Positions 1 to 64,000 of a DNA stretch of 64,000 bases are shown here, in pieces. Each line of letters begins with the position of its first letter. Within the stretch, counting starts at the first letter, position 1. A program made the position numbers and the translations under genes. Origin of the DNA: Gordionus sp. m RMFG-2023 (Eukaryota; Nematomorpha; Gordioida; Chordodea; Parachordodidae). Below the pieces are notes generated by a model that worked only from the letters and a program-made list of their open reading frames with translations, did not search any database and was not told the DNA's origin. Where the stretch lies: assembly GCF_954871325.1 (NCBI RefSeq), contig NC_088776.1, positions 59,916,954 to 59,980,953 on the forward strand, in the 5' to 3' direction.

Positions 1-590
1 CCATAGGTCATTTGGATGTAACATTGTTCAACCACATACATGCATCAAATGTAAAATATTAGTTGACTCCAAAGGGAGGCATTGTCTTAATTGTATATAT
101 AGTCAAGGCAGGCATGCAAGGCATGCAGCAATTAATTTAGCTATTAGCCGTTCTCTTGCCAGGGCCCGAATACCAAACATCCTGGAGCCTACAAATTTAT
201 CATTAGATGATGGCTTAAGACCAGATGGCTTAACTTCTGTGCCTTGGTCTTTAGGGAAATCCTTAATTTGGGACTTCACATGCGTATCTTCTTTCCCAAA
301 AATTTTAAATTCTAATCCGGTTGATATAGCTGAGAAAAAAAAACAATGAAATATTCCAAATTCACAAATTATATTTTTACACCGATCGTAATCTCTTCCC
401 TTGGACATATGCCAAGCGGAACTTTAAGGTTCTTAAATATATAGGGGATAAGACAAGAGCCCTTACATCAGAACCAAAAGAATTCTATTTTTTAAAACAA
501 AACCTTCAAATCACTATTTTAAAATATAATTACTCATGTTTTTTTGGAACTTGTAGTCCTACCTCCGTTTTTATATAATATTGTTTTATT
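1..590 (+). pseudogene. REL-type non-LTR retrotransposon, C-terminal fragment (frameshifted)
   Basis: This is the 3' end of a non-LTR retroelement polyprotein: a CCHC zinc knuckle followed by a restriction-like endonuclease (PD-(D/E)XK type), which would nick target DNA for target-primed reverse transcription. It is cut by the window edge and closely similar to 20806-21405. Visible landmarks are the knuckle cysteines (CIKC), RPDGLTSVPW, GKSLIWDFTC and the conserved C-terminal tail. Two lesions are plain against the better copy: a 4-base deletion near base 11, and a run of 9 rather than 10 A at 335-343, which puts TGA just after the endonuclease's AEKKK motif. The element's AT-rich 3' end lies near 590. 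Domain identity is family knowledge; the breaks are seen directly. Confidence 0.85.
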
Positions 591-689
591 TTATTTTATA
601 TTTGATATGTTAATTTTAATATTAATTTTATTTCTATATATATTTTTAATTTAAAAATAAATGACATTTGTATAAAAAAAATAAATATA

Positions 690-1190
690 TATATATATAT
701 TTTTACCTATTTGCTTTGAAAAAATTCAAAAAAGTTCATAAATAACGATTATGACAATTGTCACTTTTCTATGGTACATCTTCACTGAAATTTTATTTTA
801 ACATCTTTACAATATATATTTTTACCTATTTGTTTTAAAAAAATTCAAAAAAGTTCACAAATAACGATTATGACAATTGTCACTTTTCTATGGTACATCT
901 TCACTGAAATTATTTTTTAACATCTTTACAATATATATTTTTACCTATTTGTTTTAAAAAAATTCAAAAAAGTTAACAAATAACGATTATGGCAATTGTC
1001 ACTTCTATGGTACATCTTCACTCAAATTTTATTTTAACATCTTTACAATATATATTTTTACCTATTAGCTTTGAAAAAATTCAAAAAGTTCAAAAGTAAC
1101 GATTATGACAATTGTCACTTGGTAAAATCTTCGCATAAATTTTAATTTAATATGTTTACATTTACAATATATATTTTTACCTGTACCTAT
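690..1190. repeat. 119-bp tandem repeat, about 4 copies
   Basis: A unit beginning TTTTTACCTATTTG and carrying AACGATTATGACAATTGTC recurs with the ACC anchor at 705, 824, 943, 1060 and 1179 (spacings 119, 119, 117, 119). Copies are highly similar, so the array is fairly young. The inner segment GACAATTGTC is a 10-base palindrome. The last unit is interrupted at about 1190 by the element that follows. Confidence 0.9.
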
Positions 1191-1401
1191 ATATGCTGCT
1201 AACTAAAAAGATCAACTTAGTCGACTAAATTAGTCGTTTTAGTCGACTATGATAGTCGTTTTAGTCGACTATGTTAGTCGTTTTAGTCGACTAAATTAGT
1301 CGCTTTAGTCGACTATATTAGCTGTTTTAGTCGACTAAATTAGTCGTTTTAGTAGACTAAATTAGTCGACTAATAGACTAATTTAGTCTTTAACAACACT
1401 A
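1191..1401. mobile_element. Probable hAT-like MITE carrying a 22-bp minisatellite
   Basis: The right end reads TTTAACAACACTA, which in reverse complement is the same terminal motif (TAGTGTTGTTAAA) as the MITEs elsewhere in this window. The left end (ATATGCTGCTAAC) matches it only partly. Flanking octamers GTACCTAT and GTAAGAAT agree at 5 of 8 bases, a weak target duplication. The interior is seven 22-bp units starting at 1219, 1241, 1263, 1285, 1307, 1329 and 1351, each centred on AGTCGACT. The 12-mer TTAGTCGACTAA is a perfect palindrome. Subterminal repeats of this kind bind transposase in known hAT elements; here that is inference. Confidence 0.5.
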
Positions 1402-3480
1402 GTAAGAATTGTATAAGTCAATAAAGACCATATTAAAAAAATCATTTATTTGTCGATTAGTAAATAAGATGTAAAAATATTTTAATCATTTATGATGTTT
1501 AAATTAAAAATTAGAAAAAAATTAAAATTTAGATACCTAGCTTTATCATCTGAAATACCTAATACAATTATATTTAGTCGATGAGTAAATAAGATGTAAA
1601 ATTTTTTAATCATTTATGATTTTTAAATTAAAAATTTAAAAATATCTAATTATCTTTAAAATTGCAAATACAATTATATTTCAAATATAATTGTTTGGAA
1701 AAATAATATCTTAAAATCATCATTTTATTCATTTTATTAGCACTGTGTATATAATAATGTTGGAAATAATTATTTCAGAAATAATATATTGAAAGTATAA
1801 AAAGATATATAAATCCCTCCTAATGATGGCGTTTTTTGAAAATATATTTTATTTCAATTTTATTTTTTTTACAAAAATTCTAAAAAATTTCTTAAAATCT
1901 TTAAATTCAAATTAATTAATATAATTAATTATATTCATATTTTTAATTCAATAAAAGTATTTATTTCTTAATTCTCGACGGCATTTTTATTATCCATGAC
2001 GTCATATTTATTATTTTTGATGATATTACATTAAAGATGAGATTTTATAGATACATGCTAAGAATATTACGAAATTTAAGTAGCTCATTCAATATCTGTT
2101 TATAAGTATATTCAACATTCGACGTATACATTCGTTTTCCATTATAATTTGTATCAAATTAAAGATTAATATTAATTGATTTGTTAAAATTTTCAACGGG
2201 GATCCATGGATTGATCATGAATAACTAGAAAGAGTCAAAAGTGTGCGGGAGTGGGTGGAAGGCGGGATTCAGATTATCTCACGACTCTTAAGTATATCAA
2301 AAATTAATTTTTCATTTGTGCTAGGTTCATTGCTTGAATATAAATGTTTCGCAATGTATGGTTAAATTATGATTATTAAAGAAAATACTCTTCAAATTTA
2401 AAAAAATTTTCAGAGATTCAAAATTTTTCTAAAATATCATATTAACTAATTTTTTTTGTAAAACTTGACAAAGACACAAAACATCCTTAATTTTAAATAT
2501 AGAAATATCTGTAAATTTATTACTAATTCAATAATTCCTTCTTTTAACATATTAGTTCACTTTAATCCTATAATATTTTACTTGATTCAATCAGCGAACA
2601 TCTAAACCTTCAACGCTCGAGATGAAAGACACGAAGAAGTTAGTTCGGTACTAAGTCCAACTCCTCAAAATCTCTTCTTAGAGAACAAGACCAATATCAC
2701 TGATAATTGACCCAAGAAACATGAGTTTGATATCTAGTACTATTATAACAGATTAGACAACCAAGAACGAATATGAAAAAAACTCTAAATCACAAGCATA
2801 AGAAAAGGTAAAAGCTTTTCATCGATGATCCCTGGTCCTAAAGAAGGTAAAAGCTACCTCTGATAAATCATATAAAATAACTGAATCATTATCAGAAGAA
2901 TGTTTCAGAGAGCTAAGAGTAGCCTAAAGGACAGCAAACTTCTTCTATAAAATTAAAGACTTTCGTCTAGAGTAGGGATAGAACTAACAAAATCTTAGAC
3001 AACGCCTTTACAAAATCTTGCGATTCCTTAAAAGTCTTAAATTTGGCAAGCAACAATATATCTGAATATCCCGTTCAGTTCGGTTAAATTTTCCAATCTG
3101 AGTGGATATGTCACCTCAATATTATAGCGACCCTAAATATAGAATCATTGGATGAAAGTAAGGCTCGATTCTGGAAATGAGTGGTAAAATTTTATATAAA
3201 TTCCTTAAATTATATAATAATAGAATTACAGAGGTATCATTTGCACGACCATGTTAGGATTTTTCTTTAAAAATTATTTACGCTTACCGCCCTGCCCAGC
3301 CCTGATTGTTTTTTTTTAAAAAAAAGGTTTTAAGACTGCGGTTTTTTTAAAAAATATTATATTTTATTTATTTTAAATTTTCATAGCTAATAATGGCGAT
3401 TTTAAATATTTAGTTTTAAAATGTATGGCTGCTTTAAATATTATATATAACGACTATAATGAAGAAATGGTATACCGATT
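1402..3480. other. Gene-free AT-rich DNA with a ~125-bp direct repeat
   Basis: Two diverged copies of a roughly 125-bp unit start at GTCGAT 1452 and 1577. A less AT-rich stretch at 2590-3190 has short broken open frames that I could not assign to any family. Isolated G- or C-rich patches lie at about 2240-2275 and 3288-3305. No promoter-plus-exon structure was recognised. Confidence 0.5.
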
Positions 3481-3526
<46 letters not shown>

Positions 3527-3838
3527 TTTCCTTCCTTCCTTCCTTCCTTCCTTCCTTCCTTCCTTCTTTCTTTCTCTTCTTTCTTTCTTTCTTCCTTTCC
3601 TTCTTTCTTTCTCTTCTTTCTTCCTTCCTTCCTTCCTTCCTTCCTTCCTTCCTTCCTTCCTTCCTTCCTTCCTTCCTTCCTTCCTTCCTTCCTTCCTTCC
3701 TTCCTTCCTTCCTTCCTTCCTTCCTTCCTTCCTTCCTTCCTTCCTTCCTTCCTTCCTTCCTTCCTTCCTTCCTTCCTTCCTTCCTTCCTTCCTTCCTTCC
3801 TTCCTTCCTTCCTTCCTTCCTTCCTTCCTTCCTTCGTT
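3480..3838. repeat. (CTTT)n / (CTTC)n microsatellite
   Basis: About 360 bp of pure pyrimidine on the + strand. It is CTTT-type from 3480 to about 3525, mixed CTTT/CCTT to about 3620, then essentially uninterrupted CTTC to 3836. The long Ser/Phe/Leu/Pro open frames over it are products of the repeat, not genes. Mirror-symmetric homopyrimidine tracts of this length can form triplex (H-DNA). Confidence 0.98.
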
Positions 3839-4667
3839 CCGTGTAGTTAAAATCTAATTTATTAAATTATAAAATATATAGGATGTGTCAAAAACATTAA
3901 AAAATTCAATTGGCTAGCTTTCGGAAAATTTTCCAATATAAATATAAAAAAGATTTTTTTGCAAATATAATTTATTAACATATTTGTGTCATTTGTTTTT
4001 TAAAAACATTTCATTTGTTAGAAATAAGATATTATAGAAAGCTTGTTACTTTTTTCCTATAGTCAACTTTGTATAAATATAAAATTAGGTTAAAACGAAG
4101 TTGACATTCAACATAAGACCTTACTTAGCTCAAAGCTAAGCGAAACACCAGATCAATGCAACATAGAAATTGCTTGGCGACTGCTATGATAGCTGAATAA
4201 AATGAGATAATGAACTTATAGCAACTCTAATAGAAATGAAATGCAATTACGTGGCCCCAAAATGGATACAACAAAGGATACATCTAGATACACCAATAAA
4301 TACAAGCAGTTTATACTCGAATTCATAATGTAAAATCTTTCCTATTCTACTTCATTCATTCTTTCCTTTTTATTATTTTTAAGGTAGATAAATAATGTTT
4401 TATTTTTTTCACTAACAAATTAATGATAAAATTTTTTGTAAAGTTAATTAATTTTCTAAATTTTTTTTATAGAGTAAAATGACTTGTTCACATATTGTTT
4501 ATAGAAGAAATCTACATTTTACATTTAAAATATGGCTTAGAATCTCTTATTATTATTGTTATCAATAATTGCACTGATATCAGAATAATAATTTTTAATT
4601 ATATAATAGTAAAAGTATATCAAATGTCATTTTATTCCAGTTAATTAATTGATTTAATTTAATAATA
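3839..4667. other. Gene-free AT-rich DNA
   Basis: No gene was recognised. The part at 4085-4320 is less AT-rich than its surroundings but has no long frame or known motif. Confidence 0.4.
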
Positions 4668-5489
4668 CTGGAGTATTTTGCTAATTAAAATCCTATTTAA
4701 TATAATTCGAGCGAATATCCTATATTTATAAGCTTATTTTATTTATTATAAATTAATATACAATTAAATGTTACAGATAAATACATTATCTGTTTACACA
4801 TACAAATTTATAAAATTTATATGATAAAAGTAGATATAGGATTTAATTTAATAAATTGGGCATTTTACAACTAATATGAACATCTTCAACTTGAATATCT
4901 TCCAATATATGACTTTCAATGTCTATAATTAAAATCGATTTATAAAATATTCTTAACGCACAAAGTATCTTCATCTATTTATCCTTATCTAATTTCAATA
5001 TGGCTATAAATTATCTACATTTATCCTAACATCACTTCAAATGTATAAATCTTAAATACTTCTGCCATCAATTTTTCAGGTGTCTACAAAATATTTTCTA
5101 ACACGACTAGACTACACACAATTTTAAATACAAACTGGATGTTTTCCTCCTAGTCTTCGATATATGTACTAAGACATTTCTATAAACCCCCCCCCCCCCC
5201 ATCTAACTTTGTTCTTTATAGCTTCGAATCTAACAGACATTGGTTTCAGCACCTTCTTATATCCTATGAATTTCTGACTTTAATTTTCCTAGACTATGGT
5301 ATAACCATATCTTTTCCTCAAATAATTCCGAAATAAATTTTAGTATTTAATTATAAATTAGGTCTTATGTAGCAGAAAAGTATGTAGAATTGTTTTTAAT
5401 TTTAGACATTGAAAGTGATCTATGGGAAGAGATTCAATTTCAAGATGATCCTTCATATTATGAACAAAGTGGCCAATTTGTTAAATTAA

Positions 5490-6112
5490 ATCCTATAACC
5501 GAACCTAAACGGCTGCTGAACCCGAACCTGAGCTGAACCTTAACCGAACCTTAAACGAACCTTAACGGAACCCGAACTGAAACCGAACCTGAACTGAATA
5601 AAACCGAATTTTTAAACCGATATTTTTTCGAACCTGAAACGAAACTGAACCGTTAATATTATCTGTCCGAACAAACCATAATCGATATTTTTTACCGAAC
5701 CTGTTCTTAAAGTTGAACCGTGAAATTGATTTTTACTCTAACCGAATCGATAAAAATGATTGTGAACGGGTTTGAACTTCAGGATTTTACGTTTATAAAA
5801 TAATTAGAAAATTGCTTAAATTCTAATTTATATCCAAATTGTTTGTAAGGTTAATCAATTTGAATTTTTATAAATTTTTGTATATTTACTTTTTTAAAAC
5901 ATTTTTTAAATATTTTAACTATCTTTTTGCATATTTATGAAATGAAAGAAAATATGTCAATTTATGTATAATTAGAATGTAAGTTTTATTCAAAAGAGTT
6001 CAAGCCAGTTTCTAGAGGTTCGAACCGAACTAAACTGATATTATTTTTTTTTAAAAACAAAACCTGAACTCCGAACCTTTATTTTAATAAAAACCCGAAA
6101 CTGAACCGAAAC
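5490..6112. repeat. Degenerate CCGAACC(TTAA) minisatellite
   Basis: Short units of the form CCGAACCTTAA (about 11 bp, very irregular) run densely from 5490 to 5780 and resume at 6005-6112, separated by AT-rich DNA. All copies have the same orientation, and the array lies wholly inside the inverted-repeat element. Confidence 0.8.
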
Positions 6113-6194
6113 GAATGCCTATAACTCAGAAACCTGCAAGCACGACCCTTAGTCTAGCCCCGAATTCGAGCCGGACCTTAAATCGAACCTTTAT

Positions 6195-6370
6195 GGGCCA
6201 GATCTTTTCAAGCCGGGCCATTCCTGGCCGGGCTTTTTATGGCCGGGCCTTTCCGGGACGGGCTTTTACTGGCCGGGCCTTTACTGGACGGGCTTTTACT
6301 GGCCGGGCCTTTACTGGCCGGGACTTAATTGGCCGGGCCTTAATTGGCCGGGCCTTTTTAGGCCGGGCTA
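6195..6370. repeat. 15-bp GC-rich minisatellite (GGCCGGGCCTTTACT)
   Basis: About twelve units of exactly 15 bp start at 6196, 6211, 6226 and so on to 6361, each with the core GCCGGGC. Because 15 is a multiple of three, one frame encodes a GRAFT-like pentapeptide repeat for 107 codons (6115-6438). I see no start context, splice site or domain, so I treat the frame as a by-product. It is the most GC-rich segment of the window. Confidence 0.9.
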
Positions 6371-6556
6371 ATGGTTCCTATGCAGGTTTCTGCTCTAACT
6401 ACTTTTATTATATAAATTTTGAAAATTTGTATGTGTAAACGAGATAGTGATTTATCTGTAATATTTAATTGTATATTAATTTATAATAAAGAGGGTAAGC
6501 TATAAATATAGGATATTCGCTCGAATAAAATTAGGTAGGAATATTATAGTAGGGTA

Positions 6557-7906
6557 CTTATATTAAAATGCATGGACCTAATTTTATGATATACCCGGTA
6601 CATAGAAAATAGAATAAAAGGCCGCACACGAACTCTGCATTGGGCGCATTTTTAGGCCACCCGCTCGCCCACTCACCCGCCCTCACCTGACAGCTTAGCA
6701 ACCCATCCATCCACCTGATCTACCACCTGCCCGCCTTCTCGCCCACTCATCTGACTTCCGCCCGCTCTTCTTACTCAACCGCTCACGCGTTCGTTCATTG
6801 AATGGGCATTCGGATTTTTAAAAATATTTTCAAAAGTGGGCATGTGGCGGGCGGGAATAGATAAAAAAGAAGGGGCAGGCGGAAGGGCGGGTGAAATTAT
6901 ATAAAAATTAGAATTTTGCGGGTAAAATATTATGTTGAGCTCGATATTTTCCCCAGACCTTCATAGGGTGACTGACCCAGGCCAGGAGTCATGAGTGGGC
7001 GCCATATGTACAATATGTATTTTTATTAACTGGAAGAGCTGAGCCTAAATTTTTGTGTGGGGCCCAGTGGTCTTGTTCATTAGCTTATGTATCTGGTTTA
7101 TCCGATAAAATTAGGTCCATGCACTATATTTGTTAGCCCGATCAGGGTTTAAAATTACGGGCCATGGGCAGTCATCCTATGCAGGTCATTTATTTATGTA
7201 TTACAGCCATGGCATTACTTACCTTGGAAATTTTTATATATTTTTTAATAGATGATTATATTATTAATATAGCCATTTTTTAAATCTTTTTAAAGCTAGC
7301 AAAATAATTTTGTTTCTAATAAGTAATATTACATATAAACAGCTTACTCATCATAACTTACAAGACTTCGTCGAATTATTACATTGTAGCATATCTTCAT
7401 ATCTCTATCTCTAAAATTTAGATATTTAATTATATACTTTAATTTAATGATTTCATATTCATACAATTTGCATTATTATATCTACCTTAGAATAATTTGA
7501 TATCATACTGCTTTTTTACACCAATGCTAATCTATGTTCGATATTGTAATATTAACTTGTGCTTGTGTTTGGACTACCCTTTGTTGTTAAATATTTTGAA
7601 TACAATAAAGTCAATATTTAAATTTTATATACACTACTCATATATTAAATATCAGTTTAAAATTTTAGATATGAAGATAAAGAAATAATCTTTGAGATGC
7701 ATTCAAATATAAATTATCCATTTCACAACTATACCTGTTTAAACGTTGTTAGACAAAATTTAATTTATAAAGCATCATTCTAAGACTTTTGCCAATAATT
7801 ATCTCCGTGAAATTCTAACATACATTATTCAAACTAAAATTTTCAGACTTTATAAATTTAATGCATAAATAATAAATTAGAAATGAACCAAAACGTAGAG
7901 AGTTAT
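6557..7906. other. Gene-free DNA with C-rich then G-rich strand-skewed patches
   Basis: The + strand is C-rich (repeated CCCGCC and CCACC motifs) at 6650-6790, then G-rich (GGCGGGCGGG, GGGCGGGTG) at 6835-6900. The rest is AT-rich. A 63-codon frame at 7497 has no recognisable feature and is not called. Confidence 0.5.
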
Positions 7907-8262
<356 letters not shown>

Positions 8263-8321
8263 TAATTGATTGCAGAACTAAAGCTATTTTCATTTTAATT
8301 ATTCGTCCCGTTTAAAAATGA

Positions 8322-8349
8322 GCTCAAATCGACCCTTTAAACAACACTA
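8322..8349 (-). mobile_element. Isolated right end of a hAT-like MITE
   Basis: The sequence GCTCAAATCGACCCTTTAAACAACACTA reproduces the right terminus of the MITE at 42926-43109. No matching left end was found upstream, where the CTTT microsatellite lies, so this is probably a truncated copy. Confidence 0.5.
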
Positions 8350-8738
8350 TTTAGATCTAATGGCCATGTCGTATATATATATAATTTCTTTTAATAGTTA
8401 ACATATTTTAGAAAGGAATATAAATCTTTCGTATAAGACCATCAATTATTATATAAGGAATAATACAATATTTTCTTATAATGCAATTCAACAACTCATA
8501 ATAAAAAATTTATTTTTTTATCATAAGAGGAAATTTTAATTAATGATTTTTTTTATTTGATTACCATTATAACATATATATAAAAACATAAAAACATTAC
8601 ATTTATATCTCTAACGACCTATACAATTCTTACAATTAATTTAGACGATATTTTTAATCGGGTCTTTTTCCCTTCTTGGACCATCTTTCACCAGCCAGTA
8701 AAATAATTATTAGAAATTGCTTAGGCCATAATAAAAAA
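8350..8738. other. Gene-free AT-rich DNA
   Basis: Nothing recognised. Confidence 0.4.
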
Positions 8739-8927
8739 TATTGTTGGTTAAATCACCTAAATGACCAATTCCAAAATGACTCTTTCTTGTAAAGTTTTTA
8801 AACTAAAGAATTGGTTTCAATATTTAAGTTTAGGTTCAACTTAGAGATTTCAGTTTATTTTTTAAGGTTAAACGCTTAACTAAGCTTTATTGGAATTGGG
8901 CTAAAGTTATGCGACATAACAACACTA
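8739..8927. mobile_element. hAT-like MITE, 189 bp, perfect 8-bp target duplication
   Basis: The left end TATTGTTGGTTAAATCACC and the reverse complement of the right end (TAGTGTTGTTATGTCGC) align over about 35 bp, sharing a CCAATTCC-type inner end. The element is flanked by identical octamers ATAAAAAA at 8731-8738 and 8928-8935. An 8-bp duplication and TAGTGTTG-type termini are typical of hAT transposons. The interior does not match the commoner MITE family here, so it is a separate subfamily. It has no coding capacity and would need a transposase in trans. Confidence 0.75.
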
Positions 8928-8935
8928 ATAAAAAA

Positions 8936-10489
8936 ACCTTAAATTATCTAACATATCTAGCTTTTAAAATATTGGTTAATTTTCATGGTCCGTTAAAATA
9001 TTTTGTATTAAGGCCTCAAACTTAAATTTTTTTCTCCTTTTTTCAGGAAATTAGCAAGTAAAAGGTTTTTCAGCCCCAGGCCAGTTCGGATTTCCAGTGA
9101 ACGCTTAATTATTTTTTTATAGCCGATCATCGCTTGCACAGATAAAAGACGAGTATAACTAAATAATCAAAATAATATTATATGCCATCTCTAATATCAA
9201 TCTATAATTTAAAAAAAAAACTAATTAGTTAAATTTATGTAATTGCAAATATATGTTGATTATGATAGATTCGCCTGGCTCTTTCAGAGTTCATTAAAAT
9301 TTCGATTATTCATCTTTCATTTGAATTCTGGGATTAAATGTCCTATTATATATAAATTTTGCCCATAAACTGTTATTAGAATTTTGACCAGCTTGCATTA
9401 TTATTGGTTATATTGATAAATATTCCTGACCCCCTCCCCCCCCCCCCCCACCCCCCAAGAGCTAGACCAGCCCACTAAAATGATAATTATTATTACAATC
9501 AAAATGCATTTTTAAAATTTTTATTCAAGATTTCATAATCTTAATACTTTATTATTACAATAACAATTCTTCAGTGCTGTACTGAGGATAAATAAAATGG
9601 GTTATATTAAATAATTGTGAAATCAAAATATTTTAAAATTTAAACTTTTTATTTAAAATGAGCTAATATCGTAAAAATTTTTATAAATAAATGTCTAAAC
9701 AATATTTGTTATCAAAGATTTTTAACACCATAAATAAATGGATATTTAATTTGTAAGATATTTTTTATTCTATTTATTAATGTAAACCAATTAATTATTT
9801 ATAAAAATTATGATAAATTTATAAAGCGCCATCATTAGGAGAAATATTTATTGTTTATTTAGAATTTAAATGAATTTCTTTTTTAAAAATAATTATCCTA
9901 ACAATAATATGTATGTCAATATAATATAATATAAATCAAAAAAAAGTTGGTAATTTATTTGAATAAATGATTTATTCTATATTATAATATAAAAGTAAAT
10001 TAATTTCATTTATATAATATATATATAATGTTTAATGTAAAAATTTACTATATAATGTTAATAAAAATGATTTAATATGAAGTTTAACACAATAACATAA
10101 TTCGTGGTTTCCTTTATTCATAACTAGTAATCATAAAATAATAAAAATAATTTTTAATTTCCGGTCATAGGTTACTTTATAATATACTATAAAAATGTAA
10201 TAACATATAATTAATTTTTTCTAAGATAAATATTAAATAAAGGTGAAAAAAATATGAAAATGGCGTTTATACGGAACAGCATAGGGGATAAAAAACAGAA
10301 GGAAGTTGGGAATGAGAGGAGATGAGAGAGCATAGATATGGAAGGTTATTTGATGGAAGAGATAAAACCGTTGTAAGAAGAGGGATTCCTTAGGATGATC
10401 GGTTCGAATCCGTTTACATAATTCTTTAAAAGATCGTTGGGCTTTGCTACCTATGATGGTTAGAAACTCAATTCATAGCCTCACCAATA
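8936..10489. other. Gene-free AT-rich DNA with a poly-C tract
   Basis: A C-rich run at 9431-9457 is followed by GAGCTAGACCAGCCCACT. Read on the - strand, this looks like the AGTGG...TAG start of hAT-group elements with a G-rich subterminus, but no partner end was found. A 75-bp stretch near 10150 resembles 20590. A B-box-like GGTTCGAATCC at 10401-10411 lacks a convincing A box. Confidence 0.4.
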
Positions 10490-10935
10490 GTGCACTATCC
10501 TGCATCTTCAAACATAAAAATCACCAAACCCGCCCACTAAGCGCACTTTTCACTAAGGACAAAACCAATGGCATCGTTGGTTTCCTGAGTTCGGAAAGCG
10601 TCCTTCTCCTCCCTTCCTAAACATATTTTTCTACTCACAGCTATTCTTCCACCTCACCTAATAACACCTGTATTCTAACCACATTAAACACATTTATTCC
10701 CCTAACACCTACCACTCATGTAGAGAGCATTAACTTCCTAAAATTCGATAAACCTCTCATTTTCTTTAGAATTCTTAAACCTTCCAGATTAGAAGTAATT
10801 AAAGCTCTCTCCACCTATTTCCGATCATTACTAAATAACTTCTCTTCTCTCGATCATTGGCTCAAACTCTTCTCAAACGACTCTCCAACCTCCCAATCCT
10901 GAGATCCATAAATCTTTAACCCAACAAATAAAAGA
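10490..10935 (+). pseudogene. REL-type non-LTR element, 5' coding fragment
   Basis: This is homologous to 34947-35110 and 46960-47385. It covers the element's N-terminal region: the conserved KTNGIV segment, then INFLKFDKPLI and the helical segment around LSTYFRSLLNN with DHWLKLF. It is broken by frame changes and an in-frame stop at the zinc-finger-like part; the second cysteine of the CPxC pair seen in other copies is lost. Both ends are truncated. Its pyrimidine-rich coding strand contrasts with the AT-rich surroundings and marks transposon-derived DNA. Confidence 0.75.
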
Positions 10936-12698
10936 TTACCGTTCATGGATGAATATTGTACGGTTAATGTTAATTAAGAAATATATGTTTCCTTTCGGCA
11001 ATATCAGTTGCCAATTTGCTATCTATGATATAAATAATTCCAATATTTAGTAATCCATTCCCACCCCATAATGGTTTCTACATTTTTTTTTCTACCATCC
11101 ATAAATCCAAAATTATGGTAATATCGTTGAAAACAGCATCCTATTTGGTTTTACCCAAAACTTTAATATGGAACCATCAAATTGATTGGCACACATATTT
11201 TCTTCTTAAATGATGCCATGCAGAAATAATTATAAAAATTTTAACTAATAGCACCTGTATCAAACAATATGTCAATGTACATATGATAGGCACTCAGTTG
11301 AATATGTTCGAAATGGAAATTTTTCTCAAAGTATATTTCTCATTTTTTTACTGTAAACCTTTTATTAGCTACTAGCTAATAAATACCTAAAATATAGGAC
11401 CATGATAATAAATATCTTCAGGTTCTATTTCATATATTTCCATTGTTTTATTTTGAATTACAGTAGGTATAAAGTCTGAATTCATAAAGTAATATTAGAA
11501 AGATGGCTTTGTAAATTCTATACGATCTGGTGCTAAATCGTTTGCATTATGAGTAAAATAAATTTAGCCGAAGCAAAATTACATTAAAAACAATCAATAT
11601 AAGATAAAATTTGAATGAACACTTCGTAGAATTGAGGGAAATTAAAATAGCACACGAATGGAGAGTTAACAGTGGACTCCGGGACGTTTAATCCCATGAA
11701 ATTTGCCTATTTTTATAAATATGCTCATAAAAATATCACAACCCCCCTTTCCCCATATTTTCCTTCTTTCCAAAAAAATGTGTTTCAATAAAACACTATT
11801 TAAAAAAAAATTATAACTAAAATTTAATATTTTATTTAGAAATAATTACTTCACATATTTTACAAAATAAAAATTTTGATTAAGAAATTGTTTAGAAATG
11901 ATTATTTATTGACATGTAACCCAGCCACAACTAGAATAGATGGCAAAATCTTTTAATAAAACCTAATAAGAAAATCACATAATAGTGCTTCCTCCCTCTA
12001 TCAAAATATTTGCTCCGTCAATTAGCGGTGACAATAAAATATATCGGATGATTTTGTATATATTTTAAATAAGTAACCAGCGGACTTTATTTGGCACAGT
12101 TGTTAACGTATTTAAGGAACTTGTTTTTGGTATTGAATGAGCCTAGATTTCGATATTTTTTTGTTTTTTGTATGGACCAAACTAAACGTATATAAAAAAT
12201 AGATATTGTTAATACTATTAAAAATAATAATTATATAAAAAATGTATCAGATCCTCATCTTTCTCCAAATCATATCTCAATTTTAGATATAGGATTAAAC
12301 TTAATTGCTAATTAATATTGCAAATTTTTTTAAAATCAAATATTTACATTCAATATAATTATAGGGAACCAATTTATCAGACTAAAATTGAATGATTTGT
12401 AAACCGTATTAAAAATCAAGTAAAATAAATTAGATGATATAATATATTTTAATAGTATATACAACTGATTTACTTCAATTAATTAAATCAGGCTTTCAAA
12501 AATTAAACGAAATTGTGCTGCAAAACATATATTTTTTAAACTAGATAATGATAAACTTCTTTATCAAAGTTAATGGCCAAAAATCATACAAAATTTGCAA
12601 GATTAAGCTACGAAAAAATATAACTTAAATATTAGTTAATTAAATTTTAAAAAATAATGAATTATTGAATGTATATTTATGTTTACTAATTATACACC
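10936..12698. other. Gene-free AT-rich DNA
   Basis: No gene was recognised. The piece at about 11640-11765 (ending in a C-rich CCCCCCTTTCCCC tract) resembles 14420-14535 and may be a dispersed repeat. Confidence 0.4.
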
Positions 12699-12888
12699 TA
12701 CTGACATCAATACTAAGTTAGAGATTATGTATTGTATTTTGTGAGTCTGGAGATTTTTCTCATAGATGGCAAAAGGATTTGGACCTCTATTTGCCAAATC
12801 TTTAGTTTTAAACAATATTATGTTGGCAAAATCTTAATCGAATTATTTTTAAAAATCGTCTCGAAAACATAAGATATAATTATCAGAG
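12699..12888 (-). mobile_element. hAT-like MITE, ~190 bp (old copy)
   Basis: It contains the family core TCTCATAGATGGCAAAAGG followed by TTGCCAAATCT, in the opposite orientation to 42926-43109. Ends TACTGACATCAATACTAAG and ...ATATAATTATCAGAG are imperfect inverted repeats. Flanking octamers do not match, so the copy is old or its edges are misplaced. Confidence 0.55.
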
Positions 12889-13990
12889 GTGTTAAAAAAA
12901 ATATCAAATGGATATAGATACAGATACAAATACATCATCTAAAAATAGATGGTCTAAAATTTAAATCCAGACACATACACTATAAATGTATCTTGATACA
13001 ATTATGATAATTATTATATGGAGTGAATAATGCTAATTTAGGATTCAATTGTTTCTTGACCACATTGGACTCTTCTATTTGGAAACTTGACAGCAGAGTG
13101 GATCTTATATTTAACGAATAACAACTTTATATTAGTATAAACAATAAATGTAATAAAATTCCGACACTCCTTTTATTATTGCCAAAATTTATATTAATAA
13201 TAATATTTCTCATCTGGTTCCCAAAAAATCTAATAATTTCTTTAAAATTTCTATAAATAAAATAAATTCGACATCCACTGCATAAAATTAAATTTGTCTA
13301 AATTAATTTAATTCAAATTTTGTTATTATTTTTATTGTGAATACTTAAAATAAATATGAAATTGTATCTGAAAAGTATTTAACAGATATATCCAGAGGGT
13401 ATGTATACAGACATTATTTTTTATATAAAAATGCATCAGGATACAGATACCACATTTTTGTATCTAGATTCTACAACGACTCTTCTAAGATTTTTATAAT
13501 GTCATCAACGCCAACCAATTGATAATTTGCCAGAAATGTTTCTACTTCTTTATCATATTCTTAATTAGCTTATTTTAATTAAAGGATTATATTGTTCATT
13601 TCATAATCCATTTAAATATTTTTTAGAAAAAATTGCTAATAGTTAGCTGAATATAATTAAACCTTAGAACCTAAAAATATTCGCTTATCATATCATGAAA
13701 TTTTCAAAATTTAATTTTTGAACTAATCTAATATTAATTTATTGTATATTCCTAAAATTAGAAATTTAAATTTATTTTCCCATGAATTTGGGAAAATTTG
13801 TATTGCAGTCTGAAACCGGACAATAATATATGGAAAATCGTCAAGAAATTAGATGTGTAGAAATAAGTTCTAATGTTGCCAAACATGGATTGCTGAGTTT
13901 TTCTGTCTCATTTGAATTCTAAAGTAAAGCTTGTGGCTAGCAAATTAAATTGATTTAAATCACATATTATAATCAATTAAAAGTATTTAA
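12889..13990. other. Gene-free AT-rich DNA
   Basis: Nothing recognised. Confidence 0.4.
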
Positions 13991-14027
13991 TCAAATTGAA
14001 TTCTCTTAATACTAAATTTTTATCTAG

Positions 14028-14170
14028 GTTATTTAAAATATATTTTAGCAAAACCATCTTTGGCTACAACATTATTTACCCTTGGCGAAGGATCATTTGG
14101 AAAAGATTATTTTTAGCTGAGTTGGTAGCTATCAAAGTATGCTCTCACCTTAAAAAGGAATACCTCAAGA
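14028..14170 (+). pseudogene. Protein-kinase-like ATP-loop relic
   Basis: Bases 14045-14118 translate to AKPSLATTLFTLGEGSFGKDYF, the glycine-rich loop pattern LGxGSFGK of protein kinases, then hit a stop. One frame over, 14112-14165 reads FLAELVAIKVCSHLKKEY, matching the AE...VAIKV that follows the loop and contains the ATP-binding lysine. A single frameshift joins them. A possible acceptor (ATATTTTAG) lies at 14040. No catalytic loop or DFG segment was found downstream, so this is a decayed or processed fragment, or a chance match. The 83-codon frame over it is only part of the reading. Confidence 0.35.
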
Positions 14171-14550
14171 GATTAATATTTGCTTATTTCCTATTCTTAG
14201 GAAAGTGTCGTGTTTCTTTAAAGGGGTCGATATTTATACAATTTTAAGAGCATAAATATGGATAATTCAAATCTCATACAATGACATTTTTGAAAACATT
14301 CAAATTGTTGATAGAATTGGTTGGAATATCCTTTATTTTTATATATACCCTACTTTTAAATCTAACATATTTTTATTGAGGATTAAAGTGTATTCATTGA
14401 AAGAAAATTTCGGTCAATTAAAAAAAATTAAGATAGAACATGAATTGGTAGAAATCAAGGGACTGACACGTTTACTTTCTCAATAAAAATTTGCTTATTT
14501 TCGTAAATATATTTTAAGCTAAACCCCTCTCCTTCATTCCAATTATAAAT

Positions 14551-15237
14551 CTAGTGTTAGGATCAAGGTCTGACCCTTACCAAATAGTACGCCCAATTCT
14601 AATATGGTCAGATCAGGCAGGCATTAATAATAGTAAGAAATAGAAATTTACACATATTAATAATTTTTTATTTCCTTCAATTTGGATTTTAAAAATTTGT
14701 TTATTGCGCATCTCGATATAATATAGAAAAAATTAAATTAAATTTTCATCTCATGTTTTTATTATGAAGTTCGTCTGGGTTTGTTTTTAAAATAAAAAAT
14801 TTTTTATTATAAATTATATAAAAATTATAAAATACATATTATAATTCATTTTTTAAAAAATTTTTTTTCTAAAAATTTTGCTAATACAAGCATTTATAAT
14901 ATACTTTTTTAAATACATATATTTTAAGAAAAAATTATTATTTTATCGGAACAAAAAACGTAAAATGATAAATAAAAAAAAGAAGAAAGGATTGTATAGT
15001 ATTTTGAAATCTGCAGAGTCAGACTCAGCTCTCCCGAAAGCTTAGGAAATTTTAACCGTGAGCCGCAGTTTCTATGCATAAATTGTTTTAGGGCTTCGTA
15101 GGATCGGGCTTTTAAAAAATATAATTTAAATCTAATAAGTGACTACTACAAATTTTTATATTTACCAATCTTAAATATACTCAAAATAAAATTAAGTTAA
15201 TTAAATTAACAAATCACTGCATATCATCCTCATAACC
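14551..15237. repeat. Dispersed repeat, copy 1 (pair with 17637-18405)
   Basis: It begins AATCTAGTGTTAGGATCAAGG and ends near CATATCATCCTCATA. It is closely similar over its whole length to 17637-18405, which is longer by internal indels (for example TCGAAGCAAATACTCTG near 17710 and a block near 18160). It starts with a TGTTAGGATC-like motif, so a solo LTR is possible, but no clean terminal CA or target duplication was seen. Confidence 0.8.
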
Positions 15238-17636
15238 AGGATTTCCTTTATATCCTAACACTGTCCAAATGACTGGGAATAATAAAACATTAACTTCATA
15301 TATATATATAACGCTTAAACTTAACAATATATAGATGGTGGGGAGATTATGAAATGACTATCTTAAAAATTTAAGTTGACATTGGAGACACCTAAAAATA
15401 ATAATAATTAAATATTTTTAAAAAAATTTTAAATTGGAATATGATATTAAATCTGTGATTATAAAATCACTTTATAATACAGTAAAATAATAAATACGGA
15501 AAAAAGATGAGAAGAAGAAAATAAAAGAAAGAATTTCCATTTAACATGATAAAATAAATATATATCTTTTCTTCTCCTACCTTCTTTTTAACAATAGAAA
15601 TTTTAATTATAATTTTCCCTAAATATAATCCAAATATAATACAAAATAAATTCATTTTCTTATAATAAGATTAGAATAGATTAAATATAATTCAATCATA
15701 TATCTCATTCCTTTAAAAGGATGATAATTCCTAGCTAAGAATAAATCTAGTTATCAAAAATGATTTAAGAGGTAGATTGATATGAATATGAATGCACATT
15801 CTCACAATCCTACAGGAATCGAAATTAATAATCTTACCTATATTTACTTCTACCATACACCGTTGATATCAAATTATATAGAGACGTCCTATATAATAAA
15901 ACGGGTAGACGTTAGTAATCTGCAAATCACGGCCCGGCCCAAAACCGGATCAATTTTTTATAAATAATTTCAGCAAGACGGGTTTAAATTTTTAAATACG
16001 ATATCATTACATTTTTGTCAAATAAATTGCTATATTTTAAAATTCTTGCATTTTTATTTGCAGAATATTTTTTTACAATCAAATAATAATTAAATTTTTC
16101 TACATCTAAATAAATTCAGGCCAGGCCAGGCGGACAAATAATTTTTATTTTTTTTGTTCAGCTTTTCAGGAAGGGCCGATACAGATCACTGGTAGACATC
16201 ATGTATGAAATCTGTAAGTGGGAAATGCATGGTGCTGGCGTGACAATAAATGAAGGAATAATTGAAGAGTTTTAATAGATCTGGGAGTTTAATTCCTTCC
16301 CCCCTTACCCATATCTTGAGAGTTACGCCAAATAAACATAATGAATACTTAAAAAACAATGTAATTTTTTAAATTATTTAATTATTTTTATCATAAGAAC
16401 CTAATGTATATCGTAATTTATATACGATAAACAATCTTCATATTATATCCAATGTGCAATCATTATCAGAGCTGTGCTAAAATATTTAGCAGCACAGTGT
16501 ATAAATTTGGCGCTGAAAAGCACTCTAATTTAACTAGGTGTAAAATGTAAAATAGCTATCATTTTTTAAATTGTAATCCATAAGCGGCTTCTAATATGAA
16601 TTAGACAATAAACTATTGTAGAACAAAATATAAATCATCTGTAATAAATGACTGAATTAGATGAGCATAAATTTTATAATATTTCTTGGCTTAACTTTGG
16701 CATCCACTCTTTTAATACGCATAAATTCTTAAGTAAAAAAAAGGGTCAAAAGATAATTGATAACATATAATAAAATATCCACTAAATTTTTAACACGTAT
16801 ATATTTATTTATTTTAATAATTTGGAAAATAATTAAAATTATATAGACTTTTAAAAAAATAACTCCCCCAACTTGCCTAATAAATTTTAAAATTATTGCT
16901 TATATTGAACCTTGTTACTTGGAAATTTAGTTTTGAAAGAAGTAAATTTTAATCTTATTCTTTTTTTTACAATCATGATAAAATTTGGGTATCTTGTTAA
17001 TAGAATCTGATGAATCTTGCCGAAAGCTTTAATTATTTATCCCTTTCTCAAAATTAAAATTTTATTGAATATTAATTTAGAATTTAATAGATTTATTGTT
17101 ACTAAGAAAAGGGTATCAGTTAAATTGGAACACAGTGTATATAAATAAATTTTTTAAAAAATCTGGGTGGAGAAAACTTTCAAAATTTCGTCATGGCTAA
17201 TTTTTGACTTATAATCGAAGTTTGAAAAAATCAAAAAATATTTGAGCCATAATCTTTGAAGATTTTTCTTGAAAGAAAAAGAATTTTTACCTAACAAATG
17301 ACTAAATCTTATTTAAAAATAACCTTCTATTAGTAACTATTTGGTAATTAGGTGCCATCAAAGTGATTATAAATGAAATATTATATTTAAAAAAATTTAT
17401 TTTCATTGATTTAGCAATGATTTTTTTTTCAAATATTAGAATTCGATTAGATTTCTATAAAAACCGATCTAGAATATTTTATAATGTTTTCAGTTTAAAT
17501 GGTAAGATTTTTTCAAGGAAGGCCAAAAAAATAAAGAGACATCAAGATAGGGGAGGGAGAATTTTTATTAAAAATATAATAATCTATAAAAGTATCAAAA
17601 TATATAGATTCTTTTCAGAAACTCAAAACAGATGCA
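15238..17636. other. Gene-free AT-rich DNA
   Basis: Short frames at 15467 (-), 15782 and 17363 have no recognisable domain and composition like their surroundings. GC patches occur at 15928-15950 (CGGCCCGGCCC) and 16117-16135 (CAGGCCAGGCCAGGCGG). Confidence 0.4.
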
Positions 17637-18405
17637 AATCTAGTGTTAAGATCAAGATCTGACCCTTACCAAATAGTACGCCCAATTCTAATATGGTCAG
17701 ATCAGGCAGGTCGAAGCAAATACTCTGATACACATTAATAATTTTAGGAAATTGAAATTTACACATATTAATAATTTTTTATTTCCTTCAAATTGGCAAC
17801 ATTTTAAAAATTTGTTTATTGCGCATCTCGATATAATGTAGAAAAAATTAAATTAAATTTTTAACTCATGTTTTTGTTATGAAGTTCGTCTGGGTTTGTT
17901 TTTAAAATAAAAATTTTTTTATTATAAATTATATAAAAATTATAAAATACATATTATAGTTAATTTTTTTTGATTTTTTTTCTAAAAATTTTGCTAATAC
18001 AAGCATTTATAATAAACTTTTTTAAATACATATATTTTAAGAAAAAATTATTATTTCATCGGAACAAAAAACGTAAAATAATAAATAAAAAAGAGAAGAA
18101 AGGATTGTATAGTAATTTAAAATCTGCAGAGTCAGACTCAGCTCTCCCGAAAACCCAGCTAGCGTGTCGGAAAAATATTTGAAAAATATTACGAGCCGGT
18201 TTGGAAATTTTAACCGTGGGCCACAGTTTCTATTCACAAATAGTTTTAGGGCTTCGTAGGATCGGGCTTTTGAAAAATATAATTTAAATATAATAAGTGA
18301 CTACTACAAATTTGATTATATTTACCAACCTTAAATATACTCGAAATAAAATTAGGATAAATTAAGTTAATTATATATTAACAAATCAATGCATATCATC
18401 CTCAT
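17637..18405. repeat. Dispersed repeat, copy 2 (pair with 14551-15237)
   Basis: Same element as copy 1, in the same orientation about 3.1 kb away. It keeps internal segments missing from copy 1. The 66- and 70-codon frames over it are not supported as genes. Confidence 0.8.
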
Positions 18406-18485
18406 ATTATATCTGTAAACAACGTAAATGTTTTAAAAATTAAGAGGACAATATTAAAATTAGAATAGTTTTTATCTCTCATATA

Positions 18486-18669
18486 TAGTGATGCTAAATG
18501 GCTACATTAGAGCCGATTTATAAAAAAAAAACCTGAATATTTTGCTCATAGACAGAAAAAATATTTGGACTTCTATTAGCTAAATCTCGAAGCTCAATAT
18601 ATTTGAGGCGAATATACTGATTTAAACGTTTTTGACAATCGGCTCAAATGTATATATTTTAGTAAACTT
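18486..18669 (-). mobile_element. hAT-like MITE, ~184 bp
   Basis: The left end TAGTGATGCTAAATGGC and inner GAGCCGATT pair with AATCGGCTC near 18636-18646 and the decayed right end. The core TTTTGCTCATAGACAG and GCTAAATCTCGA match the family. Target duplication is not recognisable. Confidence 0.6.
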
Positions 18670-19955
18670 TAAATAAAAAAATAATTATTTATTAAGATGA
18701 ATTTTTTAAAAAAATTTCTAAAATTTTATAAATACCTTAATATAATAAAAAAAATTTACTATCAGAAACTTAGATAAAACGAAGATAATTAACAATCCTG
18801 GAAATTTTGCTATTCCTAGATCCCTGCATATTAGGCCTAGAATGAATTTTGCTTGCTAATCTATTGTTAATGATCTAAGATATTTGGAACAATCGATTCC
18901 ATTTATTTCAAATTAATCTTAACTATAAAAATGAAAATAAAATAATTCATTTAATATACAATCTAAATATATTAATTATTCTAAGATAATTTCCAAGCAT
19001 ATCTGTTCCCCAAATCCTTTAAAAATTCTTAAATATATATTATGTTGACTATTTTCTATATAGGGCTTTTTAGAAAAATTTGATTTCGTATTTCAAATAA
19101 ATTTTTGAAGTTCATGTTTATTTACTTTATGAATTTTTGAACCTTGAACCCAAACTCAAGCTTAAATAAAGTTTCATAATTAGGATATTAATTTTTCTTT
19201 ATACTTTAGTACTTTATCCTCGATTTTTTTAAAAATATAAATAAATTTATTAAGGTCATATTTAATTTATTGAAATTTACTTTTTAAATATGTATTTCCC
19301 CTAGAAAATTAAGACAGAGTTAGAAAAATAATTTTTTTAGATAGAAATATTATAATCTCCCCCCACCCACCCCGTTATTTAAACGGCAAAGGTTCAATGC
19401 TAACTTTTTTATACTATACTTATCATACATTATTTTAACTTCAATTCCAAATGGAAACCATCATTAAATCGGTTGATATACTTTACATACAAAAATATAA
19501 ATAAAGTTTTTTTGAAGAACATAATATCGAATAATGATATTCAAATTATCATTTTTATTAAAAAATTACCTATAGTTTTTTAAATTACATGTTATAACTA
19601 GGCTTTTAAAGCCTTCTAGTTTTATTTCCTAATTTTAAATGGGGGGTGATCTCATATGGTCACTTTAAAAAGGTTTTATTTTATTTCAATGAAATGAAAC
19701 ATTTAAACATCGTCCATTTTTAAAAAAAATACATTAATTTTGATTTTATTTACAAAATATAATAATGAAAATATTTTATTTGTTTTTTCCTATCAATTCG
19801 TAGAATTTATATATATATATTTTTTATTTCTATGTCTTAGTTAACAAATTTCTAGGAAAATTAAATATATTTACTAAAATAATATATTTTATTTACAATT
19901 TTAAATAATAATAGATAAAAAAAAATAATAATAAATAAAAAAATAATAATTGAGT
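18670..19955. other. Gene-free AT-rich DNA upstream of candidate gene A
   Basis: No coding sequence was recognised. A C-rich run (CCCCCCACCCACCCC) lies at 19359-19373. The block AAATTTCTAGGAAAATTAAA near 19846 recurs near 42146 upstream of the paralogous promoter. Confidence 0.5.
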
Positions 19956-19960
19956 TGAAG

Positions 19961-19973
19961 TATTATAAATACT
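19961..19973 (+). promoter_or_regulatory. TATA-box region of candidate gene A
   Basis: TATTATAAATACT contains TATAAATA about 100 bp before the ATG at 20063. The same 13-mer occurs at about 42177, upstream of a similar signal-peptide start, and so does the AAATTTCT(A/T)GGAAAATTAAA block further upstream. The shared promoter supports a real gene family. Confidence 0.55.
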
Positions 19974-20062
19974 GGTTCGTTTTATTAAAATCTTTCTTAA
20001 ATAATTTTCCTTTAAATTTTTTTATTATAAAAATTAAAAATAATCTTTTCTTAAAATCAATT

Positions 20063-22605
20063 ATGAACAAATTTTTACACATTTTAGTCTTGCTTGTTGT
20101 TATCTTCTGCGAGTTCCATGGTAAATAAAATAACTATATCAATGTTATAAAGTTCTTATTTAATTTTTTAATTTAGAGGCTCAAGGTAAATATTTAAAAT
20201 TTTTTATATAAGAAAAGATTTTCAATTATATGCATTTTTTTGCTAGGTTTTTTTTTAAATATAAATAAATTTCTCATATTTTAAAGATAGAAAAGGATAA
20301 AATAATTAAATAAACTATTTATTAAACAGAAAACTTGTAAAATTAAAATTCCATGGTTATATAAAATAAATATTAAAACCTAATTGATTCATTAAGGAGT
20401 ATAAAATTATTTTCATCTATGTTAGAAGAGGCTTGATCCTTTAAAAAAAATATACATAAGAAAATCGAAATTTATTATTAAAGTTTCTTATTTTTTAAAT
20501 AAATACAATTAATATTATACAATCATTAAAGATTTCATTCAAAATTATTTTTTTAAATTATTAAAATTATTAGTTTATTTTTTTTTCCGGTCATTATTTG
20601 ATAACAGAATGTAATAGCATATAATAAATTTTTTTTAAAAATAAAATATTTTTCGAAAAAAGGCACTTGAAATTAAGATTATGCCGAATTTAATCTTTTA
20701 ATAAAATAAGAATATTAAGGATTTGTTTTTGTAAACGTTTTCAAGATTTCGCAAAATTGCAAAGTCGTAACCTAGGTAACCTCTTATCAGATGAACAATT
20801 AAGAGTTGCCATAGGCCATCGACTTGGATGTAACATTGTTCAACCACATACATGCATCAAATGTAAAACATTAGTTGACTCCAAAGGGAGACATGGTCTA
20901 AATTGTATATATAGTCAAGGCAGGCATGCAAGGCATGCAGCAATTAATTTAGCTATTAGCCGTTCTCTTACCAGGGCCCGAATACCAAACATCCTGGAGC
21001 CTACAAATTTATCGTTAGATGATGGCCTAAGACCTGATGGCTTAACTTCCGTGCCTTGGTCTTTAGGGAAATCCTTAATTTGGGACTTCACATGCGTATC
21101 TTCTTTCCCAAAAAATTTAAATTCTAATCCGGTTGATATAGCCGAGAAAAAAAAAACAATGAAATATTCCAAATTCACAAATTATATTTTTACACCGATT
21201 GTTATCTCTTCCCTTGGACATATGCCAAGTGGAACTTTAAAGTTTTTAAAAAATATAGGGGATAAGATAAGAGCCCTTACATCAGAAACTAAAGAATTTT
21301 ATTTCTTAAAACAAAACCTACAAATCTTAATTTTAAAATATAATTATTTTTGTTTTTTGGGAACTTGTAGTCCCACCACGGTTTTTATATAATATTTTTT
21401 ATTTTATTTTATCATGTTTTATACATCACGAATTTAATAAATAATAAAATGTAAAAAAATTTATAACATAAGTATATAAAATACAATTTTATACTTTCTA
21501 AATTCTAGATCAACAACTAAAGAAAATAGGTATCGATTTGAATTATTTTATAAATTTTTTATAAAAAGTTGGTAATAGAATGTTTCAAAATGTATTTTAA
21601 ATGTTTAATAATATAGAGTCGAAAAAACTAAATTTACTAAAAAATTGAAATCCTTATTTTAATAAAATTCAACTTGTCTAAAATAAAAAAATTAAGATTC
21701 ATAATAGTTTATAGATAAAAAAAATCAATAAACAAAATATCCTATATACTTAGTTGTATATCATCTTCAGCAAGTAACAATAAGATAGATAGAATTCTAA
21801 TAATAATGAAGCTATACATAACTAAATAAAATATATTGAGTAAAAGATGGCAAAAATAAGGGTTTAAATATTACCTCGAATAGAATCTTAGATCATCTTT
21901 TGTATATTTTGAGAGCTTCTCAATTATTCACTTTTTATTTCGACTAATTTTATGGAGTATTTTTGAAGATAAATGAAATGCTCGAAAATAATACTGTTCT
22001 AAGCTAAACTAGATAGATAGGTTATTAAATTATTTAATGTATTAAGGTACTGGTTAACATGAGTGAAGATTATTTTGTCCCTTACCCTAATTATTTTGTT
22101 TTTTAATTTTCATCATATATGCTTTTAGAATTTGTAACATTCATAACTTATTTTTATTTGCTATATGCTACTAAGTATATTAAAAAATTTCGATTTTTTT
22201 TATAAATAGACTATAATGATACTATTTTTTGTTATTCTTAAATAAAAACCATCCTAAAATCAGTAATATATTTATCTCATCGTAAATATTATCTTTGAAG
22301 TGCTTGTTATATTAAGAAAATGTATTGGATAAAATAAGCACTAGTGTAAAACAACTTGATTTATTTTTCCAATAAAAATCTTTATTACATTCTATGATTT
22401 TTTTTTTATTAATGCTCATTTTATTGATAAATTATAACCGAAATCTTTTTTATTATAAACTTTTCTCTTTCATAATATTTGAACAGTTGAAATAGCTAAA
22501 GAAATAAGTAATTTTTTGTTATTTCTTCTTAAAACATATACAAAACTTAAGAGTTTGAATCTTACATGATTTTATTTTACAGTCGTACTAAAATTAACAT
22601 CATGA
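20063..22605 (+). CDS. Candidate micro-exon gene A: small secreted protein
   Basis: Predicted exons are 20063-20120, 20177-20185 (9 bp), 21509-21529 (21 bp), 22497-22517 (21 bp) and 22583-22605 with stop TGA. Exon 1 encodes MNKFLHILVLLVVIFCEFH, a clear signal peptide (N-terminal Lys, Leu/Val/Ile core), and ends one base into a codon before GTAAAT. Exons 2-4 are open in phase 1, each a multiple of three, giving AQ, QQLKKI and EIAKEI; the end reads VLKLTS. Acceptors are AATTTAG, AATTCTAG, TGAACAG and TTTTACAG; introns 1 and 4 are 56 and 65 bp. The product would be about 43 residues and secreted; its function is unknown. Intron 2 contains a retroelement (20757-21405). Other exons may be missed, and no transcript supports the model. 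The alternative is chance splice-like sites in AT-rich DNA, which the homology with gene B argues against. Confidence 0.5.
20757..21405 (+). pseudogene. REL-type non-LTR retrotransposon, 5'-truncated copy with intact C-terminal domain
   Basis: An open frame of 211 codons (20757-21392) covers the end of a retroelement polyprotein. Residues 33-50 form a zinc knuckle with spacing C-x2-C-x9-H-x3-C (C33, C36, H46, C50). GRHARHAAINLAISR follows, then the restriction-like endonuclease with RPDG at 92-95, W101, GKSLIWDFT at 104-112 and the lysine cluster at 131-133, and the conserved tail ending LGTCS. The reverse transcriptase is absent and the frame opens at TTG, not ATG, so this is a typical 5'-truncated insertion, not a whole gene. 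It lies in intron 2 of candidate gene A. Compared with 1-590, it keeps the 10-A run that preserves the frame. Confidence 0.85.
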
Positions 22606-23039
22606 TAGATATTTGTTTTATAAATAGGGGTTTGCGCAATTGAAGGACTAATTTTCCCTTTTCTAATGCCAAAAATTCCAGATAGCTAAAATATCTTTCA
22701 AAAATATTATTGATTCTTACATCTTATCGCAAATATGCATTTATTTCTCAATTTTACAGTTTAAATTAATATGCTTCTAATTTATACTATGAATCAATAT
22801 TTTAATTTACTTTTTATACAATTTTGAAATTTCTCACAAAATTATTAGAAAAATATTCACTTCTCTACTAAAGTAAAATAATTTAACTCGATTTGATTGA
22901 GAATATGAGAATAGCTGTTATATCTGAACTTATGGAAGTTAGTGCAATGTATATGACGAATTTCATTATGTATTGTTGAGTCAAAAAAGTATTAAGATCT
23001 TTCCTACGACTTGCAGCCAGATGAATGAAAGTTTTTGAT
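22606..23039. other. Spacer between gene A and the hAT relic
   Basis: AT-rich with no gene recognised. A degraded upstream part of the hAT coding region may reach back to about 22920. Confidence 0.4.
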
Positions 23040-23660
23040 TATTCATACACTTAAAAGACTGCAAATATTATTATACATATTTCTTACCAAATCTATTTCA
23101 AATTTGGATAGAGGAAAAATTTGTGAAGATGTTAGTAGCATGATTAGATTACCAGTTGAATTCAAACTATAGTATAAAAGGTTAAATATGGTTAATAATC
23201 GTCCAAAAAATGATATAGATGTATTGCATAATTTGCAACAAATTTTTATTATTCTCTTAATATAAAAATTATTAAATATTTTGACAATTGTACTTATTAG
23301 TACATCTACTAATGAGAGAACATTTTTCACTTTAGTAAGAATAAAAACATACCTGAGAATTAGTATTATTTTAATAAGCTAATTTGAACCAATTTTTAGA
23401 AATGGCTATTTAATATTTTAGCCAAAAATACTGCCTAAGTATCGAGATTTGGCCAACATACGTTCAAGCCTTTATTCCATCTATGAGAAATGTCTTCAGG
23501 CTTGAGTAGTATTTTTCTGGATACAATAATGAGTTATCCATTTTAAAAATTTAGCATATATCTAACCATTTAACAACCGTTACAGAGAAATACTCTCTCT
23601 AAAGCTATACTTAATATACATAGGGATTTGACACCAAGCGGATGAAATCCTTATAAAAAT
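23040..23660 (+). pseudogene. hAT transposase C-terminal relic, split by a MITE
   Basis: Frames around 23060-23240 read RLQILLYIFLTKSISNL, then EFKL-YKRLNMVNNRPKNDIDVL, then KLLNILTIVLISTSTNERTF followed by FTLVRIKTYLR up to 23360. These match the hAT dimerisation domain (LLxIPxSTxxxERSFSxLxRIKTYLRNTM) of the ZMYM-like hAT group. The reading breaks at a MITE (23361-23582) and resumes at 23583 as RNTLSKAILNIHRDL, the expected continuation. Several stops and frame changes show it is dead. No N-terminal BED finger or catalytic part was seen. The - strand frame of 95 codons here is the antisense shadow. Confidence 0.75.
23361..23582 (+). mobile_element. hAT-like MITE, 222 bp, nested in the hAT transposase relic
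   Basis: The left end TAGTATTATTTTAATAAGC and right end CCATTTAACAACCGTTA are family termini. The core CCATCTATGAGAAATGTCTTCAGGC matches 43030-43070. Flanking octamers CTGAGAAT (23353-23360) and CAGAGAAA (23583-23590) agree at 6 of 8. The inferred original, CTGAGAAA, restores the transposase reading ...TYL-RNT. The insertion therefore post-dates the transposase copy. Confidence 0.75.
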
Positions 23661-24394
23661 TAACTAAAAGAAGATTAGATTTTAAATTATAAATTTATAA
23701 GATGTTTTTTATTATATTTTTTCCCATTTTTAATACACAATACTTTTTTTCCTGAATACTTTGTAAGTTTATGTACATGCTATTTCTTAAGAATATTTTT
23801 GTGCATTAAAATATATTTCTAATATTTTTTTAAAAGTTCAAATAATATTTATATATTTTTAAAAAGTTCCATTTGATAGAAATTTATTTTATAATGATTT
23901 ATACGCCGATTATATACGGTTTATATTTGAATTTATAGAAATTGTCAATATTATTTACAAGTCTTGATATATTAATGAAACCTAAATTACTCCTGGAATA
24001 ATTTATACAAAAATTTTTTTTTTACCCCCTCCTCTCTATAGCGAATTCCTTTATACGCGCCTGCAAAACACTATATACATATCTCCTACCATCATATATA
24101 CTATATTAAATATTAAAAATTTAATTCCCTACGAGAAAAATCATTTAAAGAGAGACTTATAAGTCTTAAATTTTGTCACGAAAAACAAACCATTATTTAC
24201 CAAGATTCGATATATGCTTTTTATAACAAGCATAGAGGAGGGCACTAAATTTACTTGGAAGAATTTCAATAAACACAATAAATTTCAAAATTAAAGGATT
24301 GAATATTTTATTGGCCAAATTATTTTATTTTTAATTTTAAGCAATTAAAATTTTTTTAATTTTAATTTTCACAGCTTCATTCCAATTTTATATA
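23661..24394. other. Gene-free AT-rich DNA with a C-rich element end
   Basis: At 24025-24065, read on the - strand, CAGGCGCGTATAAAGGAATT leads into a G-rich tract, resembling the start of hAT-group elements. No partner end was found. Confidence 0.35.
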
Positions 24395-24800
24395 AATTTT
24401 TATCTAAGGGCTGTTACAAGCGAAGAGAACTAAAAAAATAATTAAATGAACTTAACTACGCATCTTAATTTTTTATCTTATTTAAAATAACAAAACAGTG
24501 TCAGTTTCAGGTAAATATAAATGTTATTTTAAGGGGCTTATTCAACCACTATAATTGTACATTTTAAAAAGAAAGTAAGTTAAATGAATTAGTAAATTTT
24601 TATAAATATTTGTTACAAGGGAACTAAAAAAATAAAATGAACTCAACTACGCATCTTAATTTTTTATCTTTTTTAAAATAACAAAACATTGCCAGATTCA
24701 GGTAAATATAAATGTTATTTTAAGGGGCTTATTCACTATAATTGTATATTTTAAAAAGAATAAGTTAAATGAATTAGTAAATTTTTATAAATATTTCAAA
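24395..24800. repeat. 199-bp direct repeat, 2 copies, with splice-like 6-bp segments
   Basis: GTTACAAG at 24413 and 24612 marks two copies of a unit containing ACTACGCATCTTAATTTTTTATC. In each copy a 6-base segment (TTTCAG 24505-24510; ATTCAG 24696-24701) lies between an AG and GTAAAT, as a phase-1 micro-exon would. Upstream pyrimidine tracts are poor, so exon status is uncertain. Confidence 0.7.
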
Positions 24801-25246
24801 AATAAATTATCTTTGCACATTTACTATATATTAAAACATTTGAGAAATCAATGACTCAAAAATGAATATTTATAATTATATCTTTTTATATTATTTTTAA
24901 AAATTACCTTTAGAAGAATAAAACTTATAACAAATTAAACCTTAATTAAAAAAAATAACCATTTTGATTTTATAGATTGATATTATTACTAAATGACAAC
25001 TCGTCACACTCTTTCCTATATTAGCGTTAGATTAGAAGTTAAACATTTTCTAGTAATTTACTTTAGTTGAAACGCTCATCCCGATCATATTTTCTTTAAT
25101 GGTAAACTAGATTCTTTGATTTCAAAGAATATTTTATTACAAAATGACATTTTAATCGATTGTAGAAATAAATGAATGTGTGCTTGTCGTATAACGGATC
25201 CTAATTTACCCTCCTTCTAGATAATATACTACAAGGGGAAAGAATT
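24801..25246. other. Spacer upstream of candidate gene B
   Basis: AT-rich with no coding sequence recognised. No good TATA box like that of gene A; the nearest is GTATAACGG at about 25189. Confidence 0.35.
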
Positions 25247-28200
25247 ATGAAGGGATATCTTTTTAGTAAAATGGTATTTTGCTTTCTCTTCTGTATTGGT
25301 AATATAAATTAATTCCCTTGTTAAATGGCCAGTAAAGCAATCGATCTCTCACAATTTTTTTCAAATATTCTTAAAATATTTTAATATATAATTCATATTA
25401 TAGAAAAACCTAGTATGATATGTGAAAAAAATATTATAATATAATTAACAAAATTTTAAACTAATTTTGTAGTGTTTTTACGAATAATTTGTTTAAGTTT
25501 TGTTTCGTGCATTTATACATTAAATTTCTTCCTGAAAGTAGGTTAAATTAAATTTGACGAATTTAAAAAAAATTGAACTACCGAAATATTCTTCATTTGA
25601 GATAAAAATTAGAAGGTTTTAATTTTCAAACTATAAGTTCATATTTTAAATTATATTGATAATCATATTAATACTATTTGCTTTATTTTATATTATTTTA
25701 GAACTTTTCCGAGATTTATGTGAGTTAAATTTACAATAAAATTAATTTATTATCAAATTTATTAATGAATATTTTATATTATTATTCTACTTATAACTAA
25801 ATTTTTAATTACGCATTCGCTCTAAAGGTTCTTTATGAGTTTGCATTGTGTAAAATTTAATCTAAAATATTAAGATTATTGTGTCAGTTAAAATTAACAA
25901 TTGTTTAAATTAATCTAAGAAATCTTTTAACACTTTCATGAGAGAGAGATGATAAAGGGGAATAAAGCAGCTTATATTACTTGCAACGTTTTCTTTCTTA
26001 ATAAAATATAATATCATATTATTGTTATTTTTTAATGTACAATGTAAAATTATGTTTAAAGATTACTATATTTTGTTATTATATAAACCCCATATATTTA
26101 CCTTAATTTCTCAAATATTTATAGGATCTCATCAAAATATTTTCCTAAATAAAATCTAATACTTTTTTTTGCTTTATAGAGAATTATTGGCTCATTGCAA
26201 TTCATAATTCATTTTCTTTAGCAATTTTTAATTTTTTATATTTAAAATCTGATTATTAATCTTAGCTAATTTTTTTTAAGTTGTTGTTAGCATTAAAATA
26301 AATATCAAAATAATAAGTTATAAGTATTATCCCGCGGGGATTAATATTTATTAATTTGATCATTTTTAATATAAAACTACATAGATTATTGTGCAATTAA
26401 TAATTCAAAATAAATACCTTCACACTATATTTTTATAAAATGATCTAATTTCTGTTTTCCAAATGGAATTATTACCTTTTTGTTAAAATGTTATAAGATT
26501 CCTGATATTACACTAGATTTGAATATTCGACTGCTATTGAAATTTTACGAAATTTTATATTAACTTATTTGAATAAAGTTTTTTATTCATTTGTTGATAG
26601 TAGACTTACTTATATGTGATAAATTAACCCGTTATTAATTTTCTGAATAATATTATAAAATAAAAATTTATTTATTTTCTTGATTGAGTAAGGAACATAC
26701 GAAATATATTAATAAATTCCTGAATTACTAATTCATGTTTGATTTTAGTGTCTATGATCATATATATTTTACGTAACTGTTATATGGAGAATATCATATC
26801 TTAATATTCTAAAATTATTAATATTAGATATAATTATGAGTCCTTTTAATTTGCAACATAGGAGGTTTTTATATTTAAAAGATTTAATAATAGGCGTTAC
26901 TAAGGATACCAATTTTTTTAACGATATTTACTTGAAGTAAAAATATAGGATTTTTAATTCTTTTCAATAGTAATATAACTCATCATATGAAGTTAAATGT
27001 TAATAATTCTATACAAAATAATTACTGAAAAAACTAAAAATTAATCATTTTTAACTTTTTTTAATATTTAAAATAAATAATTCAGCCTATGATAGCAAAA
27101 TATTTAGTTTAATAATTTAACTATTTTAGACATTACATTTATTATAGTGTAATTAATAAATTAAAACCTACATATTATATTTTTATTAATGATATTATAT
27201 CTGATTTTGTCTAAATTTTAATTATTATCTATTTTTTTTTCTTATCTATTATATTAATATTCATGCTTTCTATTTTTATCTTTGTATTTCTGATCGATTT
27301 CATTTGTATCGATCACCAGTCTATCATTTTTGAGGCCAAAGTATCTGGTGCAAATCCTTATCTCGCATATATTTGTATTTCTGATCGATTTCATTTCGAT
27401 CACCGGTGTATCACTATCGAGGCCAAAGTATTTTGATCTCCCTCACCGTTGTATCAAATTAATATCGACCAAATATCCTACCTGAGTATTCCTCACACTG
27501 AATTATCAAATCGACAGATATCGTAATCCTGATCTCCCACTGGTATCACCTGATAGATCTCCCACCGGAGTATCGTTATCAAGTCCATAACTTGGTAGAC
27601 ATTGAGCTTAAACGGCCCCCGAGGTCACCATCATCTTAGCACTGGCCAAGAAATCGTTACGATCCAAACCTGTCGATGACCGGGGTAACATTTCTCAGCT
27701 CAGAATTTATCATATGTCTAAAGCCATACATCATCGAAGAAAACCCAAATATTTTTAGCTCCTTACAAGGATTGAACCTGCGTCCATCTGTTTCCACGCA
27801 CACATCTAACCCATTAGGCCACCCCCGGCGATAATTATTAGCAATTTTGTTAAAATTTTATAAGGTTCTTGATTCTACATTAAATTTGAATATTCGATTA
27901 ATATTTAAATTTTACGAATGCAATTTTATATTTGAAATAAATAATTCCAATCTTATCAAAATAATTTCGTATAAGTATTATCCCTCCTCGATTAATTTTT
28001 AATAATTTAATTACTTATATTGGACAATACATTGATTATTGTGTAATTTATAATTCAAAAAATTACCTACATACTATAATTTTATTAAAATATTATTTCT
28101 AATTTTGTCTAAATTTTAATTATTATATATTAGGTTTAAAAAAGTTTTTTATTCATTTGTTGATAGTAAACTTAATTAATTGTGATAAATTAGCCTGTTA

Positions 28201-31200
28201 TTATTTATTGTATTCTTGATAATATTTTAAAATATAATATAATTATTTTCTTGTTAAGTAGAAACATATGAAATATATTTATAAATTCCTGAATTAAAAA
28301 ATCATCTTTTATTTTAGTGGAATTTACGAGTAAGTAATACATTTTGCGTAATTGGCCTATAAGAGGATATCATATCTTAATATTATAAAATAGACAAAAT
28401 ATAAGTTATCATATAATAATGGGTAGAATTCTCTATTTATTTTGCCCAAACATTTTTATATTTAAAGTATCTATTATGCTATAGGCAATTCTAGCTATAC
28501 CAATTTTTTTAACGATTAATAGTTGATTATTGTGTTATTAATAAATCTTAATTATTACCTATACTATATTTTTTTAAATGATATTATTTCTTATATTGTC
28601 TAAATTTTAATTATTAGACAATTTGTTAAAAGTTCCTGATTCTACAATAGATTTGAATATTCGACTGATATTAAATTATACGAATACAATTTTTTATTAA
28701 TTTGTTTAAAATTTTAGGTTTAAATAAGGTTTAATTCATTTGTTAAAGTAGACTTATGATAAATTTGCCTATTATTATTTTATGATATTCTGGATAATAT
28801 TTAAGAATAAACATAATAATTTCTTTAATAAGTAGAAACATACGAAATATATTTATAAATTCCTGAATTGATAAATCATCTTTTATTTTAGTGGAACTGA
28901 GTCCCTTAAGTAATTCATTTTGCGTAATTGGCCTATGAGAGGATATCCTATCTTAATATTAAAAAATGGACAAAATATAAATTATCATATAATGATGGGT
29001 AGAATTCTCCATTTATGCACAAACATTTTTATTTAAAATATCTTATATGGTATAGGCAATTCAAGCTATACCAATTTTTTTAACGGTTGATTATTGTGTT
29101 ATTAATAAATCTAAATTATTTCCTGCATAATATATTTTTATAAATGATATTATTTCTTATATTGTCTAAATTTTAATTATTAGCCAATTTGTTAAAATGT
29201 TACAAAGTTCCTGATTCTACAATAGATTTGAATATTCGACTGATATTAAATTATACGTATACAATTTTTTATTAATTTGTTTAATATTTTAGGTTAAAAT
29301 AAGGTTTAAATCATTTGTGAAAGTAGACTTATGATTTGCCTATTATTATTTTATCGTATTTTGGATAATATTTTAAGAAATAAATATAGTAATTTCTTAA
29401 ATAAGTAGAAACATACGAAATATATTTATAAATTCCTGAATTTATAAATCATCTTTTATTTTAGTGGAAATTCCGGGAATAAGTAATACATTTTGCGTAA
29501 TTGGCCTATGAGAGGATATCCTATCTTAATATTATAAAATTGACAAAATATAAGTTATCATATAATAATGGGTAGAATTCTCTATTTATGCATAAACATT
29601 TTTATATTTAAAGTATCTATTATGCTATAGGCAATTCTAGCTATACCAATTTTTTTAACGGTTGATTATTGTGTTATTAATAAATCTAAATTATTACCTG
29701 ACTATATTTTTATAAATGATATTATTTCTTATATTGTATAAATTTTAATTATTAGCCAATTTGTTAAAATGTTACAAAGTTTCTGATTCCAAAATAGATT
29801 CGAATATTCGACTGATATTAAATTATACGAATACAATTTTTTATTAATTTGTTTAAAATTTTAGGTTTAAATAAGGTTTAATTCATTTGTTAAAGTAACT
29901 TATGATAAATTTGCCTTATTATTTTATGGTATTCTGGATAATATTTTAAGATATATATATAATAATTTCTTTAATAAGTGGAACATACGAAATATATTTA
30001 TAAATTCCTAAACTAATAATTCATATTTTATTATAGGAGAAATTGTTGGCCCAGGTATATTTTACTTAACTGGTGTATGAAAGAATATCTTAATATTATA
30101 AAATATATAAAATATAAGTATAATTATGGGTAGAATTCTCTCTATATTTTGCAAAAACATAGGAGATTATAATATTTAAAAGATCTTTTATGGTATAAGC
30201 GATTCTAACAGTACCAATTTTTTTAAAATAAGTATACTTGAAAAAAATATATAGGATCCTTAAATTCGTTTTAATATTTTAAAACTTATCGTATAAAAAG
30301 AGTTATTAAATTATCTGCGATAAATTAGCCTTTATAGTTACTAATTTGTCTCAAATATATAAAAACATAAGAAATATATTTCTACATTCATGAACTAATC
30401 ATTTATGTTTTATTTTAGAGTTTATATGGGAGATAAGTAATGTATTTGATTTTCTATTACTATTTGAATATTGACTGATTTACGAATACAATTTTATATT
30501 TAAATTTTTAGGTTTAAAAATTTATATTTGTTTATAGAAGACTTTATTTAGTTAGAATAAATTATCCTTAATTTGTGTTAAATAAATAGAAACATAAGAA
30601 GTAACTTTATAAATTTCCGCTAATAATTCATGTTTTATTTTAGCGAATATTGCGAAAATAAGTAATATATTTTGATTTTACGTTACTGACACAAGAAGAA
30701 ATATCATATCTTAATATTGTAAAATTTATCAAATATCATAGACATGTAGAGGTACCATAGCTCGACCAAGTCTTGATTGTAAAAAATTTGCTCATACCCG
30801 ACTTTTTTTAAAATATTTTGGCGCAGATTCCTTTAAAAAAACATTTTGGTCATGGGTAAATTTTTTTTAGGTCTTATTTTAAAAGAAATTTAATATACCT
30901 TGGTCTTTTTAGATTGTTTACAGCTAATCTGACTTAATTAATAATAAATTTTCAAATTATTTTATCTCTCCATTTGTCATAAAAGGAGTGGGTTTGAATC
31001 ATAACACCGTCTGGCCAATGGTAATTTCCTTATTTCCTGTTCCTCTAATAATTTAATATGGTATAATATAAATCTCAGTTATTTTGGACTCTCTTTCAGA
31101 TAGAGAAAAAAGGAGAGACATGATGATGTTTATAATAACAAAAAAAATTTTCCCCTTAAAAGGTTTATATTATAAAAATTGAGTATACGCCTGCTTTTAA

Positions 31201-32451
31201 TTTGATAAAATATCACCTAAAATAGTGATTATTTGAATAAATCAATTTAAATAATATTTTAGATATATTTTTTAAGGATAAAAAAAAACGTAAATAGGAA
31301 ATATGAAAAATGAATCGGCCCGACCCGAGTACTATTTTAACAAATATTATAAGCCATGCCCTAGGCTTAGGGTCTGGTCTCACGTCTCTGCCGATATATT
31401 TATGTGTAAGGATTCTTATTTATCTCTAAAACATAGGAGATAAATTTTTGAATACGATATGGGCCGATACTACCGATATCAACCTTTTTCAATAAAGGTC
31501 TACTTAAAAAAATATAGGAATCTTAAATTCCTTTTGATATTTAATAAATTTATTGTTATTCCGACCTATCTAGAATACTAACCTTATAAATTTCAATTAA
31601 TTTTTACAATATACTTTTGTAAATTTTATTACTTAGATGAAAAAAAAATATATATAGAAAATTACAAATTAAGAGTATTTCAAAATATCTTATGCATGTT
31701 GGATGCATCTCCGATTTTTTTCAAATTCAAAAATGGCCTAAGTTAATTATTTGAAATCGAGAGATTTTGAATCCCAATGAGTTCTATATCCCAATACCAC
31801 ATACATAGATTAATACCAAAATGACGTCTTCAGCTGACCTCTATCTAAGATTTTAATCAATGATTCTTCAGACTAAACTGATATATTAATGCCTGTTTCT
31901 AATAACCAAAATAATCCTCATAATAGAAGGGGTGTATGCAGGGTTGACCAAATAGGATCGTATGAGAATTGAATGGCCATATAATTATGACATTTGAATA
32001 TCAAATTGAAATGAAAAATATTTTATATTTTTATATTTTACTTCCAAAATAAATTTAACTTGGATATTTTTCTGATAAATTGAGTCCTATCTGAAAGATA
32101 CTTTTTGGTTGGTTAAATCTAAACATTTATTTTTTTAAATAACCATATTTTAATTATTTACAACTATTATTATAATATATGCTTAAAAAAAACTTCTAAA
32201 TCAAATTTAAATTTTAGAATTATTGAGAACTAATTAAATTTAATTGATAAAACTTTCCCATCCCCTACTCAACAACAGGCTAATTTATTTCACACCATAT
32301 GAATATATAACTTTCTATTTAAAATTCGCAGAAGAGATAACTGAAGAAATAGGTAATAAATAATATTATTAAAAGTAATGATGACTAAAAATTTTTTCTA
32401 TCCTTTTTAGAGAAATATGTCCTGAAGCTAAGTACTGTATTTCATTCATAA
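25247..32451 (+). CDS. Candidate micro-exon gene B: secreted protein from an expanded exon array
   Basis: Exon 1 (25247-25298) encodes MKGYLFSKMVFCFLFCI, a signal peptide, and ends one base into a codon before GTAATA. Proposed internal exons, all phase 1 and multiples of three: 25404-25412 (9 bp, weak), 25702-25719 (LFRDL, donor GTGAGT), 28318-28329 (EFT, donor GTAAGT), 28892-28909 (ELSPL), 29465-29482 (EIPGI), 30037-30054 (EIVGP), 30419-30436 (FIWEI), 30644-30661 (NIAKI) and 32332-32352 (EITEEI). A 24-bp exon at 26748-26771 is possible. The terminal exon 32411-32451 gives KYVLKLSTVFHS then TAA, with AATAAA at 32450. Junction codons are all sense. The product would be about 80 residues and secreted; function unknown. 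Because all internal exons are symmetric, any can be skipped in frame. The six array exons are also open in phase 2, so the phase call rests on the first and last exons. Confidence 0.5.
26450..30730 (+). repeat. ~575-bp tandem array, each unit with one micro-exon
   Basis: The marker ATTTTGCGTAATTGGCCTAT recurs at 28341, 28917 and 29490 (spacing 576, 573) with diverged forms at about 26775 and 30060. Shortened units continue at about 30405 and 30645. Each unit has CTGATTCTAC, AGATTTGAATATTCGACTG, a TTTTATTTTAG acceptor, a micro-exon (18 bp in five units, 12 bp in the first clear one) and a GTAAT-type donor. A unit is interrupted by the SINE at 27228-27832. Decay increases towards both ends. 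Confidence 0.85.
27228..27832 (-). mobile_element. tRNA-derived SINE, 605 bp, with target-site duplication
   Basis: On the - strand the element starts at 27832 with a tRNA-like head. An A box TGGCCTAATGG lies at 27821-27811 and a B box GGTTCAATCC at 27778-27769, both matching the RNA polymerase III promoter consensus with tRNA-like spacing. The body carries several GATCxCCxxC(C/T)GGxGTATC-type repeats. The 3' end is A-rich (27228-27255 is T-rich on the + strand). The octamer AATTATTA flanks both sides (27220-27227 and 27833-27840), and the surrounding array sequence continues across the site (TTTTAATTATTAG...CAATTTTGTTAAAAT). Mobilised by a LINE in trans. Confidence 0.8.
30731..32331. other. 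Last long intron of candidate gene B
   Basis: AT-rich. A GC patch (CGGCCCGACCCGAGT) lies at 31317-31331. No further micro-exon with a convincing acceptor and donor was found. Confidence 0.35.
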
Positions 32452-32455
32452 TAAA

Positions 32456-34685
32456 AAAATAAGAAAATTTTGGTATTTTGGAAAGATTAAATAGTATATT
32501 TTAAATAAGATCCTCTCAATCGTTCAATTTATTTAAAATTTTCTATATAGATCCTAGTTTTATTTGTGGGGATTAATTTAAGATTGCTTTAAATAAAAAT
32601 TAATAAATTTAATGTTAATTCAAATAAAATTTTATATTTCTAATGTTGATTTAATCGTTCCAACAAAAACAATGAATCTAGTGATGTTAAACGACTAAAT
32701 TTAGTCAACAAAGAATAATTAGTAAAATATGATGTGTATCCAAAAATTTTATTTTTATAAACTATACTTTGTAAATTAAATATAATTTTCATGATGCAAC
32801 CTATCTTAATAATTTTTTTAAAATTTGAATCATTTTTATATTAATTTTGTTATATGTAAAAGTGCATTATCATGTAAAATATAAAGATGAAAGGGAAAAA
32901 TTTCAAAAAGCAGGATGTTTTGGATATAGTCGAGTCTTTTTAAGTCTTGCTTTTAAAATTAAAAATAATTTATTTTTAATTGTAATATTAAAAAAAATGA
33001 AATTTAATTAAACTTTAAATTCAGATTTGAGGTTCATATCATATTTTATTTAAATTCTTTGTCTTCCCTAATTTTAAACACAGTAATTTAAATAAGGAAT
33101 AAATTTTTAGGTCATTTCTTTGATTTATTAAATCACAAATAAATTGTATATTTTTTCAATTTTTAGTTAGTGAAGGTAAAAATATATCTATCATAATTTT
33201 ATTTATTTATATTCGAAATTGGTAGCTGAATGGCCCCTAAATGTTATTTTAAATATAATTTTTGTTTATAATAATAGAATAATAAAATTAATTTGAAAAT
33301 AAAATTGTCTCTATTTAATAATATATTAAGGCAAAAATTAAGCTATGATATTATGATGAGAGATAAATATATTTTTATCTATTTGAAATTCAACCTTATT
33401 AGTGTTATATATAAAATTTGTAATCCTTGTTAAAAAATCTTTATTGTGGAAAAACATTCCTTTTTTTCTTTTCTCTTCAGATTTTTTATATCTCCATTTG
33501 GCTTTTATATAACTGGCAAAAAATAAAAAAATTTTATCGTTATATTTTTCTTTATAAATAATAAAATTATTTTATTTACTGAAAAAAGAATATTAATTAA
33601 TTAAACAAAAAACTCGTCAAAATAAACGAATTTCACCTGAACCTAGAAAAAACCTGTGAAACATGAAAGAAGAAATATTTTAATAATAATTATTACTTGC
33701 CAAGGTTAGAAGAATCTTGTCTCTATTTATTGAAAATGATTGAATGTGAAATCAAAAATAAGAAAATTTAATATTAATATCTAAAAAAAAATTCCTTAAA
33801 CATAAATATTTTTTAAATAATTGCTATTTTAAGTTAAAATTATATATTATATTGTGCAATAATTAGAATTTTAATCATAATAAATTTAAATTAATGTTAT
33901 TTTTATAAAAAATATATATTAAAATTTTATAAAAACTAAAAAAAAATAATTAACCAAAAAAAAATTTGACATATTTATCATATATTATCATAATTTCTAG
34001 TATTCGTTTCAAATTTTTGACTCAAATTACAAATAAAATTACTAACATTTTAAATTTTTTAAAATAATTTTAAATGATAACATGGTTTAAAAATATATAT
34101 TTAAAATATATGTAAAATATTAAATAATAATAAAATATCATTTTTCAATATAAAAAATATTTAATATTAATTTTGTTCTGATTACATTTATAAATATTAT
34201 ATAAAATAGATGTTTAAATAACTTTAAATACAATAATTTTAAATATTTTTTTTTAAACTTGCCTTAATTTGCAAAAATTCATGAGACTATACAATTCAGG
34301 AAGAAAAGGAATTCTAATTTATTAATCCTACATCCAATCATATTATGATTATATCATTTATTTTAAAGCCTATCTTCAACCAAAGCGATAGTCAATTGAT
34401 TAATTCTCCAAATTACTTGCGAAAAAGCATCTAGATGAATCACACTGCACTAATTATATTTATCATTTCTCAATCAATAATTTCACAAAGATTCTCAAAA
34501 AAATGACTTCCCTTCTCATATCGGATATTTCCATGCCTTTTTTTTGTTTGGCTGATAATATTACCTTCTTCCATGAAAAGCTTGCGTCATTTCAAGTATA
34601 TTATTATCCACCATTTTTACTTAATTATGACCCATTCAATACAATATAATTTTTCTTTCCCCTTTCATAAACATAACCAAAAATA
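32456..34685. other. AT-rich DNA with a possible isolated micro-exon
   Basis: At 33167-33175 a 9-bp segment (TTAGTGAAG) lies between CAATTTTTAG and GTAAAA, resembling exon 2 of gene A. A possible terminal segment at 33645 reads KTCET-stop. No signal-peptide exon was found, so no gene is called. A TAGTGATGTTAAACGAC motif at 32679 looks like a MITE left end without a partner. Confidence 0.3.
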
Positions 34686-35110
34686 ATTTTCTTTTTTCCC
34701 CCTTTTATATATATTCCTCAGTCTTTCAATCTTTTATTTACTTTAATCATTACATTTATTAAAACAAATGACCAACCTCTACCAAACACCAACCAACCCC
34801 AACAACTTTTATGCCCATTCTTTCCTCTCATATTTAATAACCTTATCTTTACAACATCATTATTCTCAGCATATTATTTCTTCTTACTCTCTGTCTCATC
34901 CCCATTCTCTACACAATTATTCACAACCTTTCCTTATCCACATAATGGTACACTGTCCCGCATGCTCTAAAAACATAAAATCACCAAACCTGTCCTCTTC
35001 ACCAAACACAAAACCAATGGCATCGTTTGTCCTGAGTTCGGGAAGCGTTCTTTTCCTCCCTTCCTAAATCCCCTTTCCATTTTTTCTACTCACAGCCACT
35101 CTTCCACCTC
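34686..35110 (+). pseudogene. REL-type non-LTR element, 5' end fragment
   Basis: It is closely similar to 46711-47115, starting at a shared TTTTCTTTTTTCCCCC and ending abruptly at 35110, where homology stops. It holds the 5' leader and the start of the coding region. A 99-codon frame (34768-35067) includes MVHCPACSKNIKSPN, a CPxC pair suggesting an N-terminal zinc finger; the frame change after it loses the KTNGIVCPE segment seen in the neighbouring copy. The opening ATG at 34768 is probably in the leader. It is truncated at the 3' end, which is unusual for a LINE and implies deletion or recombination. Confidence 0.75.
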
Positions 35111-38100
35111 AAATTTGTCATATTTCTGCATTTACAGATTTTCTAGAAAAACTATTCAACCGAAATCCTTGCTAAAATTGGAATCTCTAAATATTTAAGC
35201 TCAACAATATGATTTTTAACAGATTTAATAAAAAAAAATGCTTCTAAATTATGATTTTGAGTTGTTTTTTTTGAAAAAATACATTAAAAATGAATATAAA
35301 ACAAAACTGTGCATAAAATCAAATTACAATTTTAATAATTTTTAAAAATAAATATGACGTATTTAAAGAAATTTAAAAAAAACGATCATTGATTTATAAA
35401 AAATGCAATTGCTTTTGAGAATAGACGCTTAATTGCTTGCTTTAAGTAAAGGGATCTAATAGTCAGCTATTAATTTTCTAAAAAATAATGTTTAATTTTC
35501 AGAACATTTTACAAAAAACCAACATTATTTGTGACAAATGCGATAACCATGGCATAAGCAATATATGTTTTTTTTCATTAGTTCGGCTGAACAAATTGGA
35601 TTTGTATAGTGCTGAACTAATTGCAATTGCTGAAAAATCAAGGCATATATAATACCAGAACCAGGCTACTGAAATATCTGCTTATAAAATGAAGTCTTCT
35701 GTTTGTTCGAGCATAAATTATTTGGTTTAAGGATATTTTGATATTAGCCCTTCATCGAGTATTGATTGATGTTTCTATTATTACTTGATAAAATATTGGA
35801 AACCTTGAAGGTGATTAAAAAGAGGAGAAATTAATAAGGGTTTGATATATTTCCATTTATTCTAAATAAGCTAATTTAATGCATTTATTATTTTTTAGTT
35901 CATTATTTAGTATAGAGATATAAGATTTGAAAATTGTCTTGTTTATAGAATATGCAATATTATTATAGGAATATTTGGATCAGGTTTTAGATTGAATAAA
36001 TCTTAGTTGATAATTTCTTCATATAATTTTTTAAAATATGTAAAATTTTTGTAGTCATATAAAATATAAAACTATTCTGTTATATAATTTAAACTAAAAA
36101 TGTTAATAAATTACTAATAATTTGAGTGGTAAACAAATTGTGATAAGTGAAAATATTAAAATGATAAATTTTAGATAAAATTTTATCAAGACGTAAAAAA
36201 CGTGAAACCTAATTAATACCCCTTTAAAAATAGAAATGTGTAAGAAGGAGTTCTAGAAAAAAATCTAACTTTAATTTGAAAATGGAAGAAGACCATAATA
36301 TAGTATATGCATTGAAATAGCTTATTGTATTGATTTGTTATATATCAATTAATTCAATATATTTTTATGCTATGTTTAAAAAAGTGGAATAAAGGTATAA
36401 AAAGCAAATTATTTTATTAAGAAATCATGAAATAATAGATCATTTTTAACTAAAAGTTTTAATTCTATAATATAGATAATATTGTATAAATTGCATTCGG
36501 AAAACTTTACAAACATTTAAAATATAATTTTGAAAAATATAATTGTCTTTCCTAAAAGTGACAATAAATAAATATAAAAATTAGTGAATAATATAATTGA
36601 AGTTCATCAATTTTAATATTTTAATTAATATTATGTCTCAAGGTATTTATTTTCTTAAAAAAGGTTCTAAGTTTGCAATTTTTAAAATTAATCATTTTTT
36701 TGAGAAAAAATTGTAACTAGTAATAATTCGATTGTGTTTTGATTTTTAATAATAACACTTTTTATAAGGTAAACTTAATCTAAATAAAAAAATAAGTATC
36801 TTTAAGGGTATGCCTAATTTAAGATTATAATAAAAGACAATATATATTCCAATTTATCATAAAATATATAATATATATACAAATATTATTCTTTTTTAAG
36901 ATTTAGAATTGGATCATGGTTTTCAACTTATATATTTTTAACCATCTTGCTTTATATTATTATTTTCTTTTTTTTGATTCATTATAAAATTTTGGGAATT
37001 GGGGTAATCATAGCTAAAATTGATTTTGTATAATTTAATTTTTATTTTTAAATCATAGTTAAAAATTGCAATAACATTGGGGCTATATAATCAAAAATTT
37101 GTTCTTATTTTTAATTGGAAATAAAGGTATATCATGGTATTCGACTATTAGATTTTCATACATACTATTTGCTCTATTTTAAGGTGTTTCAGCAATAAAT
37201 ATTTTTATATACAGGTGACTTAAAATAAAGATCGTATTTTGCAATCTTTATCTTGCATATTTTAATAAAATTTCATTTTTTATTAAAGAATATATTTAAC
37301 TTAATAGTTTCAATTTTTTTTAAAAAATTATTATGAAAATTAGTTTAATCATATAATGTTTTTTCCAAGTTAGCTATAACAAGTTTCCATAATCTAATAA
37401 TGCAATACAAGCATGCTTTGATTCTTATTCAAATACAACATAGAACTAGGGATTATCAATTATAGATTAATATAATTAACAAAACATATTTTAGCTTAGT
37501 AGGCCTTTTTCTTAAATAATAGAGCAATCTCTTCCACTGATCTAACTCTAAGTTTTTTAGTCTTGACAAATATAAGGCCTAATTTCACGATTTTTTTTCT
37601 CAAATTAAAATAATTTTAGTTTATTTTTCTAAATATTTGGATTTAAGTTTAACATACCAATAATTTTTAATAAATTGCAGGTAATTTTAGCCAAAAAAAA
37701 CAAAAATAAAAAAAAACACGTTTGTCAGGCGCAAGACGAGGCCTAATTTTCGAAAATCTTTAACCCTTCAAAATACAAAAAATAATTTAAAATATAATTC
37801 ATGAGTGTAACATCCCCTCTAAAAAAGCCTTAATACACTTATAATGACATAATTGTATGCTTTGATTCAGAGAGTGACTATCATTGATAAAAAATGTTCT
37901 ATATTTAGCTAAATATTATTAGAAATATTTAAATTTAAAGTAATATATATATTACTATAATTTAGTAAATAGCGAGCTACATACTTAATATTAAATAGCA
38001 GAATCTAACAATTTTAAAAATAAGTAACAACCTTTATAAACCACCAACAATTATTAAAAATAGAAAGGAAACAATAATTTTGAATATAAAATAAATTTAT

Positions 38101-38619
38101 TTGGTGTAATCTATGACCATTTAATGATATATTAGGCCGACATGATAAAAAGCATAGATAGCTTTAGGTTCAGATAAAATTTAAGTTTCCCTAATTTATT
38201 TCTGAAACAATTTCGTATAATTTTTTGTTTAAAACCGTAAAAACAATTTGAAAAGATTGCTATTCTTGTAAGTTCTCGGGCCCTCATATACTGAATATCA
38301 TTTAGAAATAGGCCTATATTTTTATAGTCATTAAAAGCATCTATATCAGTATATAATTTTTTGAAAATAGCACACCATACCTGATGATTAAATAAATTAT
38401 ATTATTTTTCTTAGAAATATTATCTTAAGATAGTTTCTGATGTATATATTATATAATTCTTTTATTTGAAAATTCCGGTTATTGATTAATTTTTTTCAAA
38501 AATTTGCAGTTATGAAGTAGTTTAAAACATTTTCTGAATATTTGTTCCTAAAAATATTTTAAAATATGAATAAATTTTATCTATTTTGCAAAATAAAATA
38601 ATTTGCAAATGATGATCAA
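35111..38619. other. Gene-free, very AT-rich DNA
   Basis: No gene, tandem array or element end was recognised in this 3.5 kb. Confidence 0.4.
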
Positions 38620-38621
38620 TT

Positions 38622-38996
38622 ATGACGGTTAAAACAATTACAATAGAAATGGAAATTTTAATATCAATAACAGACAATAATGACGGTCACCACAACTATT
38701 ATAGCAACGGTATTTTAACAATAGCAACAGACAAACTAATGACAATCAAAACAATTATTATAGAAATGTATTTTAACAATAATAACAGACAAACATATGA
38801 TGGTCAAAACAATTATACAGATCGAACCCAAGATTCAACAACAGAGGCAACAAAGTACACAATAACAACTATAATACGCTTAGTAATCAAAACAACACAA
38901 ATATAGATAAAACATGAATCAACAGTACTACAACAAATTTAATGATGAAAATAACAAGAATCACACTAGGGAGACCAGGGATATATTGAACACGGG
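38622..38996 (+). pseudogene. Asn-rich coding relic with 58-bp repeats
   Basis: A-rich, T-poor stretch unlike its surroundings. A unit starting GACGGT/GATGGT recurs at 38624, 38682, 38741 and 38799 (58, 59, 58 bp). Reading with frame changes gives repeated blocks such as NNYNRNGNFN-NNRQ, then NNRGNKVHNNNYNTLSNQNN, and finally NQQYYNKFNDENNKNHTRET up to a stop near 38996. The continuous 94-codon frame is Thr/Ile-rich and probably the wrong one. It could be a decayed low-complexity protein or gag-like segment; no family is recognised. Confidence 0.4.
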
Positions 38997-39829
38997 TTAT
39001 AGCAAGATATAGCTTTATTTTCTAGAGTATAAAATTCTAAGGGATACTTTTTTTTTACCAAATCTATATAATTATAGAATGCATATGCATCTATAATTTT
39101 TATTTCTATCGGAAAGCTTGAAATTTTTTTATAATGCATTATATGATTCGTACCAGCAAAAGGAACTTTTCAAAATTTACTATTTTTTTTAAAAAATATA
39201 GATTAATTACATTTTTACCACCCAAAATATATCTTATAAAATCCTATCTTATAGAATATCAATTTACCCGAACAAAATTATAATATATACTTCAAAATAG
39301 ATATTAATCAAAGTGGTGGCATTGGGGCTATTTTTATAAGGTTAGAACGAACCTTTTTTTTAAATTTTAACATGGAAAAAAAAACTATGGAGAAAGCAAA
39401 TAAAATAAAAAAATAAAAAAATGTTATAAATAAAAACAATTGTTTAGTGTGCTAAAAAAATTATTACAAATATCATAACAAATAAGAGTGGTTTAATGCC
39501 GTAAATGTAGTTATTCTTCACATGGAAGATGTTGCAATTTTAATCCTTTTTTATTTGAAAGATTGTGAAATATGTTCCCAATTTTTTTGTTTATAAATAA
39601 TTTTATATATATTACTTTTATGCTTTAAATCATTAAATATGTACTAAAAAAAGGTAGAGTTCACTTGTTCCCAATCCAGAAAAAATAATATTTTAAAAAA
39701 AGTATTAAATAGATATTTTTGAAATTTAATCCTACCATAAAACTAATAGAACTGAACAAAATGAGATATTTTTTATTAAAAATAATAAAGTACTTATAAT
39801 TTTATTAAGATTTGCTTTTTGGGTTCGCC
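38997..39829. other. Gene-free AT-rich DNA
   Basis: Nothing recognised. Confidence 0.4.
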
Positions 39830-40475
39830 ATAAGCCCGGTCTCTCCTGTATTCTAAATTAGGATAATCCTAACGATTGGGATAAATAGCATATTTGTTAG
39901 GATTTCGGCCAAGTTCGAGGGTGGATCGAATATTAAATTTTTTAAGAGCAGCTAGGAGAATGTTGTTAATTGATATATGACGCGGTTATCATCCAGGGGA
40001 GAACTTGCAGTGCAAGGGATGGTAAGCTTTTATTTCGATGGGATGGCCGTATTCAATGCAAATGGAGAGAACCACAGCATTACATCCAAGGTGGAGGTCT
40101 ATAGAAATGCGTAGCTATTTACGAGTCAAGAGAAGTCCAAGATAGGAACTGGGGAGGGCTTCCAGCGATTCGTAACCTGAGCTTGCATATAATACTAAAT
40201 TATAGGAATTGTCCTCAAAGGACCTGTTCAAATAGGTATTCAACGAAACTGGCAATTAGAGGAGCATCCCAGTCTTTTTGAATGCTGTAAGGGGGACGAC
40301 AAAGGGTGGGTGAGTAGATGCTGTCCCAAAAAATGAAGATGTGCGAGAAGTCAGTATCTTAAGGAGTGTATCCTTTTTCGGCAACAATATGAGATAAAGG
40401 CTAAGAGGAAAATTTGTATCGGAGATCGGATACCAAAACCACCAGACTTGCTGGGAAGAGTGGCCTGTAGCCAAG
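39830..40475 (-). pseudogene. Diverged REL-type element fragment (between RT and endonuclease)
   Basis: On the - strand, in order: GGFGIRSPTQIFLLAFIS, WDAPLIASFVEYLFEQVL, SSGYESLEALPSSYLGLLL, LRISIDLHLGC and NNILLAALKKFNIRSTLELG. These correspond to the linker after the reverse transcriptase (GGxGxRSP; WDxPL; ALPSxxLGxLL; LRIAxxLRLGC) and the start of the endonuclease. The 20757 copy shares RNLGNLL...LRVAIGHRLGC and NLAISRSLTRARIPNILEP. Several frameshifts and stops are present, and the knuckle itself is lost. The 72-codon - strand frame at 40256-40474 is only partly in the right frame. Confidence 0.7.
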
Positions 40476-40867
40476 ATAAATTGAAAAATTTAAGGTTTAA
40501 TATGTTTTAAAGAAGAACCTTAATCATTTTATATTATGATTTTTCTTATAGACATAAATGTATTTATATAAAAGATACTAGGTTATTTACAAACAGCGAA
40601 GTAGCACAAGCTTCTTTTCACAAAGAAGAAATGTTGACTACCATAAAACTACCCATACTTTATCCAACAAAATTGATCATCAATGATATGTTGATCATAA
40701 TTTATAATTATTGAGAACGGATATTGATATGGCTGATATTTATTATTTTAGCTATATATACATTAATCTCCAAAATATATAAAGGCGTAAATCTCTCCCC
40801 ATTATAATTTGAACTATTACGAAATATGACAAGTGTAAGAGATCTGAAGTCTGCCCAAATTTAGAAC

Positions 40868-41275
40868 ACTGGCTTAAAGCCGCAGATTTGTGTAATTGTT
40901 TTAATTACAACAAAACAGAAATTTATATTCATTCTTAGTCCCGGATGGGATGATTTTTTATTATTATCCTTAATATAGACGGGACCAAAAAAAATAAAAA
41001 TTATTAGAAAAACATATGCAATGAACTCTTTCATTTTTTGATAAGTTTAATATACTAAAATTTATTTTCCCACTGGCTTAAAGCCGCAGATTTGTGTAAT
41101 TGTTTTAATTACAACAAAACAGAAATTTATATTCATTCTTAGTCCCGGATGGGATGATTTTTTATTATTATCCTTAATATAGACGGGACCAAAAAAAATA
41201 AAAATTATTAGAAAAACATATGCAATAAACTCTTTCATTTTTTGATAAGTTTAATATACTAAAATTTATTTTCCC
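40868..41275. repeat. 204-bp recent tandem duplication
   Basis: ACTGGCTTAAAGCC at 40868 and 41072 starts two nearly identical copies; the one clear difference is CAATGAACTC versus CAATAAACTC. Each copy has AGTCCCG and CGGGACC about 40 bp apart, able to form a small hairpin. Confidence 0.95.
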
Positions 41276-42130
41276 AACCCCCTCCTCTCTACCAACCATA
41301 ATCCTTCTCATTAGTTACGCAATTAAAAATATTAGAACTAATTCTTTACATTTCACTAAATCTTTTATTTTTACAGATTTTTCTTCAACAGCTTTTTAAT
41401 TTTTTTTCCAATTATTTTTCTTCCATTTTTTGGGAGGTTTTTATGATTAATTATTTTTTTTTATTAGAGTTTTATTTTGCAAAATTTATTTTAAATATTA
41501 CATTTATAATACAAAATAATATTTTCTTTTAACAACATCACTTTAGTACGTTTACCTTTTACAAAAATAAAAAACATTAACTTCTTTTATGTTTATCTTT
41601 TTTAAAAATCAAAACATTATATCTTAGTTAAATTTAAATTTAACAACAAATAATATTATAGTATATTTTTTTTATTAAATTATATTTAATTTCAATAATT
41701 TTTCCCAGAGTTTTCTATTTTTAAACCCTTTTTCTTAACAGTTTTTTTTCCTTAAGATATTTTTTTAGCAATTTTATTTATCTATTAATTTTGAACATCT
41801 ATTTTAAGACAAATTAATATTCTATATAAAAATGTTTTTTAAAACTAGTCATAAAAATAGTTTGGGTTTGTTGAAACTACCTTTGTACATTTTGTCGACT
41901 ATAAATAAAAATATAGCCATATAAAAATTAACCAATTTTTTTAAAAAGGGCGAATTAGATTAAAACAAAATCGCTTATATATATATACTTAATCTAATAA
42001 AACTTAATTTTATCACCTTTAATTTTAGAATATAAATTAATAAATAGGTTACAACATTATTATAACATCAAGATGGTATATTTAGATAAATAAATTAAAT
42101 TTATTTATTCAATATTGGCAAATTTATTTT
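41276..42130. other. Gene-free AT-rich DNA
   Basis: A C-rich tract CCCCCTCCTCTCTACC lies at 41279-41294. Nothing else recognised. Confidence 0.4.
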
Positions 42131-42145
42131 TATTTATTAATCAAA

Positions 42146-42334
42146 TTCTTGGAAAATTAAAAGAATTATATATTCCTAATATTATAAATACTTGCAAGTA
42201 TAATAATTATAAATCTTTTTATTAATTTATAATTTTTTATAAATTTACACATGAAATTTATTAAATTAAGTTTTAATCAAATGAAAGAAAATCTTCCAAT
42301 TATATTATTATCCCTGTATTTTTTTTCAGATATA
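42146..42334 (+). pseudogene. Promoter and broken signal-peptide exon paralogous to gene A
   Basis: TTCTTGGAAAATTAAA and TATTATAAATACT recur here as upstream of gene A. A frame from 42251 (second ATG 42281) reads MKENLPIILLSLYFF, signal-like, and reaches a GTAAAA donor at 42335. The donor falls in phase 0 rather than phase 1; one extra or missing T in the eight-T run at 42309 would explain this. Downstream micro-exons are not convincing (a possible 18-bp one at 44101-44118 has a weak GTTATA donor). Probably a decayed family member. Confidence 0.4.
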
Positions 42335-42925
42335 ATGGTAAAAAATAATCTTTAATAAATATATTAATTCCTTAAATAAATGTATCGTAATGTTGTATTA
42401 TAATTTTAATTATAGTATGTTGGTTTTATTATATATTTAGTTCAAATTGTTAAAAAACTGACGTTTTCGATAATTATATCAACTTGTAAAATTAAAAACA
42501 ACCCTTGAGTTTTTCTAAATATTTTAATCATATTGAACAATGCATAATAATATTAATTATTATATTTAATTTTTAAAATGCAAAATTATGAGCGTTAAAC
42601 AACTATTATTTTATATTAAATTCCAATACTCATTATGTTATAAATATATTTTTTTACATTTAACGACGGCTGATAGTAAATAATATGATTTAAAGATTTA
42701 TGATGTTATTTGTTATGGATACAATATAATTTTATTTATAAAAATTTTGAAAATTCTACAAATTGTTAAAAAATTAATGGAATTTAGCTAAAATTTTATA
42801 TTATCACATAATAATAAACAAAAACATGTAATAATTTAATATTTCCGATTCTCGGAATATAAAAAATTAATTTAAAAATTACCTAATGACTAACTAAACA
42901 TTCCTTCAATTAAATAATATCTTAT

Positions 42926-43109
42926 TAGTGTGGTTTAATGGCAATATTTGAGCAGATTTTTGAAAAAAGCTAGCTAACTATTTTAGAAAGAAAAATATTG
43001 CATTAGTCTTGAGATTTCACATAGTTGTCCAAACCTTTGTGCCATCTATGAGCAAATTATTCAGGCTTGTGTAATATTTTAGCTCAAATCGATCCATTTA
43101 ACAACACAA
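42926..43109 (+). mobile_element. hAT-like MITE, 184 bp, 7/8 target duplication
   Basis: The left end TAGTGTGGTTTAATGG and the reverse complement of the right end (TTGTGTTGTTAAATGG) match. TTTGAGC lies just inside the left end and GCTCAAATCGATCC inside the right. Flanks TATCTTAT (42918-42925) and TATCTTAC (43110-43117) differ at one base. The core is GTGCCATCTATGAGCAAATTATTCAGGC. This is the reference copy for the family. Confidence 0.8.
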
Positions 43110-43117
43110 TATCTTAC

Positions 43118-46100
43118 TAATCTTCAATATATATTTTTTTAAACATAGGTATTAAAGAAAGTAAAATTGTAATTAAAAATATATAAAATGGGAGAGATTC
43201 AACTTAACGGGTAACAACTGTTTGTTGGATTAGTTTAATCGGGCATCAGATATACAAGTCTTCTGTAATAAGATGCCATTTCAAGGGAAATCATTTTCTG
43301 AGTTCATAATTGATTATGGGTAGTCGACTGTTTAAATGAAATTCCCATTCCAGACTACTGTGGTGAGTAGCGAAAGCTTTATATACAGCTTCCTTGATAT
43401 TCTAGTTACAGTTTGCATATTTTAAGATGTAAGAAATCTAAAAACGAGAGTTTAGCGCAAAGTATAAAGATGCAATGTTGAAGAAGCTTTTTACAAGGAA
43501 AAGATTTATACATAGCAGCTTAATAATGTTACAAAACTTACGGAGAATGTTAAGAGTAGAAAGAAGAAGTTAATGATAGCGGTGAATCCATCTAGAAAGA
43601 AGCTTAAGTGTTATTTTTTTTGGTTATAGTTTAATATTATGGTAATTCATGAAAGAGTTTAGAAGTACAAATTATTATTTTCTATGGTTGGGGATGAGAC
43701 CAGCAGATAGCCTAATTCTGATGTCTATTTACCTTATTGATTTTGTCTTTTGTTCAGTATCACACCATCAAAAATATAGGATTAGTTGTTTAAATTAATT
43801 TATTAATTCAATGACTTAAGTGGATAACCATGTTCGATTCACTCAGTTGATAATTTTTATGAGAATTAGTTGAAACTCTATAAATGAAAAAAGATTGGTA
43901 GAAAAGATAAAATCATGTCTAATCAGGGAATGAAGTGTTTGCAGATTGTAAAAATATGCAGTAAATGAGAGTATTAAGTTTTTGTTTATGTTTTTTGGTT
44001 ATTTTGTCAGAATTGAATGCAAAGTGTGATTACCATAAATATTTCATAATTGTATTTATTAAAAATTAAATGTATTTCATAGGTTCATAATTTTTCACAG
44101 AGTATGCACTCTATTCATGTTATATACGATGAATTGTAAAGATAAATTAATATAACCCATATGTTAAATCTACCTATAAAATAAGAGACAATTTCAGAGG
44201 TAGTCGATTTAAAAAATGTCGATAAGAACTAAAAAAAAATTTAAAGATATGTTCAAACTTGAAAAAAATCTGATCAAATTATTGATTGTGTAAAGCTTAT
44301 TATTATAATTTTGTATAGAATATCTTACCTTTATTATTTATAATATAGATGAGAAATAATATTAATTAAATTTTTATTTTTGGAATGATATAAATAAATG
44401 AATTTATTTTATTTTTCATTTATGAAACTAATCAATATCACATTTTAAATCAAGTTACTTTGCTTTTTTCTTTATTAGCATTTAAAATTGCGAAATGATA
44501 AGTCGTTGCTCTTTTAATCGTAGAGCGTAAATAAGATTTAAAACCAAGCACTTTACATTAAATTTTTAATACCATTTTAAATAATTTCTATATACTCCGA
44601 AAAAAATTGATAAAATTTTTTCCCTACTTTGTTCTTTTTGATTATGATGACTACTATTATTTTAAGAACTTGGATGGAACAAAATTTCACCATGCACAAA
44701 AGATAATAATCTTTAATCGATTCTACAAAGCCAAACAAGATTTTATGTATTACTTGTATAGCCCTGCTAATTAATTTTTTAGTAATCAGATGCCAACCCT
44801 ACCCTTTAAATTTTTTTTAACCCGTACCTTTTTATGTATCTGAGTCCGATCAAAAATTTTCTATAATTTGAGTTTAAATATAAGACACAATTAAAAATTT
44901 TGTGTATTTTTTTATATTTTGCCACCTTAAATAAAAATACACTTTAAGCCACATTATCTATCAAATAAGTCGCATTTTATTATATTTGTTATGCATAAAT
45001 TTTATTCAGTAAAGATATATAAATAGTAAAGTTAAAATATTTCTTTCATTATTTTTGTCCATATTTATGATTTTTTTTTTGAAAATTCTTTTTAAATTTT
45101 TAACTAGTCACTAAAATATAATCACAGGAAATAGTTAATTTGTGGTTGTAATGTTAAATAATGATTGATATGTGTTGGATAAAAAATGGCATGTTATTCT
45201 GATTCACATTTTTATAAAACAAATTGATTATCAAGGATATTTACATTTTTAATATTATTAATCGGGTCGGACTAAAGGTCAGATTTCTCTTACATCTAGA
45301 ACCGTGCCCTTAAAAAAGTCTTCTATGCACATTTATATAAACATTTTTCGTCATAAAATTGACCCTTTCATTTTTTGATTAAGTAGTTTATCTTTGATTA
45401 ATATATCTATTTTGGTACAGACCTTATATAAATTTGTCAATTGGGCGAGAGTACCGATGTATCTAGGGAGTCGTCGTCTATAACCAATAATGATATATCA
45501 ATATTTTAAAGTTTTATCAATAAGACTTATTTCTGCAGAGTATTTATTTCATATTATTCAGTCATTTTCTCAATTTAAAAGTGTTAAAATAAAATTTTTT
45601 TAAATTAGGCAATAAAATGATGATGCATTATCCCGACAATTTTCTGAAAATTTTCTCTACCCGATTAGAAAAAGAGAACGAAAAAACTTTAATTAAATTT
45701 ATCAGAAAATAGATTATGAAAAATAAAAGCGCTGAAATCTCAGCAATAAAAAGTTGAAAAATATGTAAAATTGTGAAGAATGATGTCCTAAAAGTAGCTC
45801 GCCATTTAAAACGAGTTACTTATTACTTTGATAATATATTGAATTGTTATGTATATTTATTTATATAAAATTAATATATTTTTCTTTAGACATTTTATTA
45901 AATTTGATTTACATGAAAAAGAAGGCGGGATATGAAGAATCAAGGAGGTCACTCATTAAAAATACATTATATAAAAGTCTTAGGTACTGGCTTAGTAATT
46001 AAATTACATCTTTAACTCACAAGAATATAAATTAACTTTAAGTAGTTTTTCAGAACGAATGAAAAGACAATTAAAAATATTCTTCTGTAATGTCTTCCTC

Positions 46101-46710
46101 TTTACAATAAAAATATTTGTAAAAAAAAATTAAATAAAATAAATTATTTTATTTTTAAGTATATCTACATATAATATTAATTTACAAAGGTCAATAACAC
46201 GATTATAATCGAATTTAAATTTCCATGTTATCGCAACGATTACAATATTTCTTTTTACTTGACATGCACCAATTTAATGAAATCACATTTAATAGCATTC
46301 ACCTATTTGAATATCGGTATTTATTTATAAATATTTTTTAAAAATAAACATTTTAAAAGTGTATGAATATTTTATAATTTAGTTCTATGTTTATTTCATC
46401 ACTAATTGCTCTTTCTATATTCTTTAACCGATATTACTTAATTTTTCGTGATCCAAGTTTGTATCATATTTTGCTACGATATATAAGAGTTTATATGTTT
46501 TAAAACATCAATTTATTGAAATTTGTAATAATTTTTATTTACTTTTTATATTTAGAGTACAGAATATCGAAAATTAATGTTTTAATTGATTATTTTGATA
46601 AAAGTTTTTTTTTTGATTATTCATTTCTTTCTTTTTTAATTTAAATATTTATTTACTTAAATAATCTTTTAGTATTTACACTACATTGATAGACTTAATA
46701 AATTTTAATT
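43118..46710. other. Gene-free AT-rich DNA
   Basis: A less AT-rich portion at 43190-43650 has broken frames on both strands but no recognisable motif. No promoter-exon structure elsewhere. Confidence 0.4.
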
Positions 46711-49020
46711 TTCTTTTTTCCCCCTTTTATATATATTCCTCAGTCTTTCAATCTTTTATTTACTTTAACCATTACATTTATTAAAACAAATGACCAACCT
46801 CTACCAAACACCAACCAACCCTAAAAACCTTTATGCCCATTTTTTCCTCTCATATTTAATAACCTTATCTTTACAACATCATTATTCTCAGCATATTATT
46901 TCTTCTTACTCTCTGTCACATCCCCATTCTCTACACAATTATTCAAACCTTTCCTTATCCACATAATGGTACACTATCCCGTTAAAAGTTACCAAACCTG
47001 GCCTCTTCACCAAACACAAAACCAATGGCATCGTTTGTCCTGAGTCCGGAAAACAACCTTCTACTTCCTTCCTAAACCCCCTTTCCATTTTTTCTACTCA
47101 CAGATACTCTTCCACCTCATCACGTCCACATACAAACCACATCAGTCACATTTATTCCCCCCAAGATATCACCCATGGCGATATCATCAACTTCCTAAAA
47201 TCCGACAAATCTCCCATTATCTCTAGAATTCCTAAAGGCTCCAGAGTACAAGTAACCAAAGCCCTCTCCACATGCCTTCAATTATTATTAAATAACCTCC
47301 TCCTTCGATCATTGGCTCAAACTCTTCACATTTTCCTTCACGACTCTCCAACCCCCCAATCCAGAGATTCAGAAATCTCTAACCCAACAAATTAAGGACG
47401 CAACCTTACATCCCCTCACCCTCACAACCAAAACATCTTCTCATGTACCCATAAAACTTTCCAACCTACAAATAAAGGCAAAGTTAATTTCCAACAAAAT
47501 TAACAACTTAAACAATCCGCTCTTCGCTTAGTAGTTTCTAATGATTCATTTGCTACTAGTAACGAAGAAAGTTTTAACAAACTCAAACTAAAGCACCCCT
47601 CCGGACAGCGTCTACATGACAGGATTTTCACTGGATGCAAACCCTCTTCAAAAACCTTCGCCCTAAAAAAATCCCCGCCTTTGGCGGCATTGTTTTCTTA
47701 TTATTGTTTTTACCTTTTAAATTTATTGATACTCTTTTCAGAGAATTTATAAAGGAAAACTTAAATTAATCTATCTCTACTACCAACTATCGATATTTTG
47801 TGAATATAAATAATTTATTTTTTAGATAAATTAAAACCTCCATCATTTACAATGAATTAATTATTATGGCATTATGAGCTTGCTGAAATGATAGCAGAAA
47901 TTATTTGGAAATTTAATAGATAACCCCCCAAAAAATTTATCTTACCACCATTAAAGCAGCCTACCCCTTACTCCCATTAAAGCAGCTTTCCCCCTACCCC
48001 TCTCAAAAAAAATAGGATGCAAACTGTTCCTACCCCTCTCGCTCATGTAGACGCTGCCTCCGGAGTTGATTTCATACCTCCACCTTCTCCCAATAGTTTT
48101 CCTTCTGATTTTACCCCGCCGAGGTGCGTAAATCTATTATATCCTTTCATCACGACTCTTCTCCCGGTTACGATGGACTTGGTCCCATCTTCCTCCAGGA
48201 TCTCACATCCCTCTCATAGTCAGCCAGATCCCAATTTTACAAAATTTAACAACATTTTGTAACAAAATAGCACACGGCCTCGTTCCCGAGTCCATCAGAC
48301 CACTCTTATTCGGTGCTAAACTAATCGCACTCGAAAAACTTAATAAGGATATCCGCCCAATTACAATCGGAACCGTATTTCGCCGTCTTGTCGCTAAATT
48401 AATATCTTCCAAAATTAAGGACAACGCAGCCTTAATTCTAGCTCCTCATCAACTTGGAATCGGCATCCAAGGAGGCTGCAAAATAGCCGCACACGCTACT
48501 CGTATCCATCTCCAAACCAACCCAAGTAACAAAATCCAAATTGATTTCTCTAACGCCTTCTTCCATTCGCCGCTCTCACTTTCTCCCACAAATGTACCAC
48601 TCATTCCCCATCGTTTCTCAATTCTTCCATTCTTGCTACTCCAAGCCATCTCATCTCAAATTCAACAACTATTTATTTTCATCATCTGAAGGGATCCAAC
48701 AAGGCGATCCTTTATCGATACTTTCTGCATTGGAATCAACGAAATAGTCAGAAACATTTTTTCCAACTGCAATCTCCCTCTTAAAACTTGGTACATTGAT
48801 GACGGAATACTCTGCGGTCCCCCTAATGAGGTTGCTAAGGCACTCACCATTATCAAAACCCATTCAACCACAACTTCCACAAAACCGAACTCACATCCTT
48901 CAGTCATCTAGGCTCTCCAGTCGGTGGCCTGGAATCCATCAATTACTTCTTAACTAACGCATCATCCAGCTTACTTCATTTCAAAAACATCTCTAAGTTT
49001 CTCCTCCCACATCAGTGTTT
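46711..49020 (+). pseudogene. REL-type non-LTR element: 5' region and reverse transcriptase, decayed
   Basis: The longest piece of the family. In order: leader and N-terminus to about 47110 (KTNGIVCPESGK); GDIINFLKSDKSPIISRIPK with SRVQVTKALSTCLQLLLNN and DHWLKLF to about 47330; ALRLVVSNDSFATSNEESF with NKLKLKHP at 47520-47605; an inserted 372-bp element; PPPSPNSF; EVRKSIISFHHDSSPGYDGL (about 48121); then reverse transcriptase motifs RPITIGTVFRRLVAK, APHQLGIGIQGG, IQIDFSNAFFHS (motif A aspartate), QQGDPLS (motif B), TWYIDDGILCG (motif C, YIDD) and HLGSPVGG near 48910-48935. The catalytic residues remain but frames change many times, so no enzyme is made. Homology stops near 49020; the linker, knuckle and endonuclease are missing. 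Confidence 0.85.
47643..48014. mobile_element. 372-bp insertion in the retroelement with 10-bp direct flanks
   Basis: GGATGCAAAC occurs at 47633-47642 and again at 48015-48024, bracketing a segment whose interior is AT-rich and unrelated to the retroelement. It begins CCTCTTCAAAAACC, contains CCCCGCCTTTGGCGG (a small hairpin), two copies of CCCATTAAAGCAGC near its end, and finishes CTCAAAAAAAATA. The A-rich end and the duplication suggest a short retroposed element (SINE-like) on the + strand. No pol III boxes were identified. Confidence 0.6.
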
Positions 49021-49680
49021 TTTTTAAATAATAATTATTCATAAGAAAATTTTTAGAAAATGATCTCCTCATCACACATTTAAATATTTTTCTAAAATGA
49101 AGATGTTTAGATTTTACATAATCTTTAGTCTTCTAAGCTTTAAATTTCAAAAACTTTTTAACACATTAAGTATTACTTATAAGAGTTATATTAATTTTAT
49201 AATTTTTTTAATCAATCATATGATTTTTATCTTTTAAATCTTTTAATTCTTATGTTTCAATTACATTTTGATATATACTAATTATAGTTTTATTTTCTTG
49301 TTTAGGATTTTTAATTTTTGTAATATTTTTTAATTATGCCTAATCATCTTTAGGTAATTCAACTAATTTTTACAATTAGTCATAATTCAAGAAATTAAAA
49401 ATATCAATATGCATTTCACTAAGAAATTCAACTGTTAATTCATTATTTAGTAAATATTTTTTAAGGGTTTTATGTATTCAAATATGTCCATTATGATTGA
49501 TTTACATTTAAGTTATTTTAATAAGTTAATTTATTACCATGCCTTTATCTCGGCATAAAATTTTAATTTATAATAACTTTTCTTCTTACGTGGATTTAGA
49601 ATTATTAGTAAATCATTATTGATTTCACTATATAGAATTCATAGCCTATCGTTCAACTTCCATATCAGTTCTTTCTAGGT
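49021..49680. other. Gene-free AT-rich DNA
   Basis: Nothing recognised. Confidence 0.4.
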
Positions 49681-49699
49681 TGTCACATTAAGTTGTGCT

Positions 49700-49885
49700 G
49701 GTTATCATATTCCAGTCTAACACGCAGAGCCGGCTACACCATGAAGAAAGAAGCTTTTGGCGTGAAAGAACGTGCTAGGGAATTTTCTTGGTTCTTGGTC
49801 ATCTCATTAGGTTAGGTAGTCATCTCATTCAAGTCTACAACCCAGAGCCGGGGCACCATGAAGAAAGAAGAAGGACATCCTCGGA
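49700..49885. repeat. 117-bp direct repeat
   Basis: GAGCCGG at 49727 and 49844 lies in two copies of a segment ending CACCATGAAGAAAGAAG, with GTCATCTCATT-type sequence before the second. Less AT-rich than the neighbourhood, directly upstream of the GCGAA array. Confidence 0.75.
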
Positions 49886-49934
49886 ACACTAAAATAAAGA
49901 ATGTTTTAAAATGTTCATTTATTGGTTCCATGTC

Positions 49935-50385
49935 AATTCAGCGAAACCTTTATCGCGAAACACTTTTCGCGAAACTTTTATCGCGAATCCAAAATAGCGA
50001 ATACTATTCCGCGAATGCAATATCGCGAATTTTTTATAGCGAACTTTATAGCGAAACCTTTATAGCGAATACATTACAGCGAATACATTACCGCGAATAC
50101 AATATCGCGAATTTTTTATAGCGAAATCTTAAATGCGAATACATTACCGCGAAACTTTTATCGCGAATCAAAAATCGCGAAAAATTTTATAGCGAAATCT
50201 TTATCGCGAAATCTATAAAGCGAATACATTACCGCAACTTTAATTGCGAATCAATAATCATGGAAAAATTTTTATAGAGAAGTTATTATCACGAAACCCA
50301 AATCGCGAAGACAATGTAACGACAATTATTTCGCGAAACATATATCGCGAAGATATTGTAGAGAATTTAATATCGCAATAATTGT
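49935..50385 (+). repeat. GCGAA minisatellite, ~15-bp period
   Basis: About 30 units of the type GCGAAxxTTTATC recur with roughly 15-bp spacing, many containing the palindrome TCGCGA. Sequence between anchors is variable (TTTTTTATA, TACATTACC, CCTTTATA). The 87-codon frame at 49858 is a repeat artefact. Confidence 0.9.
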
Positions 50386-52961
50386 TAATAATGTCTAATT
50401 TATTTTGAATCACTTTTTTATAATTAAATTATTTGAATAATATTTTTTTTTAAATAGGTTGAAGATCGATTCACAATGCTAGTTTGTAATTTTCTTGTAC
50501 CTTAAAAATGAAATTTGTTATTGAAATCACTTTTTCGCTATCCTATCCTTTTCTTCGAAGTTCTTATTTTATAATAATCGCGCACAAAGAACTCAGCTTT
50601 ATCAATATATTAATCATTGAGTTTATTAGTTAAATCTTGATATTTACTGGCGAAATTGATAGCTGGGTAGCATTCCTATTTATTGTCTAATGACTTATTT
50701 ATAAATTTATTAATCAATTTTGGGCAAGGGTTAGCAAATCAGTCAACTAACCAGTCAAATGACTAGATTTTGACGGGTCAATCATAAATTTCAGAAATAA
50801 AAGCGGCTTGTTTAATAGAAAATCATGAGGAAAGCATTAACTCATAAGAAGGAATCAGATTTCAATCTCAAGCAGTGGAATTAGCTTTTACCACAATGGC
50901 CAAGAGAAGTGGCATTACTAACAATTCCTTGATCTACTTCTTCTTCAGAAAGAAATTGGTCGATTTGTGTGAATAATCTTACTAAAACAGAACGATTGTA
51001 GATTTAGACAAAAAGAAAATTGATTAAAAATATTAAGGAAAATGATAATATTCAATATAAAAAAATATTTATTTGATTTTAACCATATTTGACCGGTCAA
51101 ATGCACAACCGTGGTTTTGGCAGTCACTATTCTTAAACAGTGTAGATGAATAAAGTCTACAACATTAATGTTTAGAATGTCAATTTTGAATGAAAATTCA
51201 AAAATTAATTACATCTAAGTGAAATAAGGGATTTGAAAATATTTTTTAAGCTTATTATTTTACGATCTTTACATCTTTTTATCTTTTCCGTTTATTTGGG
51301 AAAGGGGGGGGGGCGTGATTTAGTATAATATCTCGGCATGAATCTCAATTAATTTAAATATAATATTTTGATTTGGGTTCTTATTGAAGTTTAAATAATT
51401 TTAAAATATAATAAAAAAAATAGCTACACTAATAAAAATTAACTTAATGACATAATTGATAAATTATAACTATTAAAAAAAAGGTATTGCTGAAATTTAA
51501 AAAAAAAATTTTTCTCGTCTACGTTTAAAATTTAGCTATTTACATAAGACTCATTCAAATACAGATTTTATGAGGGAATTTACAAATTGTTTTATATGTG
51601 ACGCAGTCTTTCTCTACCACATCAATCCCCCGATTAATATTTCAAAAATAACTACCTTTCGTCAAGCATTATAAATTATTTTAAAATTCATATTCCTAGC
51701 CCTTGAGTCATATAGTTGTTTTCCCTTACAAATATGATCACTTTTGATGAGCAATATTATTAATAAAATAATATTATAAAATAACACTCAAGTATTACAT
51801 TAAAGGGCAAAGTGTAAACTGAGGATTATATTTTCCGTAGCATGTAAATTTTTTTATATTGGGTGTCCGATGTTTTTTCCGTGGTTATTTTTAACCAGTC
51901 TTTGTCCAAATCAGTGATTCTTTTAAAATTTTACACTTCAGTTATATATTTAGCAAACAAACTATTGGCTTAGACGATATGATGTGACAATGCTCTACTT
52001 TTTCCTTCACATCAATAAATAAAAAAATCATTTTTAAAAACTTTTTATAATGAAATTGATTTTGTAAGGATATTTATTCTAAATGTGAATTAGATATCAA
52101 AAAATATGGCCATTAAAATAAGATAATACTTGTTATTGCCAATACCTATTTTAATTTAAAAAAAGGACTGAGGAGATTATATTCATGGGCTTGTATACAT
52201 ATCTATAAATGATCAACCCTCTCAAAACTTTTAACCACCTACCAAATAAAAATAATTAAAGAAAAGAAAATACCATTCATCCCTTTCCAATTTTATTCAA
52301 ATAATGATAATTGTTTAATACTAACTACCCCCCTCTAATTTTAATTATGCTCCTCCAATGAGTTCACAGTTCAAGTTACGATGGAAAAAATTGGTTGAAT
52401 TAATTTTGTTATATTGTAGCTCTAAAATTCCTTAAGGTTCATAATTATTTAAATATTGGCATTTTGTTAACTTTTTTTAACATAATATATTCTCATTTGA
52501 TTTGATAACAATGTAATTGAGCTTAGGTGGCTTCATGTCATGAATAATAAAAATAAAACTAAAATTAAAATACATCATTTTTTTTGGTTATATTTTTTTT
52601 ATAAATATTTTTATTTAAGAATGGCATTAAAAATTAAAAAACTCGCTGAATAATTATAAATCTAAATTTTTTTATGAAAACTAGATCTAAGAAATTGTAA
52701 GAAATGTATATAAGATGTCTTACCTTTCACTTATTACAAAGAACTTATAAGAATTTTGAGTTATTTTCTCTAAAACATCCACCAATAATTTTAAGATCAT
52801 TCTTCGTTAAGCTTTATTTTAATTGTATGCGGTTTTAGAGGAAATAATTAAAATGCTAATGAAATTTTAAACGATTTATTATATGGAGAATATGGTGAAA
52901 ATAACTATTATCAGCTTGGATTTTACAGTTTATAAAATAGTTTTTAAATAAGTGTTATGAC
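50386..52961. other. Gene-free AT-rich DNA with a poly-G tract
   Basis: A run of G interrupted once lies at 51300-51314 and a C-rich tract at 52328-52334. The 60-codon - strand frame at 50945 shows no domain. Confidence 0.4.
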
Positions 52962-53364
52962 CAGTGGCATAGACAAGGGGGAAGAGCTAAATCTCCCTCA
53001 CTGGGAAATATGATTAATGACAACTTTCTTTTAAATTGATTAATCCATATTCTAAATAAAATTATCTCAGAAAATTCTTATTTAAAAAACAACATAAAAA
53101 AATCTTACAAATCTAGGAATAAACAATACCATCTCGACAAAATTTTCGGAATAAATTATTTCAGTTGCTTAAATCATAGAGTTGCCAAAATTTTGTTACT
53201 AATAGATTTTTTCCTTTTACTAGCTATTATACTTGTTTAAGTACTCAATTAGTACTAATAAAGCAAGAAATATTGATATAATTTACAATTAGTTCGTAGA
53301 ACTATCCAGCAACCAAATTTAACGGCGATGATATTAAGATATATAAATCCTGTCTATGCCACTT
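52962..53364. mobile_element. Non-autonomous hAT-like element, 403 bp
   Basis: The termini CAGTGGCATAGACAAGG and (reverse complement of the right end) AAGTGGCATAGACAGG are inverted repeats of the CAGTGGC type typical of hAT transposons. Flanks GTTATGAC (52954-52961) and GTTCTGAT (53365-53372) agree at 6 of 8. A G-rich subterminus (GGGGGAAGAGC) follows the left end. No transposase is encoded. Confidence 0.75.
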
Positions 53365-53372
53365 GTTCTGAT

Positions 53373-54600
53373 ACACAAGTTGAAGCGTATAAAGAAATTA
53401 CTCAGAATTATCAAACTATTATGGTAATTATAGATATAAATATCTTAAACCTATGATATTGAAAGAAGTTCGAATATTTTGAAAGAATTAAATAAAAATG
53501 TAAATATAAACCTTCCTGATATTGGATATTTTCTTTAGAACATTTTCTATTTATTTTCAAAATATCCTGATTTATTTTAATTCCATTTTATTAGAAAAAT
53601 GAGTAAAAGTGCTTACAAATTAAGAAGGAGCGTTTAGAGGTGTTTTCATAAAAACGCTGTGATTTAAATTGAACTGGTATTATTTTATAAAATGATGAAA
53701 ACTATTATACGTTTTTTTAATTTTTATATTTTAGTTAGACTTGTGAAATAAGCAAAAATAAAAAACTAAAATAACTGAAGATCTAAGGATTTATTTCCAT
53801 AATTTATTCTTCATAAATATTACAAATTTATGTAATTCAATAGAATATTTTGAATTTTTTTTTTGATTAATCATAACTTTGCAGTTATTTCTATTTATTA
53901 AAATGGGAAAAGAAGAAAAAGGAGAGGTCAAAATTTTCAAATGAATTAGTTACTATTATATCAGAATATCGATGTGCATTTACTAAAATTTATAATTAGA
54001 AGGCATTAATTATCAGTAAAATCTTTTATAATTTTTAAAAATAATCTAAGAAAATCAATAAAAAATTCTTAGCTTTCAGTTTAATTTTTTATCAAGATTG
54101 AAAAAAAGGTATATCAGAAAATTTTCTCTAAATGACATAAAGCATACGGGAGGGGGTTAACGTTAACTTATTCTGGTAAAAACTTAACTCAAGTGAAAAT
54201 TTTCATAATTCTTACAATTTACTATTAAATCAAATACTAGATAATTAATCAATTTATTTGAATAAACAATATAAATATATACAATGATAATATAGATATA
54301 TATTTTTAAGGAAAAACAATAATAGTTCTATATAAATTTATATCATTTAAAAATTTAATTATCTATATATATAATAGCCGTAATCAAGAAATGAACGTTT
54401 TTGTATCTTGGTAATATTTTTTTTCTATCAACTTTCCAATTGAGTGAGACCAGAAAGACTAATGTATTTTCTATCACATCAGATAAAGGTTACATGCTTA
54501 TTAAATAAACAATACATAATAAAATATTCTTAAAACATTCGTGTTTATGATTTAAGAAACTTCGGTTGGTAAATTGATATTAAATATATCAATTTCACTT
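53373..54600. other. Gene-free AT-rich DNA
   Basis: Nothing recognised. Confidence 0.4.
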
Positions 54601-54742
54601 AAAATGAATTCGCAATTTTCGAAGTCATGCGCTCGTTATAATAATTTCACGCAAATACGTTCGCGGTAGAAAATTCGCTATAAATGGTTCGCGATTAAAT
54701 TTTCGCTATAACGAGTTCGCGATCAAAGTTTCGCTAAAATAT
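54600..54742 (-). repeat. GCGAA minisatellite, inverted relative to 49935-50385
   Basis: The + strand reads TTCGCTATAAATGG, TTCGCGATTAAAT, TTCGCTATAACGAG and so on at about 14-15-bp spacing, the reverse complement of the array 4.5 kb upstream. It directly abuts the 3' end of the retroelement relic at 54745. Confidence 0.85.
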
Positions 54743-54744
54743 AT

Positions 54745-55155
54745 TAGCTTTGGGTCTCCTGATTTTGTTCTTAAGGTTCTGTCAATCTCTTTAATTAGGC
54801 TAAGAGCCTGACTTCCAAGGGATGTTAAGGATGTCGTGACAACTGGTACGAATTTATATTCATTGGAATATCCATATATTTATTTGTTTTAAAATTTTCA
54901 GTGTATTTTAAAATGTCTTTATTGATGTTGGAGGGTGAGAGGGACGCAGGAGAAATCCCACGAGAAATTGGCCATTCTCCCAATGAATTTGTGTAATTCC
55001 ATCGGGTCGTCTCTCATCCGTAAAGAGACCTCAGGGTTCTAAAGTGGAAGAAAGTCTGCGAAATGTAAAGCTCGTTTTATGAGAGCATTACATCTTTTAT
55101 GCCGGATTGAGCGACCAGTGCTAAAGATGCATTGGAGGCAATGGCGACCTGTTTG
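54745..55155 (-). pseudogene. Diverged REL endonuclease relic
   Basis: On the - strand: RHCLQCIFSTGRSIRHKRCN (the His and Cys ending the zinc knuckle, then GRxxRHxxxN), ALIKRALHFADF, RRPDGITQIHWENGQFLV, SWDFSCVPLT (one frameshift before it) and YKFVPVVTTSLTSLGSQAL with SLIKEIDRTLR. These match RPDGxTxxxWxxGxxLxWDF(T/S)CV and the C-terminal tail of the 20757 copy, but the residues differ enough to be another lineage. The last codons run into the GCGAA array. Confidence 0.75.
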
Positions 55156-56778
55156 ACTTACATGTTATAAATTAAAGTTTGAATATATATTTAAAATTTT
55201 TTTTACCGATTTAGATTAAAACTCTCAAGATATTAATGTTTAAAACATTAAAATAAAGTTTTTTATAAATTCTCAATTGATCAGCTTCTTAGTTATTGAT
55301 TTTTTTAAAGAGATATCACATCTTGATTTACCCCCTCTTCTCAAAATATTATAACTCCCCGCACTCACTAATTTTATCCATATCACCAGTAAGATAAGTA
55401 GAAGCAAATATCTCTCATCCTTCCCTCGTTTATTTGGATAATGCCCCTGATCTTTCAACTGCTTAAAAATATATAATTACAAAATTTTCTTAGGATAATT
55501 TTTTTTTCCTCTCTATCATGTGTATCATTCATGTTTTGAGAAATGCCATATTGTTTTTTCCTTTAAATTTGAGCCACGATATTTAACTATCTTTTAATTA
55601 CAGCAAATTATGTCATTAAATTTTATTAATATTATTCCCTTTTAGAAAACAAACATGATTTTCACCATAAATTACAACGTAATAAATTTTTAATATAAGA
55701 ACAAATCATCAATGTTGTTGCTAAATCCTAATTTTAAATGCCGCTCCTTAACGCAATCGACAATAAAGTACGGCGCTACCGATACTTATCAAAAAAATAG
55801 TACACTATTAGCTGCCATTATTAAAAAGTAGCTTGGCTATTTTTAAGCTATTTTAAAAGAAATAAATTTAAAATAATTTATTTTATTATTTTGTCTATAA
55901 TTTGAAAATCTATATTTATGAAAATATTCATTAATTATAAAATGAATTTATAAATTATATATAATTAAAAAGTAGTTTTCTTATCATTCTTTCAAATTAT
56001 TGACATGAATTCAAAAAATTAAAAACACTATTAAAATTTAAAAATAAATAATTCAAGGTGTTGCCAAAAGTTATGATAATTATTCCCTGCAGTTAAACAC
56101 CTTAATTAATCGCCAACTTTTTTCCCATAAAATTGAAAACATTTATTTCAAACCTAAACTTAGTATCATTTGCCGCCATCTGACACCTAATAATTTTATC
56201 GAGGACAATATAAAGATGATAAATTCCCCAAAATGACTTGTAAATAATTCATGATTGTCCAAGAATTAAATCTTTATAAAGTATTCCATATAAATATCCC
56301 TAATGAGCCAGAACCCTTTTGATCACTTTTAAAATTTTTTTAAGTCGAATTATTTCCGGTTTTCCATAATTATAATTTTTTTCAAAAAAATAATTCATTA
56401 TTTTTAGAACTGACAAAAGACTTTATACATGAAACTCGCAAGGTGCATTAATTTTACAAAATAAAAGCTGAGCATAATATATATTAGTTTTTTTAGTTAA
56501 CTTCAAAATAAAAATAGAAAAAATCTTATTTGAATTATTTTTAATAATTTTGATAAATATATCTAAGCGGTCTTAATTCATTTTTCGCTGCTTTTAGCCT
56601 TGTTAAAAGATAATCAATAAAATTCTCATTTTAAACTTTTCTAAAAGAGGAGTTAAAAGTAATGATTAAGAAGGAAATCTAAAAACAATAATATAGCCTT
56701 TACACGAAAATACTATATTTTAATAATTTGTAAAAATATAATTTCAATCACAATTTAAATTTTTTATATATATTTCAG
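55156..56778. other. Gene-free AT-rich DNA
   Basis: Nothing recognised; the 61-codon - strand frame at 55273 has no domain. Confidence 0.4.
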
Positions 56779-56828
56779 TTACAATGTGAACACCAGAAAG
56801 AGTCACGCACAACCGGCACAAAATGCAG
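56779..56828 (+). other. Possible isolated protein-coding exon (50 bp)
   Basis: Between TATATTTCAG and GTAAAT lies a 50-bp segment, much less AT-rich than its flanks, reading YNVNTRKSHAQPAQNA and ending one base into a codon. It could be an internal exon (starting in phase 2, ending in phase 1) of a gene whose other exons I cannot identify. No homology is recognised. Confidence 0.3.
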
Positions 56829-57800
56829 GTAAATTTTTTTGTTCATTATACATAATTAGTTGGATTTCCATATTTTTATTCGTTAATTTTAGAAATGCTA
56901 CTGACCTTTTCATCTATGCAATCAAGCCCCATGTTGAATTACATCAAAGTATAATAATGCTAATTTATTTTAATGTTTCAATAAGGATATTATACACTAT
57001 ATATTTCCTTTAAAATTTAAGGATGCATCCAAAGTTTATAATATTTCCAAATAAATAATGATTCCCGCATTTATACATTATGCGTCAATTCGATTTCGAA
57101 AATTTCATTAATAAGTTATTTTGACTTAAACGCACCAAAAAGTCTTAAATAATTCAGATATTTTGATAAAACTATCCCAAATAATTTTGGTTTTTTTTAA
57201 CATTATAGTATGGCACATTATATTTTGCCTTTTAAAAAAATATATTTCAATCTGTCTTTTATTTAAGAAATCTTAAGAATAAATGAAGATTTCATGATAT
57301 CCTAATGAAGTTTATAAATACCATACAACAGGAGATAACTTATCTACACTATTATTTATATGCCATGTGAATTGAAAAAAATATAAGGGTTAGAAAAAGC
57401 ACTACTTTTACATTTAACATAATTAAATATATATTTTTTTGTTACCAAATAAGAAATTGAATATCATAGATTGCAAAATTTAATCCAAATTAATTATTTA
57501 CAATTAAGTTTGATACCTGGGGCCTGCTTCAGGCCTAAAGTTAAATTCTCCTATATGATAAAAAAAATAATGCTATTTTTGAAATTATTAATTTTATTTT
57601 ATGGGACTTTTATATTTTTAGCTTAAATCTAATAATAAATATGTATTTTTAACAAATTTAATTTTAATAAATAAAACACAAAAATAAAATTAAGATAACC
57701 ACCTGAATGAAGAGACTGTATATGTAAAAATTGACCCCGAAAATAAAATCCTTGTGGTGATAATCAATAGAGTGGTAAAATAAATAACATATCTATTAAA
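56829..57800. other. Gene-free AT-rich DNA
   Basis: The open frame continuing past the exon-like segment to 57013 is AT-driven. Nothing else recognised. Confidence 0.4.
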
Positions 57801-57987
57801 TATTGTTGCTAAACATTTTGATTTAGATAATCTTTACTTTTATAAAATAATATTAAACAAGTCTCAAAATTTGTTCATAAATTTCCATACCTTTCTGGCC
57901 TCTATAAGCAAAATTTTCCCTTTTATAATATTCTTTGGCTAAAATATTGAGTTAACCGTTTTTAGAACCCTTTAATAATGCTCATTA
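57801..57987 (+). mobile_element. hAT-like MITE, 187 bp, 7/8 target duplication
   Basis: The left end TATTGTTGCTAAACATT is of the family type. The core CCATACCTTTCTGGCCTCTA followed by AAGCAAAATTTTCC aligns with 43033-43066. Flanks CTATTAAA (57793-57800) and CTAGTAAA (57988-57995) differ at one base. The right end (CCCTTTAATAATGCTCATTA) is diverged. Confidence 0.65.
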
Positions 57988-58750
57988 CTAGTAAATTTCA
58001 TATTTAATTTTTTTTAAAATATTTCTGTCATATAATGTCAATGTCCTAAGATGTTATTTCTCGCTTTAATTTCTTTATGGCTATATTTATATTAAGATGT
58101 AAGTGTTCAAAGTTGTTTGTTAGACCGTTTTATCTTATTACTTGCCTTTAAAATAAATATAAAATATAAAAAAATGATTTAGAAGTATAAAAAAACAAGA
58201 AATATATATTTTGAATTATTTGAATTAAGATTTGTAATGAAACCAACATCTGGGGTTTTGAATATAGTAAATTATGCATTGTTGGAATTCTAAACCTTAA
58301 CGTTGAATATCTTTTTGCCCAAAATTATGAAAATCTAGAAGAAATTTATTTACATAACTTTATAATTAGTGTTTGATTATCTTTCTGTAATCAATTATAA
58401 GGGATCATAATTATAACAAATCGGATATTATATATAAATAATTTTAATTATAAAATTTGGTGTTGGATTACTTTTTGCTTTAAAATAAAGATATATGCAT
58501 AATTTGATTGTTGAGTTTAGAGCCTTTTTAGATAAAAATTTAAATAATAAATATAATAAAATATCGATTTTGAAACAATTAATTTATTCATAATTATTAA
58601 TTATATAATAATAAATTAACAGCAAAAACATAATAAAAAAAAAGTTAACAATAAAATTGTAAAAAAAACTAAAATAAAATTAAACATTTTAAAAAAGATT
58701 CTTTCTCAAAATCATATATTTATTTGCATATATAATAATACTCGTATAAT
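57988..58750. other. Gene-free AT-rich DNA
   Basis: Nothing recognised. Confidence 0.4.
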
Positions 58751-59860
58751 CAAAAATTGTGCATTTTGGAGAGAAATTGTAGCAATAGTCACACTTTGGA
58801 CTTTTATGACCCTTTTTATATTTTTTAAAAATTTATTCATTAGCGAATAAACGTGATTTTAAAAAATATATATAAAAAGATTGAGAATATATTGAAAAAG
58901 AACATTTTTTTTTCAAAAACGAAAAATACGAATTATTAATTTAAACTCTAATTGTGCATTTTGGAGAGAATTTGTAGCGATAGTCACACTTTGGGCTTTT
59001 ATGGAATGACCCTTTTTATATTTTTTAAAATTAGCTAATAAATTTAAAAAATATACATAAAAAGATTGAGAATATATTGAAAAAGAACATTTTTTTTTTC
59101 AAAAACGAAAAATACATTAATTTAAACTCTAATTGTGCATTTAGCGATAGTCACACTTTGGGCTTTTTTAGAATGACCCTTTTTATATTTTTTAAAAAGC
59201 TAATAAACGTGATTTTAAAAAATATACATAAAAAGATTGAGAATATATTGAAAAAGAACATTTTTTCTTCAAAAACGAAAAATACGAATTATTAATAAAC
59301 TATAATTGTGTATTTTGGAGAGAATTTGCAGCAATAGTCACACTTTGGGCTTTTATAGAATGACCCTTTTTAAAAAATTATTCATTAGCTAATAAACGTG
59401 ATTTTAAAAAATATACATAAAAAGATTGAGAATATATTGAAAAAAACATTTTTTCTTCAAAAACGAAAAATACGAATTATTAATTTAAACTATAATTGTG
59501 CATTTTGGAGAGAATTTGTAGCAATAGTCACACTTTGGGCTTTTATAGAATGATCCTTTTTATATTTTTAAAAAATTATTCATTAGCTAATAAACGTGAT
59601 TTTAAAAAATATACATATAAAGATTGAGAATATATTGAAAAAGAACATTATTTTTTCAAAAACAAAAAATACGAATTATTAATTTAAACTATAATTGTGC
59701 ATTTTGGAGAGAATTTGTAGTAATAGTCACACTTTGGGCTTTTATAGAATGACCCTTTTTATATTTTTTAAAAAATTATTCATTATCTAATAAACGTGAT
59801 TTTAAAAAATATACATAAAAAGATTGAGAATATATTGAAAAAGAACATTTTTAAAAAAAA
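58751..59860. repeat. ~190-bp satellite, six units
   Basis: The marker TGTGCATTTTGGAG (or variants) starts units at 58759, 58953, 59134, 59307, 59497 and 59696 (spacings 194, 181, 173, 190, 199). Units contain AGTCACACTTTGG, GAATGACCCTTTTTATA, ATAAACGTGATTTTAAAAAA and AAAAAGATTGAGAATATATTG. Length differences are mostly small deletions. Frames over it (59077) are not genes. Confidence 0.95.
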
Positions 59861-60234
59861 ATTAAAATTAAAAAAATAAATAAATGTTAAAAATTTTATA
59901 AAAAGAAAATAAATAAGTAATAAAAAAATATTTCCTAGGTCACGGCAAGTAATGAGAAGAATAGGGAATAGATTAAGTTTGTATAGAGAATTGAAATTTC
60001 TTTTTTAAAAACACTCTTTTAACATCAGGACCAAAATTCCTTCATCGTTACAAAGGAATAAAAATAATATTGATTAAAAATAAGTATATGATTACTGATA
60101 TACATCCATCATGTATATCCCCTATCCCCAAGCGATATCTCTTTGTTCCTCACCTCAAAAATCGGGAAAAAATTATGTAAGAAAAAATTTTCAAAATAGG
60201 ATAAAAATGGAGAAAAGATTTATAATTGAAATAC

Positions 60235-61340
60235 TCTAGGTGTTAAACATTATCCTAAATAATATTTTGAAATGATTTGATCGAATGCCGAGCTCAAAAC
60301 CGACCACTTACTAAATATTCGATCGATTAAATTTTGTGTTAATATTATTTGGAAAATAATCATTTTTGGTTTATTTATCTATATATACGTGTAAATCATT
60401 ATCCCAAAAAATATTTTAAAAATACGTGATTCGACAGAAAACCGATTTGAAACCAGCCCAATGACTAAATACTGCCTTGCTGGCGTTATACATGAAAATT
60501 TCTTCATTTTTGTTTTAGGTGAACAATAAGGTAGCATTATTCTAATAAATTTTTTGAAAATTAAGATTTGACCGAATGGCAAGCGACCACTTACTAATTA
60601 TTTGATCGACCAAATTTGGTAGTAATATTATTTTAAAAATGTTCATTTTTGGTTAATTTATCTATAAATACGTGCAAATCATTATCCAAAAAAATATTTT
60701 TATCGTGATTTGACCGATAACCGATTTGAAACCGAAATACTGTCTTGCTGGCGTTATACATAGAAAATTCTTCATTTTTGGTTTATACGTGAACAATATA
60801 TGTTAAGCATATACTAATTAATTTTTTGAAAATATTATGGTTTGACAGAATGCCAAGCCTAAAACCGACCACTTACTAAATATACGATCTACCAAATTTG
60901 GTAGTAATATTATTTGGAAAATGTTCATTTTTGGTTAATTTATCTATAAATACGTGCAAATCATTATCCCAAAAATTTTTTAAAAATATCGTGATTTGAC
61001 CGATAACCGATTTGAAACCGAAATACTGCGTTGCTGGCGTTATCCATGGAAAATTCTTTATTTTTGGTTTAGGTGAACAATAAGGTGTTAAGCATTATCC
61101 TAATAAATTTTTTGAAAATATTAAGATTTGACCGAATGGCGAGCTTAAAACCCACTTACTAATTATTCGATCGACCAAATTTGGTAGTAATATTATTTGG
61201 AAAATGTTCATTTTTGGTTAATTTATCTATAAATTCGTGCAAATCATTATCCAAAAAATATTTTAAAAATATCGTGATTTGAACGATTTGAAACCGAAAT
61301 ACTGCGTTGCTGGCGTTATCCATGGAAAATTCTTTAATAA
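60235..61340. repeat. ~283-bp satellite, four units
   Basis: GACCACTTACTAA-type markers at 60302, 60585, 60867 and about 61150 give periods of 282-284. Units contain TGTTCATTTTTGGTTAATTT, ATACGTGCAAATCATTATCC and TGCTGGCGTTATCCATGGAA. Unrelated in sequence to the satellite 375 bp upstream. The 67-codon - strand frame at 60379 is part of it. Confidence 0.95.
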
Positions 61341-62309
61341 ATATTTTATTTTTTTTATCTATTATATATCATCATATTAATCCAAAAAATAAAATATAAT
61401 GGTTAAAATAAAATCTACATCGCTCTTTCTTCACCTAAACCTAAACCCTAATATACAGAATTACAATAATACATCTCTTTTGCCAGATGAAATAATTCCA
61501 ACAGACCTATGCCACCTACGTTACGAATGGTTATCTAGTTCTAATTTAGTCCAACCAACGAAGAATTAAAATGGTTATCGGTCTTTGAGTGGGTTGTAAA
61601 ATCGTAATATGAATCAAGCGTCTTCTGTGAAACAGATATGGATAGCCTAGACTACCTCATTCTAAACTGTTGTTTTTCAGAAGGCAAATTTCCTAGGTAC
61701 AATGTAATCATTTAGATAATCTATAGAATCTGAGTTGGAACCCTCTAGCTTAGCGCTCTGACAAGCAAACCAGACCTGATGTGATGAACATAATCCCCTG
61801 GAACCAAGTTGTACTATTAACTTGGGATTTGTAGACCGTTTTCAATATTTTTTGTCAATTAAATCACGAGAGAAGAAAACACAAAGAAAAATAAATATAG
61901 CCACCTAAATAATCTTTTGATATTCCAGGTAGTTCAAGACACTTGTGAATCATTAAGACCTTAAGCCATGAAATTATTCAAAATAATAGGGCAAAGGTTA
62001 CGTTTAATTTTTTTTAAAAGAGGGTTTTTACTTGCGACAAAGAATATCAATAGAAATTGGCTGATCCAAATGTATATCTATACATTGATCATTAAGTCCC
62101 ATCGATTTAACCTAAATATTATTTTTTAAATAGTTTTCTCTTTAAATTTCTTTTTATAATATATGGTATGTATATTTTTAAATGTTTATAATCACAAATT
62201 TATCTTATTGTAGTCATTTTTAATATTAAATTTGATAAATAAAGATTTAAAATCCATATTGGAGGATATTTTTAATTTAAAATTTAGTCAGAAAACCTGC
62301 TTACAAATT
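61341..62309. other. Unassigned DNA including a less AT-rich block
   Basis: 61490-61860 is compositionally closer to the retroelement relics than to the AT-rich background and contains short frames on both strands (for example PTNEELKWLSVFEWVVKS on +). I recognise no family. It may be an old mobile element. Confidence 0.35.
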
Positions 62310-62870
62310 ACCCTTCCTACAAAATCTTGGTGACTTTGGATTCCCTCTCCTTCATCCCTATCAATCATATCATCTTCCATAAGTAACCTTGAACATCAAA
62401 ATTTTATAAAAGCAGGCGAAGCTTTGTTATCATATTCTATTAGTAGCCGTGTACTCTGAATCTAATGAAACCAGTCGAAAATTTGTTAGTTCATCTTGCT
62501 ATTCACTAGCTCATCAGTAAAACGTTATATTATCCTTACAACAAGCTCACAAAGGGATTAGGATGCAGCTATCGTGTCACGCTCCGTTGACTATTTACTT
62601 TCAAACAATTCCTATTAATGTTATAATCAGCTATAAATGTTTGAGTTGTGGAGCACAAATAGATGAAAAGTCACTTGATCATCTTCAGTGTCTTTTTTTA
62701 ATAGCAAATACATAAGCCATAAAAAATTTGATAAAATAATTCAAAGCCGAGGTTCCTTCATATCGTGAGATACTTCATTTATCAATAATTCAAATCCTGA
62801 TGAAATGTTTTAATTTCTCTGGGATATTGGGAAACATATGTATTGGAATGTTTCGTGAATAGTTATTTTT
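62310..62870 (+). pseudogene. Highly decayed REL-type element fragment
   Basis: In order: GDFGFPLLHPYQSYHLP (compare GGFGIRSP...), KCLSCGAQIDEKSLDHLQC (a CCHC knuckle, C-x2-C-x10-H-x3-C, about 62648-62700), HKKFDKIIQ with PSYREILHLS, then NPDEM followed by LWDIGKHMYWNVS (compare RPDG...W..GK.L.WDFT). Multiple frame changes and stops are present. The order of the weak matches, all on one strand at about the right distances, makes chance unlikely, but each alone is weak. Confidence 0.55.
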
Positions 62871-64000
62871 CACAAAAATATTAACATCTATTCGAAAACA
62901 GTATATTCATATCAATTGTATTATCAACAAAACTGTTCATTCGGAAACAGTCTAAATATCTAGTCAAACGAACGTCAAAAAAGTATAAAACAACAATTTA
63001 GAGGAATTTTTTGTACAAACAACAAATTAGCTTCTAAATTTTACTTTATAATTTTAAAATAAATAAAATATTTTTAATTTAAAAATAAAAACTAATTATT
63101 TATTAATATAATACTTCCTATTTAAACTCTGAAATTTTTTTTTAAATTTTGAAATTATATCACCTTACATGGGAGTCGGTTAATTCAACATGTTCGCAAA
63201 CATTCAAATAATATATCCTGGAATCTGTCTGTATCAAGAAAATAATTTGAACATAAAAAAAAATGAGAATTTTTGCAAAATAAAGTTAAAACATCTATTT
63301 TGTTTAATTTGGTAATTTTACCCTATGCCCAAATCATTAAATTCAATAATGTCTTATAATGTAGCCTATTTATCGGATAGTAAAATCTTAATTGGGGATT
63401 TTAAAATTTAGGCATTTTTGGAAAAAAAATAACAAAATGAAAATTACTAAAAAATATTACTACAAATCTAACAATAATTTATTACAAGTTTTTTTTTATT
63501 ATTACCATAGGAGTGGAGTGGTGGGATCTAGGATTTGCCGGTTCTCATTTAAAGGAATTTAAAAAATTTTTTTTTCTTTCGTCTATATTCCTTTTATCAG
63601 CTGCTTTTAAAAATTAAGCAATACTTATGATTTTTTAATCGCCAAAAATCATATAGAACCACATATACCAAATTAGAGGTCTGCAGTGAGTTATTTAATC
63701 AAAAAGCCCACCCACTAGTTGTTTTAAATTTTGTTTAACCCACTCGCCGGCCTATTGCCTAAAAAATTATTAATTTATTTTAATATATTTTCAATTAAAC
63801 ATATATAATATTCAATATTATGAAATAAAACTATTATTTTTAATAAATGGAAGTCTGTTCTGATTCATTTTGCCTTGAAAATAATTAAAAATTTACCCCC
63901 CTCATGTCTGCCCATTACATTACATTACAATTTAATTTAACCCACACACCACCGGCCCGATTTTAAAAATATTTTATAAAAAACCCGACCCCGCCTGTCA
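62871..64000. other. AT-rich DNA with hAT-like left end and C-rich patches
   Basis: GAGTGGTGGGATCTAGGATTTGCCGG at 63517 resembles the CAGTGGCGGATCTAGGATTT start of hAT-Tip100-type elements, possibly an element running out of the window. C-rich patches (CCCACCCAC, CGCCGGCC, ACCACCGGCCCG, ACCCGACCCCGCC) lie at 63707-64000. Confidence 0.35.

Follow-up and report, generated by a model that had tools for sequence, protein, structure and literature searches.

A predicted micro-exon gene for a secreted protein in a duplicated gene family of the horsehair worm Gordionus sp.

Within the window, a 64,000-nt stretch of genomic DNA of Gordionus sp. m RMFG-2023, the forward strand very probably carries a gene for a secreted protein that belongs to a duplicated Gordionus family. 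As indicated by the paralogue comparison, this gene would span positions 20063-33512 approximately (about 13.5 kb), rather than the 7.2 kb allotted to it in the first-pass annotation, in which exons 1 to 5, exon 16 and the terminal exon had been overlooked. Its predicted layout (Table 1) comprises a signal-peptide exon, about fifteen internal exons, each 9-24 nt long and flanked by phase-1 introns, and a probable short terminal exon, which together would encode a protein of about 115 amino acids with no cysteine after the signal peptide. At least 15 loci matched the signal exon region, and no match to it was found at the P1 and P3 loci in the same search. The paralogue copies compared are mutually related, P1 and P1b being nearly identical. 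The predicted protein found no match in a protein database at E ≤ 10 and no Pfam family at E ≤ 1. Neither the Rfam scan nor the tRNA scan of the window had any hit, a search for TTAGG arrays gave none, and a second retrotransposon-like open reading frame (48132-48689) had no database match.

Table 1. Predicted exons and the cassette array, in window positions
Feature	Position	Strand	Description
Exon 1	20063..20120	+	Start codon and predicted signal peptide MNKFLHILVLLVVIFCEFH; ends in phase 1
Exon 2	20177..20185	+	9 nt (AQ); AG and GT kept in 3/4 aligned paralogues, by eye in 8/14 copies; weak to moderate support
Exon 3	21509..21529	+	21 nt (QQLKKI); 6/6 homologues with AG, GT, length a multiple of three, phase 1 open
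Exon 4	22487..22507	+	21 nt (EIAKEI); 6/6 homologues
Exon 5	24499..24510	+	12 nt (SVS); 5/5 homologues; paralogues 12 or 15 nt
Exon 6	25702..25719	+	18 nt (LFRDL); 7/8 homologues; paralogues 21 or 24 nt
Cassette exon 7	26749..26772	+	24 nt (SMIIYIL); strong splice sites
Tandem cassette array	28017..30300	+	Four units, each about 570 bp long and holding a single exon (18 nt, or 12 nt) with its intron flanks
Cassette exon 8	28318..28329	+	12 nt (EFT); GTAAGT donor
Cassette exon 9	28892..28909	+	18 nt (ELSPL); 11/15 homologues
Cassette exon 10	29465..29482	+	18 nt (EIPGI); 21/25 homologues
Cassette exon 11	30037..30054	+	18 nt (EIVGP); 11/15 homologues
Cassette exon 12	30419..30436	+	18 nt (FIWEI); 13/13 homologues
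Cassette exon 13	30644..30661	+	18 nt (NIAKI); 18/19 homologues
Exon 14	32332..32352	+	21 nt (EITEEI); 7/7 homologues
Exon 15	32411..32431	+	21 nt (KYVLKL), donor GTAC; 7/7 homologues
Exon 16	33167..33175	+	9 nt (SE); 4/4 homologues; paralogues 12 or 15 nt
Probable terminal exon	33481..33512	+	FLYLHLAFI, stop TAA 33510-33512; moderate support

Conserved AG..GT elements collected between 18.0 and 33.96 kb were mostly of a length divisible by three (13, versus one of 3n+1 and three of 3n+2), and 11 of these 13 were open in phase 1 (10 distinct, one being nested in another). In the same interval, the 11 other dinucleotide pairs used as controls yielded 0-3 conserved 3n phase-1 elements each (10 in sum), so that the AG..GT elements of this kind were more than chance would provide. 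When the alignment settings were permissive, two comparative scans returned none and one element, owing to spurious AT-rich matches. In the eight non-cassette exons, a stop was encountered in phase 1 in none of the 49 copies having both splice sites aligned, versus 26/49 in phase 0 and 26/49 in phase 2, and 15 of the 41 paralogue copies differed in length from this copy, always by multiples of three. For the 18-nt cassettes, the corresponding counts of stops were 0/25 (phase 1), 18/25 (phase 0) and 5/25 (phase 2). The exon set was picked in part by the conservation scan whose counts also serve here as evidence, and the ends 25702, 32332, 32352 and 32411 had been named in advance, from one copy, by the first-pass annotation. 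Its description of tiny exons bounded by AG and GT, divisible by three and open in phase 1, was borne out for exons 6 to 15; it had named the outer junctions only, and the individual exons are not each attributable to its own choice.

For the putative exons 2, 7 and 8 and the terminal exon, the evidence is scant. Exon 7 was seen elsewhere only in P2, and because this sole second copy sits inside a 98.6% identical tract, it provides no independent support. The least certain among the internal exons is exon 8, for which a frame-breaking alternative of 16 nt ending at 28333 exists; the donor that corresponds by homology to those of the remaining cassettes is found 4 nt further on, with the higher matrix score. 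In the five copies aligned by eye, the terminal acceptor, frame and stop were found at the same place in this copy, P1 and P6, while P3 stops early within this exon and P4 has lost the AG. Together with P5, which is devoid of the exon-2 donor, several paralogues thus look partly decayed.

At the 5′ end, the exon at 20063-20120 displayed an ATG and an open signal peptide in all four aligned paralogue blocks, and was open in all 14 copies examined of the 15 matched loci. Its pN of 0.17, pS of 0.36 and dN/dS of 0.40 over the 14 copies show that the signal exon is under purifying selection; its divergence was 0.18 versus 0.10 in the flanks, mostly at third positions. This conserved exon lies 5.2 kb upstream of 25247-25298, which had been proposed as the signal-peptide first exon. 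In this copy the latter is indeed open and hydrophobic and ends in phase 1; it sits, however, in intron 5, and its start or frame is lost in 5/5 aligned close paralogues: ATA is found in P2, TTG in P1 and P1b, no ATG in P6, and in P3 an ATG followed by a stop after six codons. Among seven places tested in a more distant group, L044 and the copy at 58.511 Mb keep an ATG and a hydrophobic frame open to the GT, which slightly raised the odds of its use as an alternative first exon, but both end in phase 0, a misfit with the phase-1 chain. Four of the other places stop after 2-6 codons and one has no ATG context.

At the 3′ end, 32411-32455 had been taken as the terminal exon with an overlapping AATAAA. 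The GT donor at 32432 is kept in 7/7 copies, which makes this piece a 21-nt internal exon, and none of 6 paralogues, as read off the alignment, has the AATAAA at the corresponding place. Considering this donor together with the conserved signal exon at 20063, it is very unlikely that the originally proposed ends are correct, or that 25247-25298 acts as an alternative first exon in some copies. The codon-position divergence was 0.54, 0.21 and 0.11 in exon 14, and 0.22, 0.47 and 0.10 in exon 15. An alternative frame of exon 15 (CPEEKY-like), noticed by eye, would make two frequent changes silent; it was dropped because it needs intron phase 2, where exon 14 carries a stop, and because third positions diverge least in phase 1 (0.10).

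Since each exon can be compared with its own introns, selection is directly measurable in this family. As for the seven non-cassette exons pooled, pN was 0.37, pS 0.14 and the intron flank divergence 0.16, giving a dN/dS of 3.26 over 93 pairs, a count that omits exon 2, the P1-P1b pair, any pair differing in length and any copy in which either splice site is missing; bootstrapping gave a range of 2.1-6.9 when copies were resampled and of 1.5-7.6 when exons were. The synonymous divergence was thus close to that of the introns, and reading the exons in phases 0 and 2 gave a dN/dS of only 0.35 and 0.51. Divergence in the exon versus its flank was 0.39 versus 0.15 for exon 3, 0.28 versus 0.12 for exon 4, 0.49 versus 0.17 for exon 5 and 0.42 versus 0.22 for exon 6; the excess over the flank amounted to +0.24, +0.16, +0.32, +0.20, +0.13 and +0.10 for exons 3, 4, 5, 6, 14 and 15, respectively. 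Of 295 control segments, none reached an excess of 0.20, one reached 0.16, six reached 0.14 and 18 reached 0.11. Divergence in exon 16 (0.25 versus 0.16) and the terminal exon (0.16 versus 0.16) did not clearly exceed that of the flanks, and in exons 3 and 5, each taken alone, dN was not above dS. That the non-cassette micro-exons diversify under positive selection is, on this sequence comparison, strongly supported as part of the reading of this locus as a gene resembling the schistosome micro-exon genes (MEGs).

The scored matches to one cassette unit in the genome, at least 24, were all located at family loci on contig C2, and 1 to 7 cassettes were detected per gene copy. The cassette exons displayed a dN/dS of 1.2-1.4 with a raised dS, a selection signal less clear than that of the non-cassette exons; the raised synonymous rate is partly an alignment effect of compensating indels. 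Cassette exons 9 and 10, aligned without gaps, differ at 9 of 18 positions against a flank divergence of 3%, and this excess was set aside as evidence because much of it is attributable to a pair of compensating 3-nt indels. With gapped alignment, the cassette exon was the most divergent 18-nt window in 1/6 unit pairs. Such observations, namely, cassettes related by duplication whose exons are not consistently where the unit diverges most, along with damaged parts in many paralogues, are what a decaying non-coding repeat family would leave, its AG..GT pieces being open by descent and not by use. This explanation is nevertheless very unlikely: in the non-cassette exons the amino-acid change exceeds the intron divergence while the synonymous change does not, and does so in phase 1 only, length changes occur in multiples of three only, and the signal exon is under purifying selection over 14 copies.

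The proposal of a MEG-like gene for a secreted protein was thus strongly supported, because splice sites and frame are kept across paralogues, the signal exon is conserved and the non-cassette micro-exons exhibit an amino-acid excess; the ends and the evidence first offered for it had to be replaced by others. Computation shows the exon chain, through its conservation among paralogues, along with its phase, the selection pattern, the cassette duplication and the identity of the species, whereas the splicing of the predicted chain, the secretion of its product, the skipping of exons and the host-facing role are what we infer.

Schistosome MEGs are described as starting with a signal peptide, after which comes a series of very short exons of 6-81 bp, mostly multiples of three (PMC10526429), the exons being very small and symmetric and the mature part having a higher dN/dS than the signal peptide (PMC4350168). 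All these features are shared by the predicted Gordionus gene. Judged from its sequence, the N-terminal signal peptide lies on its own 5′ exon, the coding region resides mostly in short symmetric exons within 6-81 bp (15 predicted internal exons), and the predicted introns of 56 to 1,991 nt, calculated from the exon coordinates, agree with the roughly 0.1-5 kb of MEG introns, two of the 16 being shorter than 0.1 kb. In contrast to the MEGs of flatworms, the gene belongs to Nematomorpha, its typical exon measures 18-21 nt rather than 15, and it has exon-plus-intron cassettes tandemly duplicated within the gene. In venom-type gene families, introns are more conserved than exons and the signal peptide is conserved, with few, ordinary-sized exons; the Gordionus gene shares the exons more divergent than introns and the conserved signal peptide, but its variation sits in micro-exons.

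The bicycle genes of aphids, phylloxerids and scale insects have in common with the predicted gene secreted proteins, many micro-exons almost all of one phase, and a multigene family. Their exons are longer than 9-24 nt, and their CYC motif, spelled C-x(n)-Y-x(n)-C, is missing from the predicted Gordionus mature protein, which has no cysteine; what is termed phase 2 in those genes we take, as an annotation-file convention, to be the same as the phase-1 introns here. Their carriers are plant feeders, whereas Gordionus, a nematomorph, is an animal parasite. The internal exons of bicycle genes are described as almost all of that one phase, called phase 2, and some homologues as being without the canonical motif (PMC9168663). 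The likeness to MEGs and bicycle genes set out here concerns the build of the predicted gene, with no claim of kinship to either; the gene is set beside MEGs by description.

According to the proposed explanation, one exon would supply the conserved signal peptide, each exon of 9-24 nt would add a block of 2-7 whole codons with a split codon at each junction, and the short last exon would terminate the protein. Being frame-neutral, the internal exons would allow blocks to be gained, lost or skipped with the frame intact, and in-frame skipping of any internal exon is possible. Cassettes would multiply via tandem duplication of the exon with its intron flanks, and the non-cassette blocks would diversify by positive selection. 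The likely use would be to supply a diverse protein repertoire that is secreted towards the arthropod host, and we regard a host-facing role of the family as an evenly balanced question. The fuller proposition, that horsehair worms independently evolved a MEG-like system in which frame-neutral cassettes of about six residues and positively selected micro-exons yield a combinatorial, spliced secreted pool aimed at the arthropod host, with candidates for immune evasion or behavioural manipulation, is plausible but tentative.

Positive selection on secreted proteins is typical of reproductive and immune proteins as well. The selection found here on predicted secreted proteins would therefore also fit a family that is real but serves the worm's own fast-evolving biology (e.g., seminal or egg proteins, antimicrobial peptides) and not the host, a possible, somewhat doubtful alternative that contests the host-facing step only. 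Against it stands the combination of a signal peptide, very small symmetric exons and a higher dN/dS in the mature part, which has been described for schistosome secreted proteins (PMC4350168).

A text search of the literature retrieved no report of such micro-exon genes in Nematomorpha, and few nematomorph genes are annotated (10,819 are given for G. montsenyensis; PMC11603191). As the predicted protein is absent from the database proteins searched, genes of this kind may be missing from annotated secretomes. If splicing is confirmed, flatworms and sap-sucking bugs would be joined by another animal group in which micro-exon families of secreted proteins have arisen, which would point to a general route to fast-changing secreted proteins in parasites. 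With splicing confirmed, the family would also supply candidate secreted proteins for host interaction, their exons mapped to exact positions, in a phylum whose members are known to manipulate their hosts.

The AG- and GT-bounded micro-exons claimed in the first-pass annotation are present in the window sequence. Every AG..GT pair of 9–60 nt in the 18.0–33.96 kb interval was projected onto the paralogue alignments, at least four homologues and 80% conservation being required. The conserved elements comprised 13 of length 3n, one of 3n+1, and three of 3n+2, while the eleven other dinucleotide pairs used as controls yielded 0–3 elements apiece (10 in total). Eleven of the 13 3n elements were open in phase 1, ten of them distinct (22496–22507 is nested in exon 4); one was open in phase 0 and three in phase 2, the latter three being open in phase 1 too. 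Among 49 copies of the eight non-cassette exons, stops occurred in none in phase 1 and in 26 in each of phases 0 and 2, an openness that is partly built in because the exons were originally found under a phase-1 demand. Exon length and the between-class comparison are thus fairer tests, and all of the 41 paralogue copies selected only for an intact aligned AG and GT were multiples of three, with 15 unlike the window copy in length.

The window occupies 59916954–59980953 of contig C2. Within the 287-Mb eukaryotic assembly (267 contigs), paralogues were located on the window's chromosome at approximately 54.49, 55.96, 56.16, 56.21, 56.25, 56.29, and 56.31 Mb, and a more distant group at 58.41–58.53 Mb. 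A splice-site weight matrix scan of ten stretches, requiring neither frame nor a multiple-of-three length, detected 32 short exons in eight of them, namely 25 of 18 nt, two of 24 nt, two of 15 nt, one of 16 nt (for which a frame-keeping 12-nt alternative exists), and, weakly, one each of 26 and 37 nt; since 3n, phase-1 exons from these same genes had served to train the matrix, the scan is consistent with the chain rather than independent of it. In the distant subfamily (loci L037–L040, L042, L044, and L023), inspection by eye indicated a retained 21-nt phase-1 exon 6 in L038–L040, and no 18-nt cassettes turned up in those stretches that were scanned.

A first-exon search on the + strand at 14–26 kb, for an ATG-initiated hydrophobic ORF that precedes a donor and has been conserved across paralogues, returned a single clear case, exon 1 (MNKFLHILVLLVVIFCEFH), whose predicted signal peptide has close relatives in all four aligned paralogue blocks. 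The exon 1 region as a DNA query gave 30 matches, 15 of which span exon 1 by our own count (13 on the window's contig, C2); the P1 and P3 paralogue loci were not among the matches listed. In all 14 copies examined from these 15 loci the ATG was intact and the signal peptide open, any indels being 3 nt long. For the signal exon previously proposed at 25247, none of the five close paralogue copies retained both start and frame, and in the distant group it was open at two of seven places, ending in phase 0. Nor did the exon at 32411 hold as terminal, the GT after it being conserved in seven of seven cases; a further micro-exon, exon 16, has 12- and 15-nt counterparts in paralogues, and the terminal exon likely lies at 33481, as judged by eye from three of five aligned copies. 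The predicted protein, 115 residues from seventeen exons with zero cysteines past the signal peptide, had no Pfam match and none at E ≤ 10 among 17 word-sharing candidates in a protein-database search.

Features of the window, with exon/intron-flank divergence where calculated
Feature	Position	Exon/flank divergence
Exon 1 (signal exon)	20063–20120	0.18/0.10
Exon 3	21509–21529	0.39/0.15
Exon 4	22487–22507	0.28/0.12
Exon 5	24499–24510	0.49/0.17
Exon 6	25702–25719	0.42/0.22
Exons 7–13 (cassettes)	26749–30661	
Exon 9	28892–28909	
Exon 10	29465–29482	
Exon 11	30037–30054	
Exon 14	32332–32352	0.29/0.15
Exon 15	32411–32431	0.27/0.16
Exon 16	33167–33175	0.25/0.16
Probable terminal exon	33481	0.16/0.16
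191-bp tandem duplication	24423–24796	
1.14-kb tract shared with P2	26107–27238	
Retrotransposon-like ORF fragments	20694–21392; 46967–47395; 48132–48689	
CTTC array, ~89 units	3482–3840	
TCTT array, ~89 units	7906–8262	
GCGAA-rich array, units of 14–85 bp	49940–50296	
Tandem array, 3.7 copies of 199 bp	59142–59852	
Tandem array, 3.8 copies of 283 bp	60274–61334	

Among 295 control segments, the excess in divergence over their own flanks was ≥0.20 in none, ≥0.16 in one, ≥0.14 in six, and ≥0.11 in 18, placing exons 3, 5, and 6 beyond the control range, with exons 4, 14, and 15 in its upper tail; exon 16 was weakly above its flanks and the terminal exon equal to them. Over seven exons and 93 copy pairs, pN was 0.37, pS 0.14, intron-flank divergence 0.16, and dN/dS 3.26 (bootstrap ranges 2.1–6.9 over copies and 1.5–7.6 over exons, with 0.3% of exon replicates ≤1), and the same exons read in phases 0 and 2 gave 0.35 and 0.51, respectively. 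For exons 3 and 5 individually, dN was not above dS. Opposite to the micro-exons, the signal exon showed a dN/dS of 0.40 in 14 copies; it too exceeded its flanks in divergence, chiefly at third positions. Synonymous change at the intron rate together with a clear amino-acid excess is characteristic of diversifying selection on what would be a translated phase-1 chain.

Exons 8–11 lie in four tandem units of ~570 bp each. The exon 9 and exon 10 units differ by 5.4% overall; the flanks of these two exons are nearly identical, and the exons themselves are set apart by substitutions and by two 3-nt indels that compensate each other. Under gapped alignment, just one of six unit pairs had the exon as its most divergent 18-nt window, and dN/dS of the 18-nt cassettes was 1.2–1.4, so that positive selection is poorly supported for the cassettes. 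Phase 1 was open in 25 of 25 compared 18-nt cassettes, stops falling in 18 in phase 0 and in five in phase 2, and the second in-frame residue was isoleucine in 23 of 25 (by eye). One cassette unit as a DNA query gave at least 24 scored genome matches, all at family loci on C2; detected cassettes per full or partial copy ranged from one (paralogues P4 and P6) to seven in the window copy, whose seventh, exon 11, is under the matrix-scan threshold. Around cassette exon 7, the 1.14-kb tract shares 98.6% identity with paralogue P2 (C2, 56.2527–56.2538 Mb), against ~72–92% in other parts of the two copies, which points to recent exchange or gene conversion within the family. The 191-bp duplication includes exon 5, with the matching acceptor AG missing from its second copy, as if an exon duplication had been caught early.

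The retrotransposon-like fragments were read from translations. The first lies within intron 2 of the micro-exon gene and matches at 69% a protein of Gordionus sp. m RMFG-2023 (phylum Nematomorpha, horsehair worms), itself present at 99% on contig C1 of this assembly; the fragment was also one of 150 scored hits to protein P0001 across the genome, out of 5,859 candidates. Several frames are open in both tetranucleotide arrays. Six consecutive exact TTAGG telomere repeats were found nowhere in the whole assembly.

A text search of the literature for nematomorph with microexon or micro-exon, which did not cover the species' genome paper, found no on-topic report as judged by titles, and a wider search had none among the 10 listed of its 182 papers. 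The conserved exon chain, its phase, the selection outside the cassettes, the cassette duplication, and the neighbouring and dispersed copies were established by computation. By analogy, the Gordionus gene would work like a schistosome micro-exon gene (MEG); the canonical motif of the bicycle genes is absent from its predicted protein. The exon chain would be spliced, the predicted protein would be secreted, and some transcripts would skip cassettes. Judging from the schistosome MEGs (PMC4350168 and PMC10526429), the bicycle genes (PMC9168663), and the parasitic life of the worm, a variable protein pool may face the arthropod host.
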